Shown one piece after another: positions 1 to 64,000 of a stretch of DNA of 64,000 bases. Each line of letters starts with the position of its first letter. Position 1 is the stretch's first letter. The stretch comes from Fabrea salina (lineage: Eukaryota; Ciliophora; Heterotrichea; Heterotrichida; Fabreidae): NCBI GenBank assembly GCA_022984795.1, contig JALIHJ010000059.1, positions 94,575 to 158,574 of the forward strand, given 5' to 3'. The notes below the pieces were generated by a model. That model was not told the origin of the DNA, searched no databases, and saw nothing but the letters and a program-made list of their open reading frames with translations. Made by a program: the position numbers and the translations under genes.

Positions 1-1
1 G

Positions 2-1078
2 TTCAAAAAGCTTTCAAAACGCCTAAAACAAGAAAAAGACCGCATCAGAAAACTAAAAGAAGAAGACGCTAAACTCCGAGAACAAAAACTCATCAACATA
101 ATTGAACAACAAGAAAAACTCCAAAAAGAACAACAACTAAAAGCCCAACAACAAAGACAACAAAAAATCCAAGAAATGCACCAAAAGTCCATTTTGCGCA
201 AAAAAGAACTTGAGTCCCACAAAAAGATACTCAGAGAAAAACCTGAGTTCGAAAAACCCCTTTACGTGAAACTTGAAGAAAACTTTAAAAACAACTTCGA
301 ACTCCCTGAACTCGAAAGACGCAAAGCTGAACTCGCCAAAAAACGACTTAACTCCTCTATCAACCACGAAGAAATCAAAAACCACAAAACAAGGTACCAA
401 CAAGTACAACAAGAAAACGAACAACGACGCAAAAAACAACTAGAAAGCAACTCGATAGACAACAGTGTCCACTCAAGCATGCAAACTAAAAGTTACCAGT
501 CAGTAATAGAAGAAACCCAGTCCAAAAAGACCGCCCAAACTCAACGAGAAGAACTCCGCAAACAAATGCTCAGCAAGCAAAGACAGTACGGAAACCTCGT
601 AAGAGAAATGTTTGTTCCGCGAATAGACCCTTTTAAGAAAAAAGAAATCCAACTCAGAAAAGAAGCTATGTCCCTCAAACGCCCCAGACCCATCAGAAGG
701 GAAGAAAGTTCGTTGCAGCGTCTCTCACACGTAGAACACAAACTCAGAAAAAGACCTGTTGCCAAAAGCACCACTCCTAACATTGAACGCAAAAAGAGTT
801 ATGTAGACTACTTAGCTTTACGCAGAAACGAAAGGAAAAAGTTCGACGAGGAACTTAAACATTACTATGAAAAAGCTAAAGTTGAATTAGGCAGTGCAAA
901 TGACTATGAGTCCCTTAAAGGCTCTATAGAAAAAGCTGATAAAGTTCTTAAGAAAGGAGAGTACATGATAAAGTCTTCTTCACCCACTAACTTTTATGGA
1001 ATTCAACTTGAAGAAAACATTAACCAGACCTTGCTTGAGTCTGTCAGGGCTAAACTGCAGTTTTTAACTATTAATTAA
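2..1078 (+). CDS. Coiled-coil protein of unknown function, 5' end outside window
   Basis: The frame is open from base 2 to the TAA at 1076-1078, giving 358 residues of a longer protein. It is rich in Lys, Glu, Gln and Arg with almost no glycine or hydrophobic core. The first ~60 residues are a Gln/Lys/Glu heptad-like coiled coil. A short better-ordered patch reads YGNLVREMFVPRID, and a basic stretch follows. No catalytic domain is visible. The composition fits a cytoskeletal or axonemal structural protein, but that is inference. The stop overlaps that of the convergent thioesterase gene in the palindrome TTAATTAA (1071-1078), so both genes terminate within the same 8 bases. An ATG at 176 is merely internal. 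Confidence 0.75.
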   Translation, partial: FKKLSKRLKQEKDRIRKLKEEDAKLREQKLINIIEQQEKLQKEQQLKAQQQRQQKIQEMHQKSILRKKELESHKKILREKPEFEKPLYVKLEENFKNNFELPELERRKAELAKKRLNSSINHEEIKNHKTRYQQVQQENEQRRKKQLESNSIDNSVHSSMQTKSYQSVIEETQSKKTAQTQREELRKQMLSKQRQYGNLVREMFVPRIDPFKKKEIQLRKEAMSLKRPRPIRREESSLQRLSHVEHKLRKRPVAKSTTPNIERKKSYVDYLALRRNERKKFDEELKHYYEKAKVELGSANDYESLKGSIEKADKVLKKGEYMIKSSSPTNFYGIQLEENINQTLLESVRAKLQFLTIN

Positions 1079-2198
1079 GATAAGGCAGCACTAGCTTTTT
1101 AATGTCTTCAAAAGTGAACTCTAAGTGGTTGCCTTCAATGGAGTGGAGTACTATTTTTTGGGAAAGTGCTTTTAAGCCTAAGTAGTTGTTTAGGTAGTCT
1201 TGAGTGAGGTTCATAGGTACTACTTGTCTAGTGTTGACTTTGTAGTAACCAAACCACTCACTTTCAGGGGGGTCCACTACAGTGTCTTCTTGGAACTTTA
1301 CTAACACCATTTGGTCGATCTGAGCTAGCTTCTTCACGTAGTTCTCGTTTATAGTTTTTTCGTTGTTAGCTTGAGCTAAGAAGTTACTTTTCTCAAGGTA
1401 AGTTTGGTAGTCGAACTGGTCCTTGAAGTACCCTGCTGGGCCAAAGTGTCTTTGCACTAGCGAGTTGTAAACTCCTATGTCTGCTATGTAATTGATGATA
1501 TCGCAGAAGAACCCTGCTTTGCAGTTAGGCAATGTAGCTACTCCCATGTGGGGTCCTCCAAGTGTAACTAACGAGTGCACAGTTAAGTTACACTGCTCAG
1601 CCACTGCCCTAGCAATGAGGCCTCCCTGAGAAAGGCCCATAACGTGCAGTCCTTGTTGGAAGTAAGGGTTCTTCTGCAGGCTTTCACAAGCTTCTTGAGC
1701 TTGTTGGTTAAAAGGCATCAGCCAAGAAGAAACTGGGCCGGAGCCTATTTCTACACACTCAGTGTGGACTCCTCTTTCTTGCTGCATGTAAGCAGTGAAA
1801 TTCTTCATTCCTGGGAAGCAACAACAGTCTCCCAGTCCGTGGAATATCGCAAGTGGGATCTCTGATTTAGAACTTCCAGGTTTCCCGGGGCTGAACTTAA
1901 GCACCGTTTCAGAAACCTCAGCAAACTTATGGCGGATCTCAGTTCCAACTGAAAGCCCGTTTGAGTAGGTGTAAGATTCTTTTTTGGGGATTGAAAAGTC
2001 TACTTCTGACAAAAGGTTTTTTGTTCGCTCCATTCTGCAGGCTGATGCGTAGTCGTATAGGTTTTTCTTGTGGTTTTCAGAGAACTCTACAGAAGGGCAG
2101 TTGGTAAAGTCGTATTCTAGGTCAGCTCCTCTCAGAATGCCTTTTAAAAACTCTTCGTAGGCATAAGCTGCCCCGAGCAGTATCCAAATTATTCTCAT
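1071..2198 (-). CDS. PPT1: Palmitoyl-protein thioesterase (PPT1 family)
   Basis: 375 residues, alpha/beta hydrolase that removes thioester-linked palmitate from S-acylated proteins in the lysosome; the human counterpart is CLN1. Residues 1-14 form a short signal peptide. Family landmarks are in order: HGLGDCCCFPGM (residues 120-131), the nucleophile elbow MGLSQGG with Ser190, GGPHMGV (214-220), DPPESEWFGYY with catalytic Asp309, and GNHLEF with catalytic His358. Length is somewhat above the usual ~300 because of an N-terminal extension of about 110 residues before the hydrolase core. It lies 12 bp downstream of the WD40-channel gene on the same strand and ends tail to tail with the coiled-coil gene. 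A DHHC palmitoyltransferase is encoded 30 kb away. Confidence 0.95.
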   Translation of the reverse strand: MRIIWILLGAAYAYEEFLKGILRGADLEYDFTNCPSVEFSENHKKNLYDYASACRMERTKNLLSEVDFSIPKKESYTYSNGLSVGTEIRHKFAEVSETVLKFSPGKPGSSKSEIPLAIFHGLGDCCCFPGMKNFTAYMQQERGVHTECVEIGSGPVSSWLMPFNQQAQEACESLQKNPYFQQGLHVMGLSQGGLIARAVAEQCNLTVHSLVTLGGPHMGVATLPNCKAGFFCDIINYIADIGVYNSLVQRHFGPAGYFKDQFDYQTYLEKSNFLAQANNEKTINENYVKKLAQIDQMVLVKFQEDTVVDPPESEWFGYYKVNTRQVVPMNLTQDYLNNYLGLKALSQKIVLHSIEGNHLEFTFEDIKKLVLPYLN

Positions 2199-2210
2199 AT
2201 TATTATAAGG

Positions 2211-5200
2211 TTATTCAGTCTTTAGAAAATCCAGTACTTGGTCAAGCTTTTTTTCTATGTGCTGGACTCTTTGAGTGAGTGTTTTGGAAACTTGAGGAAT
2301 TTCGTCAGTTTTGGTTTTGATAGCTTTAATATCTTTGTGGAGTTTTCTAACTCTGCTTTCCCACTCTTCGTTTTCTCCTTCTTCAAAGTACTCCTCTAAA
2401 AAGTATAGGTACTGCCAGTCTTTTCTGTTTCTCCTCCAAAACAAGCTGTTCTCTACTTCTAGTATCTCTCCTAGTCTAATTCTCGTGTCCGACTCCTTTT
2501 TCTCGTAAGTTATTCTGTCAAACGACTCTGAAATTATCGATATCAGTAAGTTAAGCATAACTATGAGGTTCAGAACTGACCCTAAAATAAACAGAGTCCA
2601 CTGCAGTTCATCAAGTTCTGAACTTTCTAGGTTTCCAAGAAGCAAGTTATAGGAAACCTTAAATGACTCCCAAAAGTTTACTTCGTTAGTTGTGCCTAAC
2701 ATAGCACAGTAAGCCAGCACAAAATAAACCAGTATTCCTAGGAACCCTCTGATGTCTTTGGCCACCTCTTGGATTAACCAAATGTAGTACCTTGTAGAGT
2801 CCAGGACCTTAAATGCATTGACTCCTTCAAGCCAGAAAAACAGACTTGTAACTAAAGTTAAAGCGTTAGCTGAGTTCAGGTTGTCGAAGTCTGATGATAT
2901 TGAAAAATATACCCAAAGGTACCCTAAAATAAGTCTAAGCATGTCTAAGTAGTTCTTGAGTAAATAGAAGTAACTGACTCCTGAAGAATACAACTGGGCT
3001 ACTTCGAAAATAGTCAACAAAAAGTTAACTAGTAAAAAAGCACCTGCAAGTACTTGCTGAGTCGAAGTTTGACTTGAAAAAGTAATTCCTGTAATAAGCA
3101 CTACATTTACCAGACTGAGCAGTGCTAGCACCCAAAGTGTCCATTTAAACTTGCTCCACTTATAGTTGACTAGAGTCTGCACAAACTGACTTCGCAAGCA
3201 TTCAGCCCGCTCAGTGCCTTTAAGAGCCCTAAGAACTTCCAAGCTGTTCTGAGAACCTTCTAGAAAGTTGAACTTAAAGTTAGTGCGACCTACTTTAACG
3301 TCTCTAAGCTCAGCTAGTTCCTGGGAGGAGCAGCTGAGTAAGTCTGTTTGAGTTTTGTCGTAGATAGGCAACTTGTCTACTTTGATTGGCTTCACGGTTT
3401 CAAAAGTAAACGCTTGGCATAAAGAAGTTAGATGGGGTGAGTTGGTTTGAAGTACTTTAGGCAAGTCTCTGCCAATTCTAGAAAGCATTCGTCTCTTTTT
3501 TTCTTGGTCTTCTAGGTTCTTAATATACTTAAGAATTACTTCAGTGCACCTTTTCTTGTTTCTTTCGAGTGAAATGCTTAGTGGAGTCTTTCCTTCTGCA
3601 GACTCCAAAAAGTGGCACCCTGCTTCCAGTGCTTTTTGAAGCATTTCTTCCCTTCCTTGGTGAGCAAGCACGTGAAGGATGTTGATTCTCTGAGGCATAA
3701 GTGTTATTTCGTTGATGCTTTTGTTGTATTGGGTAGTTTTGCAAGTGGCTAGTTTCTTAAAGGCGTGTATTCCCAGGTCAGATCCTGGAAGAAATCTGTA
3801 GTTGTAACTGAGTTTAGTGAGTTTAATTGTATTGTCTTTAGAGCCAGATACTAGCCAGTCACTACTTTTCATTAGAGAAGTCACTTGGTTTCTATGCACT
3901 TTTATAACTCCTACTTGTTCTCTAGTGTCTAAGTTCCAGAACCTTATGGTATTATCCGCAGAAGCCGAAGCTAAGTAGTCGCCAACCACTTCCAAACTCC
4001 ATACTCGGTCACTGTGGCCTTCAAGAGTGGCTACTTCTTTGTTGGTGTTTAAATCCCATATTCTGATTGTAGTGTCTGTAGACCCTGACACCAAGTAGTT
4101 TCCAGTTGCTGCCAAGCATATAACCCAACCAGTATGTCCTTCGAAAGTAATTATTTCTTCTCTGGTGCTTATATCCCAAAACTTTATTGTAGTGTCTTGC
4201 GACCCTGATACCAAGTAGTTTTCAACTACTAGTAAACACAAAACAGCACCACTGTGCCCTCCCAGAACTGCTAGTTCTTGTTTGGTTTCTAAGTTCCAGA
4301 GTCTGATTGTTTTGTCTCTAGACCCTGAAGCCAGATACCTTCCAAATTTTACAACAGTCCAAACCCAGTCTTGGTGCCCTTCCAAAGTAAAAGTTTCTTG
4401 CATGGTTTCAATGCTCCAAAACTTGATTTTATGGTCATCAGACCCTGAAACTAATTGGCCATTAATAGGTTCTAGACAAAAGACTGTGCCTTCATGACCG
4501 TTTAAAACGCCTATCTCTCTCAGAGTGTTTTTATTCCATAGTTTAATTGTTGTGTCTTGCGATCCAGAAACTAAGTAGCCACTGACTTCGGTTAAAGAAT
4601 AAACAAAATCATTATGGGCTTTTAACTCAGTAACTTCTTTTTTAGTGTTTAGGCTCCAGACTCTGACTGTTTTGTCTGAAGACCCTGATATTAGGTAACC
4701 CTTTTGGATTGCTAAGCACTCTACTGGGTTAGTATGCTCTTCAAGACTAGCCACTTCTTCCTGTGTTTGGATGTTCCACACTTTAATTGTTCTATCACAG
4801 AACGCCGAAATCAGATAACCATCCATGGTTGCTAAACTAGTGACCCATGAAAAACTGCCTCTTAGAACAGTCAACTCACTCATTGATTCTAAGCTCCAAA
4901 ACCTGATTGTATTGTCTCGGGAACCCGATACTACTTGGTTGTTGACAGTGCTTAAGCTTGTTACTGGACCCATGTGCCCTCTTAATGTTTCTATTTGTTC
5001 TTTGTTTTCTATGTTCCAGACCCTTATGGTTTCATCATTAGAACCAGAAACTAAGTACCCGCTAAATTCTACTATGCACATGACCCAGTCAGTGTGGCCT
5101 TTTAAAGCACATACTTCCTTCTTGGTGTCTAGACTCCACAGCTTGATTGTATTATCTCCAGACCCTGACACTAAGCAATCTTTGGTAGTTGTTAGGCAAA

Positions 5201-5579
5201 GGACTGAACCAGTGTGTCCTTGCAGAGTTTCTACTTCTTGCATTGCTTCAATGTTCCATACTTTGATTTTTTTGTCATCTGACCCAGAAAACAGGTAATC
5301 ACCTACCTTTACCAGGCATTCAACTGTATCACTGTGCCCGTTCAGGGTTCCAACCTCTTCTTTGGTGCTTATGTCCCATATTTTGATTGTAGTGTCCTGA
5401 GATCCTGATGCAATGTAACCCCCTCCAACACAAACAGACAAAATGGAATCACTGTGTCCTTGCATAGTTTCACAGAGTTGTATGTTTTCCACTAACTGGT
5501 CTATGTCTTGTTTTTGGGGCTCTGCAAAGTTTTCTAGATGAGAACACTCAAGTTCGGGTTCAACCTTAGTCTCTGCCAT
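2211..5579 (-). CDS. WD40-ankyrin-TRP-like ion channel fusion
   Basis: 1122 residues in one uninterrupted frame. Residues 41-600 are fourteen WD40 repeats of exactly 40 residues each (typical unit GH..V..L....YLVSGS.DTTIK.WD), enough for two seven-bladed propellers. Residues ~635-690 look like degenerate ankyrin repeats (INILHVLAHQG, GKTPLSISLERN). Residues ~800-1030 carry six or so hydrophobic segments with the pattern of a TRP/ion-transport domain, including the pre-S6/S6-like stretch VMLNLLISIISESFDRI that is typical of TRPV/TRPA-type channels. The last ~55 residues form a coiled coil that could tetramerise the channel. I know ankyrin-TRP channels as a family, but a WD40 array in front of one is unusual. 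The ion specificity and the role of the propellers cannot be read from sequence. Confidence 0.85.
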   Translation of the reverse strand: MAETKVEPELECSHLENFAEPQKQDIDQLVENIQLCETMQGHSDSILSVCVGGGYIASGSQDTTIKIWDISTKEEVGTLNGHSDTVECLVKVGDYLFSGSDDKKIKVWNIEAMQEVETLQGHTGSVLCLTTTKDCLVSGSGDNTIKLWSLDTKKEVCALKGHTDWVMCIVEFSGYLVSGSNDETIRVWNIENKEQIETLRGHMGPVTSLSTVNNQVVSGSRDNTIRFWSLESMSELTVLRGSFSWVTSLATMDGYLISAFCDRTIKVWNIQTQEEVASLEEHTNPVECLAIQKGYLISGSSDKTVRVWSLNTKKEVTELKAHNDFVYSLTEVSGYLVSGSQDTTIKLWNKNTLREIGVLNGHEGTVFCLEPINGQLVSGSDDHKIKFWSIETMQETFTLEGHQDWVWTVVKFGRYLASGSRDKTIRLWNLETKQELAVLGGHSGAVLCLLVVENYLVSGSQDTTIKFWDISTREEIITFEGHTGWVICLAATGNYLVSGSTDTTIRIWDLNTNKEVATLEGHSDRVWSLEVVGDYLASASADNTIRFWNLDTREQVGVIKVHRNQVTSLMKSSDWLVSGSKDNTIKLTKLSYNYRFLPGSDLGIHAFKKLATCKTTQYNKSINEITLMPQRINILHVLAHQGREEMLQKALEAGCHFLESAEGKTPLSISLERNKKRCTEVILKYIKNLEDQEKKRRMLSRIGRDLPKVLQTNSPHLTSLCQAFTFETVKPIKVDKLPIYDKTQTDLLSCSSQELAELRDVKVGRTNFKFNFLEGSQNSLEVLRALKGTERAECLRSQFVQTLVNYKWSKFKWTLWVLALLSLVNVVLITGITFSSQTSTQQVLAGAFLLVNFLLTIFEVAQLYSSGVSYFYLLKNYLDMLRLILGYLWVYFSISSDFDNLNSANALTLVTSLFFWLEGVNAFKVLDSTRYYIWLIQEVAKDIRGFLGILVYFVLAYCAMLGTTNEVNFWESFKVSYNLLLGNLESSELDELQWTLFILGSVLNLIVMLNLLISIISESFDRITYEKKESDTRIRLGEILEVENSLFWRRNRKDWQYLYFLEEYFEEGENEEWESRVRKLHKDIKAIKTKTDEIPQVSKTLTQRVQHIEKKLDQVLDFLKTE
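3780..5459 (-). repeat. Fourteen 120-bp tandem repeats coding WD40 units
   Basis: The DNA behind residues 41-600 of the channel gene has a perfect 120-bp period with no spacer variation (14 x 120 = 1680 bp). Repeats 6 and 14 are the most divergent; repeat 6 has lost the GH dipeptide and has AFCD in place of GSxD. The rigid length suggests expansion by unequal crossover and selection for blade geometry. Confidence 0.9.
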
Positions 5580-5639
5580 TTATCTTTAATTTAAACCAAA
5601 TAATCACTTGATAAAAAGTCCAGAACTCAAAAAAGTTAT

Positions 5640-5705
5640 CTAGTTATAGTAGTTTCATTGCTTAAGTTCTTACTCAGTCTCCTGGAGCTTGGTTGTCTTT
5701 GTTTT
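5640..5705. repeat. Repeat A copy (degraded 3' end of HTH-like gene)
   Basis: Shares a stretch centred on CTTAAGTTCTT and CTGGAGCTTGGTTG with 21009-21067. On the minus strand it would code TTKLQETE before a premature TAA where the intact gene has TKLQKTEEELK. It is therefore probably a dead duplicate rather than a conserved regulatory element. Confidence 0.6.
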
Positions 5706-5816
5706 ATATGGAGGCTTGCTACTTATTTACTTTTGAGTTTTAAGAGCTAGTTGTGAAGATCAACTACAAAATTTGCTCAAAATTTAAAATCCTGAGCTTA
5801 TAATGGAAACTACTGA

Positions 5817-5900
5817 CCATCAGAGAATCCCTCGCACTGATAGTCTAGACTTTATTATCTCAACTACTATTTAAGTTCGCAATTAAAAATTACTATTCTA
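5817..5900. repeat. Repeat B copy 1
   Basis: About 84 bp that match 14834-14918 at most positions, including the identical cores GATAGTCTAGACTTT, CAACTACTATTT and AGTTCGCAATTAAAA. In this copy it lies just upstream of the decayed gene at 5905. Confidence 0.75.
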
Positions 5901-5904
5901 AAAA

Positions 5905-6705
5905 ATGAAATATGGTATGGACTCTGAGCTCCTAGACCTCTCGGAAGCTGAACCTAGATGGGACTCTGAGGAGTCCTTGTCTGAGGGACATGGCACGTAG
6001 GACAAAGACTCAACTCAAGAGTACATATTTGACGACGACGATATACAACCTTTTGAATCATCGGACGAAGAATCGCTTGACGAAAGCAGCGAACTATCAG
6101 AAGATGACGAACTCTACCCCGCTTATGAAGACGCTCTGGAAAAGAACCAAGACTTCTTCTTGTACAAGGGGGCCTACTACAAAATGGCGCGAAAAGATGA
6201 GAGTCCTACGTCTTCACCCGGAGAAAGTTCGACAGAAGAGGAACTTTACTCAGATGACGACAGTTTCCAATGGGACGAAGACTTAGACGAAATCTTTGAC
6301 CCCAGCAAAGACCTACTAGAAATGGTAGCAAGAAAAGTGAAAACAAAAGACTGATGGAAAGACTATTCGAGTCACCAATGATCAAGGACTTGCAGGAAAT
6401 GGAACCCGAACTGCTCGATGAAGAAGAACTGGTCCTGATCCAGGAGAAAACAGAGCGATAAGGAGGGGGAAAAACTTAAAACAAGCCAAAAAACAGCGAA
6501 AACTGAAGAAGGACCACCTGAAAACTTGAAGAAACAAAAAGAACCAAGACAACAACCGAGAAGAAAAATTCAAGAACTCACGCAAAAAGTAAGAAAGGAA
6601 ACACTACTGCTCTGGATTAAAAGCAAGATCAAAAGACGACACAAAAAAGAGCAAAAACGAAACAACAAGAAAAAGCACGAGAAAGAAAAAAGCAGCAAAC
6701 ACTAA
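5905..6705 (+). pseudogene. Frame-disrupted gene for an acidic-then-basic protein
   Basis: An ATG at 5905 opens 31 codons ended by TAG at 5998. The same frame then stays open from 6001 to a TGA at 6352 and codes a very acidic Ser/Asp/Glu-rich stretch. From 6355 the coding look moves to another frame (MERLFESPMIKDLQEMEPEL onward, stopping at 6459). From ~6470 to 6705 a Lys/Arg-rich tail is seen in more than one frame. Consistent amino-acid bias across frame changes argues that a single gene of ~260 codons has been broken by a nonsense change and indels, or that the assembly has errors here. I do not recognise the family. It ends on the stop of the receptor pseudogene (6702). Confidence 0.5.
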
Positions 6706-9235
6706 GAACGAAATACCCAACCGAAAGCGATGACTGCTAGACTTGTACCAAATGCTAGTCCCACTGCACTTTGAACAGTTCTAGTTCCTTGCTTTACTTG
6801 GCTAGTTTCTGGGTTGTATGAGTAAAACCTTCCACTTAAAGTTTCGTTGAAAAGGAACCTTTCATCTACGTCTCTGAGTTCAGAAGTGAACTTCAGAGTA
6901 AAGGGCTGACCTTCTTCTACGTAGTTTTTGAACTTGAAGCTTGTGAAGTAAGTTCTGTTGGACCTTTTCTCTGTTGAGTAAGTAGTGCTTGTGTCTTGTA
7001 GTAGAATCAAGTAGTCCTCAGTACTTAAGTTCTTGTTAGGTGGACTTGTGAACGTTAAGTTTAAGTAGTTGTCTTCTTTGACTTCTAAGTTTGCGTAGAA
7101 GTAGCTTTTCTGGCAACCTTCAGTTTTAAAACCAGCATTGCACTCACAGGTAGAATTCTGAGTTAAAGATGAATTTTCAATGCAACTAGTGCATACTTCT
7201 GCTGAGTCACAAGTTGTGTAGAAAGTAAGTTTCTTCAGCACAAAAAATGCAGTCTCCTTCAAACAGGTTGTAACCAAAATTGCATTGTAAGCACTGGTCA
7301 AGAAAGCATCTAAAGCAGTTATCAGGACAGGTCAGAGAAACGTAGTAGTCAATGCTTGGATCCATAGGCACAGTGTAAGTGCCTCCGTAAGTTATCTGGG
7401 GTTGGTAATCCCCTTCAGTGTAAGAATCTAATTGGCACTGTATTGAAGAAGCCGAAGCAGACAAGATTCTGCATGCATTAGAGCCTAGCTTGACTTCCAG
7501 TTTAGAAATATCAGTTGGAAGGTTCTCTCCAGTAATGGTTACTAGCTCTGAACTCTCAGAGAAGCTTTTAATGACTGGCTGGAAGGAGCAGTCTCCTCTA
7601 CACATGGTGAGTCTGTTGTCAATCCAGACTCTAAGTTGAAGCTTGGTTTCATAGGTTCTTAAGAAGTCAGATGGAATCACGAACCAGAACTGGGAGTCTG
7701 TGGAAGCTTCACGCAGAGTTTCTCCTTCTACTTCAGTGTCGTCGTTGAGTTTGAACTTCAAGTCAGAGGAGCTAGGATTCATGTAGCTTGGAAGGAGAGC
7801 GTAGAGGTAGTCATTGTGGCAGTAAACATACAAGTTGAAGTAGGTTTTGCTTATGCGAGCTTGATGGATGTAATTCCTTGAATTGCAATTTGTAGGGTTG
7901 AATCCGTTTTTTATTCCTTATTTTGTTCTTTGCAAACAAAACGATGGTCGCCTTTAAGGTCATTAAGGTCCAAACCCAACCTTTTAACCAAAGGGAATCC
8001 GTTTCTCTGTCCACTCCCAGAGAAAACGAATTTCTTCCTCCTGAACTATAGTGCTCCACTTCTAAGTAGTAGGAATCTCCTTCTTCCAGAGTTATAGAGC
8101 TTGATTGATTCTCTCCCCAAACAAAGTAGCTATGTTCGTCTGACTGCTTATTTGAGTTAATGATCTCTTGTTTGTTAAGTGGGTTGGAGTCAGTGCTCAG
8201 GTAGACTCTGGCACTTCCTCTGAAAGAAGCGTAAAACAAATAGTTTCCTGTTCTGGGGGGTCTGAAGAGTCCGTAGATGAGCGAGTCGTAGTTATCCATC
8301 GTTGTAGGGATAGTTGCTGAAGGGATGACTATTCTCTGGACTAGTTCGCTCTGGACTTTAATGTTTCCTGCAGTGTAGGTTTCTCTCACTAGTCCTGCGC
8401 CTCCTTCATAGTAATCTGAGTTTTTCGGTTCAAATTGGACTTCACTTGTGCACTTAATTCTGTTAAAGCTTGCCTCTGTGACTTGGCACTGGGATCCGTT
8501 TACTTCAACCCTTACTCTGGAAATGTCACTAGGGAATGACTTCCCGTTAACTACAGCTTGTATTCCATTCTTTGAATTGACTGAGACACTCTCCACGGCA
8601 GCTATAGTTCTGAAACCATACTGTTCTCCTTGTAGCGTGTAGCCTCCAGTCCAGTGCAGTCCTTTCACTAGTTTACTTAGGCTGTAATCTATAGTCTGGT
8701 CTCCATGTACGTTACTGCCTATTTGTCCGTTCACAATCTTGGGGTCAGAGTCTTCAACGTATGTATTTTCAAGTGTCACTTCTGTTCCTTCTATCCTTAA
8801 GTAATCAATCGTGTATTCTCCTTCAAGAAAGTGAATGCTAAGAGTGTCACCAAAAACACCTTCATTGGGTACTAGACTCATAATAGGGTTAGGGTAGTTC
8901 CATTTAATTGCAGTTTCCTTTGAGTATATTTCCTGAGTGTTATGCAGTACTTGCAAGGTAGGTTCTTTCACATTGCTGGATTGCCAAGGAGGGAGAAGAC
9001 ATTCAATTTCTTGTGCTGTCACAGAAAGCACTTGGCACTGTCCTTCCTCTGAATTATTTGCGTTAATTAATTTGACTTCGTAGTTACTGGGGTTTAAGTC
9101 ATCCTCAAAGTTTCCAAAGAAGTACAGGCTGCTCAGACCACTGAAGTCCCTGGGGTTAGTAATACTCTTGTCTGGAGTAGCTATTTCAGTTACAGTTATG
9201 ACAGCTTGGCACAATTCTAGTAGTAACAAAATCAT
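6702..9235 (-). pseudogene. Frameshifted IPT/PA14 surface receptor, paralogue of 9373-14082
   Basis: Three overlapping frames together align with the neighbour at 9373-14082. Frame 1 (9235 to ~8010) holds the signal peptide (MILLLLELCQA), IPT/TIG-like repeats and a PA14-like domain (residues ~310-400). Near 8010, at LGVDRETDS versus LGVEMPGDGQRN in the paralogue, a deletion of about 16 bp shifts the frame. Frame 2 resumes by ~7900 and runs to ~7215 with the VIDNRLTMCRG-type region and a CxxC-rich segment. A further shift near 7215 leads into frame 3, which encodes a CTSC motif, the Calx-beta-like segment and one hydrophobic segment, ending at TAG 6702. The LamG module and most of the membrane domain present in the paralogue are absent. 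No 15-nt intron explains either shift. Confidence 0.8.
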
Positions 9236-9372
9236 TTATTTATTAAATAATCCACCCGAAGTCATAAGCAAACACTAACTAGAATTATTCGAGAAGCAAA
9301 CTACTCTGCAAAAATCTCAGAAAAATGGTTAAACCAACTAGCTTAACTCAGACTAGCCCATTACTAAGTTAG

Positions 9373-12300
9373 TTAAGTTTTAACAAAACTGGGTTCTTGG
9401 CAAATAGCAGAGGAGTGGTAGTGATTTGAGGTCTCTACATTGGTTTGTTTGTTGTCTTCAGTCAAGTCTTCAACTGGCGTTACATCGTTGCTTCCTCTTA
9501 AACAAGTGTACAACTTAGAAACTAAGCCTAAAACAACACCTAAAGACTGCACGACTACGATCCCGTCTGAAATGTACTTTATGGCACTTTCGATTGTTCC
9601 GTCTTCAGTCCGCCAGTCAACCTGCAGGAAGTAAATGATTCCAATGAACACTAAAGACTTGCCTGTTTCAGTAAGGTTAGCAGTAATCTGCACAATGCCG
9701 TCCTTGTAAGGCCTTACAACTATGATGAAGCAAGTGTAGGCCAAAGCCAGAATGCTGTTAGTGACTCCTTGGATGTAGGGGTAATTGCTTAGGAGGATGA
9801 AACTTATAGTCAACAGAAGTCTTTTCAGGGTAAAGAAGGCGTAAGTGAACCGAGCTGCAGGTTTCTTTTTCCAGTCGAACTCGCCTAAGAGTGTACTGAA
9901 ACCCTCAGTTGACTCAGGACGAGTTCTGAATTTAAGTGTGATTGCTACTGGAATGCATGACAAGAAGGCAGTGCCTAAACACCCAACTATGAAGTTGTTC
10001 ATTGACAGTCTGTCTAGTTGCGGTACTGAGCATATCTGGATAAAACAAGCGATTGCCAGGTCGAAGTAACTCTGAATGAAGAACCTTATAAAAATGTTGT
10101 ACTTGAACTGCTTGAGAAGTTTAGTAAGCAGTGACTCCAAAAAGGGGACTTTAGAAAGCCCCCAGACAACTGGCCAAGAAACCAAAAGCCCAGCAAGCAC
10201 CATGATGTTTCTTCCTGCGTTCAGCAAAAGTAAGTTTGACTCGAATCCGTACTCTTTGGAGTAGTAGTGAGGGTTGGAGTAACTGCTGCTATCGCATGTG
10301 TACTCAAGCACATTGGGAACTCTGTCTGCAATGTTTAGGCCTTTGAAGTGGCCTCTAAGGGTAGGAGTCAAGGCATTGCTGCTGAGAGGAATGTAACTAA
10401 GGTCCTGGATAGTGTTGAGCATTGCCCACACTCCTGCAGGGTTGGCATTCAGTAGTGCAGCCCCTCCTGAAGCTCCTGTTGTGACAGAGCTTGTAGTTTG
10501 TGCACTCTCTTGTGCTTCTTTGGTAATTCCGTCAGCTGGGTTGAACCTTTCAAGTTGAGTTTCAAAGCCCAGGGACTCCAGCAAAAAGTCCGATGTACTC
10601 ACCAACTCAGACTTCAGTAAGTCTAGAAACATAACTTCTCCTTTTGACACGTAAGACTTAAACTCTAGACTGAACTCGTACTTTCCAACACTCAGGGTCT
10701 TCATTGTGAACTCAAACTTAATGGACTTGTTTTGAGTGTGCAGGTCAAAGTCCTCTAACTGCAGTTCTGAAGCTGGATTTTGTGTGAACTCTAGAGTAAG
10801 GGTACTTTCTTCTTTGGTGAGGCTTCCTGAGAAAGTACCTCTGTTGCAGAACCCATACTCTTCAACGTAACCTCTTTCGCACTCACAGGTGCTATTGGGG
10901 TTGATGAATGCATTCCCCACACAACTACTGCATTCTTCAAACTCGCACTCAAGACACAGATCATTCCCACACAAACTGCAACTATAGTCATTTATACACC
11001 CAAACTTGCAGTTAGGTAAACAGTCTCCACACTGCTCTTCGTCCCAGAACTGGTCTATTCCACACTCTGGCAAGCATTCATTCAGTTCAACTGGACATAT
11101 AGTGCAGTTTCCACAGTTTAGACTGAACTCTGGAGTGTTCTTAGGAAGTTTGTAGGCTTTGACTCTCCAAATGAATCCTCGAAAGAAGTTCTGCAGAATT
11201 GCATTGGCTCCTATCACAAACTTAAAGTCTCTGTCAGTGTCTTCAAATTCAGTTTGGCAGAAAACACTAGGAACCCTTTCTTGGAGTGTCTTTGGGCTGT
11301 TGCTTACTGTAGCCATTGCTAGAGTCCAGGAGTTGTCTAGAGTGCTGCTTGAGTAGTAAGTAGTGCCTTCAACAGTAGAGTAAAGTGAGTCTTCCAAGCC
11401 AATCTCCACTTTGGTTTGGTTGGAAGTTTTTGACAGAATAGTTCCTTGGAGAGTTTCTGACTTGAACCACACACTCACACTGAACTCCCAAGCAAGCACA
11501 AGTATTGGGGACTCAGTTGACTCGTAAGGAGGCAGTCTCATGTAGGAAGACCCTTTGAAGTAGTAACCCCTTTCCTTCGTGGGGTAGGGATCGTTATCAC
11601 TGAAGAAAGGGTAGAACTGAGTTCCAGTGCCAGCTTTGACTGGAATGGAGTTGTAGGGGTCGGTTATTATCTTTTGCATTCCTTGAGGCTTAAACTCAAA
11701 AGCTACTTCAGGACCGTAGATTTCTGAAGAAGTTTCAGAGCAGTTGAACCCAGTAGGACATACTCTAGTGCACCTGCCTTTGTATAAGTTCCAGTCATTG
11801 AAACATTCCACACAGTTAGTTGGGAGTGTACAGAGTCTACAGTTGCTAGGACATACCAAAGTGGCATACTCATTGTAACTCAGTGGTCCGTAGTCTTGTA
11901 CTGTAATCCTGATCTGGTACTCTCCCCTTTCGTAGACACTTGGTAATTGGCACACTATGGAGGTTCCTGAGGTTGTAAGTATTTTGCAGTCATAAGGACC
12001 AATAGTAACGTTAAGTAAAGTGGAGTTTTCTGGAATGTTATTTCCGCTAAAAGTAAACTGATTCTCAGTGGTGGAGAAACTCTCAACTCCAGTACAAGCT
12101 TCTTTGTATAGGTCCCATCCACTAAAACACTCAGTGCAGTTAGTAGGCAGTGTGCAGAGTCTACAGTTGCTAGGACAAGTTAGAGTAGTGTATTCTTCTG
12201 ACTTGATTGGGCCATAGTCCTTTACCTGAATTTCTATCTGAAACTCTCCTCTTTCGTATATCTCTGGTAGTTGACACTTTATAGATGTATCTGAATTCTG

Positions 12301-14082
12301 AGTTACTGCACAGTTGTTAGGCCCGATATTGACATTGAATGTAGACTCATCCTCTGGAAAGTTAACTCCAGTAATAGTGAATTCTTTGTTGTCTTTAGAG
12401 AAGCTTTTGATGACTGGTTGGAAAGAACAATCTCCTCTGCACATGGTGAGTCTGTTGTCAATCCAGACTCTGAGTTGAGGCTTGGTTTCATAGGTTCTTA
12501 AGAAGTCGGATGGGATCACGAACCAGAACTGGGAGTCTGTAGAGGCTTCACGGAGAGTTTCTCCTTCTACTTCAGTGCCGTCAGTGAGTTTGAATTTGAG
12601 TTCAGAGGAACTAGGATTCATGTAGCTTGGAAGGAGAGCGTAGAGGTAGTTATTGTGGCAGTAAACATACAAGTTGAAGTAGGCCTTGCTTATGCGAGTT
12701 TGATGGATGTAATTCCTTGAATTGCAATATGTAGGGTTGAATCCGCGCTCTACTTTCTTATTTTCTCCCTTGTAAACAAAGGGACGATTGTTATTATCAA
12801 GGCTATTGAAGTTCAAATCCAACCTCTTGATCATAGGAAATCCATTTCTCTGCCCGTCCCCAGGCATTTCTACTCCCAGTGCAAACGAGTTCCTTTCTCC
12901 TGAACTATGATGCTCCACTTCTAAGTAGTAGGACTTTCCTTCTTCCAGAGCTATAGAGTTAGACTGATTCTCTCCCCATACAAAATAGCTATGCTCTTCT
13001 GACTCCTGACTTGAGTTGATGATTTCTTGCTTGTTGAGTGGATTGGAATCAGTGCTTAGGTATAATCTAACACTTCCTCTGAAAGAAGTGTAGAATACAT
13101 AGTCTCCTGTTCTGAGTGGCTTGAAGAGTCCGTAGATCAGAGAATCGTAGTCATCCATAGTTGTAAGGATAGTTGCTGAAGGAATGACTGTTTTCTCGAT
13201 TAACTCACTCTGGACTTTAATGTTTCCTGCAGTGTATGTCTCTCTCACTAGCCCTGCGCCTCCTTCATAGTAGTCTCTGTTCTCCAAGTTGAAGTAAGAT
13301 GCACTACTGCACTTGATAGTGTTGGATGTCGCTTCGGTTACTTCGCACTGGGACCCATCCACTTCTACCTGGACTCTGGAAGTGTCACTGGGGAAGGACT
13401 TTCCAGTGAGTGTAGCCTGGATTCCGTTGTCTGAGTTGAAGGAGACAGACTCCACAGCACCCAGAGTTCTGAAACAGTACTGTTCTCCTTCTAGAGTGTA
13501 GCCTCCTGTCCAGTAGAGTCCTCTTATGTGGTTATATAACTTGTACTCTACACTCTGATCTCCATGCACGTTGTCACCTACTACTCCATTCAGAATGTAA
13601 GGTCTGGAGTTTTCGACATATTCATTCTTAAATGCTACTCCTAGTTCTTGTATCTTCAAGTATTTGATTTCGTCTTTATGGTCTTCATTAGCAAGAAAAT
13701 GCAGACCAATGGTGTCTCCAGCAGCTCCTTCACTTGGAACCAATCTCATTATGGGATTAGGCCAATTCCATCTAAATGCACTGTCTTCCAAGTATATTTG
13801 CACAGAGTCGTGCAGTACTTGTAAGTTAGGCTTACTTGCATAACCCGATTCCCAAGGAGGAGTGAGACATTCAATCTCATCTGCTTTCACAGAGAGTATT
13901 TCGCAGTCCCTTCCATCTAACGTCACTTGGTAGTTACTTTTATCCAAGTCACCTGCGAAGTCCCCAAACAAGTACAGGCTACTCAGACCTTGGAATATTT
14001 GGGGATCAGCAATTCCCTTGTTAGGAGTAGCTATTTGAGTCACACTTACAGCTTGGCATAATTCTAGCAACAACACAATCAT
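9373..14082 (-). CDS. Large secreted/membrane receptor with IPT, PA14, LamG and Cys-rich modules
   Basis: 1569 residues starting with a short signal peptide (MIVLLLELCQAVS). Modules in order: IPT/TIG-like beta domains (to ~280), a PA14-like domain (~300-405, motif YVFYTSFRGSVRLYLSTD), a further Cys region, two tandem IPT-plus-Cys units (~550-770, each with CPSNCRLCTLPTNC), a LamG/concanavalin-like module (~800-1010), furin-like CxxC repeats (~1010-1110), a Calx-beta-like segment, and 6-8 membrane spans from ~1190 with the motif VVRPYKDG. The tail is Ser/Thr/Glu-rich and ends FVKT, as in the 2023-residue neighbour. IPT plus PA14 recalls animal fibrocystin-like proteins; the multi-pass end is the ciliate type. 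Role probably adhesion or recognition at the cell surface (inference). Confidence 0.8.
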   Translation of the reverse strand: MIVLLLELCQAVSVTQIATPNKGIADPQIFQGLSSLYLFGDFAGDLDKSNYQVTLDGRDCEILSVKADEIECLTPPWESGYASKPNLQVLHDSVQIYLEDSAFRWNWPNPIMRLVPSEGAAGDTIGLHFLANEDHKDEIKYLKIQELGVAFKNEYVENSRPYILNGVVGDNVHGDQSVEYKLYNHIRGLYWTGGYTLEGEQYCFRTLGAVESVSFNSDNGIQATLTGKSFPSDTSRVQVEVDGSQCEVTEATSNTIKCSSASYFNLENRDYYEGGAGLVRETYTAGNIKVQSELIEKTVIPSATILTTMDDYDSLIYGLFKPLRTGDYVFYTSFRGSVRLYLSTDSNPLNKQEIINSSQESEEHSYFVWGENQSNSIALEEGKSYYLEVEHHSSGERNSFALGVEMPGDGQRNGFPMIKRLDLNFNSLDNNNRPFVYKGENKKVERGFNPTYCNSRNYIHQTRISKAYFNLYVYCHNNYLYALLPSYMNPSSSELKFKLTDGTEVEGETLREASTDSQFWFVIPSDFLRTYETKPQLRVWIDNRLTMCRGDCSFQPVIKSFSKDNKEFTITGVNFPEDESTFNVNIGPNNCAVTQNSDTSIKCQLPEIYERGEFQIEIQVKDYGPIKSEEYTTLTCPSNCRLCTLPTNCTECFSGWDLYKEACTGVESFSTTENQFTFSGNNIPENSTLLNVTIGPYDCKILTTSGTSIVCQLPSVYERGEYQIRITVQDYGPLSYNEYATLVCPSNCRLCTLPTNCVECFNDWNLYKGRCTRVCPTGFNCSETSSEIYGPEVAFEFKPQGMQKIITDPYNSIPVKAGTGTQFYPFFSDNDPYPTKERGYYFKGSSYMRLPPYESTESPILVLAWEFSVSVWFKSETLQGTILSKTSNQTKVEIGLEDSLYSTVEGTTYYSSSTLDNSWTLAMATVSNSPKTLQERVPSVFCQTEFEDTDRDFKFVIGANAILQNFFRGFIWRVKAYKLPKNTPEFSLNCGNCTICPVELNECLPECGIDQFWDEEQCGDCLPNCKFGCINDYSCSLCGNDLCLECEFEECSSCVGNAFINPNSTCECERGYVEEYGFCNRGTFSGSLTKEESTLTLEFTQNPASELQLEDFDLHTQNKSIKFEFTMKTLSVGKYEFSLEFKSYVSKGEVMFLDLLKSELVSTSDFLLESLGFETQLERFNPADGITKEAQESAQTTSSVTTGASGGAALLNANPAGVWAMLNTIQDLSYIPLSSNALTPTLRGHFKGLNIADRVPNVLEYTCDSSSYSNPHYYSKEYGFESNLLLLNAGRNIMVLAGLLVSWPVVWGLSKVPFLESLLTKLLKQFKYNIFIRFFIQSYFDLAIACFIQICSVPQLDRLSMNNFIVGCLGTAFLSCIPVAITLKFRTRPESTEGFSTLLGEFDWKKKPAARFTYAFFTLKRLLLTISFILLSNYPYIQGVTNSILALAYTCFIIVVRPYKDGIVQITANLTETGKSLVFIGIIYFLQVDWRTEDGTIESAIKYISDGIVVVQSLGVVLGLVSKLYTCLRGSNDVTPVEDLTEDNKQTNVETSNHYHSSAICQEPSFVKT
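11760..12420 (-). repeat. Internal tandem duplication of an IPT-Cys module
   Basis: Two ~330-bp units in the receptor gene code near-identical segments, each with a YERGE.QI motif, an YGP motif and the block CPSNCRLCTLPTNC followed by W-[DN]-LYK. The DNA keeps long identical runs (for example around 11836 and 12160), so the duplication is recent or kept uniform by gene conversion. Confidence 0.8.
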
Positions 14083-14917
14083 ATTTGTTAACTCTACATC
14101 TTACCTTAACTTTACTTAATTACTTACTTCTAGCTATCTAAACCGAAGCCAAACACCACTCAGCATTGGTTTTAGAGCTAAAAATACTTTCCTGTAAATG
14201 CGATAAAAGAGGGTTTCGTGCATTTTGAATTTATTCAACAACCTAATTCACTAACCCAAAGTTGTAAGTTGCAAGTTAGTTTCTACTTGATCACTCTACA
14301 GTTCTAGTAGAAGACTTAGAGAGCATTCAACTGATTTCAAGTTATTTATTCTTTAGCTATTTTAAGGACTAATGTGTTTAAGTAGCCCACCAATATTAAC
14401 AAAATACTAACACCCTAACTATTTGAATAATTATTAACTCAAAGACTTGATTTAAATTGCTAATCTATTCCTATTAAAGTTCAAGAAAATCCATTTTGAA
14501 TTTCTTCAACAACCCTTTTTACCCATATTTAGGCTAAAAACTCAAGTTATTCAGAAGTCTATACAGAGTCGCATCTTACAACGGGCATTGATAGGGAAGG
14601 ACTCTTCGACAACTAGAAATTGTTTCACATTACTCTGCAGCTAAATAAAATAATCCCTGTGTCAAAACAATAAATTCTGTTGTTTTAAAAGATGAACCAC
14701 TTAATACCTATGGGAAATTGTTCATCTTAGACTTTATCTTTTTGTGACTATTTAAGGGATTAGACTTATATGATTGCTATCAGCCATACTATCCCTAATG
14801 CGCCAGATCCCACTGAACTCTAAAGTTAAGCGGCATCGCCAGGGAATTCCTCGTGCTGATAGTCTAGACTTTTATTATTTCAACTACTATTTGAGTTCGC
14901 AATTAAAAGTTACTATT
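14083..14917. other. Longest intergenic region (835 bp)
   Basis: AT-rich non-coding space between two minus-strand receptor genes. It holds repeat B copy 2 at its right edge (14834-14918) and a 23-bp direct repeat, CATTTTGAATTT[A/C]TTCAACAACC, at 14221-14243 and 14492-14514. It must include the promoter of the 9373-14082 gene. I see no convincing ORF or RNA gene. Confidence 0.6.
14221..14514. repeat. Pair of 23-bp direct repeats 271 bp apart
   Basis: Copies at 14221-14243 and 14492-14514 differ at a single position. Function unknown; they could be duplicated regulatory sites upstream of the receptor gene that starts at 14082. Confidence 0.6.
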
Positions 14918-14918
14918 C
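14834..14918. repeat. Repeat B copy 2
   Basis: Counterpart of 5817-5900. Here it touches the TAG stop of the LamG receptor gene, so it represents the 3' flank of that gene. Confidence 0.75.
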
Positions 14919-17900
14919 TAATTGGGACTCTGGACTTGGTGGGTCTTGACAAAAAGTGAGTTGTCTACTTGACTCTCAAAAGTGTTATGGAATCGAGTTT
15001 TAACTATTTCTGAAACTACTCGAGTCCTCTGGCACTTCCTTTTGATGAACTTGGCTATGGCCTGGAGTGCACCTGCAGCAACAAAGAGAGTTCGTAGTCC
15101 AATGAGTGCATAAGTTAAGTATATCACTGCTTCCTCTGCTTTGTGCTTGCCTCCCCAGTCACTCAAGAAGTACATCACAACTAGGTAGACCACAAACACT
15201 CCTGTTTCTACAATCACAGAGACTAGTTGCTGGAGTTTGTCTTTGTAGGGTCTCACTACTAACAGAAACACAGCAAACACAGCCATCAGAACAGTGTTGA
15301 TGGTGGCTTGTGTGTAGGGAAAGTTTGTCAGTAGAATGAGACTGACTCCTAACACCAGTCTTATGAGGGTAAACAAAGCGTAGGTATAACTAGCTTTGAA
15401 TCTCTCTGTGCAGTCGAATTCATAGAAGAGTGACTTGTAGCGTTTGTAGGTCTCTGATTCCTCTGACCCCTGTTGTGATTCCTTGATTGTAGTTTGGTTC
15501 TTTCTGCAAAAGACTACTATTGCACCTGGAGTGACTACTAGGATTACTCCCACTACAACTGCTGGAATCAAGTTATTGACCACTTCTCTTGCTATTGAGT
15601 CTACTGAGTAGAGCTGAATGAAGCAAGAGATAACCAAGTCCAAGTAAGTTTGAATCCAAAACCGAATAAGGACTCCATACTTGTACTTGGCCAGCAGTTT
15701 CTCACAGACTCTTTTGATCTTGGGTATTTTGGACAATAGCAAGATGACAGGCCACAGAGCTAGTAGAAACATGAGTACAGTCAAGTCTTTTCCTGCGTTC
15801 TCCAGAAACAAGTAAGACTCATACCCATATTCTTGAGAGTAGTAGTTGGGGTTAGGCCTGCTTTCAAAGTTAAACAAGTCAAAGGCACTGGGAATCATGC
15901 TTTTCAATGTATTGAGCCCCTTGAAGAATCCTCTGGCTCTAGGAGTGAGTGGGTTGGTAGTCAGAGGAATATAGGTCAGTATCTGGATAGTGTTCATAGT
16001 AGCCCACAGTCCTGAAGGATTGGGATTGAACACACCTGAAATTCCAGATATCATTAGTGCCAAGAAGGCTGTAGTTTGAGCTTGGCTTTCAGCTTGTTTG
16101 GCTTCTTCAGCTGAAGGATCATACTTGTAGAGTTGTACTTGGAGTACTTTGTCCTCGAGAATAGAGTTGGTTTCACTAACTACTCCAGAAGCATTAGTAA
16201 ACTCTAAGTAGGCCAGTTCTCCTTCAGACACGAAAGATTGGAAGCTGAGCTCAAACTTGTAGTCATCCCTCTTTGAGTAGCTGAACTCAATTGACTTGTT
16301 TTGTAAGTAGATGCTGTAGTCAGTTGGTGTTAGTTGGGAAATAGGAGTTTCAGAGAAAGTTAGAGTCAGAGTGTTGTCTTCTGCTGCAGTTAAGTTGGCG
16401 TAGAATAGTTGTCTTTGACAAAACCCGTTTTGGGAGAAGTAGCCTTGGTCACACTTACAGGTGTTGCTTGAGTTAAATGATGCGTTTTCTATGCACTTTG
16501 TGCATTCTTTTCCACTTAAACAAGTTGCACATAAGTCCATGCATTCTAAACACTCAGTTCCTTCTAAGTACTTGTCATCTGGACAAGGCCCACAAGAACC
16601 ATCAGGGTACAGGTACTCCTCGTAACATGAAGTGCAGTCGTTTCTAGACCCTCCGTTACAGGTTTTGCATGAAGAGTCACACTCCAAACAACTGTTGTCC
16701 TGAAGGTAAAAGCCTTCGTGGCACAAACAACTCCCTTCATCAATGTAGGAATTCTCAGGACACACACAGTTTCCGTCTGGACTTAAGAAAGAGTTGTTTA
16801 GTAGGCACTCTACACAGAAAATGCTCCGGGGGGAGCACTGCTGGCATTCAGTTTGGCACTCTTGGCAGTTTAGTCCGTCAGGGTCAGAGTTGTAGTAACC
16901 ATCCTTGCAGAAACACTCAGAATTAACTACTTCAGATGAGTCGTCTCCACAAGCAACACACTGGTCTTGGAGCAGCCCATACCCAGAGTTGCAAGTGCAA
17001 GGGGAGCCTCCTGCGTTTTCTTTGCAGTCAGTGCACTCGCCTAGTTCGAACCCTTCGCAAACATCACAAAGTGGGTTTGCACACAAATTGCAAGTGCCTT
17101 CTCTAGAGCACCCATACAAGCAGTCACTAGGGCACTCAGCACAGTTTTTTCCGTTCCAAAAAGAGTCAATTCCGCATTCAGGCAAGCAGTGGCTAGAGTT
17201 TTCAATTGGGCAAATTGAACAACCCTCTATGCAACCAGAGTCTAGGTACAAGGTTGTAGGATCTAAGGCGTAGTTGTAGAGCCTTACTTCCCATATGAAT
17301 CCCTTGAAGAAGTTTTCCAAAACTCCTGAACCCGAATAAGAAGCTCCAACAGAGAAGACAAAGTTGGTTGGTTCGTCAAGGTACCAAGTGCTTCCTAAGT
17401 TGGGGTCTTGGATTTCTACTTGGTTTGAAAGGGTGTTTATTTGGAACTGGTGTGATTCTATTGCAAAGCGAAATCCAAAGAAGTTCCAGGCCTCAACATT
17501 AAAAGGGGTTCCTACTGAGCTCTTAGTTCCTGAAGTCAACTCAATAACTGTTTTAGGGACTCCAGTGTCTAATTCAAAGCTTAGGAAGGTGGCAAAAGTA
17601 GTGTCTTCTTGCTTAGACAAAACAACTCCTGAGGAAGTTTGGGGCCTCACCCACATAGTAGCTGTAAACTCTGGTGCAATCCTAAGCAGTGGGTTTGAAT
17701 CCTCTGAATTTGGAGGCAGTTGCATAAAAGAGGTGCCAGTGAAGTAGTAACCCCTGTCTTTTGCTGCAAGAGGATCTGTAGAGTGATAGTTGGGGTAAAA
17801 GTCATTGTTGATCCCTGTGAGAACGGGAATTGAATTTTGGAGGTCAGGAACTTTGTTTTGGATTTTAGTGGGCCTCAAGTGAAAGCCAAAACCATCTACT

Positions 17901-20900
17901 AGATCACAAACCCCTGTGGCTGGTGTGAAGCCTGTAGGACAGAAACTTTGGCAAACTCCGTGGATCATGTACCCAGAAGAGCAAACTAGGCACTCGTCAA
18001 ACTCCCCAGAACTGCACTCTTTGCAGTTACTAGTGCAAGGCAGGCACTTATCGTAGACTTGGTAAAAGTCCTCTTTACACTCACAATCTCCAGTGTCAGG
18101 GTCGACTTCAGCGTTAGTTACACAGTCAGTACAAGTGTCTCCAAAAGTATTACAAATGTAGCACAGCTCATCAAAACAAAGATTACAGTCAGTACCTCTC
18201 ACGCAGCCATTAGCACAAGACACACCACACTCAGAGCACAAAGCATCTGGGTACTTATCAATGGGACAATTGCTAGCACAGGATGGGTCACTGGGGCAAG
18301 CTGTCATAGGGTAATCTTCCCCAGCTTTGTCTGCTACGTTGTAGACTTTCAAACTCCAAAGGAACCCTGTAAAGGAGTTTCCAGAGTCATCACCAATTTT
18401 AAAAGTGCTAGAATCGTCCTCAAGGTACTTAAGCCCCACAGACTGAGAATAGCCTTCATCTGAGTTGTCTACCTTAAGACTAACTTTAGTTGTTCCGTCA
18501 GACATTACTTCTCCAACAATGCAGTAATGCTTCCAGTTGTTTTTCAAGTCACTGGTCCCAGTTAAAGAAATGAGTTCACTTTGAGCCTTTACTTCAACCT
18601 TGAGACTGCCACTCAAAAAACTCACAGTAATTCTGCCATCTGAGCCTTCAATTCCTTTGTATAAAAACTGCCCTCCATCAGACAATAGCTTAGTCCAGCC
18701 CAGAATGGTAAAGTGTGGGGCAATGAACAAGTTAGTTTCTGAGTAAGCACTGGAGTGGAAATAGTAACCACGGTCTTTTGCAGGCCAAGGATCGTTGTTG
18801 TCCAGCAAGGGGTAAAAGTCATTGGATACTCCATAGTTTAGGTTTCCTAAGTTTCCTTTGATGTGGTCATAGAACTCCAGACCCAAAACAAGCTCATTGC
18901 CGTTATTGCAGGTCTGGCTTGCTACACTAAACCCATCAGGGCATTGACTAAGACACATTTTCCCGTATATCAAGTTTTTGCCTCCTACACAAGCAGTGCA
19001 TTCAAAGTACTCAGGACCAGTGCATTCTGAACAAGGCCCAACGCAAGGTTCACAAGAGTCTGAAGCAAGGTAGTGCCCACCTGTGCACTCACAAGGATCT
19101 CCAGAAGAATTAGGGATGCAGCTAAGGCATGCGTTGTTTTGGAAACTTTGGCAATCATCACACAAGGGGTCGTCACAAGGGTTGCAGTGTGTAGAGTCTA
19201 TACACCCATTCGGACAAGAATCACAGGGTTGTGGGTCACCGTTGGAGTCTTGGTATTCCTGAACTCCAGTGTTCCAAAAGCAATTGCCATACTGCCCAGC
19301 TCCACAGTACTCGTTTTGATACTCGTGAGTGAAGTCAGAAATAGCCTCTTGCCACAACTTAATCGAGTAAATGTATCCCTGGCTGCTTGAACCAGATCCC
19401 CCAATCTTAAAGAAGTGTCCCCCAGGGTGTCTGAACAGTCTGTCTTCAATGCTGTAATTCGAGTCTTCTGTATTGTCTACATAGGACCTAAGGATGGTTT
19501 TGTACTTGTAGTAAAACTCACAAGAAAAGGCCAGGTGCTTCCAAACTCCAGTGGGCACTGAAACTCCCACTGAATGGGTAGTTCCACTCTCAAAAAAGTC
19601 TTCAAGGGTCAAAGTCATTGCAGAGTCACTAATGTCTAGGAAGCTCCCCTTTGAAACAATACTTCCTGAGGAGAAAAGCCTCACCCACATACTAACTGTA
19701 AAGGTGTGGTACAACTCCACTTCGTCTTTGGTGACAACGTACTTTGTGGTGTCAAAGTAAATTCCTCTGGACTTTAAGGGTAGAACGTCATCAGTGTCAG
19801 GGGAAGTAAATGGGTGGTAAGTGCTAGGGTCACTTCCGCTGTTGAAGTAAGAAAAGTCTTTGGGGAACTTTGAAAAGTCTTCTTGAAGAACTACTCCGGG
19901 ATAAGTGTTGGGGCAACTGAACTGGTAAGGACACACATACATGCAGATCTCTTCAACAATCACGTTCTGGCAACTTCTACATACCCAAGGAAACACTCTG
20001 CAGTCTGAGCATTGAGTGTCACAGGCAACACAGTCAGGCAAATTGCAGGTTGTAGTTGATTGGCAAGAACCAGAGTTCACAAGGGTGTTAAACTCGCAGT
20101 TGGACAGTCCTGGGTGGGAGTCAGTTACTCTTAAGTTAGAGTTTCTGAAGTTGAGTCTGTACAAGAACCCTTCAAAACTTTGGTCAGTGTCAGTAGCTCC
20201 AATTCTCCACTTTAAGTCAGAGGGGTTCTGGTCGTACCTGTACCAGCAGTTCTTGTTAATGTGGTGAGAGTAACTCTTAGAACTATCTTTGTAGCCCTTA
20301 AAGTAGCAGTGGTCTTCTGTTATCCACTCAAACTTTATGTAAATCTCGATTTTGTGCCAGTCAGTGTTGCTGTTTATTTCATAGCTAAAGTCAACTCTGG
20401 AAGTTGATCCAGAACCCATAAGAGTATTTAAGTAGTAGTTAGAAAACCTCCACTTATCGGCGAGATATGAAATTTCGTACTCAGTGCGAGAACTAGACTT
20501 GAGTGTGAATAGTTTTCCTTGGTCTAGTGGGCGCGCCCAAAAGGTAAGGATGTGCCAAAAAGAGGGAATGTAAACCTCATCGGTTTTAAGGGAAGACTGT
20601 TCGTGGAAGTAAAACCCCCTTTCTGAGGCTGGAACAGGCGAAACTTTTGTGTAGTGGCCAAAAGCCTGATTATTTGGGGTATAAAAACTACCTATTGTGC
20701 TAGAACTTTGGTCTAATACCGAATCAAACTGCAAGTTAAAAATTTCCCTTGCTCCTGTTAAGTCCTCGACACACTCAGTGCTTCCCCAGTTGTCTGAAGA
20801 GAGAGGAGTGTTCTGGGAGGAATACCCCGATGGGCAATTCTTGATGCATTTGTAGTAGATCCAATTGTACCCACTACTTGAGTCACAGTTGCAACAACGG

Positions 20901-20989
20901 GAGCCAGATATACATCTAGACTCGCAGTAGTTGCTACTCCAAACAACTAGGAAGTAGTTGATGAGCATTCCAAGGGTAAGCAATAACAT
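14918..20989 (-). CDS. Giant receptor with four LamG-like modules, furin-like Cys repeats and multi-pass membrane end
   Basis: 2023 residues. A signal peptide (MLLLTLGMLINYFLVVWSS) is followed by four LamG/concanavalin-like modules, each opened by a signature close to A.[DE]RGYYF and each followed by CxxC furin-type repeats: roughly 70-300, 370-560, 690-880 and 1060-1260. A long Cys-rich run (~1270-1490) precedes a Calx-beta-like segment (~1500-1620) and then 7-8 membrane spans (~1640-1970), including VIRPYKD-like LLVVRPYKDK. The cytoplasmic tail carries FVKT, shared with the paralogue at 9373. The type is common in ciliate genomes, where such proteins are usually annotated only as membrane proteins with Cys-rich repeats. 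The LamG modules suggest glycan or adhesion-ligand binding. The C-terminal topology resembles fungal TRP/Flc proteins, but that link is tentative. Confidence 0.8.
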   Translation of the reverse strand: MLLLTLGMLINYFLVVWSSNYCESRCISGSRCCNCDSSSGYNWIYYKCIKNCPSGYSSQNTPLSSDNWGSTECVEDLTGAREIFNLQFDSVLDQSSSTIGSFYTPNNQAFGHYTKVSPVPASERGFYFHEQSSLKTDEVYIPSFWHILTFWARPLDQGKLFTLKSSSRTEYEISYLADKWRFSNYYLNTLMGSGSTSRVDFSYEINSNTDWHKIEIYIKFEWITEDHCYFKGYKDSSKSYSHHINKNCWYRYDQNPSDLKWRIGATDTDQSFEGFLYRLNFRNSNLRVTDSHPGLSNCEFNTLVNSGSCQSTTTCNLPDCVACDTQCSDCRVFPWVCRSCQNVIVEEICMYVCPYQFSCPNTYPGVVLQEDFSKFPKDFSYFNSGSDPSTYHPFTSPDTDDVLPLKSRGIYFDTTKYVVTKDEVELYHTFTVSMWVRLFSSGSIVSKGSFLDISDSAMTLTLEDFFESGTTHSVGVSVPTGVWKHLAFSCEFYYKYKTILRSYVDNTEDSNYSIEDRLFRHPGGHFFKIGGSGSSSQGYIYSIKLWQEAISDFTHEYQNEYCGAGQYGNCFWNTGVQEYQDSNGDPQPCDSCPNGCIDSTHCNPCDDPLCDDCQSFQNNACLSCIPNSSGDPCECTGGHYLASDSCEPCVGPCSECTGPEYFECTACVGGKNLIYGKMCLSQCPDGFSVASQTCNNGNELVLGLEFYDHIKGNLGNLNYGVSNDFYPLLDNNDPWPAKDRGYYFHSSAYSETNLFIAPHFTILGWTKLLSDGGQFLYKGIEGSDGRITVSFLSGSLKVEVKAQSELISLTGTSDLKNNWKHYCIVGEVMSDGTTKVSLKVDNSDEGYSQSVGLKYLEDDSSTFKIGDDSGNSFTGFLWSLKVYNVADKAGEDYPMTACPSDPSCASNCPIDKYPDALCSECGVSCANGCVRGTDCNLCFDELCYICNTFGDTCTDCVTNAEVDPDTGDCECKEDFYQVYDKCLPCTSNCKECSSGEFDECLVCSSGYMIHGVCQSFCPTGFTPATGVCDLVDGFGFHLRPTKIQNKVPDLQNSIPVLTGINNDFYPNYHSTDPLAAKDRGYYFTGTSFMQLPPNSEDSNPLLRIAPEFTATMWVRPQTSSGVVLSKQEDTTFATFLSFELDTGVPKTVIELTSGTKSSVGTPFNVEAWNFFGFRFAIESHQFQINTLSNQVEIQDPNLGSTWYLDEPTNFVFSVGASYSGSGVLENFFKGFIWEVRLYNYALDPTTLYLDSGCIEGCSICPIENSSHCLPECGIDSFWNGKNCAECPSDCLYGCSREGTCNLCANPLCDVCEGFELGECTDCKENAGGSPCTCNSGYGLLQDQCVACGDDSSEVVNSECFCKDGYYNSDPDGLNCQECQTECQQCSPRSIFCVECLLNNSFLSPDGNCVCPENSYIDEGSCLCHEGFYLQDNSCLECDSSCKTCNGGSRNDCTSCYEEYLYPDGSCGPCPDDKYLEGTECLECMDLCATCLSGKECTKCIENASFNSSNTCKCDQGYFSQNGFCQRQLFYANLTAAEDNTLTLTFSETPISQLTPTDYSIYLQNKSIEFSYSKRDDYKFELSFQSFVSEGELAYLEFTNASGVVSETNSILEDKVLQVQLYKYDPSAEEAKQAESQAQTTAFLALMISGISGVFNPNPSGLWATMNTIQILTYIPLTTNPLTPRARGFFKGLNTLKSMIPSAFDLFNFESRPNPNYYSQEYGYESYLFLENAGKDLTVLMFLLALWPVILLLSKIPKIKRVCEKLLAKYKYGVLIRFWIQTYLDLVISCFIQLYSVDSIAREVVNNLIPAVVVGVILVVTPGAIVVFCRKNQTTIKESQQGSEESETYKRYKSLFYEFDCTERFKASYTYALFTLIRLVLGVSLILLTNFPYTQATINTVLMAVFAVFLLVVRPYKDKLQQLVSVIVETGVFVVYLVVMYFLSDWGGKHKAEEAVIYLTYALIGLRTLFVAAGALQAIAKFIKRKCQRTRVVSEIVKTRFHNTFESQVDNSLFVKTHQVQSPN

Positions 20990-21008
20990 GGTTGAATAAA
21001 TTATAGAA

Positions 21009-21067
21009 CATCTAAAGTAGTTTTATTACTTAAGTTCTTCCTCAGTCTTCTGGAGCTTGGTTGGTCT
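21009..21067. repeat. Repeat A, intact copy at 3' end of HTH-like gene
   Basis: Source-like copy of the degraded fragment at 5640-5705; it covers the last codons of the gene at 21026-21430 and its short 3' flank. Confidence 0.6.
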
Positions 21068-21430
21068 CCCTTGATTGCGAAGAATCTTTTGAACCTTAGA
21101 AACAGATAAAGAAGTTTCGCAACTAACTTCTTGCAAAGAAAACCCTTTATAAAACAACTCCAAAACTCTGTTTTCGAGTTCTTCTTGAGCCCTGACACTT
21201 TCCTCCAACTCAGTCACGGTGACTTCGTCTATTCCAAATTCCTCAACAAGAACTTGTCTGCCTTTCTCCTGCAATTCACAAACTATGAACTTTCTGAGTT
21301 GCTTGAAAAAAGGATTGGTTCTTACACAGAGCTTGTCTACCCACTTGTCAAGAACTGCTTCTTGGATCCAGTACAACTCCTCAGTGAACTTAATTCCTTT
21401 AAGAACTGCAAACAAAGCTATTTCTTCCAT
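21026..21430 (-). CDS. Small protein with helix-turn-helix-like C-terminus
   Basis: 134 residues, mostly helical. Residues ~92-122 (LELFYKGFSLQEVSCETSL followed by SVSKVQKILRNQGRP) have the spacing of a helix-turn-helix of the resolvase/LuxR sort with a trailing basic GRPTK hook. I do not recognise a family. A degraded copy of the 3' end lies at 5640-5705, so the locus has been duplicated together with the receptor cluster. The gene lies 36 bp upstream of the receptor start on the same strand. It could be a DNA-binding protein or a relic of a mobile element; neither is proven. Confidence 0.65.
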   Translation of the reverse strand: MEEIALFAVLKGIKFTEELYWIQEAVLDKWVDKLCVRTNPFFKQLRKFIVCELQEKGRQVLVEEFGIDEVTVTELEESVRAQEELENRVLELFYKGFSLQEVSCETSLSVSKVQKILRNQGRPTKLQKTEEELK

Positions 21431-21447
21431 AGATATTAACCCCCTTA

Positions 21448-21996
21448 TTAAAGTAAAGCACTCATTCTTTCTTGGATACTTTCGTCAAGAGTATGGGCTT
21501 TGCTTTGGATAGTTGTTTTGTCGTAGGAATACTTAGGAAGGCAGGCACGCTTTTCTTCAGGAGTAACCCAGTCGTCAGAGTAAACTAACTGAGTTACGTC
21601 GTAGTTAAAAGGCATCACTGGCAAAGGCCAAGAAGTTAAGGCTTCTTGAGGCAGTCCCAAACCTTCTACTTCTTCTACTTTCTGTTTTTTCTGAGTGAGT
21701 CCTAAAGCACGGGTTTCTATTAGGTCGTGAGGGACTCCTTCCATCCCGTATATGTCTAGTTCAATTGCGTCCCTTCCTGCCTTGGCATTCGGCACTTTGA
21801 GGATCTGCTCTTTGTGGACTTGGAGCACGTGGGTTGCCATAGAAGCTGCAGTAGAAAACTTTTTGTGGCACACTCTGCAAGAGAAGTGTCTGGCCTTTTG
21901 GTGCTGGTGCAAAACGAACTCGTCGTCGAATTCTCTGTCGCAGTAATAACAAAATGGCTTTAGGAACTTTACTTTCTGTCTATTCTTGCGACCCAT
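21448..21996 (-). CDS. ZNF207: C2H2 zinc finger protein of the BuGZ/ZNF207 family
   Basis: 182 residues. Two N-terminal C2H2 fingers, CYYCDREF...HQKARH (~16-38) and CRVCHKKF...HVLQVH (~40-61), follow a basic [10 protein letters not shown] start. They are succeeded by [20 protein letters not shown], the most diagnostic BuGZ segment. In animals BuGZ binds microtubules, loads Bub3 at kinetochores through a GLEBS motif and associates with spliceosome parts. The C-terminal half here is short, with no obvious Pro-rich phase-separating region and no clear GLEBS motif, so the fingers are the conserved core. It lies 12 bp downstream of the centrin gene on the same strand. Confidence 0.9.
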
Positions 21997-22007
21997 ATTA
22001 TTGAGAA

Positions 22008-22553
22008 TTAACCGTAAATCTTTTTAGTCATCACTTGGTAGAAGTCGTCAGCTGAGATCTCCTTTTTGTTGCCAGCCACTTTAGAAATGGCCTCCTGGAG
22101 CTCTTCTTCAGTCATGGACTCACCAAGTTCTCTTGCAACACGGGCAAGGTTCTTCACGTTAATGGTGTTAGACCCATCATCGTCGAACAACTCAAAGATC
22201 CTTTGGATTCCTTCTTTGGACTCACGGTTGCCGAGTTTATCTGAGATGTGGTAAAGGAAGTCGTCAAAGGTGATTTCTGCACCTAATTTTTCAATTCCAC
22301 CTAGCAAGCGGAATATAGTTGGTGACTGGTCTCTTCCAAGCGAGTTTATGGCAGCCTCAACTTCGCTGGGGTCGATGGTGCCTGAACCGTCGGAGTCAAA
22401 AAGGTCGAAGGCTTCTTTGATTTCGTTGACTTCGTCTTCAGTCAGGTTTGAAGGAACATCAGACTCCCTGCGGCCTGGAGACTTTCCTCGAGACATGCTC
22501 TTCCTAGCTCCTTTGTATTGGGCTTCAGAAAAATACTTGGCTTTGCGTGACAT
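22008..22553 (-). CDS. Divergent centrin with two degenerate EF-hands
   Basis: 181 residues, basic N-terminus then four EF-hand positions. EF1 ([12 protein letters not shown]) is canonical and EF3 ([12 protein letters not shown]) is usable. EF2 (around [12 protein letters not shown]) and EF4 (around [12 protein letters not shown]) have lost the acidic loop residues, so only about two Ca2+ sites remain. Centrins build contractile fibres and basal bodies; divergent copies are numerous in ciliates. It is paired head to head with a canonical centrin whose ATG is 33 bp away, so the two probably share a promoter. Confidence 0.9.
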
Positions 22554-22586
22554 TTTATTTTATATGAGCCAATACGTTATAAAAAC
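22554..22586. promoter_or_regulatory. 33-bp bidirectional promoter between centrin genes
   Basis: Only 33 bp separate two ATGs on opposite strands. An AT-rich block (TTTTATTTTATAT) faces the minus gene and TTATAAAAAC faces the plus gene. Any initiation signal for both must be in this space or in the coding regions. Confidence 0.5.
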
Positions 22587-23099
22587 ATGGCTGGAAGAGC
22601 TTCACGTGGTGCTAAAAAAGCTTTTAACCCCAAGCAGTATGAAAGACCAGGTCTCACCGAGGATGAGATTGAGGAGATCAAAGAAGCTTTTGACTTGTTT
22701 GACACTGATGGCTCAGGCACCATTGACCCACGTGAACTGAAAACTGCGATGCAGTCCTTAGGCTTTGAAGCCAAAAACCAAACTATCTACCAAATGGTGA
22801 GTGACTTAGACAAAGACGGTTCAGGAGCCATTGACTTCGACGAGTTCCTCGACATGATGACTGCGCGGATGAGCGACAAGGACACCAAGGAGGACATCAA
22901 CAAGGTCTTCCGTCTTTTTGACGACGATAAAACAGGATTGATTTCTATCAAAAACTTAAGAAGAGTAGCTAGGGAGCTTGGCGAAACCATGACCGACGAA
23001 GAGCTCATGGAAATGATTGAAAGAGCCGACTCAGATGGAGATGGTCAAGTAACTGCCGAAGACTTCTACAACATCATGACTAAAAAAGCCTTTCCTTAA
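22587..23099 (+). CDS. Centrin (caltractin)
   Basis: 170 residues, the usual centrin length. A short basic N-terminus is followed by four EF-hands: [12 protein letters not shown] and [12 protein letters not shown] are textbook loops, [12 protein letters not shown] is partly degenerate as in many centrins, and [12 protein letters not shown] is good. [19 protein letters not shown] before EF4 is the family signature. Centrin is a basal body and infraciliary-lattice protein that contracts or reorganises on Ca2+ binding. Ends TTAATTAA, 16 bp before the next plus-strand ATG. Confidence 0.96.
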
Positions 23100-23115
23100 T
23101 TAACTTATAATTGCA

Positions 23116-24075
23116 ATGAACACAGAAAATGTATTTAAAGCATACAAAACTAAACAGTGCAAAAGCGTCCAGGAAAACAAAGAATGCCAGCAGAAAAAAA
23201 CCTGTTCTTTCTTTCACTCTGAAGAAGACAGAAGACGCCCTCCCACTACTCCTTACAAGCCTTTTTTGTGCCTAGAAGCCATTACGAATCCTTACTGCAC
23301 TCATGACATGTGCAAGTACTGCAAAAACCTCACAGAGTACAACTACCACCCTTCGAACTTCAAAACTAAAGAGTGCATCTACTTCAAGCACTCAATTCAG
23401 TGCCAACTAGGCTACAACTGCCCTTACTACCACTCGCCTGAAGAAAAGCTCCAGTCAGAAACCCTGAGACAAAACTGCATCCGCCAAGTCGAAGACAAAG
23501 AAGGCTACGAAAGCGAAAGTGAAAGCGAAACTCCTCTTCCAGAAAACCACTCCAAGCCCAGTGTGTCCCAAAGAAGACCTTCTGAAAGGGGCTTTTACAT
23601 CTTCAAAGAAGAAGTTAAAACTTATGAAGACCGCAACACTGAGTTCAAGGCCTGCACAACTCGTGCTTTCAACATTAGTTTGGCAGTTGAACTCATAGCG
23701 CCTTACGTCTCAGCGTTCCTGAACACTGAAGGAGGAACTATTTATTACGGAGTTAGGGACGACGGAGTAGTGACTGGAGTAGTTCTTAACAGGAAGTTAA
23801 GAGACAACTTAGTTTTGGCTTTAGACGCAGCTATTAACAAGTTCACTCCCCACGTGAACTCAGACAACTACAACATCCACTTTGCAGACGTGTGCAATTC
23901 CCATATGCAAAAGATGCCAGAAATGTACGTAGTAGAAATCAGTGTAAAAGCAGGTTCCAAAAACGAAGTTTACTTCACCCACAAAAAAGAAGCTTACATC
24001 AGAAGAGACGCTTCGATTTGCCAACTCTCAGGGCCCCAGATTGTTAAGTTCTTCCAAGCAAGACAAGTTAAGTAA
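23116..24075 (+). CDS. CCCH zinc finger protein fused to a Schlafen-type AlbA_2 domain
   Basis: 319 residues. Two CCCH fingers with C-x8-C-x5-C-x3-H spacing, at residues ~15-34 and ~87-106, flank a third Cys/His cluster (CTHDMCKYC), giving an RNA-binding N-terminus. After an acidic linker, residues ~165-315 form an AlbA_2 (Schlafen-like) domain: NTEFKACTT with the typical E-F-K, FLNTEGGTIYYGVRDDG, and AYIRRDASI at the end. In Schlafen proteins this fold can cleave tRNA and rRNA; in bacteria it occurs with DNA-binding regions. The join with CCCH fingers suggests a sequence-guided RNA nuclease or RNA-binding factor (inference). Its stop overlaps the convergent gene by 8 nt. Confidence 0.85.
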   Translation: MNTENVFKAYKTKQCKSVQENKECQQKKTCSFFHSEEDRRRPPTTPYKPFLCLEAITNPYCTHDMCKYCKNLTEYNYHPSNFKTKECIYFKHSIQCQLGYNCPYYHSPEEKLQSETLRQNCIRQVEDKEGYESESESETPLPENHSKPSVSQRRPSERGFYIFKEEVKTYEDRNTEFKACTTRAFNISLAVELIAPYVSAFLNTEGGTIYYGVRDDGVVTGVVLNRKLRDNLVLALDAAINKFTPHVNSDNYNIHFADVCNSHMQKMPEMYVVEISVKAGSKNEVYFTHKKEAYIRRDASICQLSGPQIVKFFQARQVK

Positions 24076-25249
24076 TTAGGATCATCTTGATCGTTTCCAT
24101 CAAATCGATACCTCGAGAGTCCAGTGGCTTCCCGCACTTACACTTTTCTTTGTTGCTTCGGTACTGACAAATGCCACACACTTGCAGTTCACAACAAGAG
24201 TTTACTAACAAGTAGTTGTTTTTGAATTCCCTTTTGCATATTCCACACTCTCCAAAAAGGACACTTTTTATACGGAAAAGTTGGCTTTCTGAAAGACTGA
24301 TTTTGCAGGCACAAGCTTTTGAGTCGAGGGCTTTGAGTAGGCATAAGTAACACAGTTCGTGGTTTTCGCAGGCTTTAGCTAGGTAGTCTCCTATTATGTA
24401 GACTTGTTGTTCGCAGCCTATGCAGTACTGGGTTTCGTGGATAAAGAAGTTAGTGTCAAACTCAGTTTGGCACATGCCGCAGTTGTTTTGGTTTTTTCTG
24501 ATAAAGTCAGCAGTGCATTCTCTGCATAAATGTTTGCATTTTTGTCCTGGGAACTCGTTTACTTTGCATTGGCATTTGCAACAAGTGCTTTTGACCTGAA
24601 GTTGATGAGTCTTTATTGAGGGTTTTGAATCAATTGAGCTTACAGAAGATGCGATTTCGTTAAATTCTTTTAATAAGTATTCTTTGTTGAACTTTCCTTT
24701 TTGCTGGAGTCTAGGATCTTGAGATGCTGGGTTGAAATTTAGAGGCTGCTGAATGGGAGCTTCTGAAAACTTTTCAGGAGTTTTGGGTTGGGGTTGATTT
24801 GATGGAGCAAAAGGTGGAGTTTGATAACTGTTACTTGATGGAGCAAAAGGTGGAGTTTGCTGAGCAGGCGGAATTGTCTGAGGGTTGCTGGGCTGACCAA
24901 AAGGTGGAATTCCCTGAGTGTTGCTGGGCTGGCCAAAAGGTGGAGTTTGCTGAACAGGCGGAGCAAAAGGTGGAATTCTCTCATAGTTGCTGGGCTGAGC
25001 AAAAGGTGCGATTTGCTGAGTGTTACTTGTTGGAGCAAAAAGTGGGATTCTCTGAGGGTTGCTGGGCTGACCAAAAGGTGGAGTTTTCTGAGGATCACTT
25101 GTTTCTTGGTTTCTGGGTTCTAGCTTGCTATCAGATTCGGCCAACTCTTGACGGGGTGTAACTTCGATTGACTGAGTAGATTTTTGCAACGAGGAATCTG
25201 ATTTTTTATCAGTTGACCTCTTGACCTTTCTTACCTTTGCCTTTTTCAT
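24068..25249 (-). CDS. Pro/Gln-repeat protein with Cys-rich RING/IBR-like C-terminus
   Basis: 393 residues. The N-terminus is basic, then residues ~50-165 are about a dozen imperfect repeats of PPFGQPSNPQ or PPFAPSSN type. The C-terminal ~180 residues hold about 30 Cys and a few His in CxxC pairs (CCKCQCKVNEF, CRECTADF, CGMCQTEF, CIGCEQQ, CYLCLLKAL, CGICKREF, CGICQYRS), laid out like consecutive RING or IBR-type zinc modules. An E3 ubiquitin ligase is possible, but no canonical RING spacing could be fixed by eye, so function stays open. A promoter-like TATAAATATG precedes the start. Confidence 0.75.
   Translation of the reverse strand: MKKAKVRKVKRSTDKKSDSSLQKSTQSIEVTPRQELAESDSKLEPRNQETSDPQKTPPFGQPSNPQRIPLFAPTSNTQQIAPFAQPSNYERIPPFAPPVQQTPPFGQPSNTQGIPPFGQPSNPQTIPPAQQTPPFAPSSNSYQTPPFAPSNQPQPKTPEKFSEAPIQQPLNFNPASQDPRLQQKGKFNKEYLLKEFNEIASSVSSIDSKPSIKTHQLQVKSTCCKCQCKVNEFPGQKCKHLCRECTADFIRKNQNNCGMCQTEFDTNFFIHETQYCIGCEQQVYIIGDYLAKACENHELCYLCLLKALDSKACACKISLSESQLFRIKSVLFGECGICKREFKNNYLLVNSCCELQVCGICQYRSNKEKCKCGKPLDSRGIDLMETIKMILIT
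24735..25095 (-). repeat. Imperfect tandem repeat coding PPFxxPSN units
   Basis: Repeated blocks around AAAGGTGGAGTTTGCTGAG at 24-42 bp intervals code the Pro/Gln/Ser/Asn-rich segment of the Cys-rich gene. Length variation between units shows ongoing slippage. Confidence 0.75.
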
Positions 25250-25270
25250 ATTTATAGATTATGTACACTA

Positions 25271-26881
25271 TTAACTATGAACTTCTTTGACTTCTATTCC
25301 CTTTTGGTCGTCTTGACTGACAGCCTTGACCTCTTCAACCTGTTCATTGGCTTGGATGTTACTGTTGATTTCAGCTAGAGTTTTTCTATTTACTTCTTTT
25401 TTTCTAGCTATGATTTCAAGTTCTTCTTCGCAGACTCTGTAGACTTTGCCTATTTTGAAGATAACTGACTTAACTCCGGACTCTTCTACTTTGAAGTTCT
25501 TCATAATCTTTCTGAACTGAAGTAAGTTGCTCACAGCAATATCGTGGATAAAGCTGCTGGAGTGTTCTTTGTGGGCTTTGATTTCTTCTTGAATAGCACT
25601 GTTGATGATTTCTTCCCAGTGTTCCAAAGCATTCCAAATAGTGTGGAAAGCAACAAACTCGTAAAGACACTGGGAGTCAACTTGGTTGTAAAAAGACTGC
25701 GAAAAGTGAATGACTGCCATTGCTACTGGCACTTCAAACTCCTCTGTGAGACTAGTCAGTAGCATCAGAATGAGTGAAGCTAGTTGCTTAAAAGCTTTGG
25801 GTTCAAGGGCTGTTCTAGCTTGCATTAACCTTTGTCTAAGGGTCTGTATAAAGGCTTGTCTGCCCCTTGGGGAGTCAAAAGCCTTTGCCGTTTGTTTTAG
25901 TTCCTGCGAAGAGAGTTGTTCGCCCTGCCAGATTCTTTCAATTGTGTAGTCAAGGGACTCCCTTACTTTTTCAAGACTGGAGTCAGGGTGGGGCAAAGTA
26001 AACCTGGGACCCCTTTGTCCTAAGTTCTTGTACTCAGGGTGGGTTCCTTCGTAGGGCTGGAGTTGCAGCTTGGTGTTTTCTTCTCTGGGGTTGTAGTTCT
26101 TGGCAACAAAAGAGTTAAAGTCTTCTTCTAGGTTTACGGAGTCAATGACTTTCTGGAGACTTTCGTTTTCGTACAAAGTGTTTCTGTGAGCAACTTCTTC
26201 GTTGTGGGTCAGTTTTTGAAGTGAGTTCTTAACTACTTCGAGGCGTTGTTTGTCGAATTCCTGGTATACTTCTAGAGTCCTTGGCATCACAGAGTCATAC
26301 TTTTCTATGAACTGGTTATACTCATCAACTGTGCTTTTGTAGCGCTTAAGGTTCATGTCGAGTTCTTTCTTGGAGTTAAGTAGTTTCTGCATCATTTTGT
26401 GGCGGTTAGTTTTGACATCTTGGGTGTCTAAACAAATAGTGAGGTTTTCGCACTCTCGGCAAGCACTGAAGTACTGGTCTTTGGCTTTTTGGTGTTTGGT
26501 AAAAAGTGTTTTTTTGGTTTTGGAAAAAATCCTTCCTTCTGTTGAAGTCATTTTGATCGAAATACTCTGGTCCCTAGCAAGGTCTTTAAGCGGTTCATAA
26601 AGGTTTTTGCTGATGTGTTCGTGCAAGGACTTGTGCTGCATAGCTTTGTTGAGCAAGAAGTTCTTGAACGAGCACAGTGCGTAAGAAAGAGACCCTTTAT
26701 TGAATTGCTCAGGCACCTGAAGGGCTATTTTTTCAAGTCCTTTGGAGTAGTAGTCTTCTAGGTTGGAGTAGTCTTTTAAGCTCTGTACAAATGAGTTGAG
26801 TTCTGACTGCTTTTGCTCCTCAGCCTGGTCAACTAAGTCGAAAGAGTTGTAGAGGTCAGTGGAGTAACTATACATAGTCAT
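25271..26881 (-). CDS. F-BAR-like membrane-curving protein with a KIAA0513/SBF2-like C-terminal region
   Basis: 536 residues. Residues ~10-250 are long helices in the order expected for an F-BAR (FCH) domain: SFDLVDQAEEQ, LEDYYSKGLEKIA, then LYEPLKDLARDQ and KTKKTLFTKHQKAKDQYF. Residues ~325-490 form a second helical domain (SPRGRQAFIQTLRQRL, LILMLLTSLTEEFEVPVAM, MAVIHFSQSFY) that looks to me like the KIAA0513/SBF2 helical region, a tentative match. F-BAR proteins bend membranes during endocytosis and vesicle traffic. A coiled tail follows. The start codon is 11 bp from that of the divergent small basic gene; a second in-frame ATG two codons on is also possible. Confidence 0.75.
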   Translation of the reverse strand: MTMYSYSTDLYNSFDLVDQAEEQKQSELNSFVQSLKDYSNLEDYYSKGLEKIALQVPEQFNKGSLSYALCSFKNFLLNKAMQHKSLHEHISKNLYEPLKDLARDQSISIKMTSTEGRIFSKTKKTLFTKHQKAKDQYFSACRECENLTICLDTQDVKTNRHKMMQKLLNSKKELDMNLKRYKSTVDEYNQFIEKYDSVMPRTLEVYQEFDKQRLEVVKNSLQKLTHNEEVAHRNTLYENESLQKVIDSVNLEEDFNSFVAKNYNPREENTKLQLQPYEGTHPEYKNLGQRGPRFTLPHPDSSLEKVRESLDYTIERIWQGEQLSSQELKQTAKAFDSPRGRQAFIQTLRQRLMQARTALEPKAFKQLASLILMLLTSLTEEFEVPVAMAVIHFSQSFYNQVDSQCLYEFVAFHTIWNALEHWEEIINSAIQEEIKAHKEHSSSFIHDIAVSNLLQFRKIMKNFKVEESGVKSVIFKIGKVYRVCEEELEIIARKKEVNRKTLAEINSNIQANEQVEEVKAVSQDDQKGIEVKEVHS

Positions 26882-26892
26882 ATTTAATCAGT

Positions 26893-27195
26893 ATGGATAG
26901 GTTAAAACTTAGACCTATGAATACCCATAGAGAAAAAACACCCGTAAGAAATTTCATCCTTTCTGATACTGGAAACAAGTCTTTGTGGAACTTTCTATCC
27001 AAGTCTCCTGCTCAAAAGCCTAAAAGCTTCAAATTGCCTACCAGAGTCAAAAAACTCAGAAAGGCCGTCTCTCGGAACTGCATTTCTGAAGCAAACTTAG
27101 AAGTTAAAAAAGCTTTTAAGTTCAAGCACTTAAAGTCTGCAACAATTGTTACTAACTCCACTACTCAGTTCACTAAAACCAAATTTAAATTTTAA
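26893..27195 (+). CDS. Small basic protein of unknown function
   Basis: 100 residues, strongly basic, rich in Lys, Ser and Thr and without membrane spans. Codon use is like the neighbours, the ATG sits 11 bp from a divergent gene and the TAA overlaps the convergent gene's stop by 4 nt, all typical of real genes in this window. I do not recognise it. Confidence 0.6.
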   Translation: MDRLKLRPMNTHREKTPVRNFILSDTGNKSLWNFLSKSPAQKPKSFKLPTRVKKLRKAVSRNCISEANLEVKKAFKFKHLKSATIVTNSTTQFTKTKFKF

Positions 27196-27692
27196 TTACT
27201 GTACAACTTGGAAGCACAGTCGTAGGACACAGCACAGATGGTCCCAGCTAAAAGTCCATAGTAGTAAATAAGTATTATGAGTGTGAGTAACCACCCCCAA
27301 AAAAACTCTAAGTAAACCTTACCGTCTTCACAAGTTCCGTCTTCAAACAGCCACAAACTTCCTAAAACTGTCCAAACCACTGCAAATATCCCACACAAAT
27401 AATTCACAGAAGTAACAAGCACCTTAACCAAAGTATTGTGCTCCCGAGTATTGATAGAAGTTGTAAGTTCTATTGACATAGTCAACACTGAATAGCACAT
27501 TGCTACGATGCAGTAAACCTTAAGCCAAGTCCTTACTGGGTTGATGCAGTCCTTTTCAGTATATAAAATCAGTAGAAGAACTAAAACAGACTACCTCTAA
27601 CTTACAAGGATAATATTTGGCACGGCGTTTGAAATGTTTGCGTACCTGATTTCTCTAGTGGTAAAAGCAGTGAGTTGCTGGTTGTACTCCAT
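27192..27692 (-). CDS. Four-span membrane protein, two exons
   Basis: The frame read from 27500 alone lacks an upstream start that fits. Removing a 15-nt intron (27591-27605, minus-strand sequence GTAAGTTAGAGGTAG) joins an exon beginning at ATG 27692 to the rest, giving 161 residues. The N-terminus MEYNQQLTAFTTRE is followed by about four hydrophobic segments (IILSVLVLLLILY, YCIVAMCYSVLTM, VLVTSVNYLCGIFAVVWTVL, FFWGWLLTLIILIYYYGLL). No family recognised. The start lies 12 bp from the DDB1 ATG on the other strand, and the stop overlaps that of the 100-residue gene. Confidence 0.8.
27591..27605 (-). other. 15-nt intron
   Basis: Minus-strand GTAAGTTAGAGGTAG, exactly 15 nt, phase 0. It contains an in-frame TAG, and removing it links a membrane protein to a good start codon. 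Size and borders are those of heterotrich introns. Confidence 0.85.
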
Positions 27693-27704
27693 AATTGTTT
27701 TAAT

Positions 27705-30700
27705 ATGTCGAAATGGAACTATGTTGCCAGTGCGCACAAATCCAGCGCAGTGGTAGAGTCACTAACTGCAGGATTGACTTCTGCTGACCAAAGAAACTTA
27801 ATACTGGCCAAAGGCAACCGTTTGGAGCTTTACAAACTCTCAGAAGAAGGGTTGGTGCCTTTGCAAGAAATCTCTATCTTGGGAATGATCAAGTTTGTGC
27901 ACAAACTCAACGCACCCCAAAAGGACTACTTGCTCATAGTAACCCAGCCCTATGCTGTAAGTATTGCTACTTATGAAGCAAACACCATCAGTATCTTGGA
28001 AAGCGCCCAGATACAGGAGCCCACAAGGACCTCCCCTACAGCTTTGCCCCTAGCCAGTCTGGACCCCTACGAACGGGTTTACGCTTTGCACTTGTTCACT
28101 GGACTACTTAGAGTCATTCAGATAACTGACCAAAAAAGCATCAGGACAGAGTTCAATGTGAGACTTGAAGAAGACGAAATCCGCGACATCCAGATTCTAG
28201 ACGAGCCCTCAGAACTCCTTTTGGGAGTCATTTACTCTAAAAAAACAGAGTTTGTTTTAAAAGTGTACTCCATCAAACTTCAAGGATACTCAATGGAAGA
28301 AACTACCTGGGTTTACAAGTTCCAACACTCCACTTACAAAATCATGAGTTCTCCCGGGAAAGTAGGAGTGCTTCACGAAGCAGGAGTAGTTGTGTACGAC
28401 CTTCAAACTGGACACCCCATGAGTTTCAACGCGCACTTGAAAGAAGTAACGAGCTGCAACAAAGTAGACTCCAACAGGTGGATTCTAGGAAACACCAGCG
28501 GAGAGATTTACTTGCTTTGTGCAAACACAGGCATAGAACTGAAACTACTGGGGCAGTGCGTTACTCCTAACTCAATTACTTACTTAGACAACAACTACTT
28601 TTTCGTAGGGTCGAGCACAGGGGACTCCTCGCTCATAAAGGTTTTGGAGCAACAAGAAAACGGGTCTTACATCAAAGTAATTCAGTCTTACCCTAACTTG
28701 GCGCCAATGCTGGACTTTTTGGTGCTGGAAGGCGAAAAAAAAGGCAACTCAGACATCATAGCTTGTGCAGGGCATAACTTAGACGGAAGCATAAGACTAG
28801 TGAACAAAGGAGTAGGCGTTTACATAGAGCAAGAAGCTGAACTAGGCAAAATCGAGTCACTTTGGTCACTTAAGTTAGGCGAGCACTACTCTCACTTAGT
28901 TTTGAGCTTCTTCGACAAAACTAGGATTCTGAGAATGAATGAAACCGAACTAGAACCTGCGGAGTACAGCGACTTTCAAAGCAACACTACAAGTTTGTAC
29001 ATTTCAACCCTTTCTTTTGGAATTGTGCAAGTTACTCCTGAAGAAGTAGCAGTCTACAACTTTAACTGGGAGCCTTTCTACAAGTTGAGTCCTGGAGGCA
29101 GAATTTCTTTAGGAGACTCCTCAAACGACCACTTAGTTTTAGTCATGGATGAAGATTCCTTGGTGAGTTATTCTTTAACTCCAAAAGGCTACCAAGAAAC
29201 AGGCAGATGGGAAGCCCCTTACGAAGTCAGCAGTGTGTGCATGGAGGCAGAGTTAGTAGCAGTGGGTCTTTGGACTGAAATGAGTATTTGTGTGTTGTTT
29301 TACCCCTCCTTCACCCTAGTTAAAAAAGAAGTGTTGGGAGGCGACGTGTTTGTAAGGTCATTGCTGTTTGCAGAGATGGAAGACATTAAGTACTTGTTTG
29401 CTGGTTTGGCAGACGGGCACTTGCTTACTTACACTTTGCCTGACTTCTTTATGAAGAGTGTCCTCATAGGGAACCAACAGGTTACTTTGAAAGAGTTCAA
29501 CTTCCAAAATTGCAACTATGTTTTTGCTTCTTGTGACCAACCTGCTGTTGCTTACAGCACTCACCAAAGGGTTTTTTACGCAAGCGTAAACACAGAGCAA
29601 GCTTCGTGCATGGCTCCTTTTTACACTGAAGCTTTTCCAGACTGCTTAGCATTGGTTTCAGGAATGAATTTAGTTATGATTAGCATTGAAGAGATCCAAA
29701 GGTTTTCAATTAGGACTTTTCCAATGGGAATGACTGTGAGGAGGATTGGGGCTTTGGAGGAGTGTTTTGTGTGCTTAGGGTACTTCAGCAGTGGAAGGAG
29801 CTGTCTTTTGCTTTTAAACCAAAACTTCATGGTGATGGACACTTACGAGTTCCCTGAAGCCGAGGTTGGAAATGCCCTTCACGTTAACGGCAGAAAGATC
29901 TACGCAGGGTCCTACATAACTGACGACCCACAAAACGAACCCACTAAAGGAGTCATTTACGTGTTTGTGAAAAACAACGAGAGACTTACTAGAGTTCAGT
30001 CGGAGGTCGTAGAGGGGTCAGTTTCTTGTTTGGGAGTAGTGCAGCAGAAGTACTTAGTAGCTGGAGTGAACTCATACATCCACTACTACTCTTTAGAACA
30101 CTCAGAACTCTCACTCATCGAAAAAGACCAAAAACTAACCTACATAATAGGCATGGACACCTTTGAAGAACTAGTAGCTTTCCTAGACATCACTCGTTCA
30201 GTGTCTGTTTTCAGAGCTGGCGAAAAACTTGTGCCAATTGCCAAGAACCTGTACTCACTGTTTCCAACAGCAGTGCAGTTTATTTCAAGGGAGTTTTTGT
30301 TGGTTTCAGACATGTTTTGCAACGTGCACTTGCTGACTTTTACTTCAGGACGGATGCTGAGCATTGTAGGAGCTTATTACTTAGGAGAAATGGTGAACCA
30401 CATGAGGAGAGGAAGTTTGATACAAGGAGGAAGCGAAGACCTTCCAAAGGGCATCGAAAGTGTTTTGTTAGGGACAACTAAAGGGTGTTTGGGAGTGGTG
30501 GTGAGTCTTCCCTACGAAACTTACGAAGTGCTTTTCCAACTTCAAAGCATTCTTGGAAATATGAAGGTCAAGAGCCAAATATGGCAGCTCAGCAAGTTCA
30601 GAAGTCCACAAGTTAAAGGAAAGCCCATCCCCTGGGAAGGCTTTTTAGACGGCGACTTCATTGAAGGGTTTCTGAGCTTGTCTCCTCAGGAACAGTCTAC

Positions 30701-30791
30701 AGTTTGCATGGAAGTGAGCAACAACCTTGGAAGGACCCTTACTCCACAAGAACTCCAAAGACTAGTTTTAGCTCTTTCTAAAGTGCATTAA
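27705..30791 (+). CDS. DDB1: DDB1-like damage-specific DNA-binding protein / CUL4 adaptor
   Basis: 1028 residues from ATG 27705 (MSKWNYVASAHKSSAV). The start matches DDB1's MSYNYVVTAQKPTAV pattern, followed by NLILAKGNRLELYKL. Later landmarks include FNVRLEEDEIRDIQIL, YFFVGSSTGDSSLIKVL and the C-terminus GDFIEGFLSLSPQ with a final TPQELQRLVLALSKVH helix, all in family order. DDB1 is a three-propeller scaffold that links substrate receptors to the CUL4 E3 ligase in DNA repair, replication and chromatin control. Length is slightly below the animal ~1140. It shares 12 bp of upstream sequence with the divergent membrane gene. The CPSF160/SF3b3 relatives are less likely given the N-terminus. Confidence 0.93.
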   Translation: MSKWNYVASAHKSSAVVESLTAGLTSADQRNLILAKGNRLELYKLSEEGLVPLQEISILGMIKFVHKLNAPQKDYLLIVTQPYAVSIATYEANTISILESAQIQEPTRTSPTALPLASLDPYERVYALHLFTGLLRVIQITDQKSIRTEFNVRLEEDEIRDIQILDEPSELLLGVIYSKKTEFVLKVYSIKLQGYSMEETTWVYKFQHSTYKIMSSPGKVGVLHEAGVVVYDLQTGHPMSFNAHLKEVTSCNKVDSNRWILGNTSGEIYLLCANTGIELKLLGQCVTPNSITYLDNNYFFVGSSTGDSSLIKVLEQQENGSYIKVIQSYPNLAPMLDFLVLEGEKKGNSDIIACAGHNLDGSIRLVNKGVGVYIEQEAELGKIESLWSLKLGEHYSHLVLSFFDKTRILRMNETELEPAEYSDFQSNTTSLYISTLSFGIVQVTPEEVAVYNFNWEPFYKLSPGGRISLGDSSNDHLVLVMDEDSLVSYSLTPKGYQETGRWEAPYEVSSVCMEAELVAVGLWTEMSICVLFYPSFTLVKKEVLGGDVFVRSLLFAEMEDIKYLFAGLADGHLLTYTLPDFFMKSVLIGNQQVTLKEFNFQNCNYVFASCDQPAVAYSTHQRVFYASVNTEQASCMAPFYTEAFPDCLALVSGMNLVMISIEEIQRFSIRTFPMGMTVRRIGALEECFVCLGYFSSGRSCLLLLNQNFMVMDTYEFPEAEVGNALHVNGRKIYAGSYITDDPQNEPTKGVIYVFVKNNERLTRVQSEVVEGSVSCLGVVQQKYLVAGVNSYIHYYSLEHSELSLIEKDQKLTYIIGMDTFEELVAFLDITRSVSVFRAGEKLVPIAKNLYSLFPTAVQFISREFLLVSDMFCNVHLLTFTSGRMLSIVGAYYLGEMVNHMRRGSLIQGGSEDLPKGIESVLLGTTKGCLGVVVSLPYETYEVLFQLQSILGNMKVKSQIWQLSKFRSPQVKGKPIPWEGFLDGDFIEGFLSLSPQEQSTVCMEVSNNLGRTLTPQELQRLVLALSKVH

Positions 30792-30827
30792 TTCAATTAA
30801 GCATTCCGGTCAGAATTAGTAAACAAT

Positions 30828-31088
30828 ATGATGAAACAAAAGAATACTGACATAGAACAGACCGCAAGGAATGTTTTCGATCATATTGACTTTGAGTGTT
30901 CAGGAATGATCAGTAAGTGCGACCTCAGACGTGCAGTCACTACAGCTGCTTACGCTTTGGGCATTGAGCCTGTTTCTGAAGCAGAAGTCAAAAACACCCT
31001 AAGCAAACTTAACTCCCAAGACAAGCAGTGTTTTGACTGTGAAGAGTTCAAACAAATCATGGTGAATGTTCTAAAACTAGAGTTGTAA
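30828..31088 (+). CDS. Small EF-hand-like protein
   Basis: 86 residues in a two-EF-hand arrangement. The first loop region (DFECSGMISKCD) lacks several acidic ligands, and the second (NSQDKQCFDCEE) is also degenerate, so Ca2+ binding is doubtful. The helix pattern (VFDHIDF, DLRRAV, EEFKQIMVNVL) is like a half calmodulin or centrin. Five Cys are present. Lies 36 bp after DDB1 and 7 bp before the convergent phosphatase stop. Confidence 0.7.
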   Translation: MMKQKNTDIEQTARNVFDHIDFECSGMISKCDLRRAVTTAAYALGIEPVSEAEVKNTLSKLNSQDKQCFDCEEFKQIMVNVLKLEL

Positions 31089-31095
31089 TTAAATA

Positions 31096-31794
31096 CTAAT
31101 TTATGTCACTCCACGGGTAGATTTCGCAGTTATCTAGCCATTTGTAAGTCCCGTCTTCGTTTTTCAAGAAAAATTTAAAAAAGTTAGAGTGTGAAACTAA
31201 AGCAATGTTCCCTGTCTTAGCTTCTTTGCGCCAAATTGCTTTAGTGGCCTGGGTGCGTTTGTAAACCTGTTCAGCACTTTCAATCTTATCGGGAGCCATG
31301 TCTATCATGGTTTGCAACAGTACCTTAGGCAACCTTGAAATGGGGACGTCTTTAAGTGGTTGTGTGTAAGCGTTGCAAACTACGTCTAAAAGTGGGTACC
31401 CAGGACCCATTTGGCTCCAGTCCATTTGCGAGTATTCCAGAAAAGGAGTTCCTTCGTAAAGGGACACGTCTGGGGCGTTTTTGAGTTTCTCGTACAAAAG
31501 AGGAGTAACCACTATAGAAGGGCAGTTGGGGTGGTCCTTGAAAAGAATCTGGGCAGTTTGGAGAGCACGTTTCAAAGGGGACACAAAAACTTTTGAAACA
31601 GGAAGCGAGTGGGCCTGCGGAATATTTGCTACGGCCTGATCGACTCCTTTTTGGGAGAGTTCGCAGTCTATAAACTCTTCCCTCCACTTTAAGTCCCAAA
31701 TGAAGTTTTTCTTGCCAGTGGCTTCGTAGTGAGCAGCAGCTTGGTTGTAGGTGCTTTGGGCGTGCCTCACTAAAAAGACTTGATTACTCTCCAT
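31096..31794 (-). CDS. Histidine phosphatase (phosphoglycerate mutase-like)
   Basis: 232 residues. The phosphohistidine motif is FLVRHAQSTYN (residues ~7-17), with Ala in place of the usual Gly of RHG. The helper arginine region VSPLKRALQTAQIL, and the second catalytic His in VSHSNFFKFF (~205) are present. The set of residues fits a branch-1 histidine phosphatase acting on sugar phosphates, phosphoproteins or nucleotides; the substrate is not readable. The start codon is only 5 bp (TATAA) from that of the DHHC gene on the opposite strand. Confidence 0.88.
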   Translation of the reverse strand: MESNQVFLVRHAQSTYNQAAAHYEATGKKNFIWDLKWREEFIDCELSQKGVDQAVANIPQAHSLPVSKVFVSPLKRALQTAQILFKDHPNCPSIVVTPLLYEKLKNAPDVSLYEGTPFLEYSQMDWSQMGPGYPLLDVVCNAYTQPLKDVPISRLPKVLLQTMIDMAPDKIESAEQVYKRTQATKAIWRKEAKTGNIALVSHSNFFKFFLKNEDGTYKWLDNCEIYPWSDIN

Positions 31795-31799
31795 TATAA
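31795..31799. promoter_or_regulatory. 5-bp spacer TATAA between divergent start codons
   Basis: The string CAT-TATAA-ATG places two opposing start codons around a single TATAA. There is no room for a separate promoter or conventional 5' UTRs, so initiation signals must be this element or sequence inside the neighbouring genes. Confidence 0.5.
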
Positions 31800-32849
31800 A
31801 TGTCAGACCTGAAAGCTTACAAACAGTGGCCTGGAAATAACAAGTTTTACTGCGACGGAAGAGTCATGATGGGGTGAGTTATAATTAGGCCAGACAACCA
31901 CAGGGCGTTTATAACTTTTTTTTTAGTGTTGGTGCCAGGAGTGGCGTTTTTGAGCATCCCGGGAGTCTATTTTGTTGAGCAAAGAAACCAGTGGACTCCT
32001 GTTATTGCTTTCTTCTTTGTGCTGCTTGCTTCGATTTATTTCCTCTACCGAACTTCTACCAAGAACCCAGGCTTCATTCCTGAACAAAAGCCTCCTTTCG
32101 CAGTAGGACCTAAAGGTGCTAAGCAAGTCAAAGAACTCATGCCGGACAGCTTGCCCTCTGTGGAGATGCCTAGTGGAGGCCACTTAACTCGCTTTAAATA
32201 CTGCCGCACTTGCTACATTTTCAGGCCTCCTCGGACTTCGCACTGCAATGACTGTGGAGCTTGTGTGGAGCGTTTCGACCACCACTGTCCTTGGGTAGGC
32301 AACTGTATAGGCAAGCGCAACTACAGAGAGTTCATGGCATTTTTGTGCAGCACTAGTTTGTTGATAATTTTGAGTGTTACTTTCTCTGTAGTACACATTG
32401 TAGACGTTGAAGAAGACATCACTGAGGAGAAGCCAGACTTAAGCGGGTGGGAGGTGTTTGTAGAAGCCTTAGCTGAGTCAGGAGGGTCCATGGCACTGCT
32501 GCTGTACTGCTTCCTTGCAATCTGGTTTGTGTTTGGGTTGCTGGGGTTCCACTTGTACTTAGCATTTACAGGACAAACTACTCACGAAAAGTTAAAAAAC
32601 GCTTTTAAAAACGCTACAGGCAACCCCTATGACCGAGGAAATGCACTCCTTAATATTTTTAACACTCTTTGCGCAACAAGGGTTCCTCCTAGTAGGTTTG
32701 ACCTCAGAAGGCCTGGAGCCAACACTCAAGGAACTATTGACTACGCTCCCAGTGCTTACGCCGTCAAGCAAAGAAGCAAGCGCTACAGCCACAAAAAAGT
32801 AGAAGACGAGGTAGTGTCTCCTTCTGACATTAAGGAGTTTAAGTTTTAA
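31800..32849 (+). CDS. DHHC palmitoyltransferase, two exons
   Basis: Removing a 15-nt intron (31874-31888) gives a 344-residue protein starting MSDLKAYKQWPGN and rejoins the family's N-terminal GRVMMGPD motif in front of the first membrane span. The Cys-rich domain (~125-175) is complete: CRTCYIFRPPRTSHCNDCGA and RFDHHCPWVGNCIGKRNYR with catalytic DHHC. Four membrane spans flank it, and a basic tail follows a TTHEKLKN-type TTxE motif. It S-acylates proteins at Golgi, ER or plasma membranes. Divergent from the histidine phosphatase with 5 bp between ATGs. If the intron is ignored, the protein would start at a non-ATG position and lose the first 30 residues. Confidence 0.93.
31874..31888 (+). 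other. 15-nt intron
   Basis: GTGAGTTATAATTAG in the DHHC gene, phase 2. Excision restores the conserved MMGPD junction, an independent check on the intron. Confidence 0.92.
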
Positions 32850-32882
32850 CTGTAAATTACTCTATTGTTGTACATCAGAAGT

Positions 32883-34307
32883 TTATTTTATAGGACTTTT
32901 CCCTGTAGAGACCCAGTCTTCGTCTTCAAGGTCGTCTTTGAACTTAGAACCCCCTATCCAAGTTTGTTGGGCTGGAGGCTGTTCTCTTCGTGACTTAGCT
33001 TTGTTGGCACTTGACGCAGTGGAGTTGTAGTAACTGCGCTTTTTAGAAGATTCCTTCACTGGAGCGTACCTTGAAGATATTTCTTTAGGTCTTGACTGGG
33101 TGCTCCAGCCTCCACGCATAACGGTAGTTTTTACTTCTTTAGGTGTAACAAAGCGGTCTGGAGTAGTTGATTTCTTAGGTGACCTTTTGACTTTAGGAAC
33201 AGAGGGTTTGTTGTGCGGTTTTTTACACTTTTTGCTTTCTCGGGCTTGTTTGTACTCCATCAAGAAGTCGTACAGGAGTTTTACTTTTTGCTTTTTGGGG
33301 TTGTGGGGGTCCCTGGTTAGTTTTGAGTGTGCTAGTTCTAAGAGTTGCTGGAGTTTTTGGTCTGTGTCTTCGCTTTCAGTGTTGTTTCCTAGCTTTTCTA
33401 TCATTTTGACCAAACTGTACTCAAGGTCTGACTCACTTTGAGAAGAAGCATTGCTTCCTTGGCGCGAGTGGGCAGCCAAAGACTCAGTTTTTTTAGCGCC
33501 GAAAAACTCACTCAAGGCTATTCTAGGCATTAACTCGCTTTGGTAGGAAGAGTTATGAGGGTTGTCTTGGGGCTCCTGGAGTTCCTGGAGTGATTTTTGG
33601 GGTTCCCCAGGTTGCTGAGTTTCCTGAGGTTTTTGAAGTTGTTTGGGTTCTTGTAGTTGGCTTTCTTTGAACTGTTTATTTTCTAGAGTTTGGTTCAATT
33701 TATGGTACACAGAACTTTGGGAGACTCTTCCAGTTATGATGTTCGAAATGTCAGGCCACTCTAACTTGTCAAAGTTGATTTTTGCAAGGTCAGCTTGAGG
33801 AAACTGAAGACTGGACCTGTTGTCTAGAGCTTTAGGGCACAAGTCAGCAAACACACTGATCTCTTTTTCTATAAGTTCTAAGTGCTTAGATATTGCAGAG
33901 GACTTTGCAATGGAAAACTCTTCAAAGGAATCATAGTGCACTTTAACAGGGTAGTCTTGGATGCAAGAAATATCTTCTACTCCTTTAGGTTGGATGTTGT
34001 CCCTTTTAGGCTTGGGCGGAGGAGTTCTGTTTCTCTGCAAAGACAACCCAAACTTAAACTGTTTTTTAACTTCTTTAGCGTCCACAGGTTCAGTTAAGTT
34101 ACTAAGTGCAGAGTGGAGTTTGCTTCTTTGCTGTTCAAACTCTGGTTTGATTTCCAAACTACTTGTGAAGTTAGGCACTTCAGGGAACTGCTTTTTTTGG
34201 GAGTTGTAAAGTATTTTGTTTTTCATCTGGGTTTTTTTGGTTTCGTTGATGCGTCCAGCAGCTTGATTCTTTACAAGACTAACCCATTCTTCTTTCAAAG
34301 CTGACAT
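32883..34307 (-). CDS. Low-complexity basic protein of unknown function
   Basis: 474 residues, mostly predicted disordered: Pro, Gln, Lys and Ser rich, with a QEPKQLQKPQETQQ-like stretch (~215-250) and a strongly basic C-terminus with TP/SP sites (KKSTTPDRFVTPKE). A more ordered part lies at residues ~310-365. No domain recognised. The ATG is 5 bp from the divergent methyltransferase ATG. Confidence 0.7.
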   Translation of the reverse strand: MSALKEEWVSLVKNQAAGRINETKKTQMKNKILYNSQKKQFPEVPNFTSSLEIKPEFEQQRSKLHSALSNLTEPVDAKEVKKQFKFGLSLQRNRTPPPKPKRDNIQPKGVEDISCIQDYPVKVHYDSFEEFSIAKSSAISKHLELIEKEISVFADLCPKALDNRSSLQFPQADLAKINFDKLEWPDISNIITGRVSQSSVYHKLNQTLENKQFKESQLQEPKQLQKPQETQQPGEPQKSLQELQEPQDNPHNSSYQSELMPRIALSEFFGAKKTESLAAHSRQGSNASSQSESDLEYSLVKMIEKLGNNTESEDTDQKLQQLLELAHSKLTRDPHNPKKQKVKLLYDFLMEYKQARESKKCKKPHNKPSVPKVKRSPKKSTTPDRFVTPKEVKTTVMRGGWSTQSRPKEISSRYAPVKESSKKRSYYNSTASSANKAKSRREQPPAQQTWIGGSKFKDDLEDEDWVSTGKSPIK

Positions 34308-34312
34308 TTATA
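34308..34312. promoter_or_regulatory. 5-bp spacer TTATA between divergent start codons
   Basis: CAT-TTATA-ATG, the second example of start codons almost touching. As at 31795-31799 the spacer is a TATA-like word. Confidence 0.5.
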
Positions 34313-34864
34313 ATGGCAAGGGAGTTTTTAAACAGGAACCCTGAGAAACAGGAACTCAACCAGTACTGGTACTCAGAACTCACTCTGCAGACTCTTTCTC
34401 AAGAAATAGAAGACCTTTCTAGGGGACTTGTCACCACAATAGCCTGCATCTCTACTCCTAGTGTACACTTTGCTTTACCTAGAAACCTCCAAGCTAACTC
34501 CTGGATCTTTGACCTCGACCAGAAGTTTAAAACCCAAACTAACTACGTTTGCTACGACTTCAACGAACCCCTGGGATTCGAGGAGTCTTTCCAGAACTTT
34601 TTCGACTTAGTAGTGGTTGACCCGCCTTTTATTACATACGAAGTTTGGGAAAAGTACTCAAGAACCATCAAGAGTCTTCTTAAACCCAACGGTTTGATGA
34701 TACTCAGTTCTATTGCAGAAAACGCTTCTATGCTCAATGAACTCTTAGGTGTTAAAGTTATGCCTTTCCAGCCTTCTATTCCCAACTTAGTTTACCAGTA
34801 CAACTTTTTTGCCAATTACGACTCTCAAAGACTAAGCCAACTCAACCCTGAAATTCCCCAGTAA
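34313..34864 (+). CDS. EEF1AKMT1: eEF1A lysine methyltransferase (EEF1AKMT1/Efm5 family)
   Basis: 183 residues. The seven-beta-strand methyltransferase carries the VVVDPPF motif (~100-106) that once led to the N6-adenine label of this family. Supporting blocks are LNQYWYSELTLQTL near the start, IACISTPSVHF for the first strand, and YDFNEPLGF. The known substrate in yeast and human is a lysine of translation factor eEF1A. Length is near the usual 210-250 with a shorter loop. It is convergent with the PKG-like gene, 8 bp apart. Confidence 0.9.
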   Translation: MAREFLNRNPEKQELNQYWYSELTLQTLSQEIEDLSRGLVTTIACISTPSVHFALPRNLQANSWIFDLDQKFKTQTNYVCYDFNEPLGFEESFQNFFDLVVVDPPFITYEVWEKYSRTIKSLLKPNGLMILSSIAENASMLNELLGVKVMPFQPSIPNLVYQYNFFANYDSQRLSQLNPEIPQ

Positions 34865-34872
34865 CCATTAGC

Positions 34873-37332
34873 TTAATTCACTAGTTCGTCCCAGTTAGGC
34901 TCAAAGGAGCTCTGTACATCTTCTGGGGAGTACTTAGGTTTAAAGGGAGGCGTTAGGCTTTGCTGCAGTAAAGCCTCCCAGTCAAACCCAGCAAACCACT
35001 CGTGCTTCTTAATAGACTCATGAGAGGACCCCAGTCTTGCTTCAGGAAGCTTAGAAAGCAGTTGTTCTAAAAAAGCCTTTGTTGGGTCCTCAGCTTCAAT
35101 AACTATTTTCATTTCAAGTATTTCGCTGTAAATCTCGTAGGGGTCTTCTAGGCCTGAACCAAAAGGCACACTTCCAAACAAAAACTCGTACAAGCACACT
35201 CCTAAACTCCAGTAGTCCACACACTTAGTGTAGCCTAGCCCCGCTATGACTTCTGGAGCTGTGTAGTAAGGAGTTCCTACTAAGGTAAAGGTTCTGTTTT
35301 TCAATACTTTGGCATTAGTAAGCCCTGTGAGTTTCAGAGTGCCTTGCTCGTCTACCATTAAGTTATCCGGACAAATGTTTCTGTGAACTATTTTCCTTTC
35401 ATGCAGGTAATGGATGCTCAGAATTATAGAAGCAGTGTAAAACTGGGCTTCAGACACTGAAAAAGTACCTGACTGCTCAAGTGCAAAATCCAATGTAAAG
35501 CCTTTTATGTACTCTAACATTAGAAAAAACCTTTTTTGGTCTTCAAAAGTAGTAACTAACTTGTATATAAAAGGATGGTCTAGCATCTGAAGTGCCTCTT
35601 TTTCGTAGAAAAAGCACTGAGCCAGTAAGTCTTTTGGGTAGACTTTAAGAACATACACACAATCCTTCTCGCAGTTAGTGACTTTATAAACTTTAGTGGT
35701 GCCGTTTCCCAAAAGCTTCACAACTTGGAGTTCATACAAAGAAACTTCTTCATCCTCCAACTCTACTCTGTGCAGCAGGTCTTTGCGGACTTTATCGTTG
35801 ATCACAGAAGTGAAGTCTGAGTTCTGCACTGCCCAAAGAGTCACACTTCCTTGAGCAACACATTTTACCTCAGAAGTCCCAAACAAAAGAGCCCTTTCTC
35901 CAAAGTAGTCGTGCTTAGTAGCCACCCTCACCACTCTGTTTCTCTGAGAAACCTCCACCCTTCCTCTTTTAACTATAAAGATGCAATTGTTTCTGGAATT
36001 CTTCCCACAAATCACTTCTCCGTGTTTGTACTTCTCAATTTGTATCATATTGAACAAGTACTTAAAGTTTTTGTTGTCTATGTGACGGAACAAGTTAACC
36101 TTCATCAAAATATTAGTTGCAGCGTTTTCTTTAACTACTTCTGAGAATTTGCCTCCTATACACACTTCGAACTGGTACTTAGTAAGCTCTCCTACTGAAG
36201 TGTTTTTTTCGTTGCCAGCTATTACATCATCCCAGTAAACATCTTCAGGAGGACTTGTTTGTGTTACGTACTCTGCACCTACTGAGTTTCCTTTGTCTGC
36301 AAAAACCAAACCACTCCGGGCATACTTTAAGTTGCCCTCTAAAACAAAGTACAATTTGGACTTGCAAAGAGTGTTTGCGTGAATCACAACATCCCCTCCT
36401 TTATAGTGTTTAATGCTTAAGCCTTCTTTTATTTGTCTTTTTTGGTGCTTGTTGAGGCAAGAAAGGGTTTCTGACTTACTTATGGCTTCAAATATAGTGT
36501 TGGTTTGGATAATGTTTTGTAAGTTGTTTCCTAACACCCTTTGCAAAGTCTCTCTAGCTAAACAAACGCACTTAACTGTCCCTTCCAAGGCTACACAAGT
36601 AGCAGTTCGCAAAGAGTTGTAGAGCAAAGCTTGTTCTCCAAAGTAACTTCCAGGAGCGCACCTTGCGACTTCAAGGTTTTCTTTCTGTATGGACACAGTG
36701 CCTTCTTTAATTATAAACAAGTACTGTCCCGTTTCTCCTTCAGTCACTATCTTCTGCCCAGCTTGGTACTTCAGTGTAACTAAGTTAGCTGCCAGTATGT
36801 CTTTTTGTTCTGAGCTTAAAGAACTCAAAAGCGAGACCTTCTCTAGAAACTCCCTGTTTTCTTCAAAGCTTTTGATGTTAACTTCTTCCACCACCTTTCT
36901 GAAGTTTTCGCGGTGTATTCCCCATAGTGTGCAGAAGTCAAAAGCCACTACACTTGCATTGTTCTTTTTTTGGTGGAGCAAAGAAAGTTCCCCAAAGCCT
37001 TCTCCAGGAAGGACTCTGTTTACTTTTTTGCCGTCAATAACCACTTCTAAGTAACCAGTGCGCAGTACAAAGTAAGTGTCAGAGGTTTCGTTTTGAACCA
37101 TAATGGCACTGTTGGCCTTAAACGAGTAAAGGTCCATAGACTCAGCAATTACTTCTTTGTCCTCTTCACTCAAACTAGTGAAAATAAAGTGGCTGTTAAG
37201 TGCAGAAACAATCATATTGAAGTCTTCAGATACTTTGCAGGGAACTTTAGTTACTTCAGGCACAGCTACTAAGTCCACTTCTTTTTTCACACTGAAATAG
37301 TTGTGCTTTAACTTAGTGCAGCCATGTCCCAT
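34873..37332 (-). CDS. PKG-like protein with four CNB domains and a probably inactive kinase domain
   Basis: 819 residues. The start MGHGCTK suggests N-terminal acylation. Four cyclic nucleotide-binding domains follow (~50-145, 160-270, 280-400, 405-515). Only CNB2 keeps the full phosphate-binding cassette (FGEQALLYNSLRTATC); CNB1 (FGELSLLHQKKNNAS) and CNB4 (FGERALLFGTSEVKC) lack its Arg, and CNB3 is degenerate. The kinase domain (~530-785) keeps a Gly loop (LGNGTTKVYKV) and the VLKVYPK lysine, but HRD reads HRN (codons near 35380-35393) and DFG reads TGL (near 35320-35335). APE is intact (TAPEV) and an AGC tail follows. The architecture is that of alveolate PKG; the missing base and metal-binding Asp point to a pseudokinase that senses cGMP. 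Confidence 0.92.
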   Translation of the reverse strand: MGHGCTKLKHNYFSVKKEVDLVAVPEVTKVPCKVSEDFNMIVSALNSHFIFTSLSEEDKEVIAESMDLYSFKANSAIMVQNETSDTYFVLRTGYLEVVIDGKKVNRVLPGEGFGELSLLHQKKNNASVVAFDFCTLWGIHRENFRKVVEEVNIKSFEENREFLEKVSLLSSLSSEQKDILAANLVTLKYQAGQKIVTEGETGQYLFIIKEGTVSIQKENLEVARCAPGSYFGEQALLYNSLRTATCVALEGTVKCVCLARETLQRVLGNNLQNIIQTNTIFEAISKSETLSCLNKHQKRQIKEGLSIKHYKGGDVVIHANTLCKSKLYFVLEGNLKYARSGLVFADKGNSVGAEYVTQTSPPEDVYWDDVIAGNEKNTSVGELTKYQFEVCIGGKFSEVVKENAATNILMKVNLFRHIDNKNFKYLFNMIQIEKYKHGEVICGKNSRNNCIFIVKRGRVEVSQRNRVVRVATKHDYFGERALLFGTSEVKCVAQGSVTLWAVQNSDFTSVINDKVRKDLLHRVELEDEEVSLYELQVVKLLGNGTTKVYKVTNCEKDCVYVLKVYPKDLLAQCFFYEKEALQMLDHPFIYKLVTTFEDQKRFFLMLEYIKGFTLDFALEQSGTFSVSEAQFYTASIILSIHYLHERKIVHRNICPDNLMVDEQGTLKLTGLTNAKVLKNRTFTLVGTPYYTAPEVIAGLGYTKCVDYWSLGVCLYEFLFGSVPFGSGLEDPYEIYSEILEMKIVIEAEDPTKAFLEQLLSKLPEARLGSSHESIKKHEWFAGFDWEALLQQSLTPPFKPKYSPEDVQSSFEPNWDELVN

Positions 37333-37346
37333 CTTAAATTAAATTA

Positions 37347-39152
37347 TTATCTCTTAGCACTGTTGGGTCTCAGGGCTCTTTGGTTAAAGAAGTTACTTCG
37401 AGTCTTTCCCAAAATCACGTTTAAGGGGGCTTTGTACTGGACATAAGTTTTGTCTTCTTCAAAGCTTCTTTTATGCGTATGCGACTCCATTGTATAAGCG
37501 TCGACTTCGCAAACGTCAGGGTCGTAGTTGGAGGGGTGGTTAGGCTTTTTCTTCTTTTCAGCACGGTACATCCTTCCGTCCACTCCCATCACTTGTGGAG
37601 ACAACGGTCCGAAGTTAGTGTCTCCACGTCCGCATGACAAGCATGCTGTAGGCATTGTTTTGCGACCTATCAGTGCATTGCCTGGGTTGGAGTTCATTTC
37701 TTGCAACTGAAGGTTGATACGTTTCAGCACAACACTTAGAGACTCAATGTCCCTGGCGTTTTGGCCAGCTATTTTTTCTACACCTGTTACTTTGGTTTCT
37801 TGGTTGTTGAATTCGTTTTTAACTTCTTCTTCGTTGGCTTTGGTTTGGATTAGTTTTTTCAAGTTGTGGATTTCAGACAACTTGCTGAGTTTTTCAACTT
37901 TGGCCTCAATGGATCGGAACTGTTCCATAGCCTTTTCACGGAACTTCCAGAACTCTTTGATGTCTGGGTTTTCGTGGACTTGGACTTTAGGTTTGTGGCC
38001 TTTGTGCTGAAGTAGTTCTTGCATAACTGACTTGTCTACTTTGTTTTCGAGTTCTTCTTGGAGACTACTTATGATGCTTTTCAGGTCTTGGACTTCTTCA
38101 GAACTGTCGTTTTGGCTGAGTTTACTGATGAGTTCTTCAAGTTCGGTTCTGAGTTTGTCTAGTGTTTGGTCGCACTTACTTAGTTTGCCGTTCAAAGAAG
38201 TAATGTCTTCTTTTTTCATGGTTTCTTTGATTTTCTCGAGTTCGTATCTCAAGTCGTCTATTTCTGAATTCGAAAACTTGTTCTGGAATTCTTCTTCTAG
38301 TTTCTTCATGTCGTTTTTAAGCGTTCTGAACTTCCCAGAGTAGTCGGAGTTGAACTTTTCTAGACTGAACTGGACGTCCCTAATGACTTTTTCATACTTT
38401 TCAAAAGTGTTTTCGTTGGAGTTAAGCATTTCTTTTTTGATTTTTTCTTGTGCTGCCTGGATAGCGTCCATCACGTACTTTTCGTTGACTCTGACTCGCA
38501 AAAGGTCTTCGCAGTCCTTTATTTTCCAGCCTGTGTTCATTTCGAGTTCTGCAAACTTTTTTTCGAGTTCGGCTATCCGTGCACAGACCTTTTTGTCTAT
38601 CTCACTCAAGTCTTTGTCAATCCGGTCAGCTTTGGTTTTCAAGTTAGTTTCGGCTTCTTTTTTAGCTTTTTTGATCTTTTCTTTGGTCTTTTTCTTGCTG
38701 CACTTCTTTTTGATCTTGGCCCTCAGAGCAGTAATGTCAACTTCAGTTTTCTCACTTGTGCTTTGGAGTTCAGAAATGTTTTTGGCCATAAAGCCAATCC
38801 CTCCCAAAGCCCAGTTGAGTTGGTCACTCCACTGGTCTCCAGTTGTGGAGTGGGAGAACGCCCCTAGTTGCCCCTTCACAGTTTCGCCAATCGACCCGAA
38901 CACTTCCATCATGTCTTGGACTGTAACTCTGGACTTGAGTTCTTCTATCAACTTGCCCAGAACTAGTCCTTGCTGGTTCACTACTTGCGATACGTTATTC
39001 AAATAATCCTTCAAATTGTCAAACTGAAGGTCAAACGAAAGCAGTGTGGGTCCTGGAAGTGGAGAAATCGGGGGCTGTTCTAGGTTCACAGAGGCTGAAT
39101 GCGACGTGGTGTAGTTAGTCGTGTGAGCAAATTGAACAGGAGGAGAAGACAT
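37347..39152 (-). CDS. Long coiled-coil protein with DUF4795-like C-terminus
   Basis: 601 residues from ATG 39152 (MSSPPVQFAH); a longer frame would need a TTG start. Residues ~120-450 are nearly continuous coiled coil (KKCSKKKTKEKIKKAKKEAE and similar). The C-terminal part has CLSCGRGDTNFGPL and MGVDGRMYRAE, which recall the CxxC region of DUF4795/QRICH2-type flagellar proteins; the match is by eye. Role in axoneme or basal body is inferred. The ATG is 14 bp from that of the divergent basic gene. Confidence 0.75.
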   Translation of the reverse strand: MSSPPVQFAHTTNYTTSHSASVNLEQPPISPLPGPTLLSFDLQFDNLKDYLNNVSQVVNQQGLVLGKLIEELKSRVTVQDMMEVFGSIGETVKGQLGAFSHSTTGDQWSDQLNWALGGIGFMAKNISELQSTSEKTEVDITALRAKIKKKCSKKKTKEKIKKAKKEAETNLKTKADRIDKDLSEIDKKVCARIAELEKKFAELEMNTGWKIKDCEDLLRVRVNEKYVMDAIQAAQEKIKKEMLNSNENTFEKYEKVIRDVQFSLEKFNSDYSGKFRTLKNDMKKLEEEFQNKFSNSEIDDLRYELEKIKETMKKEDITSLNGKLSKCDQTLDKLRTELEELISKLSQNDSSEEVQDLKSIISSLQEELENKVDKSVMQELLQHKGHKPKVQVHENPDIKEFWKFREKAMEQFRSIEAKVEKLSKLSEIHNLKKLIQTKANEEEVKNEFNNQETKVTGVEKIAGQNARDIESLSVVLKRINLQLQEMNSNPGNALIGRKTMPTACLSCGRGDTNFGPLSPQVMGVDGRMYRAEKKKKPNHPSNYDPDVCEVDAYTMESHTHKRSFEEDKTYVQYKAPLNVILGKTRSNFFNQRALRPNSAKR

Positions 39153-39166
39153 ACTTTTAGTAATTG

Positions 39167-39679
39167 ATGTCAACAAGCATACAAAACTTAAGGGCAGTTT
39201 ACCAAGTCAAACCGCAGCCCCGCTCCAGACCAACTAGAAAAGGAACGGGTTCAGGCAGTCGTTCTGGAATAAAACAGAGCGTTTCAATGCATAACATCCA
39301 GTTAAGAAGTGTTCATCAGAAAAGAGATAAACCCTTAAAACGCAGTCCAGTTAGAGCACGTTCCAAAAATTCCAAACAGCACCCAACTCGCAAAGCCACT
39401 CTGAGACACCAGTCAAGTTCTTTCCTAGATACTTCAATTGACAATGAAATGAGCAAACTAGAAAGCCTCACTGCTAAAAACTTAAACATACGCAACGAGT
39501 GGCTCAACGTCCAACAAAGAATGATTGAAATCGGAATACGCAAAAAACTCAGTTCTATCAAAGAATCTCAGGAAAGTTCACGCCAAGAAGATTACTACCC
39601 TGAGACAGTATTTGAGAACCCCATTGACGTGCTTATCCAAAAGTACGAGTCCAAGGCTTTCTCTACTGCTTTGAAGTAA
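39167..39679 (+). CDS. Basic, mostly disordered small protein
   Basis: 170 residues from ATG 39167, rich in Arg, Ser, Lys and Gln, with one short helical stretch (~100-130, SLTAKNLNIRNEWLNVQQRM). The tail is mixed-charge. No family recognised. It shares a 14-bp upstream region with the coiled-coil gene, so co-expression with a ciliary protein is possible. Confidence 0.6.
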   Translation: MSTSIQNLRAVYQVKPQPRSRPTRKGTGSGSRSGIKQSVSMHNIQLRSVHQKRDKPLKRSPVRARSKNSKQHPTRKATLRHQSSSFLDTSIDNEMSKLESLTAKNLNIRNEWLNVQQRMIEIGIRKKLSSIKESQESSRQEDYYPETVFENPIDVLIQKYESKAFSTALK

Positions 39680-39732
39680 CTTAATGTTAAGATTATCAGT
39701 GTACTCAAGGATTAATAATCGAAATTTCTTAA

Positions 39733-40014
39733 ATGGAAAATCCCGGCAAAAACGAAGTAGTAGAGTGCCCTTATGACTCCCAGCATAAGATGAAGTACAC
39801 CCGACTTATATACCACCTTTCGAGAGGTTGTGAAGCCCAAGCCAAGTACGGTCACGAATTTTCGACTTGTATCTACAACTGGCTGCACAGAGTTCCTCAC
39901 GGACTTATAGAGGAGCACGAAAGAAACTGTCCCGATAAAAGACAAAAAGAAGTCCAAGAAGATATCTGGACTGCTTCGGTTACTAGAACGCCCAATTTAG
40001 AACCTTGGTCTTGA
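39733..40014 (+). CDS. GTSF1-like double CHHC zinc finger protein
   Basis: 93 residues. The first CHHC finger is CPYDSQHKMKYTRLIYHLSR followed by GC, with C-x5-H-x9-H-x3-C spacing; a second (C...H...H-x3-C, ~46-68) ends HERNC. Paired CHHC fingers of this type occur in GTSF1, the PIWI partner in animals, and in the U11-48K splicing protein and a tRNA methyltransferase. In ciliates a Gtsf1 works in the scnRNA pathway of DNA elimination. The C-terminus has Trp residues (DIWTAS, EPWS) like the PIWI-binding tail. The stop is TGA with TAA as the very next codon, the only TGA stop among the genes here. Domain sure, function inferred. Confidence 0.82.
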   Translation: MENPGKNEVVECPYDSQHKMKYTRLIYHLSRGCEAQAKYGHEFSTCIYNWLHRVPHGLIEEHERNCPDKRQKEVQEDIWTASVTRTPNLEPWS

Positions 40015-40039
40015 TAAGTAATAATTTTGTAAACTCAAA

Positions 40040-41806
40040 ATGGACCCAGAACTAGACTCTATCATTTCAATTCTTAATCCTAGAAACCAAAAACCCAAAA
40101 ACCAGTTTAAACCTAGAGCTCCAAAGGCAGGAGTTTACGCGTCTTCAAGACAAAGATTCAACCCTTTGAAGAACAGAACTTCTTCTACTTCATTTTCAAA
40201 ACTCTCTGAAAAGTCCAGCATCGCCAATGAAGACCTTTCTCCTGAACTCATTTCAAATGTCCAGCAGTTCTACGAAGAAAAGGACGAAGAATACCGAAAA
40301 GCCCTTAACGAAAAAATCGGTGCTCCAGTTCTTTGGCTCCGCAACCGTACCAAAAAACTCCCCAAAAACCTCAACATAGGAGGCAGGTACTTAGTGTTCC
40401 GACCTTACATCGACCCTATGAATGTCAGGCCTCTGCCCAAAGAAGACAGTGGTTACTACTACAAGTTCCACAACTCCGACGTTAAGTTAATTCGCTTCAC
40501 CCTAGATGACAACGGGTTCTTGGAAAGCAACAAAAACAACTGGAGCATTATGTGGCACGGAGGTGTAGTTAAGTCCCACGTTTACCAGTCACTTACAAAG
40601 TACCAAAAAATAAACCACTTCCCCAGAACCCACGAAATCACTCGCAAAGACCTTATGTTCAAAAACATTGCTCGAATGCAGGCCCTGCATGGTTCTAGGA
40701 ACTTCGGGTTCATTCCCAAAACTTACATTCTGCCCCAAGAAGCTGGCGAACTTGAGTACGAGATGAGTAACTACTCTGGGCTCTGGATTGTGAAGCCCAG
40801 TGCCAGCAGCCAAGGAAAAGGCATTTTCATAGCTTCCAAATTTTCCGATATACCCAAAAGAGACTACGTAGTTTCTCAGTACATTGAAAAGCCTCTGCTT
40901 TTGGACGGCTTTAAGTTTGACCTTAGGATTTACGTAGCCCTGACTTCTGTGCACCCTTTGAGGATATACATGTACAATGAAGGTTTGGTAAGGTTTGCTA
41001 CCCAAAAGTACAAAGTTTCCGGAAAAGGCAGCAAGTACATGCACCTCACCAACTACTCAGTCAATAAGTATTCTAATAACTTCAGAGAAAACACTGATGC
41101 GCGGGACAGTGCCAGCGGCAGTAAATGGAGTTTATCAGGACTTATAAATGTTTTCAACCAGAATGGAATAGATAGTGAAAAAATTCTAATAAAAATAAAA
41201 GACATCATAATCAAAACCATTCTGTCAATTGAAACAGCGGTGTTTTCGGCCTTTGAAGTAAACGTGCCCTACCGTACAAACTGCTTTGAACTACTTGGCT
41301 TCGATATACTTATAGACAAAAACTTAGACCCTTGGCTTCTTGAGGTGAACCTTTCGCCTTCACTCAACTGCGACTCGCCTTTAGACCAGAAAATCAAAGG
41401 CAGCCTCATAGCGGACCTTTTTAGTTTGGTTGGAGTTGTTTCACTGGACCACAGACACAAAAAGGGCAGAGAGAACGTTAACAAAGGCCTAGGGTACCTG
41501 CCTTACATGCAGAAGCCTCCCCAGCCCCAAGTGTCTAAGAAAAACAACACTTTTTACTCTGCAGCTACTGAGGGGTCTTTAGACTCCGAAGCTAAAGAAA
41601 ACAAAAGAATCATCAAAGAAACCAACGAAGAATTCAAACGCAGAGGTGGGTTTGAAAGGATCTTTCCTTCGGAACTATCAGTAAATTATAAAAACTACTT
41701 TGAAGTAGAGAGGCCTTTCAACGCTTTAATTTGCAACAAACTAGGTAAAATCCACAGGAAAGGCCAAGGAGCTGGGGCTGTAGTTTTTAGGAAGTCCCGG
41801 AGGTAG
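40040..41806 (+). CDS. Tubulin polyglutamylase-family protein (TTLL)
   Basis: 588 residues. A disordered Pro/Lys-rich N-terminus of ~120 residues precedes a complete TTL domain (~170-480): HFPRTHEITRKDLMFKNIAR, WIVKPSASSQGKGIF (ATP lysine), LLLDGFKFDLRIYVALTS, HLTNYSVNKYS, FELLGFDILIDKNLDPWLLE and the metal-binding Glu in LEVNLSPSL. The wording is closest to the TTLL4/5 group of side-chain glutamylases, which add glutamate to tubulin tails in cilia. Group assignment is from memory of motifs. The C-terminal 90 residues are basic and may bind microtubules. Confidence 0.9.
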   Translation: MDPELDSIISILNPRNQKPKNQFKPRAPKAGVYASSRQRFNPLKNRTSSTSFSKLSEKSSIANEDLSPELISNVQQFYEEKDEEYRKALNEKIGAPVLWLRNRTKKLPKNLNIGGRYLVFRPYIDPMNVRPLPKEDSGYYYKFHNSDVKLIRFTLDDNGFLESNKNNWSIMWHGGVVKSHVYQSLTKYQKINHFPRTHEITRKDLMFKNIARMQALHGSRNFGFIPKTYILPQEAGELEYEMSNYSGLWIVKPSASSQGKGIFIASKFSDIPKRDYVVSQYIEKPLLLDGFKFDLRIYVALTSVHPLRIYMYNEGLVRFATQKYKVSGKGSKYMHLTNYSVNKYSNNFRENTDARDSASGSKWSLSGLINVFNQNGIDSEKILIKIKDIIIKTILSIETAVFSAFEVNVPYRTNCFELLGFDILIDKNLDPWLLEVNLSPSLNCDSPLDQKIKGSLIADLFSLVGVVSLDHRHKKGRENVNKGLGYLPYMQKPPQPQVSKKNNTFYSAATEGSLDSEAKENKRIIKETNEEFKRRGGFERIFPSELSVNYKNYFEVERPFNALICNKLGKIHRKGQGAGAVVFRKSRR

Positions 41807-41891
41807 TTGACTAAATCTTAATAATTTTGGGAAAACTTAAGTATAAAAATGACGTCATCGACATTTATAGTTATATTACACTTTGTTAAAT

Positions 41892-42638
41892 ATGGAAGGT
41901 GAACAATTCTTTAATTTACCCCTAGTGTATTTCATGGGTTTGCAAATACCTAGTTTAGTCCAGAGTACCATTCCGAGTCCTGTAGATCCTCAGTACTCTT
42001 CCCTCAAACCAGAACCCACTGAAAAAAGGAAGTACCAGCGTACCTGGAATCGAAACCATATAGAAAAACTCTTCGTAATGGCTAAAGAAGTATGTACTAG
42101 TCTGGGCAAGGGGCTGGAGGAACTCACTGAGACTGAAATCTATCAGGTAGCATTGCACTTGAAAAGGTCTCCGACCCAGTGCTTGAGCAAACTTAGGGAA
42201 GTTGTGGCAACAGGCACACTTCGTCCTGGAACTTGGTCGCCTTACGAGGACTCGATTATTTCGGAGTCGGTAACTTCTCGCAAAAAATGGGGAGAGATTG
42301 CTAAAAGCATCAACCGAACCATCCACCGAGGATGGAAAGTAAGAACTGGAAAACAGTGCAAAGAAAGATGGAACAACCACTTAAACCCTCTTATTAATAA
42401 GGGTCCTTGGACTCTTGAAGAGGACATCGACCTGATTTTGTTATATTTGAAGTTTGGCAAAAAGTGGTGCAAAATATCTGCATCTCTGCCTAGCCGCACT
42501 GAAAACAACATTAAAAACCGGTTGAAGAGTCTCATAAACGTAAAGAAACAACAAATAGATTGCATCGAGGATGAAACCACTATTTTGCAAGAGCTCCTGC
42601 GAGAGAAAAGGACCTCCCTGCAAGACCCTAATAACTAA
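41892..42638 (+). CDS. Myb-type transcription factor
   Basis: 248 residues from ATG 41892. Two clear Myb repeats: GTWSPYEDSIISESV...WGEIAKSI...CKERWNNHLNP (~112-168) and GPWTLEEDIDLILLYLKFG...WCKISASL...NNIKNRLKSLI (~172-220), each with the regular Trp spacing. A degenerate repeat precedes them (~50-105, RTWNRNHIEKL). The second recognition helix (TENNIKNRLKSL) is the standard DNA-reading one. The first is lengthened by an insertion (TIHRGWKVRTGK). R2R3-like factor; target genes unknown. Confidence 0.9.
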   Translation: MEGEQFFNLPLVYFMGLQIPSLVQSTIPSPVDPQYSSLKPEPTEKRKYQRTWNRNHIEKLFVMAKEVCTSLGKGLEELTETEIYQVALHLKRSPTQCLSKLREVVATGTLRPGTWSPYEDSIISESVTSRKKWGEIAKSINRTIHRGWKVRTGKQCKERWNNHLNPLINKGPWTLEEDIDLILLYLKFGKKWCKISASLPSRTENNIKNRLKSLINVKKQQIDCIEDETTILQELLREKRTSLQDPNN

Positions 42639-42723
42639 TTCTAACTAAATTCTAATACTTGGAATAAATGGCAGCACTTAAGCACTTTTGAAAAAAAGTT
42701 TTTCTGAGTAGTTTAATTAACTT

Positions 42724-43140
42724 ATGAAAGAATTAGTTATTTTGTGTCATGTAGTACCGGCACTCACAGGAACCTACTTAGTAATAAAGCAAAGCTCAAG
42801 GAAGTTCTTCTGCATTTGTGACAAAATTCCTGTTGGACAAAGCACTCCACAGTGTGTAATAGGAATAGCCTCACACACCTTAGGGATACTCATGAACCTA
42901 GGAAGCCTGAAAGGTTACGATTACTACCCTTGCTCTTTATGGCTTTTTATGATGCTTTACACAGGAATGTATACTTACAAAAGCTTTAAGGAGTTATGCT
43001 TAGGGTGTTTTTTGATGATGACGTTTGGTTTAGCTTCAGTTGTGGCTTCACTGATTAGCTTGCCTTATGTTCCTTACTACTCCTTTTGTGCTTACCTAGT
43101 TTTAATTTTTGTGTCTCTTCTAGCAACTCCAGTTAATTAA
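42724..43140 (+). CDS. Small multi-pass membrane protein
   Basis: 138 residues, with four or more hydrophobic stretches: ILCHVVPALTGTYLVI, CVIGIASHTLGILMNL, LWLFMMLYTGMY, LGCFLMMTFGLASVVASLI and FCAYLVLIFVSLLA. No signature of a transporter or enzyme seen. Eight Cys. Stop overlaps the convergent PIH1 gene by 4 nt (TTAA). Confidence 0.75.
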   Translation: MKELVILCHVVPALTGTYLVIKQSSRKFFCICDKIPVGQSTPQCVIGIASHTLGILMNLGSLKGYDYYPCSLWLFMMLYTGMYTYKSFKELCLGCFLMMTFGLASVVASLISLPYVPYYSFCAYLVLIFVSLLATPVN

Positions 43141-44531
43141 AGAAGTTTAAAGATTAATTGGGATGTAAGTTTTACACATGAAGGCTTTAGCTGGAGTTGA
43201 GAAGGAGGTTTGACTTCTTGAATAGGTTCTTGTTGAGTTCCTTGAGTGAGTTCTTGCTGATCTTGTTCAACTTCTTGAGTGGGTTCTTGTTCAACTTCTT
43301 GAGTGGACTTTTGCTCAACTTCTTGGATGAGTTCTTGCGAAGCCTCACAAAAATACTCTTCTTGGGCAGAGTTTTCTTTTTGGGAGTACTCTTTTTCCTT
43401 TTCTTCATCTACAAACTCAGGCTCGTCTTGAGAAGTAATGATTTCTTGATAAGTCTCTGGGATTTGGACTACAGGCAGAGTGACCTTTATTTCTTTCCTG
43501 GTTTTGTCAAACTTTGCACTGGAGTTCTCTTCGTCTACTTCGTAAGATAGTTTTACTTCTAAGTAGTAAACTTTTGGAACTTCAAAAATAAGCAGTTTAT
43601 CTTTAAAGTCAATAGTGGCATCCTGGATTTTGTTTAACCGTGGAACACTTATAGTAACCACGGCTTCTTTGGGTCTTTTGTGCGTTTTTTGTCTTGTGTC
43701 TAAGAACTCGCCTAAGTCAACAGGTTGGGTGTACACCAGTTTATACTTAGGAGCTGCAATCCCCCTGGATTCTGGAGTTTCTTCCTGAACTCTTTGGGGT
43801 TCTTCTTGAGGAGTTTCTTCAGTTTTTGGGGGTTCTTGGGAGTCCTTCATTTTCATCTGGGAAGAAATTAACTCCTTGTAGAGTTTAGGAGCTTCTTGGC
43901 TAAGTTTAAGGTTGTTTTGCGGGGCAGGGGGTTCACTAGGGTTCTGCAAGCGCGAAGTTGCAACCATTATAGCTCCAGGTTTGGTCCCTTTGCACTTAAG
44001 TTTTTTAAGGAGTTTGTAGTCTTTAGACAACTTTTCTCCTTGGGACTTGAAAGTTTGGTTAGCTCCGTCAATGGCTGTGTCGCACATAAGGTTTAAAAAC
44101 TGAACAGAGTTCTTGGCCAGCAGAAAAGCCTTAGGGTTGAAGGCACAGTCTGAGGTAAAACAAACTGAACCTGACTTGTCCCTGTCGTGGCGGGGATGGC
44201 CCATTGCGTAGGGCAGTTGCCAGTTACCCCCTTTTCCATTCCTACTTACTTCTGGAGCTGCAATTTGGTCACTTTGGCAAATATTGATGAAGCACTTAGT
44301 TTTAGTGCGAGTACTGGTTTTGATGCAAAAGCCAGGGGAAGGGTGCAGCAGAACTCTTCCTGGAGGCAAGTCTCCCGCGCCTTCTAGTTGTTTGAGGTAG
44401 GCTTCATATTCTTCTTTATTTTTGGGGTCGGAGATTTCGTCCATGTACTCGTTCAGCAGCTTAACGAACTTTTCGTCCTTCATGGCCTTTTCTATTCTTT
44501 GGTACTCTTCCTGTGTTATGTCTAAATCCAT
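43137..44531 (-). CDS. DNAAF2: PIH1-domain dynein assembly factor (Kintoun/DNAAF2-like)
   Basis: 464 residues. The PIH1 domain (~25-190) has LPPGRVLLHPSPGFCIKT, CFINICQSDQIAAPEV, WQLPYAMGHPRHDRDKSG, and CAFNPKAFLLAKNSVQFLNL, in the order of Kintoun. Residues ~290-370 form a CS/PIH1-C-like beta domain (VTISVPRLNKIQDATIDF, KLLIFEVPKVYYLEVKL). Such factors act with HSP90 and HSP70 to preassemble axonemal dynein arms in the cytoplasm. The end is a Gln/Glu repeat, QEVEQxxTQEVEQ, coded by direct repeats at ~43200-43340. A roadblock dynein light chain gene lies 8 kb away. Confidence 0.88.
   Translation of the reverse strand: MDLDITQEEYQRIEKAMKDEKFVKLLNEYMDEISDPKNKEEYEAYLKQLEGAGDLPPGRVLLHPSPGFCIKTSTRTKTKCFINICQSDQIAAPEVSRNGKGGNWQLPYAMGHPRHDRDKSGSVCFTSDCAFNPKAFLLAKNSVQFLNLMCDTAIDGANQTFKSQGEKLSKDYKLLKKLKCKGTKPGAIMVATSRLQNPSEPPAPQNNLKLSQEAPKLYKELISSQMKMKDSQEPPKTEETPQEEPQRVQEETPESRGIAAPKYKLVYTQPVDLGEFLDTRQKTHKRPKEAVVTISVPRLNKIQDATIDFKDKLLIFEVPKVYYLEVKLSYEVDEENSSAKFDKTRKEIKVTLPVVQIPETYQEIITSQDEPEFVDEEKEKEYSQKENSAQEEYFCEASQELIQEVEQKSTQEVEQEPTQEVEQDQQELTQGTQQEPIQEVKPPSQLQLKPSCVKLTSQLIFKLL
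43200..43340 (-). repeat. Direct repeats coding TQEVEQ units
   Basis: Repeated 24- to 30-bp blocks around TTCAACTTCTTGAGTGGGTT encode the Gln/Glu-rich tail of the PIH1 gene. Confidence 0.7.
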
Positions 44532-44573
44532 TTATAATCCTAGTTTCTGTTTGGGCTTTCGCATATAATCACT

Positions 44574-46094
44574 ATGGACAACAAAATAGTCAAAAGTGCT
44601 GTGTACAGCAACGGAAGGTCTCACTGCGTGTTTGAAGACGGCAGTGCAATAATACTTCACCCAGGGTGCCAGTTCTGTAGTGTGTTCTCAACTACTGGAG
44701 AAGTAACCAGACAAGTTACAGCTTGTGTAACAGGTGCTAACAAAGTGAGAGTTATGAAAGCTATAGAGCTCTACAACTCCTTAAGTCTGAACCCAGTAGG
44801 AGTCCTTGCCCAGGAAATCTACGATACTCAAACTTGCCAAGCCAAACCCAATTGGACTTATTGGCTTAAAGCGGGCTGGATCACTGTAATTGAGTCCAAA
44901 AAAGAAAAATTCACAATCCAAGTTGACTCTGAAAGTGAAGAAGTAGGACTTATATATAGAAGCAAGTCAGGGTCCTTAACTATACACAGCGTCGACAAAC
45001 AAACTTCAGTAACTCTGAATCCCTTTGGACTTCTTTTCAGAGTATCTTACCCCTTTGTACTAGAGTCCAAAAAAGTGCAGCACCAAAAAAAACTAGTTTA
45101 CGAGTATGTAACTCTGGAACAGATCTTCAGTGTAGGTTGCTACCCGCCTTGTTGGTCAGTTCCAGTTTGGTACCTTTGGCAAGCCTTTCTTTACGAGCAA
45201 CCAGAAGTGTACTGCAACCCCTTGCTTTACGAATTCCCTCTTACTCAAAGCAATGAAATTGCAGTGGAAGTTCCCAGAACCCTTGAAGGAGAAGTTTGGC
45301 GGGAAGATGCCACTTCACCAAGTGCCCAGTTCTTTTGTTACTACGGGTCGCCTTTAACAACCGTTTGGGAAGAAGAAGCTACTTACTACCACATTAACTC
45401 CTCAACTACTCACCTGGTCATTCACTTAGACCAGTCTTTGCTTTTGGTGAATAAAGAGTTTTGCTTCCATTTAACTCACCCCCGGACAGCTCCTCACAGG
45501 TTTACAGTGTCTACAGTTCCTCCTTCTCTAAGAAACGGCGAAGAGTCTTACTCCTGCACCAAACTAGTTGAAACTTGCCTGGAACTCCAGTCTTTGCCAG
45601 TTTATGAAAAAACCAAACAACTGCCCTTGGAAGAAGAACTGGAAGACGGAGTTAAAGTAGAAAACGAAGTAGAAGGAGTGGGCTTGTTCACTGCTTACAA
45701 TGACAAAAGCATCAGAGTGTTGTTTGAAGACAGAACTTGTGTAAGGGTGTACAGAGACTTTTCAATCACAGGCATCGACAGAAAAGGCAACATCAGTAAG
45801 CTTTCTCTGGACTCTCCTTATGGTTTTGAAAACTACATTCCTGTTTGTGTGGAGTTCTACGACTTCGTGTTTACTTCTGAAAGTGACAAGCAAAAAAGAG
45901 CCCAAGAAATGGAAGAAAGGGAGGTTGCAGTAAACGCTGAGTTAAGTCGGATTCAAAGGTACACAGAACCCCTCCCAGAAGAAGTTCAGTGCGAAGGTGA
46001 GTTTGTAGACAACCAAGTTTTGGAAAACTTCCAGTCTACACAACAACAAATTGAGGAAATAAACCAACTTTTATCTAAAATTAACAAACCCTAG
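44574..46094 (+). CDS. C5orf34-like protein
   Basis: 506 residues. The N-terminus reads VYSNGRSHCVFEDGSAIILHP and the C-terminal part has SIRVLFEDRTCVRVYRD, both patterns I associate with the paired beta-rich domains (DUF4524 and DUF4520) of human C5orf34, a protein with a polo-box-like fold proposed by others. The middle contains Trp- and Tyr-rich segments (CYPPCWSVPVWYLWQAFLY). A short coiled coil ends the protein. Function not established. The ATG is 42 bp from that of the divergent PIH1 gene. Confidence 0.7.
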   Translation: MDNKIVKSAVYSNGRSHCVFEDGSAIILHPGCQFCSVFSTTGEVTRQVTACVTGANKVRVMKAIELYNSLSLNPVGVLAQEIYDTQTCQAKPNWTYWLKAGWITVIESKKEKFTIQVDSESEEVGLIYRSKSGSLTIHSVDKQTSVTLNPFGLLFRVSYPFVLESKKVQHQKKLVYEYVTLEQIFSVGCYPPCWSVPVWYLWQAFLYEQPEVYCNPLLYEFPLTQSNEIAVEVPRTLEGEVWREDATSPSAQFFCYYGSPLTTVWEEEATYYHINSSTTHLVIHLDQSLLLVNKEFCFHLTHPRTAPHRFTVSTVPPSLRNGEESYSCTKLVETCLELQSLPVYEKTKQLPLEEELEDGVKVENEVEGVGLFTAYNDKSIRVLFEDRTCVRVYRDFSITGIDRKGNISKLSLDSPYGFENYIPVCVEFYDFVFTSESDKQKRAQEMEEREVAVNAELSRIQRYTEPLPEEVQCEGEFVDNQVLENFQSTQQQIEEINQLLSKINKP

Positions 46095-46102
46095 TTGTGC
46101 AA

Positions 46103-47347
46103 TTACTTAGAATTTAAGTAAAGCATTTGGTTAGCTGACACAGGAACGTTATCTAAATAGTCGTAGTAACTAAGAGTTTCAGTGAGCGACCCCAATTTGT
46201 AAGTTAAGTAGTAGTTGCCTGACAAGTCCATGTGATAAATTAAAACCTGCAGTAAGTCAGAAGCAGTTGTTTTACGAGGGAATGTAACAATGTAGTAGCA
46301 ACTGTAAGGAGGGTAGCCCTGTGGAACAAAAACTTTAAGTTGGTTGTTGTTGAGTCTGTGGTGGTACTTAGAAGCTAGCAAGGTTGATATGGAAATGCGA
46401 CAAGAAACTGGAGGCATTTCAGCAGAAGCGTCTAACTTATACTTGGGGACGGAGTCCACACTTGCTTCTGAGAGTCCAACCTTAGGAGTGGATTGTTGCG
46501 AAAACTTAGTTGACAGGTGTTTTTTGTTAGAAGCAGACCTGCGTTTGCATCTGTGTTTGTGCTGGACTTTTTTTTCTAGATTTTTGAACTTGCCCACGAG
46601 TTCTTCTAGTAAGTGTTCGGTTTTTCCCTCTGACTTGTCTGGGATTATGTGGTCTAGGTTGCCAGCACTGAAGTAACTTAAGTTGTACTCTTTTTCGTAG
46701 TTCTCTTCTAAGTTGCTTTTAGTCTGCACAACTGTGTAGTTGAACTCCACTTCTATGGGAAGCAACCAGTTCTCGCTAGTTCTGAATTTGTTTTCAGCTA
46801 GGACTTGCTGGGCCTTTTTAAACAGGACTTGGACCCCTGTTGAAGAGTAGTTTTTTTCTTGGAGTCTTTTAGCAAGGCTTTGGATTTCAGTGATGTAACT
46901 AGCAAGGTTTTCTTCTTCTGTTTCGATTTCGTTTTCTTTGTTGAAGTACCTGTTGTTGAGTTTGCTTATTTCGAGTTCAAAGAGTTCGTCCACATTCTGG
47001 ATGAGTGCGTTTCTTTTGGACTGGAGTTGGCAAATACTCATTCTTCTGTTTTCAGACACTTGTTCTTTGATTTCTTGAATGTGGCTTTTGAAACTTTCGT
47101 ACCTAGTTTTTTTAAGGTTGAGTTGGTCTACTAAATTATTAACTTGGATGCTGAACAGTGAACTATTGCCAAAATAGTTTTCTGGCTCTGTTTCTTGTTT
47201 GAAAGGGTCTGGTTTGAGGTAGTTTTTGATTTCCTCGTTTCCTAAAAGCAACTCAGATTTATAGCCGAAGTCCTGGGTCTCAGTAATAACGGGGTCGAAT
47301 TCCTCTGTTGTCTTTACCTTAGTTTTGGTTTCTGTTATTTTTTCCAT
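46103..47347 (-). CDS. Coiled-coil protein with globular C-terminus
   Basis: 414 residues. Residues ~70-180 are coiled coil in a TRIM-like arrangement (CQLQSKRNALIQNVDELFEL), without a visible RING or B-box. A basic linker follows. The last ~85 residues (QLKVFVPQGYPPYSCYYIV, TTASDLLQVLIYHMDLSG) form a small beta-rich fold that might be ubiquitin-like or Ras-association-like. I do not recognise the family. Confidence 0.7.
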   Translation of the reverse strand: MEKITETKTKVKTTEEFDPVITETQDFGYKSELLLGNEEIKNYLKPDPFKQETEPENYFGNSSLFSIQVNNLVDQLNLKKTRYESFKSHIQEIKEQVSENRRMSICQLQSKRNALIQNVDELFELEISKLNNRYFNKENEIETEEENLASYITEIQSLAKRLQEKNYSSTGVQVLFKKAQQVLAENKFRTSENWLLPIEVEFNYTVVQTKSNLEENYEKEYNLSYFSAGNLDHIIPDKSEGKTEHLLEELVGKFKNLEKKVQHKHRCKRRSASNKKHLSTKFSQQSTPKVGLSEASVDSVPKYKLDASAEMPPVSCRISISTLLASKYHHRLNNNQLKVFVPQGYPPYSCYYIVTFPRKTTASDLLQVLIYHMDLSGNYYLTYKLGSLTETLSYYDYLDNVPVSANQMLYLNSK

Positions 47348-47383
47348 TTAACTACTAAAATCCACAGTTAAGTTGGAACAAAA

Positions 47384-50300
47384 TTATTGCTTAGGGGTTT
47401 CCCACAAAGTTTGTTTTTCACGGGAGTTGTTGTAGGTAATCTGCTTAAGCAAGTTCAGGGTCTTTTTGGCTTCTTTAGGCAACTTCAAGTACTCCAGAAA
47501 GGCTTTGAAAAGTTCTTCAGGTTCTTCAAGTTTTTTCTGGGTTTTTTCTTCAAGTTGGCTTTGGCCTAAGTAACTAAAACTAAGCAGTGCTTGTCCGAAC
47601 TCGTGGATGTTAAGTCCTACTGGGGTTTCTCTTTTGTTTTTAGTAATTGACTTAAATATTCTGAAGCCCTCTTCTATAGTCAACAACGTAGGTGACACAC
47701 TGAACTGCGTAAGAAACTTGTTGAGGCCTGTGGTCTCCATAACTTCTGAGCCCAGGGCAGGCGCTGAGGCTTTCATGTAGTGATTGAAAAGCACTTGGAG
47801 TCCCCCTGAGTAGGTTTGAAACACTTGCTGGACTTCATCTCTAATGATGTTGTTGCGGACTGCAGCTTTGACTTGTTGGAGTTGGAGTTCTTTCCTCATG
47901 GCTTCCTTTTTCTTTTTTTTGACGAACTTAGTGGCTTGGATTTTGGCTTCTTCAGAAGGGGTGTAGTCTACTTTCTTAAGAGACACGTACTCCTGGTCCT
48001 TTTTGTCTCCTTGGTCCTTTTTGCTTTCTTTGAGTTTTTGGACTTGTTTCAAGTAGAGTTCCCTGTTGCGTTTTTTCTTGAGTTCTTCTTGTTCTTGGAG
48101 TTGGCGTTCTTCTTCTTCCTTTTGGGCTTGTTCTTGGAGTTTCTTTTGGTGGAACTCCTGCACTCTAGCTTCTACTTCAGACTTTTCTTTTTCTCTTTTT
48201 TCTTTGAGTTTCATTTGTTTCTTCAGTTTTATTTCTTCTTCCCGACGCTTCATTTCTTGTTCTGATTTTTCTTTGGCTTCTTTTTCGGCTTTCAGCGAGT
48301 TAAGGTTCTTTTCCAGTTCTAAACGGCGTTGCTTCCTTTTCATTTCTGACTTCAGTTGAGCTACTTGTTGGTTAGATGCTTCGATTTGCTTTGCTTGCAC
48401 AACTCTGTTGGCAACTGAACCTGCTGGCTTTGGGTTCCGTGAAATAACCACTAAGCTCTGGCAGTCTACAGAGTGAATCAAGTCGTCCAGCACTTTAGCA
48501 GCTTCTAAAAGGGAGTCCTGAGGATAACCAGGAGCTAACTCAGTCATTCTAAGCTTAATTCCTGGAGTGAGTTTTAAGTAAGACGGAAGAGGCAGTGACT
48601 TGTACTTAATAGTCTTTTGTTCAGCGTCTAACTTGGGCTTGTTGAGGACTCCCCTAGCCCTTGTGAACTCCTCAACTTCCACAAACCCTTCCAAAATGTG
48701 CACTCCAATGCTTTCACTAAAAATGTCGTCAATCAGTTCAAGACTTGCTTTGTAGCTTTCTTTCAGACTGAGTTCTTCTGGCACCTTGTAAGTTATCCTT
48801 ATTTCTTTTTCCCTGACTCTTTTGTAGCCCTCAGGCAGAGTCATGTTAGGGTTTTGCTTGAGTCGGGCATTCAAAGTCCGGACTACTTCCCGATCGCCTG
48901 CTCCAGGATCAGGTTCTACAAACAAGTACTTAGGAATGCCGCTTTTGTCTGCTTTTTCGTAGAACTGTTCGAACAGAGCCTTGAGTTGTATTGCAGAGGG
49001 GTAGTTGGAAAGGTTTTTGGGAGGTCTTGCGTAGGCAATCATAGCTACTTGGTAGAACATAGGCATGAGTAGTTCGTAGTTCATGTCGCTTTTGTACTTC
49101 TGACTAAGTAAGTTGTAAACTTTCTTGATTTCTTCAGTTGAGATGTAGTGGTGAGTCACTCCTTGGTCTCTGAGCAGTTTCACCATTTCTCCTTCACTAA
49201 TGACACTCTTGTTGTCTTTGTAGTACTCGAAAGTGTCTTTTTGGAAAACTTTCTTTTTGAAACCAGAACTGGAGTACTTGTTGAAAAGCATTTTAGCAAC
49301 TCGTTTGTACTTGTTCATAACTATGTTCAGCAGTTCCTGGTCTTCAAAAGTTTCGTCATAGAAGTTAAACAAACTCATTTCCACTAAGTTTTTGGAGTCG
49401 TTCACAACAACTGGGATGCCTTTGTGGGCCTCCATCCCCAGCACTAGTTTTCTTTTTTCGAGTTGTTTCAAAAGTGACTTTTTTTGTTTCTTTTCTTTTT
49501 CAGAGTTTTGTTGTGAAGAAGAACTGTCCTTTTTCAACTTCATAAGTCGGGTGTTCCTTGCTTTTTCTAAGTCTTCCAAAACCCTTCCTTTAGGCATTGC
49601 TGACAAACTCCTCAGTCCTTTGGCGTCTTTCAAAACTGAAAGTTCTTTGTTTCTAGTAATTTTGGGGGAACTTCTTCTAGGCACAAGGGCTCTTTGGGAC
49701 TGCTCGAACTGCTCAATGAGGGAACTAGGGTCTCCAAGGTTCCCAAGCACCACATGGATTCCTTGGAGTTGTCTTCCAGTAGCATACTTGACTTGGTGGT
49801 TCACTTGCAGCAAAATGTCTTGGAGTCTACTGTTCAACTCAGAGTTCCCCAGCCTTATTAGCTTTTCTGAAATGTTGAAGTTGAGGTTCTTGAGGTACTC
49901 AAAGAGTTTTTGTTCTTGGAGTTCTTCGCTAGTCATGTTGCTTTTGATTGTTTTCGAGGACATGTGTGTGCACATAAGTTTAAATCCCAACTCCACCAAC
50001 TTTTCCAGGAACTCTTGCATGGCTTTCATGCCTTTGAACCTGGCAGCTATCAGCATAAGGGGAATTTCAGCTGCTCCTGAAAAGCAAAAGTCGTTCAGGT
50101 AAATCCTTCCCAAAATGTCACAAAGCAAAATGCCCTGCTTCAGTTCAAGTTGTCCGTGTCTAGCAGCTGCTACGAAAAACTCAAAGTCACAGATGTTGTA
50201 CTTTTTGATTTCGCCTATTTGGAACTGCTTAATCAAGGGACCCAGCAGTATCGATATTGGAATTGAAGGAATCTCTTCAAGAACTGCATTGAAGTTAGTA

Positions 50301-51736
50301 AGTAAGAACTCCCTTATGCGTTCATTTGAGTAGTTTTCAACCAAAGAAAAAGTCAGGGTTTTAAATATGATCGGAGCGTAGGAGTTCTTGGTTTCAAAAA
50401 ACACTGAAAGAAGGTGGAAAAGTTTTCCATAAGAAGCAAGTCTGAGCAGTCTGGACTTTTCTCTGCAGGCCCTTTTGAGCACAGCTAGCACTGAGTTAGC
50501 TAAGTCTTCATGCTGCTCTATGTAGCTAGGAAAACAAGCCCAAACCTCACACAGAAACGAAATCGTCAGCATTTTGTCGTCTAGTGGTTTCGAAGAATCC
50601 TTTTCAGCTTGTCTGAGTCCTTTTTCCACCCAGAACTCTATTAAGTCTTGAGTTTCTATTTTCTGTATTTGCCAGTCCTCCATAGTCATGTAAGGCAGGA
50701 TCTTCATAACATTGTTGAAGTAACTCGACAGTTGTAAATAGTACTCACAAAACACTTCCCCTATTAACTCACTCATCCGCTCTCCTCCAAACTCCATCAT
50801 AACTTCCACAAAGCCTTTTACTACTGCAAAAGAGTGAGTTTCCCAAGACTTGACTAAAGGAGAAAAGGCTTTGTTCAGAAACCACTCAAACAAAACCTCA
50901 TGGTAGTTAAGTAAGTTTCTGTGCAAACTGCTCATGACTTCACAAGTTCCAGCTACTACTCTCCAGTCCTTCGACGAGAGTCCACTTTTTAGAGAACTAA
51001 AAACTAAGTTGATCGAGCCTGATTCAGCTTCGTTAGCAACTAACATAGACAGATGCTCAGCGTTGTCCTGTAGTCCCTCCAGCCACTCTAGAATTGGTTC
51101 GTAACTTCCCTTGAGCCCCCTAATGATTAGTTGAGACAAGTAGTTTCCTGAGTCAGCTAAAAGACCTGCAGCTTGTTTGGGTTGTATTTTGAAATGCTTA
51201 CAAAAGCTAACAATCAGGAACTCCAAACAGTTCTCTGTCTGGAAAAGGTGAATGTTTGTTTCAACGTTTTCGAGAAGAAGGGCTCCTTCCTGGTTGAGTT
51301 TATTTTTGCGGCGTTTAGGAGGTTTTAGTTCAGTGCTCTCTACGCTGGGCTCACTTATTGTTGACTCAGCTTGGTAAATGAGCCTAATAACTTCCACCAC
51401 CATCCCTCTATCTCCTGCTACTATTAAGGCTTTCATGTCAGAGTCAATCTCAATGCCTACCATTTCCATCACTTTTATGAGTATGTTCCAGTTGTAGAGC
51501 CTAGCTGCCGAGGAAGTTGTGTTTTTTAGGGAATTTATTTCAGGAAAAGGAGTAGGTTCTCTCGAATTCACTGATTTGTGGAGCCTTTTCAACAAAGGCA
51601 CGAACCCTAGTCCTGACTCAAACTTTTGGGCGTCACTTTCACTTATAAACCAAACTGAATCTGAAGTTTCAGACGCACCTTCTTTTAAAACATTTAATTG
51701 GTCTAACCACTTTGCAACAGACTCCGAGACTTCCAT
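47384..51736 (-). CDS. Giant CH-ARM/HEAT-coiled-coil protein
   Basis: 1450 residues. Residues ~78-125 (LYNWNILIKVMEMVGIEIDS followed by IVAGDRGMVVEVIRLIY) match the CH-like CLAMP/SPEF1-type end of ciliary proteins. Residues ~150-680 are helical repeats of ARM/HEAT kind. A middle section (~800-1090) has several helical domains. Residues ~1130-1290 are a very long charged single helix or coiled coil (KRKQRRLELEKNLNSLKAEK and similar). A C-terminal helical domain closes it. The architecture is axonemal-scaffold-like, and microtubule binding through the CH part is likely but inferred. The start context is TATATAAATGG. Confidence 0.78.
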   Translation of the reverse strand: MEVSESVAKWLDQLNVLKEGASETSDSVWFISESDAQKFESGLGFVPLLKRLHKSVNSREPTPFPEINSLKNTTSSAARLYNWNILIKVMEMVGIEIDSDMKALIVAGDRGMVVEVIRLIYQAESTISEPSVESTELKPPKRRKNKLNQEGALLLENVETNIHLFQTENCLEFLIVSFCKHFKIQPKQAAGLLADSGNYLSQLIIRGLKGSYEPILEWLEGLQDNAEHLSMLVANEAESGSINLVFSSLKSGLSSKDWRVVAGTCEVMSSLHRNLLNYHEVLFEWFLNKAFSPLVKSWETHSFAVVKGFVEVMMEFGGERMSELIGEVFCEYYLQLSSYFNNVMKILPYMTMEDWQIQKIETQDLIEFWVEKGLRQAEKDSSKPLDDKMLTISFLCEVWACFPSYIEQHEDLANSVLAVLKRACREKSRLLRLASYGKLFHLLSVFFETKNSYAPIIFKTLTFSLVENYSNERIREFLLTNFNAVLEEIPSIPISILLGPLIKQFQIGEIKKYNICDFEFFVAAARHGQLELKQGILLCDILGRIYLNDFCFSGAAEIPLMLIAARFKGMKAMQEFLEKLVELGFKLMCTHMSSKTIKSNMTSEELQEQKLFEYLKNLNFNISEKLIRLGNSELNSRLQDILLQVNHQVKYATGRQLQGIHVVLGNLGDPSSLIEQFEQSQRALVPRRSSPKITRNKELSVLKDAKGLRSLSAMPKGRVLEDLEKARNTRLMKLKKDSSSSQQNSEKEKKQKKSLLKQLEKRKLVLGMEAHKGIPVVVNDSKNLVEMSLFNFYDETFEDQELLNIVMNKYKRVAKMLFNKYSSSGFKKKVFQKDTFEYYKDNKSVISEGEMVKLLRDQGVTHHYISTEEIKKVYNLLSQKYKSDMNYELLMPMFYQVAMIAYARPPKNLSNYPSAIQLKALFEQFYEKADKSGIPKYLFVEPDPGAGDREVVRTLNARLKQNPNMTLPEGYKRVREKEIRITYKVPEELSLKESYKASLELIDDIFSESIGVHILEGFVEVEEFTRARGVLNKPKLDAEQKTIKYKSLPLPSYLKLTPGIKLRMTELAPGYPQDSLLEAAKVLDDLIHSVDCQSLVVISRNPKPAGSVANRVVQAKQIEASNQQVAQLKSEMKRKQRRLELEKNLNSLKAEKEAKEKSEQEMKRREEEIKLKKQMKLKEKREKEKSEVEARVQEFHQKKLQEQAQKEEEERQLQEQEELKKKRNRELYLKQVQKLKESKKDQGDKKDQEYVSLKKVDYTPSEEAKIQATKFVKKKKKEAMRKELQLQQVKAAVRNNIIRDEVQQVFQTYSGGLQVLFNHYMKASAPALGSEVMETTGLNKFLTQFSVSPTLLTIEEGFRIFKSITKNKRETPVGLNIHEFGQALLSFSYLGQSQLEEKTQKKLEEPEELFKAFLEYLKLPKEAKKTLNLLKQITYNNSREKQTLWETPKQ

Positions 51737-51765
51737 TTATATACCTGAGTCTAATAATTAGATTA

Positions 51766-52038
51766 TTAAGGCTCTTCTGAAGCTTTTGCAGCAGACCGGT
51801 CAGCTGTAAATTTGAAGGCAGCAAATATCGAAGCCAGAATCAGTACATTGTACCTCAAAGCAAATGGTTGGTAAGCTTTGGTGAAAAGCTTGTCGTAAAA
51901 CACAGTTGGCCAGTGCTTAGAAACCTTGTACCCTGTGTACCTGATGTACCTCTTTAAAGCCAACAGGTACTTCTTGTTCATAGTTTTTTCCGAAAAGTCC
52001 ATGAGAGAACTAGCTAGGATGGTAGAGTCGGTCTTCAT
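51766..52038 (-). CDS. Small protein with one hydrophobic segment
   Basis: 90 residues, with basic central helices (KKYLLALKRYIRYTGYKV) and one hydrophobic stretch (YNVLILASIFAAFKF) near the end. It may be a membrane-associated or mitochondrial small subunit; no family recognised. Start context TATAAATATG supports expression, and it lies only 2 bp downstream of NOP16's stop on the same strand. Confidence 0.6.
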   Translation of the reverse strand: MKTDSTILASSLMDFSEKTMNKKYLLALKRYIRYTGYKVSKHWPTVFYDKLFTKAYQPFALRYNVLILASIFAAFKFTADRSAAKASEEP

Positions 52039-52040
52039 AT

Positions 52041-52439
52041 TTATAAGTTAATTGCTTTTAGTTTCTTTTTAATTTCTCTGGCAGACCAAAGCCAGGGGTT
52101 GAGTTTCTGGTCTTTAGCCATGGCAAGGTAGTCTTCGGAGTACTTGTTGCGTAAGTTAGTGAGTATTTGTTTTTCCCACTCCCTGACTTTGGTTTCTGTG
52201 GCTTTGTACTCTTTGTCTGTGCAGCCTTCTAGAAGTCCTTGTTGGAACTCCTTTTCTGGGGTTTTCTCGAAACAAGTGCGGATGCCCAAGTTGGAGTAGT
52301 TTTCAAGGGCCGAGATTGAAGGGTCCCAGTGCTTCTTCACAAGTGGGTTTTGAGGCAGGTAGGTCTTTTTCTTGTGTTTCTTGGAAGTTGTGTGTTTTTT
52401 GAACAGTCCCCTTGACTTCCGCTTTTTGATTTTGGCCAT
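52041..52439 (-). CDS. NOP16: Nucleolar protein NOP16
   Basis: 132 residues from ATG 52439 (MAKIKKRKSRGLFKK); a longer frame needs a TTG start. Family features are the basic start, VKKHWDPSISALENYSNLG, and the C-terminal YSEDYLAMAKDQKLNPWLWS with REIKKKL. NOP16 takes part in 60S ribosomal subunit assembly in the nucleolus. Somewhat shorter than the yeast and human proteins. Start codon 22 bp from roadblock's on the opposite strand. Confidence 0.9.
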   Translation of the reverse strand: MAKIKKRKSRGLFKKHTTSKKHKKKTYLPQNPLVKKHWDPSISALENYSNLGIRTCFEKTPEKEFQQGLLEGCTDKEYKATETKVREWEKQILTNLRNKYSEDYLAMAKDQKLNPWLWSAREIKKKLKAINL

Positions 52440-52461
52440 TACAAGACTAGTTATTAAAAGA

Positions 52462-52770
52462 ATGGTAAGTTCCAAGTAGAGTGGAATCGACGAAGCAATA
52501 GAAAGGATTAAGTCCCACTACAGCGAGGTCCAAGGAATAGTTATTTGCAACTACAACGGAGTTTCTGTCAAAAGCACAATGAACGAAAAAGAAACCAAAA
52601 AGTACTCTGAGTTAATATCAAGTTTGACTTCCCGGGGACGCTCCCTCATCAGGGAACTCGACCCTGAAAACGACTTAATCTTCTTGAGGGTCAGGACCAA
52701 ACAGGACGAAATCATGATAGCTCCAGACAAAGAATTCATGCTCATTGTCATTCAGAAAATCGAAACGTAA
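52462..52770 (+). CDS. DYNLRB: Dynein light chain roadblock/LC7, two exons
   Basis: 97 residues after removing a 15-nt intron (52465-52479) that comes directly behind the ATG. The spliced start is MSGIDEAIERIKSHYSEVQG, followed by GIVICNYNGVSVKST, and RSLIRELDPENDLIFLRV, RTKQDEIMIAPDKEFMLIVI, in near-perfect agreement with DYNLRB. It dimerises on dynein intermediate chains, for both cytoplasmic and ciliary dyneins. Without the intron the reading frame hits a stop four codons on. The TAA is 3 bp from the convergent TTLL1 stop. Confidence 0.95.
52465..52479 (+). other. 15-nt intron directly after the start codon
   Basis: GTAAGTTCCAAGTAG follows ATG with no intervening base, so exon 1 contributes just the start codon. 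Excision gives the standard roadblock N-terminus. The intron also carries an in-frame TAG, so retention would abort translation. Confidence 0.93.
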
Positions 52771-52773
52771 CCA

Positions 52774-54003
<1,230 letters not shown>

Positions 54004-54024
54004 TTAATTAAATATGAATTATTC

Positions 54025-54822
54025 TTAAAAGTCCAACCAGTTTGTAAGGTACTCGCACTCTCCAGGGTTAATCAGTGCTCCTTCTGCACACTGTCTCTGT
54101 AAAGGACACGCAATGCAAGGAGTCACTAAGGGGTCGGCAACTTCCCATTTGGAAATAAAGTACTTGTTTTGGGAACCTTCTTGGACTTCTCCCAAAGCCA
54201 CAAGTGACTTCACTACTTCTTGGACATTTTCTTCAGTGAGTGACTTCGTGACTTTTTGGCGCAAAAAAAGAGTAATTTCCCTGATGTTAGCAGGGTACTC
54301 TTCCAAGAATCTAGTGGTGTTTTTCAGAAGTTCACTCAGCAAACCTTTGTCGAACTGCTCTTCACTGAACAAAAACCCTCCTGTAATTTCGCTTGAAGGA
54401 GTTTCTCCAGCAAGCAGCCAGATTTTCCTGTTTTTGTGTTGCACGGACTTCACACTTTGCACGTGGCCTTGCTTTTCTAAGTTTCTCAGGATTTTGTTGA
54501 TCTGCTGTGTAGGTATTCCAGTTCTGCTTTTGATTTCAAGGTTCCACATTCCTCTGGACCCTGAGTCCCTCAGCAGCTGGAGCACCAAAACTTCTTCTGG
54601 CGAAAGACTCATAAAAGCACTTGCTTGTTTTTCTGACTGGTAAAAGTAAACCACTTCTCCGTTTTCTTCGGAAATTGAGATTTGTCCTTTGCCGAGTAGT
54701 TCGTTTATTCCCTTCACTACTTCGTTTTCGTTGTGCTTGCCTTCTTCTTTGAGCAACTCCCCCAACTTCGTGTGTGAAAGTTTGTTGTTTGTTTTCAGCA
54801 GTGAGTATATTGTGTTTTCCAT
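54025..54822 (-). CDS. POLR3F: RNA polymerase III subunit RPC6 (C34/POLR3F)
   Basis: 265 residues. Two winged-helix domains (~1-70 and ~75-140, with GMWNLEIKSRTGIPTQQINK and ILRNLEKQGHVQSVKSVQHK), then a third winged-helix region. The C-terminus has the iron-sulfur Cys set CIACPLQRQC...GECEYLTNWLDF characteristic of this subunit. It joins the RPC3-RPC6-RPC7 trimer that recruits Pol III through TFIIIB and melts promoters. Slightly shorter than human (316). Tandem with the MORN gene, 13 bp apart. Confidence 0.94.
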   Translation of the reverse strand: MENTIYSLLKTNNKLSHTKLGELLKEEGKHNENEVVKGINELLGKGQISISEENGEVVYFYQSEKQASAFMSLSPEEVLVLQLLRDSGSRGMWNLEIKSRTGIPTQQINKILRNLEKQGHVQSVKSVQHKNRKIWLLAGETPSSEITGGFLFSEEQFDKGLLSELLKNTTRFLEEYPANIREITLFLRQKVTKSLTEENVQEVVKSLVALGEVQEGSQNKYFISKWEVADPLVTPCIACPLQRQCAEGALINPGECEYLTNWLDF

Positions 54823-54835
54823 ATTCTTACTAATC

Positions 54836-56863
54836 TTAAATTTTTATCAAGTCAAAAAAGCTGTTAATGTAACTCAAGAACTCTCCTTGCAGTTTGTTCC
54901 TCAAAGTAGGCTGCCCCTTAGAAAAGTTCCCTTGCCACTTTAAGCCGTTAAAGTCCATAACTTTCCCCATTCCTTCAGGTATCCCCCTTCCCCACTCTCC
55001 GTTATAATACCCCTTAGGAAACTTAAGTTCTCCGTACCCCTGGAACCTCCCTTTTTCTAGCGTTCCTTTGTACTCAATTTCTCCCTTTTTATAATCTCCA
55101 TACCCAGTTAACTCTCCGTCCACCCAGTCTCCAGAGTAGCTAGCTCCATCTCGGAAACTGCAGTGTCCATAGCCATGTCTCAGTCCATTCTTCACTTTCC
55201 CTGTGTACGTTTCAATTGACCCTTCCTTGTACCAGAACTTGCCTTGTCCTTCAGGAACTCCCTTAACAACTTCTCCTTCGTAGGTGTAGTCTTTAAACTC
55301 TATTTTGCCCTTTCCAAGACACTCTCCCTTTTCGAAAGTCCCTTCGTATGTGAAGTCTGGGGTTACCAGGCGCCCCTCTCCAGTTATTTCGCCCATATTG
55401 AATTCTCCTTTGTACAAGTTGCCGTTTTTCCAAACCTTTTTGCCTTTTCCGTGAGGCACTGAGTCTTTGAACTGGCCTACGTAATTGAACTCAGAGCACA
55501 TCATAGACCCCTTGCCTTGCAAAAGGTCATTCACGAACTCACCTTTAAGTTTAACTCCCGAAGGGTAAGTCACTTCAGCTACTCCTTTTAGTTCGCCTTT
55601 CTCCCACTTGCCCTTTCTAACTTCTCCGTTGTTGAGAGTCATTTGTCCTTTCCCCTCAAAAGTGTTGTTTTCAAAGTACCCTTCATAAGTGAAGCGTTCC
55701 GACCTGTATACTCCATGCTTCATAAAATCCTTGTGCCATATTCCTTCGTATGAAGAACTGTCAGGAAAACCCAGAACTCCGTACCCGTGCATCTTGTCTT
55801 TTTTCCAATCGCCCTTGTAGTGGTGCCCTTGTCCAAACATAACTCCGTACTCATGCCTCAATCCCCCGTCGAAAGTTCCCTCATAGTTGTTTCCCAGCTT
55901 GAGTCCCAGAACTCCGTTTCCGTACCTTCTGCTTCTATACCATTCTCCTTTGTAAACAGCTCCACAAGCATACTCGTAACTCCCGTTTTTTATGAGGTAG
56001 GACAGATAGAAAGTGTCTTGCTGCACAGAAACACACATAATGTCCAGTAACTCCCCACTCATAACAAAGTGGACCCACTGAGAAATCTGAACTACTTTTT
56101 GTGTGACCGGAGACCCCTTTCCGGTAGGAAAGCTTGGCCATAAGGAGTAGTTTTCAGCTTCGTGCCCTAAGTGGCTGTAAGTCCTTGCAAAGAAATTCTT
56201 CCAGTTGAGTTTTCTAAGTGGGCCTTGGTCTGTGACCATGTTGTTTTCCAAAAAGGCGTAGAGTCCTTCTTCGAAAATATCCCACCTCACAGTTGTTTCT
56301 TTGCTTATGTTTCTGTACCAAAACTCTTCTATTTCCCCTCCCTGTTCTTTGCTTTTTTTCTTGTGAGCCACGCCGTGCTTGATTATTTTATTGGCTTCCT
56401 GCAGGAGTTTTTCAGCTTTCCTGTAGTCTACATTGCCGTTTTGGACTGTAACTTTAGTCTTTCTGTAACGAGAGGGTTCTTTCGAAAACATTCCTTGAAT
56501 AAAGGCTATAAACTCCGGTTCTTCGGGACGGAAAAACTTTGTAGGGGATGCGTGCAGTGACTCCAGCATCCGCTCTGCTTGGGTGAGTTTCCGGGTCCCT
56601 GAGTTTTTTTTGATGTATTTGAATGCCTTTTTGATTTCCCGATTGTAGTTAACAGTTATTTCAGCAGTGAGTGAGTTGGCTTCCTGACTTGGGTAACGCC
56701 TGTGTTTTTTTGAAATATGAGGCAGCTTTTTGTCTTCTGTTATTAAGAACCTGGGCGAATATTTCAAGTTGCTCATTGCACTTGTTGCGTTCCTGAGTGT
56801 TGGGGACACTGAAGGCAGCCTTGCTGTTTTTTTGTGTCGGTAGTCCATCTTGTAAACTTTCAT
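54836..56863 (-). CDS. MORN-repeat protein
   Basis: 675 residues from ATG 56863 (MKVYKMDYRHK). A more upstream ATG at 56935 exists but would overlap the divergent gene's signal peptide by 61 bp; I prefer 56863 because it leaves an 11-bp divergent spacer typical here. Residues ~1-290 are basic then helical. From ~305 to ~650 come about 14 MORN repeats (GEWYRSRRYGNGVLGLKLGN, YEGTFDGGLRHEYGVMFGQG and so on). MORN proteins of ciliates and apicomplexans bind phospholipids and structure cortex, basal bodies or ciliary parts. Exact role open. Confidence 0.85.
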   Translation of the reverse strand: MKVYKMDYRHKKTARLPSVSPTLRNATSAMSNLKYSPRFLITEDKKLPHISKKHRRYPSQEANSLTAEITVNYNREIKKAFKYIKKNSGTRKLTQAERMLESLHASPTKFFRPEEPEFIAFIQGMFSKEPSRYRKTKVTVQNGNVDYRKAEKLLQEANKIIKHGVAHKKKSKEQGGEIEEFWYRNISKETTVRWDIFEEGLYAFLENNMVTDQGPLRKLNWKNFFARTYSHLGHEAENYSLWPSFPTGKGSPVTQKVVQISQWVHFVMSGELLDIMCVSVQQDTFYLSYLIKNGSYEYACGAVYKGEWYRSRRYGNGVLGLKLGNNYEGTFDGGLRHEYGVMFGQGHHYKGDWKKDKMHGYGVLGFPDSSSYEGIWHKDFMKHGVYRSERFTYEGYFENNTFEGKGQMTLNNGEVRKGKWEKGELKGVAEVTYPSGVKLKGEFVNDLLQGKGSMMCSEFNYVGQFKDSVPHGKGKKVWKNGNLYKGEFNMGEITGEGRLVTPDFTYEGTFEKGECLGKGKIEFKDYTYEGEVVKGVPEGQGKFWYKEGSIETYTGKVKNGLRHGYGHCSFRDGASYSGDWVDGELTGYGDYKKGEIEYKGTLEKGRFQGYGELKFPKGYYNGEWGRGIPEGMGKVMDFNGLKWQGNFSKGQPTLRNKLQGEFLSYINSFFDLIKI

Positions 56864-56874
56864 TACTGCTTCAG

Positions 56875-57579
56875 ATGAGGAAGACCCTAGGTGCTGCTTT
56901 GCTTTGTTGCGGGACTTTGGCTCACTGCAACACATCAGAAAATATACTTGAAAGGTGCGCTCCTGCTATGCTGAGACTTTCCTTTTTGGACAAGGACACA
57001 GGAAAAACAAGTCTTTACTCAACAGGGTTCTTCATTTCAGACGACGGAGTTGGACTTACAGCTGCCCCTATTCTGGAGTCCATGCAAGACTCCAAAATAC
57101 TAGTTAAAACCTACGAAGGCAAAGAAGCCAGTGCCGAACCCATTGTTTACGAAGAACTTCCAGCAATAGGACTTCTGCAAGTCGACACCAAAGAAACCCC
57201 TAAGATTCCCTTAGCAAGCAAAGTCCGAGAAGGAGACAGGGCCTTTGTACTAGGAATTAAGGATAAACACGTTTACTTCAACGAAGTCTTTATCACAGAC
57301 ACCAAACACCACTGGGCCCGGAAAACTGGAAACGGCTTTGCAGATGACTACGTGATCAGATTCACAGGACCCATTCCCAAAGAATGCATAGGAGGACCTA
57401 TCCTCAACGAAAAGGGAAAGGCCGTTGGAGTGGTCTTCAACATTGAGCTGGGTTTAGGCATTGCCATGGAAACCAAAAAACTCAAAGAAATCGGGAAAAC
57501 AGATGAGGATGAGTGGAGACTTGCTAAGAGTTGGAGACTGGTCAGAGAAGGAATTTACAAAAAGTTCTTAGATAAATAA
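56875..57579 (+). CDS. Secreted HtrA/trypsin-fold protein without catalytic triad
   Basis: 234 residues from ATG 56875, with a signal peptide (MRKTLGAALLCCGTLAHC). The fold is trypsin-like as in HtrA: YSTGFFISDDGVGLTAAPIL corresponds to the segment with the catalytic His, but His is replaced by residues of TAAP. LPAIGLLQVD corresponds to the D-L-A-L-L-K-V-D strand but lacks its Asp. KECIGGPILNEKGKAVGVV corresponds to GNSGGPLxNxxGxVxGI with Ile instead of Ser. All three catalytic residues are thus gone, so a pseudoprotease. Its role may be binding in the secretory pathway or cell surface (inference). Alternative: an active site relocated beyond recognition, less likely. Confidence 0.8.
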   Translation: MRKTLGAALLCCGTLAHCNTSENILERCAPAMLRLSFLDKDTGKTSLYSTGFFISDDGVGLTAAPILESMQDSKILVKTYEGKEASAEPIVYEELPAIGLLQVDTKETPKIPLASKVREGDRAFVLGIKDKHVYFNEVFITDTKHHWARKTGNGFADDYVIRFTGPIPKECIGGPILNEKGKAVGVVFNIELGLGIAMETKKLKEIGKTDEDEWRLAKSWRLVREGIYKKFLDK

Positions 57580-57622
57580 TGCTTAAAGTAAATCTTTATT
57601 TAAAAGATATTTTGGCTTTATA

Positions 57623-60600
57623 ATGGAACTTAAACCAGAACGGCTAAACCCGCTCAAGGTTGAATTTAAAGGCTCAGAGTTACCTTTCCAAGGCAGCAAG
57701 CTTTTTAAGGAGACGACACCTTTTCTAATTCTGAGGACTCTTAAAAAGCCTTCAAATATTTGGTTTGCAATAGGCTGTGTTCTTCTTGGGCTCGAGTCTA
57801 GAATTGGTGGGTTACTTGCTATTCTGCTTATTTTGTTCATCAAAATTCTTTTTGACTCTTTCATTAATCCTATTTCCCTCAAGTCCGGACCCCTTAGTAA
57901 TGCTTGGAATGGGCTTGGGTTCGAAAGAATTCCACCCAGAACAGGGAACTTGATCTTTGTTGAGCAAAACCAAAAGTTCCCTTGCAATGTAGTTGCTTTG
58001 AGTTCCTTGAATCCCTGCATTGAGGTCCTTAAGACTTCAAATCTCCTAACTTTGAAGCATCCAGTGAACGACACTCAGCAACTAATGGGGCTCACTCCAC
58101 TACAAGACCTGCCTTCAGTCATCCAAAGCCTCAACTTCAAAGTTACCTCTGCTGAGAAGAAACTTAAACTCAAGCTTGAAAACTCACCAAAAAGCACTGA
58201 GCTACTCAAGGACAACTTCATAACCAAAGGCTCTACCTTAATTTCTGACTGGATTGTTGGCTTAGTTCTTGAAAACTCCCCAAAACCCAAAAAGTCGCGC
58301 TTGTACTTCCGGGAAGGTCTCTTAAAGCTAGAATGGGTTCTAACTACGTTCCTAGCTCTGGTTTTGGGAGTCCTTTTCGCTATCCAAGGCAGTGTCCCTG
58401 ACCTAGTCTTTTACTACTTGTTTTCTCTAGTACTGATTCCTCTGCCTCTTTCAGTGCTGCTTGAAGCTCTAAGGTTCTTTTACCTCAAAAAGTTCCAGAA
58501 TAGCTTTCCAGGCGTGACTTTCAACAAAAAGCTGCTAAACGAGAATCTAGCTAAGATTAAGTACTCCGTGATTGCTAAGTCCACTCTACTCAAGAACGAG
58601 AACCCTGCAGTAAACTATTGCTTCACAACTTCAAGCCACTACCAGCTAGACCAGAGCTATATTCAAAAAAGCACCAACTCAAGCCGTGAGGAATCTGTGC
58701 TCCTGAGTAGCAGGTCTTTGCTTAGCAGTCCAAGTCACCATAAGGGCTTAATGGGTGAAGAACGCTTTGTTCAAGCCCTGGCTCTATGCAACTCAGTTCA
58801 ACTTGGAAACTACAAGACCACCCTTTCTCTGGAAGACATTGCCATTGAAGAGTTTCTGGAGAAACTAGGAGTTAAAACTTCCAAAGACGGTGACTATTTG
58901 CTTCTTGCAAACTCAGAAACTGTCCAGAGCTTCAAAGTTCTTAAGAGCCAGCCCAGCAAGTCCTCTAAAGTCAGAGTGCTGGTTAAAAACTCAGGTTCCT
59001 TTTGTCTGTTTGTGAGGGGAACTAAGCAAAGCATGGAAGGGATTATGGAAGAGCAAGACTTTGGAAGTGGAGTTCCAATTTGCTATGCAGTTGCAACTCT
59101 GTCAAGAGAAGAAGTTGACCAGTTGCTTAGGGACTATGACTATGCAGCTTCTGTTCCTTTTGAGCCACAGACCAAGATCAACCAAGTCTTCCAAAACTAC
59201 GAAAGGAACTTGGACTTTGTAGGTGCTGTGGTGATGAGTGCCCAAGTAAGTCAGGAAACCAAAAAGACTATCAAGAAAATGAAGGGTGCCCAAATCAAAC
59301 ATGTGCTGGTGAGTTCTGACTCCTACGAAAACACTCTAAATGCTGGAGTGAGCAGTGGAATACTTGGAACTGGCAACTCACTTGTGCAAATAGAGAACTC
59401 ACTTTCTCCATTGACACTTAAAACTGACTTGGAAGAACTACTGAATGGACTGCTGTTTAGTGAGTTTGACCAGAGTCTAGTTGTTGGGCCTCAGGGCTTT
59501 TCCAAGAGCTTTTCAGAAAGACTGAGTCGTTTCAGAGACTCCGACCAGTTGAAGAATGTTTACTACGAGTTCATGGACCCAGAAAACAAGGTGTTCAACG
59601 CAAGGATCAAGTATGACAAAAAAGCCAACGTCCACCCTTTCCTTGAAAGAGTCTTGACTATGAACAAGTCTGAGTTGCTGAGTTTTAAAAGGCACTTCAA
59701 ACCAAGCAACTTTAACTTAGTGCTTTCTGGAGAAGTACTTAGGGATGCTTTAAGCACTGAAGAAAACAGACTCTACTTAGCAATCCTTTTCCTACTAGCT
59801 GAGTCAGTTGTTGTGGGTTGTCTCTCTAATAAGAAGTTAGTTTACAACTTCATCAAAGAGTGCAACTCCAATTCTACTGTACTTAGTCTATGTTCCCAAC
59901 TAGAGTCAGAGGTGGCTGTGGGTCCAGACTCTGAGTTCGAAGTAAGAGACTACAAAGCACTGAGCAAACTCATTTTCAAGGTAGGAGTCTCTACTTTCCT
60001 GGGACTTAAAAAGGCTTGTGAGCTTTACTTCTACCAAAGTTTCCTTGTTTTTAGTCTGAACTCAGTGTTTCTAGTTTACTCAGGACCAAGTTCATTCACA
60101 GTAACTGGCTTAACTTTCTACGACGTGCTTGCCTTCCTAGTTTCTATGGTGAGTATAGGTTTGGTAGCTACTGCAGACTCTCCAGTCCACGAAGATACCA
60201 AGAGTCTTAGCTTCCTAGTCAAGACCCTGATTGAGTCTACTCTGCATTCACTGCTCATTAATGCTGGACTCATTCTCACCTACACAAGCATCACTGACTC
60301 TAGAGGCTTCACTGAAAACCAAGACTTACTGACAAGTTCCTACATTTTGTGCTTCTACCTCACCATTCAACTAAGGATTCTGCTGTCTATGCCAACTTAC
60401 ACTCTTCACAGAACCCTTGGAAGTCTTTCTTTAGCCTTGCTTGTGATCACTCTTGTGTTCTTCAAGTACGGTGTTGTCTACAGTCCCTTCTACGTGGTGT
60501 TCAGCTCGCCTAAACTCACTTTAGTAGTTCTGACTCTGCCTCTGGTTAACTTCGTCTTGTCCTACTGTTTCCAAAGAGTGTCTTTAAGAACCCCAAAACC

Positions 60601-63250
60601 ACTCCAACTCAAAAAAAGCATCAAACTCTACAAGTCCAAGTTCCTGAAGTCCAGAAACATTGAAGAAGACTACCAAATTGACAAAGTGAGTCTAAGTTTC
60701 AAAGACCCAGACACTAATCGCAAGTACCACAACTACATGGTGAAGCAGAACTTGAGGAAGTACAGAATTGTTGTACTCAGTTTCTTGCTTCTAACTACCA
60801 TTTCCCAAGTTTGGAGACTACTTAGCTCAGAAATTGACTTTTACTACTTTTTGGTTGTTTACTTCATCCAAGCAGTAGTGCTGGGCATTCTTTACTTCAC
60901 TAAAGTCGTAAAGAACTATACTTGCCTTGTCAACTTTGCTTTTGGAGTTTACTGCTTAATAGTCACTGTGGCTGCAAGAAATTCCTTTGAAGAAGTTACA
61001 TCTATAATTTACACCCTGATTCCTATCATATACTGGTTCAAAATTTACGTTTCCTGGAGACAAGCAGTAGTTCTTAATTTAGCAGCTTCTTTGGTAGCTT
61101 TTGTAGATCTTTCTACATATTTCCAAGAAATTGGTTACGAAGGAGCTGCATCAGTTTTCAAAGCTATATTCTCTACCTTTTTTTATGTTTCGATTACTTC
61201 CAATTGTGCGATTATAGCTTACCAACAGAATTACACAAGTTTGAAGGACTACAGCCTTGAACAACTAGCTAAAAAGAAAGCAGAGACTGCATACAACATT
61301 GTGAGTTTCCTGTTCCCTGAAGAAGTTTCTCCCAGACTCATCAAAGGAGACCACTCCATTTCTAAGTTCCACGACTCTGTGACAGTAGTTTTCTGCAACA
61401 TCTGTGAGTTTGACCAAATAGTTAACTACTTCAGTCCTGAAGACCTCACAGCCTTTTTAGACCACTTGTTCACCAAGTTCGACCGTCTCTGTAACACTTT
61501 AGGAGCCTCTAAGATTGAAACAGTAGGCTACACCTTCCTTGCTTGCTTTGGACTGTCTGAATTGGATGAACTAGGTGCTATCAAGGGACTCCAACTAGCT
61601 TCCTGGATGATTTCTGAAGCTCAGAACATTCTCTGGAAGCACAATGAATATCTTAAGCTCAAGATTGGAGTCAACACCGGAAGCATCATATCTGGGGTAG
61701 TTGGCTACCACAAGCCCCAGTTTGTTCTTGTAGGAGACACCATCAACACTGCTAGTAGAATGGCTTCAACTCTAGAAAGCTACAACTCTGTCCAACTCTC
61801 CAGAGGTACCTTTGAGTTGCTTGGGGACTTCCAGAACTACGAATTTCTCGAAAAAGAAGTCCTTGTGAAGGGCAAGGGGTTAATGCAAACTTATATTCTC
61901 AATGAATTAAGTGGCCAGATTCTAGAGTTTTCTGGCCTTAAACCCCGCACTGAAATTTCCAGAACGACTCAAAGAGAAATTCTAAGTTCTGGAGATGAGG
62001 TCACAAGAGAAGACATGAGGATTAAGAAAATCTGGGAATTCTCTCCTATGTTCAAGGCTCAAACTTTGAGTACAGCATTAATTGCTTGGATATTGCTATT
62101 TGGCCTACTAATTGAATATTTCTTCTTGTTTGATGAACTAAGGCTTATCGGTTCATTTATCATGGGAGTTTCGTATTCAGGTTACTACTTATCCTTTTTG
62201 ACTTTCAAGAGATTTTGGGAAAAGAGTTGTTTCGCCTGGACTTATCAGTCAGTTATTCCTTTCATCTGGATTGTCCTCCTTATGCTCTTTTACTCAGGCC
62301 CTGGCAACATAGAGGCAACGTGCACAGCTACTAACTTACTTATACTCTTCATAACACATTTCAGTTTTCTTAGGTTCAGACACATTCTGATCACTGTAGT
62401 TCTCATCAACATCTTCATAGTCCTAGACCAGACTCTTGACCCAGTAATTGGACTATTCAATACTATTCTCATCTCCTTCTTCAGTGTGCTGTGTTTAGTG
62501 GCTCTTTACTTAAGAGACAAGCAATTTGAGGCCTTCATACTGTCCAAGTCAAGACTCAACAAACAACTAGAAAGGACAGAAACCTTGCTCAACCGAGTTT
62601 TACCTGAGCATGTTTACAGAGGCCTCAAGGAAGACCAACTAATCACAGACATCTACTCAGACATGACTATCCTCTACGCAGACATTGTAGGATTCACTTC
62701 TTGGTCTTCTCAAAAGGGACCAGACGAAGTGCTTAGCATGCTTTCTAAAATGTTTGCTAAGTTCGACGAGTCCTGTCTGAAGCACAACGTTTACAAAGTG
62801 CACACTATTGGGGACTGCTACGTAGTACTTGGCAGTTCTTCCAAAGTCAGAGACCCAGTCACTGAGTGCTACAATGTAGTTGACTTTGCCTAAAGAAATG
62901 ATTGGGATCATAGAGAGTCAATTTGGAAGAGGGAATGGATTTAAGCATGAGAATAGGAATCCACACTGGGACTGTGACTGCTGGGATTTCAGGAACTACT
63001 ATAGTGAGGTACGACATCTACAGGAAGAGACGTCACTGTAGCCAACAAGATGGAGAGCAATGGAGTCCCTGGAAAGATCACTGTGAGTGAAAGTACCAAG
63101 CAAGTTCTAGAAGCTGTTGACACTCCTTACTGCTTTGAAGAAGGACCTTTGGTAGAACTCCAAGGAGCCCTTTACTACCTTCAGAAGTTACTTGTTAAGT
63201 TATTAACTATTGTTGTGTTAGTTACTGCTCTAAGGGTGTTAGGGTGTTAG
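57623..63250 (+). CDS. P4-ATPase-like/guanylyl cyclase fusion, broken near its telomeric 3' end
   Basis: The main frame gives 1756 residues to TAA 62891; including the rest, about 1870. The N-terminal ~900 residues are P4-ATPase-like with membrane spans but lack the DGET (KTSNLLTLKHP instead) and the DKTGT phosphorylation motif, so no pumping. Two sets of six membrane spans each precede a cyclase domain, C1 (~1229-1425) and C2 (~1655 on). C1 has lost the metal Asp (FCNICEF, TVGYTFL) but keeps INTASRM and a GTP-type Glu (SKIETVG). C2 keeps both metal Asp (LYADIVGFT, TIGDCYV). This reversed C1/C2 order and the ATPase half define the ciliate/apicomplexan guanylyl cyclases. Single extra bases at 62891, ~62938-62940 and 63022 break C2. 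The final in-frame stop (63248-63250) lies in telomeric repeats. Confidence 0.9.
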
Positions 63251-64000
63251 GGTGTTAGGGTGTTAGGGTGTTAGGGTGTTAGGGTGTTAGGGTGTTAGGG
63301 TGTTAGGGTGTTAGGGTGTTAGGGTGTTAGAGATTAGGTAGGGTGTTAGGGTGTTAGGGTGTTAGGGTGTTAGGGTGTTAGGGTGTTAGGGTGTTAGGGT
63401 GTTAGGGTGTTAGGGTGTTAGGGTGTTAGGGTGTTAGGGTGTTAGGGGTGTTGGGGTGTTAGGGTGTTAGGGTGTTAGGGTGTTAGGGTGTTAGGGTGTT
63501 AGGGTGTTAGGGTGTTAGGGTGTTAGGGTGTTAGGGTGTTAGGGTGTTAGGGTGTTAGGGGTGTTAGGGTGTTAGGGTGTTAGGGTGTTAGGGTGTTAGG
63601 GTGTTAGGGTGTTAGGGTGTTAGGGTGTTAGGGTGTTAGGGTGTTAGGAGTGTTAGGGTGTTAGGGGTGTTAGGGTGTTAGGGTGTTAGGGTGTTAGGGT
63701 GTTAGGGTGTTAGGGTGTTAGGGTGTTAGGGTGTTAGGGTGTTAGGGTGTTAGGGTGTTAGGGGTGTTAGGGTGGGTGTTAGGGTGTTAGGGTGTTAGGG
63801 TGTTAGGGTGTTAGGGTGTTAGGGTGTTAGGGTGTTAGGGTGTTAGGGTGTTAGGGTGTTAGGGTGTTAGGGTGTTAGGGTGTTAGGGTGTTAGGGTGTT
63901 AGGGTGTTAGGGTGTTAGGGTGTTAGGGTGTTAGGGTGTTAGGGTGTTAGGGTGTTAGGGTGTTAGGGGTGTTAGGGTGTTAGGGGTGTTAGGGTGTTAA
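63231..64000. repeat. Telomere, (TGTTAGGG)n
   Basis: About 95 copies of the 8-mer TGTTAGGG run in the 5' to 3' direction toward the window end, the G-rich strand orientation of a right chromosome end. A few variant units occur: AGATTAGGTAGGGTG near 63329, an extra G (GGGGTGTT) near 63445, 63559, 63664, 63760, 63967 and 63983, TGTTAGGAG near 63650, and GGGTGGGTG near 63772. The repeat matches the heterotrich CCCTAACA class. There is no subtelomeric spacer: the last gene's frame reads into the repeat. Confidence 0.97.

Follow-up and report, generated by a model that had tools for sequence, protein, structure and literature searches.

A Fabrea salina reading frame that joins fourteen WD40 repeats to an ion-channel domain, probably TRP-like

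In a stretch of 64,000 nucleotides from the ciliate Fabrea salina (the window), one reading frame on the minus strand, at 2211-5579, carries both a WD40 array and an ion-channel domain of the Ion_trans type. We consider it probable that it encodes a single protein, the subunit of a TRP-like cation channel with six spans, and that this subunit has at its N-terminus a double WD40 propeller, followed by a short ankyrin-like or helical linker, the pore and a C-terminal coiled coil. The features discussed below are the following (residues are those of the protein):

2211..5579, minus strand: complete open reading frame of 1122 aa in the standard code, ATG to TAA (codon usage)
3786..5465, minus strand: 14 WD40 repeats with an exact 40-aa period, residues 39-598, probably two 7-bladed propellers (Pfam WD40, register and lag test, model strands)
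3513..3731, minus strand: weak ankyrin-like stretch in the linker, residues 617-689 (phmmer, Pfam Ank_2 below cut-off)
2505..3146, minus strand: six-span ion-channel domain, residues 812-1025 (Pfam Ion_trans, residues 800-1045)
2625..2687, minus strand: putative pore helix and filter loop, about residues 965-985, ...NLLLGNLES... (helix in a low-confidence model; presumed position)
2319..2663, minus strand: pore-S6 and following helix, residues 973-1087, NCBIfam trp (TIGR00870 below its full-length cut-off)
2220..2375, minus strand: C-terminal coiled coil, weakly predicted, residues 1069-1120 (Tropomyosin-type match, helices in a low-confidence model)

The reading frame and the WD40 array

The frame at 2211-5579 is intact from ATG to TAA over its 1122 residues in the standard code (it is also open under table 11), and it contains no in-frame TGA when TGA is read as tryptophan. 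Neither a stop nor a change of frame occurs where the WD40 array joins the channel. We scored its codon usage in blocks of 90 residues, taking 17 further long frames from the window as the reference, over residues 1-1080 (the final 42 residues were left out). The frame scores better than both other forward frames in 12 of the 12 blocks and is the best of all six frames in 11; the exception is the block 181-270, where one reverse frame reaches 0.13 against 0.00. Across the join the score is continuous (0.39 for the block 541-630 and 0.42 for the block 631-720). The absence of a stop or frame change at the join, together with this in-frame codon usage, leads us to reject, at the DNA level, the reading of two genes as one. 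Together with the lag test and the Ion_trans match described below, it bears out the original prediction that array and channel lie in one frame.

Tiny introns were considered as well. The frame holds 39 strings of the form GT...AG, 11 of them of 15 nt and 28 of 16 nt. Removal of any of the 16-nt strings would shift the frame, and the array would lose its exact 40-residue register if a string within it were removed. The tail has four strings of 15 nt (frame bases 2465, 2537, 2758 and 2899) which may conceivably be introns that keep the frame. The genome is compact here, since a palmitoyl-protein-thioesterase-like gene on the same strand (1071-2198, minus strand) begins only 12 bases beyond the stop of our frame. 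No paralogue of the protein was found among the frames of at least 40 aa of the window, the best other blastp match having an E value of 0.61.

Pfam WD40 matches the protein in 14 stretches (E 3.7e-108), and the repeats start every 40 residues, from residue 39 to residue 559. Within the array the identity at a lag of 40 residues reaches 0.402; the highest value seen in 2000 shuffles (the best of lags 30-49) was 0.116. The repeats had been described as fourteen invariant units of 40 residues; this is right as to their number and constant length, but their sequence varies. Pairwise identity between repeats averages 42% in protein (25-60%), 55% in DNA and 43% at third codon positions, and only two of the 40 columns (S20 and D24) are identical in all 14 repeats. 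Hence the array is neither young nor homogenised. At a lag of seven repeats the identity is 0.44, which does not exceed that of lags 1-6 (0.40-0.44), so that there is no sign that a whole propeller was duplicated.

The number and spacing of the repeats (14, with a period of 40) are those of WD40 propellers, the blade-like strands being those of a single-sequence model only. This model, made with AlphaFold from the single sequence over 705 residues, has a mean pLDDT of 58.7 (the other four models have 26.8-40.7), and 269 of the 705 residues reach a pLDDT of at least 70. Each of the first 13 repeats has four strands in it, and repeat 14 has three. Confidence falls below 50 mainly in residues 1-53, in the greater part of 281-331, which corresponds to repeat 7 and the first part of repeat 8, and in most of the sequence from residue 571 on. 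Two better blocks around a weak middle fit loosely with seven plus seven blades, without proving them. The two propellers which had been suggested are therefore plausible, the four-stranded blades and the weak middle being set against the low confidence of a model built on one sequence.

A Foldseek search with this model gave, as its top matches, chains with several propellers (SSU-processome subunits, Apaf-1, Gemin5); axonemal doublet proteins and single designed propellers are also among the best 50, for which the query TM-score ranges from 0.20 to 0.41 and the rmsd from 6.7 to 20.5 A. Since propellers in general resemble each other (the search gave 1913 matches at E<=0.001), these matches give no functional link. 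The PDB sequences closest to the array are the consensus-like propellers Tako8/Ika8 and 2ymu, Tako8 being an eight-bladed design according to the PDB titles; these are soluble propellers, whereas the Fabrea array is linked to a channel. Tubulin, IFT or G-protein-like proteins had been proposed as docking partners of the propellers. The array being generic, these proposals are guesses.

The channel domain, the linker and the C-terminus

In the segment of residues 800-1045, Ion_trans matches with 25.2 bits against a cut-off of 25 (E 1.1e-5), over positions 2-238 of the 241 of the model. This segment was picked after the first Pfam scan, and a pass by 0.2 bits is thus not independent evidence; in longer pieces the score is 21.9 bits (the 531-aa tail) and 22.4 bits (a 289-aa piece), both under the cut-off. 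In the full protein Ion_trans is not among the best 25 of 46 Pfam families, all of which are WD40 or propeller families from many different proteins. None of five controls (one reversed sequence and four shuffles keeping the hydrophobic pattern) gave an Ion_trans match. We give more weight to the span of the match and to these controls than to the narrow pass of the cut-off.

Kyte-Doolittle peaks above 1.4 mark four clear spans, not six (S1, S2, S5 and S6), and a false-looking peak appears inside the WD40 array, at residues 434-454. S3 and S4 stay below the threshold and rest on helices of a low-confidence model and on the span of the Ion_trans match. In that model of the channel (pLDDT 46, which is poor) the helices are placed as six spans with one helix between S5 and S6. 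A fold search with this model gave no match at E<=0.001, and we take nothing but helix positions from the model; two ryanodine receptor chains that the search ranked 13 and 20 (E about 0.4) are meaningless at this model quality. The six-span channel of the original prediction is fairly firm, with an Ion_trans score at the cut-off and no match in five controls.

The domain had also been called TRP-type. The NCBIfam model trp (TIGR00870) matches the pore-S6 region and the helix after it with an E value of 7.2e-6, and the isolated segment 973-1028 with 3.1e-5; no trp match was found for one reversed sequence and two shuffles. Only part of the model is matched and the score, 24.3 bits, is far under the full-length cut-off of 498.75. 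A classical voltage sensor has a ladder of charges in S4, and TRP channels generally lack such a ladder. The predicted S4 stretch (residues 900-925, as placed by the low-confidence model) has one basic residue and no charge ladder. Among PDB sequences, the S1-S5 part found two chains, both of TRPM8, at a non-significant E value of about 2. From the partial trp match and the S4 stretch we regard the channel as likely, not proven, to be TRP-like, and we name no subfamily.

Two weakly matched parts of the proposed architecture are the linker and the C-terminus. A phmmer comparison with a construct of Ankyrin-1/2 gave a whole-sequence E value of 3.6e-7, which is summed over the many repeats of the construct; no single stretch scores above 8.3 bits, which is not significant by itself. 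With Pfam Ank_2 at an E value of 0.0074, below its cut-off, "ankyrin-like" holds for the linker as a weak resemblance over residues 617-689. This Ank_2 stretch was the one ankyrin signal from Pfam, and the protein shows no long N-terminal ankyrin array like that of the ankyrin-bearing TRP subfamilies. The C-terminal coiled coil fared similarly: helices appear there in a low-confidence model, and a Tropomyosin match has an E value of 0.015, again below the cut-off.

Possible mode of action and alternatives

The general plan of TRP channels consists of a repeat module, a linker, six spans, a helix after S6 and a coiled coil. Because the domain order of the Fabrea protein repeats this plan, its propellers probably bind a partner which positions the channel or acts on its gate. 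In such a channel the cytosolic N-terminus would be a double WD40 propeller in place of a long ankyrin array. Four subunits, kept assembled by their membrane domains and coiled coils, would form a cation pore, probably conducting Ca2+. Eight propellers per tetramer would then hang in the cytosol and bind the partner, which could either fix the channel in place or alter its opening via the linker, pressing against the helix after S6. A more general proposal, which we put forward as possible and somewhat short of an even chance, is that ciliates have a class of TRP-like channels with a double WD40 propeller instead of the ankyrin array, and that partners of the propellers directly position or gate these channels.

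Other readings must be weighed against the single WD40-channel subunit. Translation or transcription could also start inside the gene, near residues 628-698, and yield a free channel, the full-length form being minor. Methionines at 628, 646 and 698 would allow this. However, no stop follows the array, so that WD40 repeats without the channel could arise only by splicing or cleavage, and the codon usage runs on in frame over the join; we hold these two products to be very improbable. By analogy with the ankyrin array of TRP-N/NOMPC, the WD40 array might instead be mainly a mechanical tether, a gating spring, and it does lie N-terminal to a TRP-like pore, in the same position as in TRP-N. But closed propellers are compact and do not form a superhelical spring, and we find this reading improbable, if less so than the two products. 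The spring hypothesis itself is set out for the TRP-N ankyrin array in an extract of PMC4494053.

The strongest of the alternatives, which we still judge unlikely, keeps the WD40 fusion as real and takes "TRP" to be a mislabel: the six spans would belong to a different branch of the superfamily, for instance a polycystin-like channel or another Ion_trans family. Ion_trans is indeed unspecific and matches TRP domains along with many non-TRP ones (PMC4494053), the trp match covers part of its model and stays far under the cut-off, and there is a very weak match (E 0.69) to CLZ, the C-terminal zipper of cyclic-nucleotide-gated channels. Against this, when the channel part was scanned on its own with NCBIfam up to an E value of 10, trp was the sole model listed, and neither a PKD_channel nor a K-channel pore model appeared up to the same value, although HMMER filters drop most weak matches.

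If the protein is expressed and functional, a TRP-like channel can have its cytosolic repeats exchanged for a quite different scaffold fold, and ciliates would let one ask an old question, whether the N-terminal repeats of TRP channels are springs, anchors or ligand sensors. The gene is also a candidate for sensory currents of ciliates; to our knowledge, most of the channel genes behind these currents are unassigned.

Relatives and the rest of the window

TRP channels often carry N-terminal repeats of the ankyrin type, which makes WD40 repeats at this position an unusual combination. Ciliates are known to join channels to other modules, as in their adenylyl cyclase-channel fusions; there the added module is an enzyme, here it is a repeat scaffold. 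Channels extended by repeats have entries in ciliate databases, and a WD40-channel fusion may be recorded there without having been discussed. Many WD40 repeats per chain are also found in the tandem WD40 proteins (Utp/WDR3/TBL3 of the SSU processome, Gemin5), which are among the best Foldseek matches of the array and which, as far as we know, are not joined to a membrane channel. The ankyrin-bearing channels TRPV, TRPC, TRPA1 and TRP-N (for TRP-N, see PMC4494053) have, like the predicted Fabrea channel, cytosolic N-terminal repeats, a six-span Ion_trans domain and a helix after S6. The Fabrea protein also has a weak ankyrin-like stretch before S1, but its main N-terminal module consists of 14 WD40 repeats and its ankyrin part is very short and weak.

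No homologue that would speak for conservation of the fusion was found among the viral and genome contigs that were searched. With the 531-aa tail, viral contigs gave 15 pattern matches, none of which is a relative. With the full protein, genome contigs gave 24 pattern matches, of which two loci (Phycisphaerales, Planctomycetota) show 23% identity in the WD40 part only. Ion_trans matches at E<=0.001 occur in 158 of 294 genomes of one prokaryote phylum. As a side check (the fusion is not expected in prokaryotes), a profile of the 14 repeats was run on the six loci with the longest open frames among the matches listed, with frames of at least 200 aa; it matched none of these six, and both of the Phycisphaerales and Planctomycetota loci.

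Among the titles listed, which were those of open-licence papers only, we found no WD40-TRP fusion, an absence that is weak evidence. "WD40" does not occur in the extracted main text of PMC10762896, PMC7935092, PMC3681921 or PMC4494053. The extract of PMC5068960 has WD40 in FAP16 (named ADF3 there), not in the TRP channel ADF1, and that of PMC6564038 lists WD40 among the domains of species-specific Tetrahymena genes and does not contain the word "channel". In a table of PMC9958989 on the MIC-enriched proteins of Oxytricha, the counts are 26 for WD40/YVTN, six for TRPV and five for the ion transport domain, each domain being counted separately. Such a co-occurrence in one proteome fraction may be a lead that the fusion class reaches beyond the genome of Fabrea.

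Stentor is a heterotrich with the standard code. In our window, 23 frames reach at least 250 aa when TGA is read as tryptophan; 21 of them contain no TGA and two contain one each. The right end of the window (63233-63999) is a telomere array of 95 copies of an 8-base unit, which is a permutation of CCCTAACA on the other strand. According to PMC9942806, CCCTAACA is the telomere repeat of the heterotrich Blepharisma, which reads UGA as tryptophan. The array suggests that the contig ends at the end of a macronuclear chromosome.

Several other genes lie in the window. A 2023-aa protein (14918-20989, minus strand) contains Laminin_G_3 in three stretches, and at its C-terminus Pfam TRP (PF06011) matches weakly, under the cut-off, with an E value of 7.9e-6; it is possibly another membrane protein of the TRP-like type, with extensive extracellular regions. 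A 1756-aa protein (57623-62893, plus strand) has two Guanylate_cyc stretches, its first 914 residues giving no Pfam match at E values up to 0.1, and a gene resembling cyclic-nucleotide-dependent protein kinases (34873-37332, minus strand) encodes three cNMP-binding stretches and a kinase domain. There are also a gene of the tubulin-tyrosine-ligase family (40040-41806, plus strand) and a PIH1-domain protein (43137-44531, minus strand), which we take from its family to be of the dynein-assembly type. Finally, propeller models are matched elsewhere in the window by a protein of the RSE1/DDB1/CPSF1 type (27705-30791, plus strand), which carries two of them together with CPSF_A.
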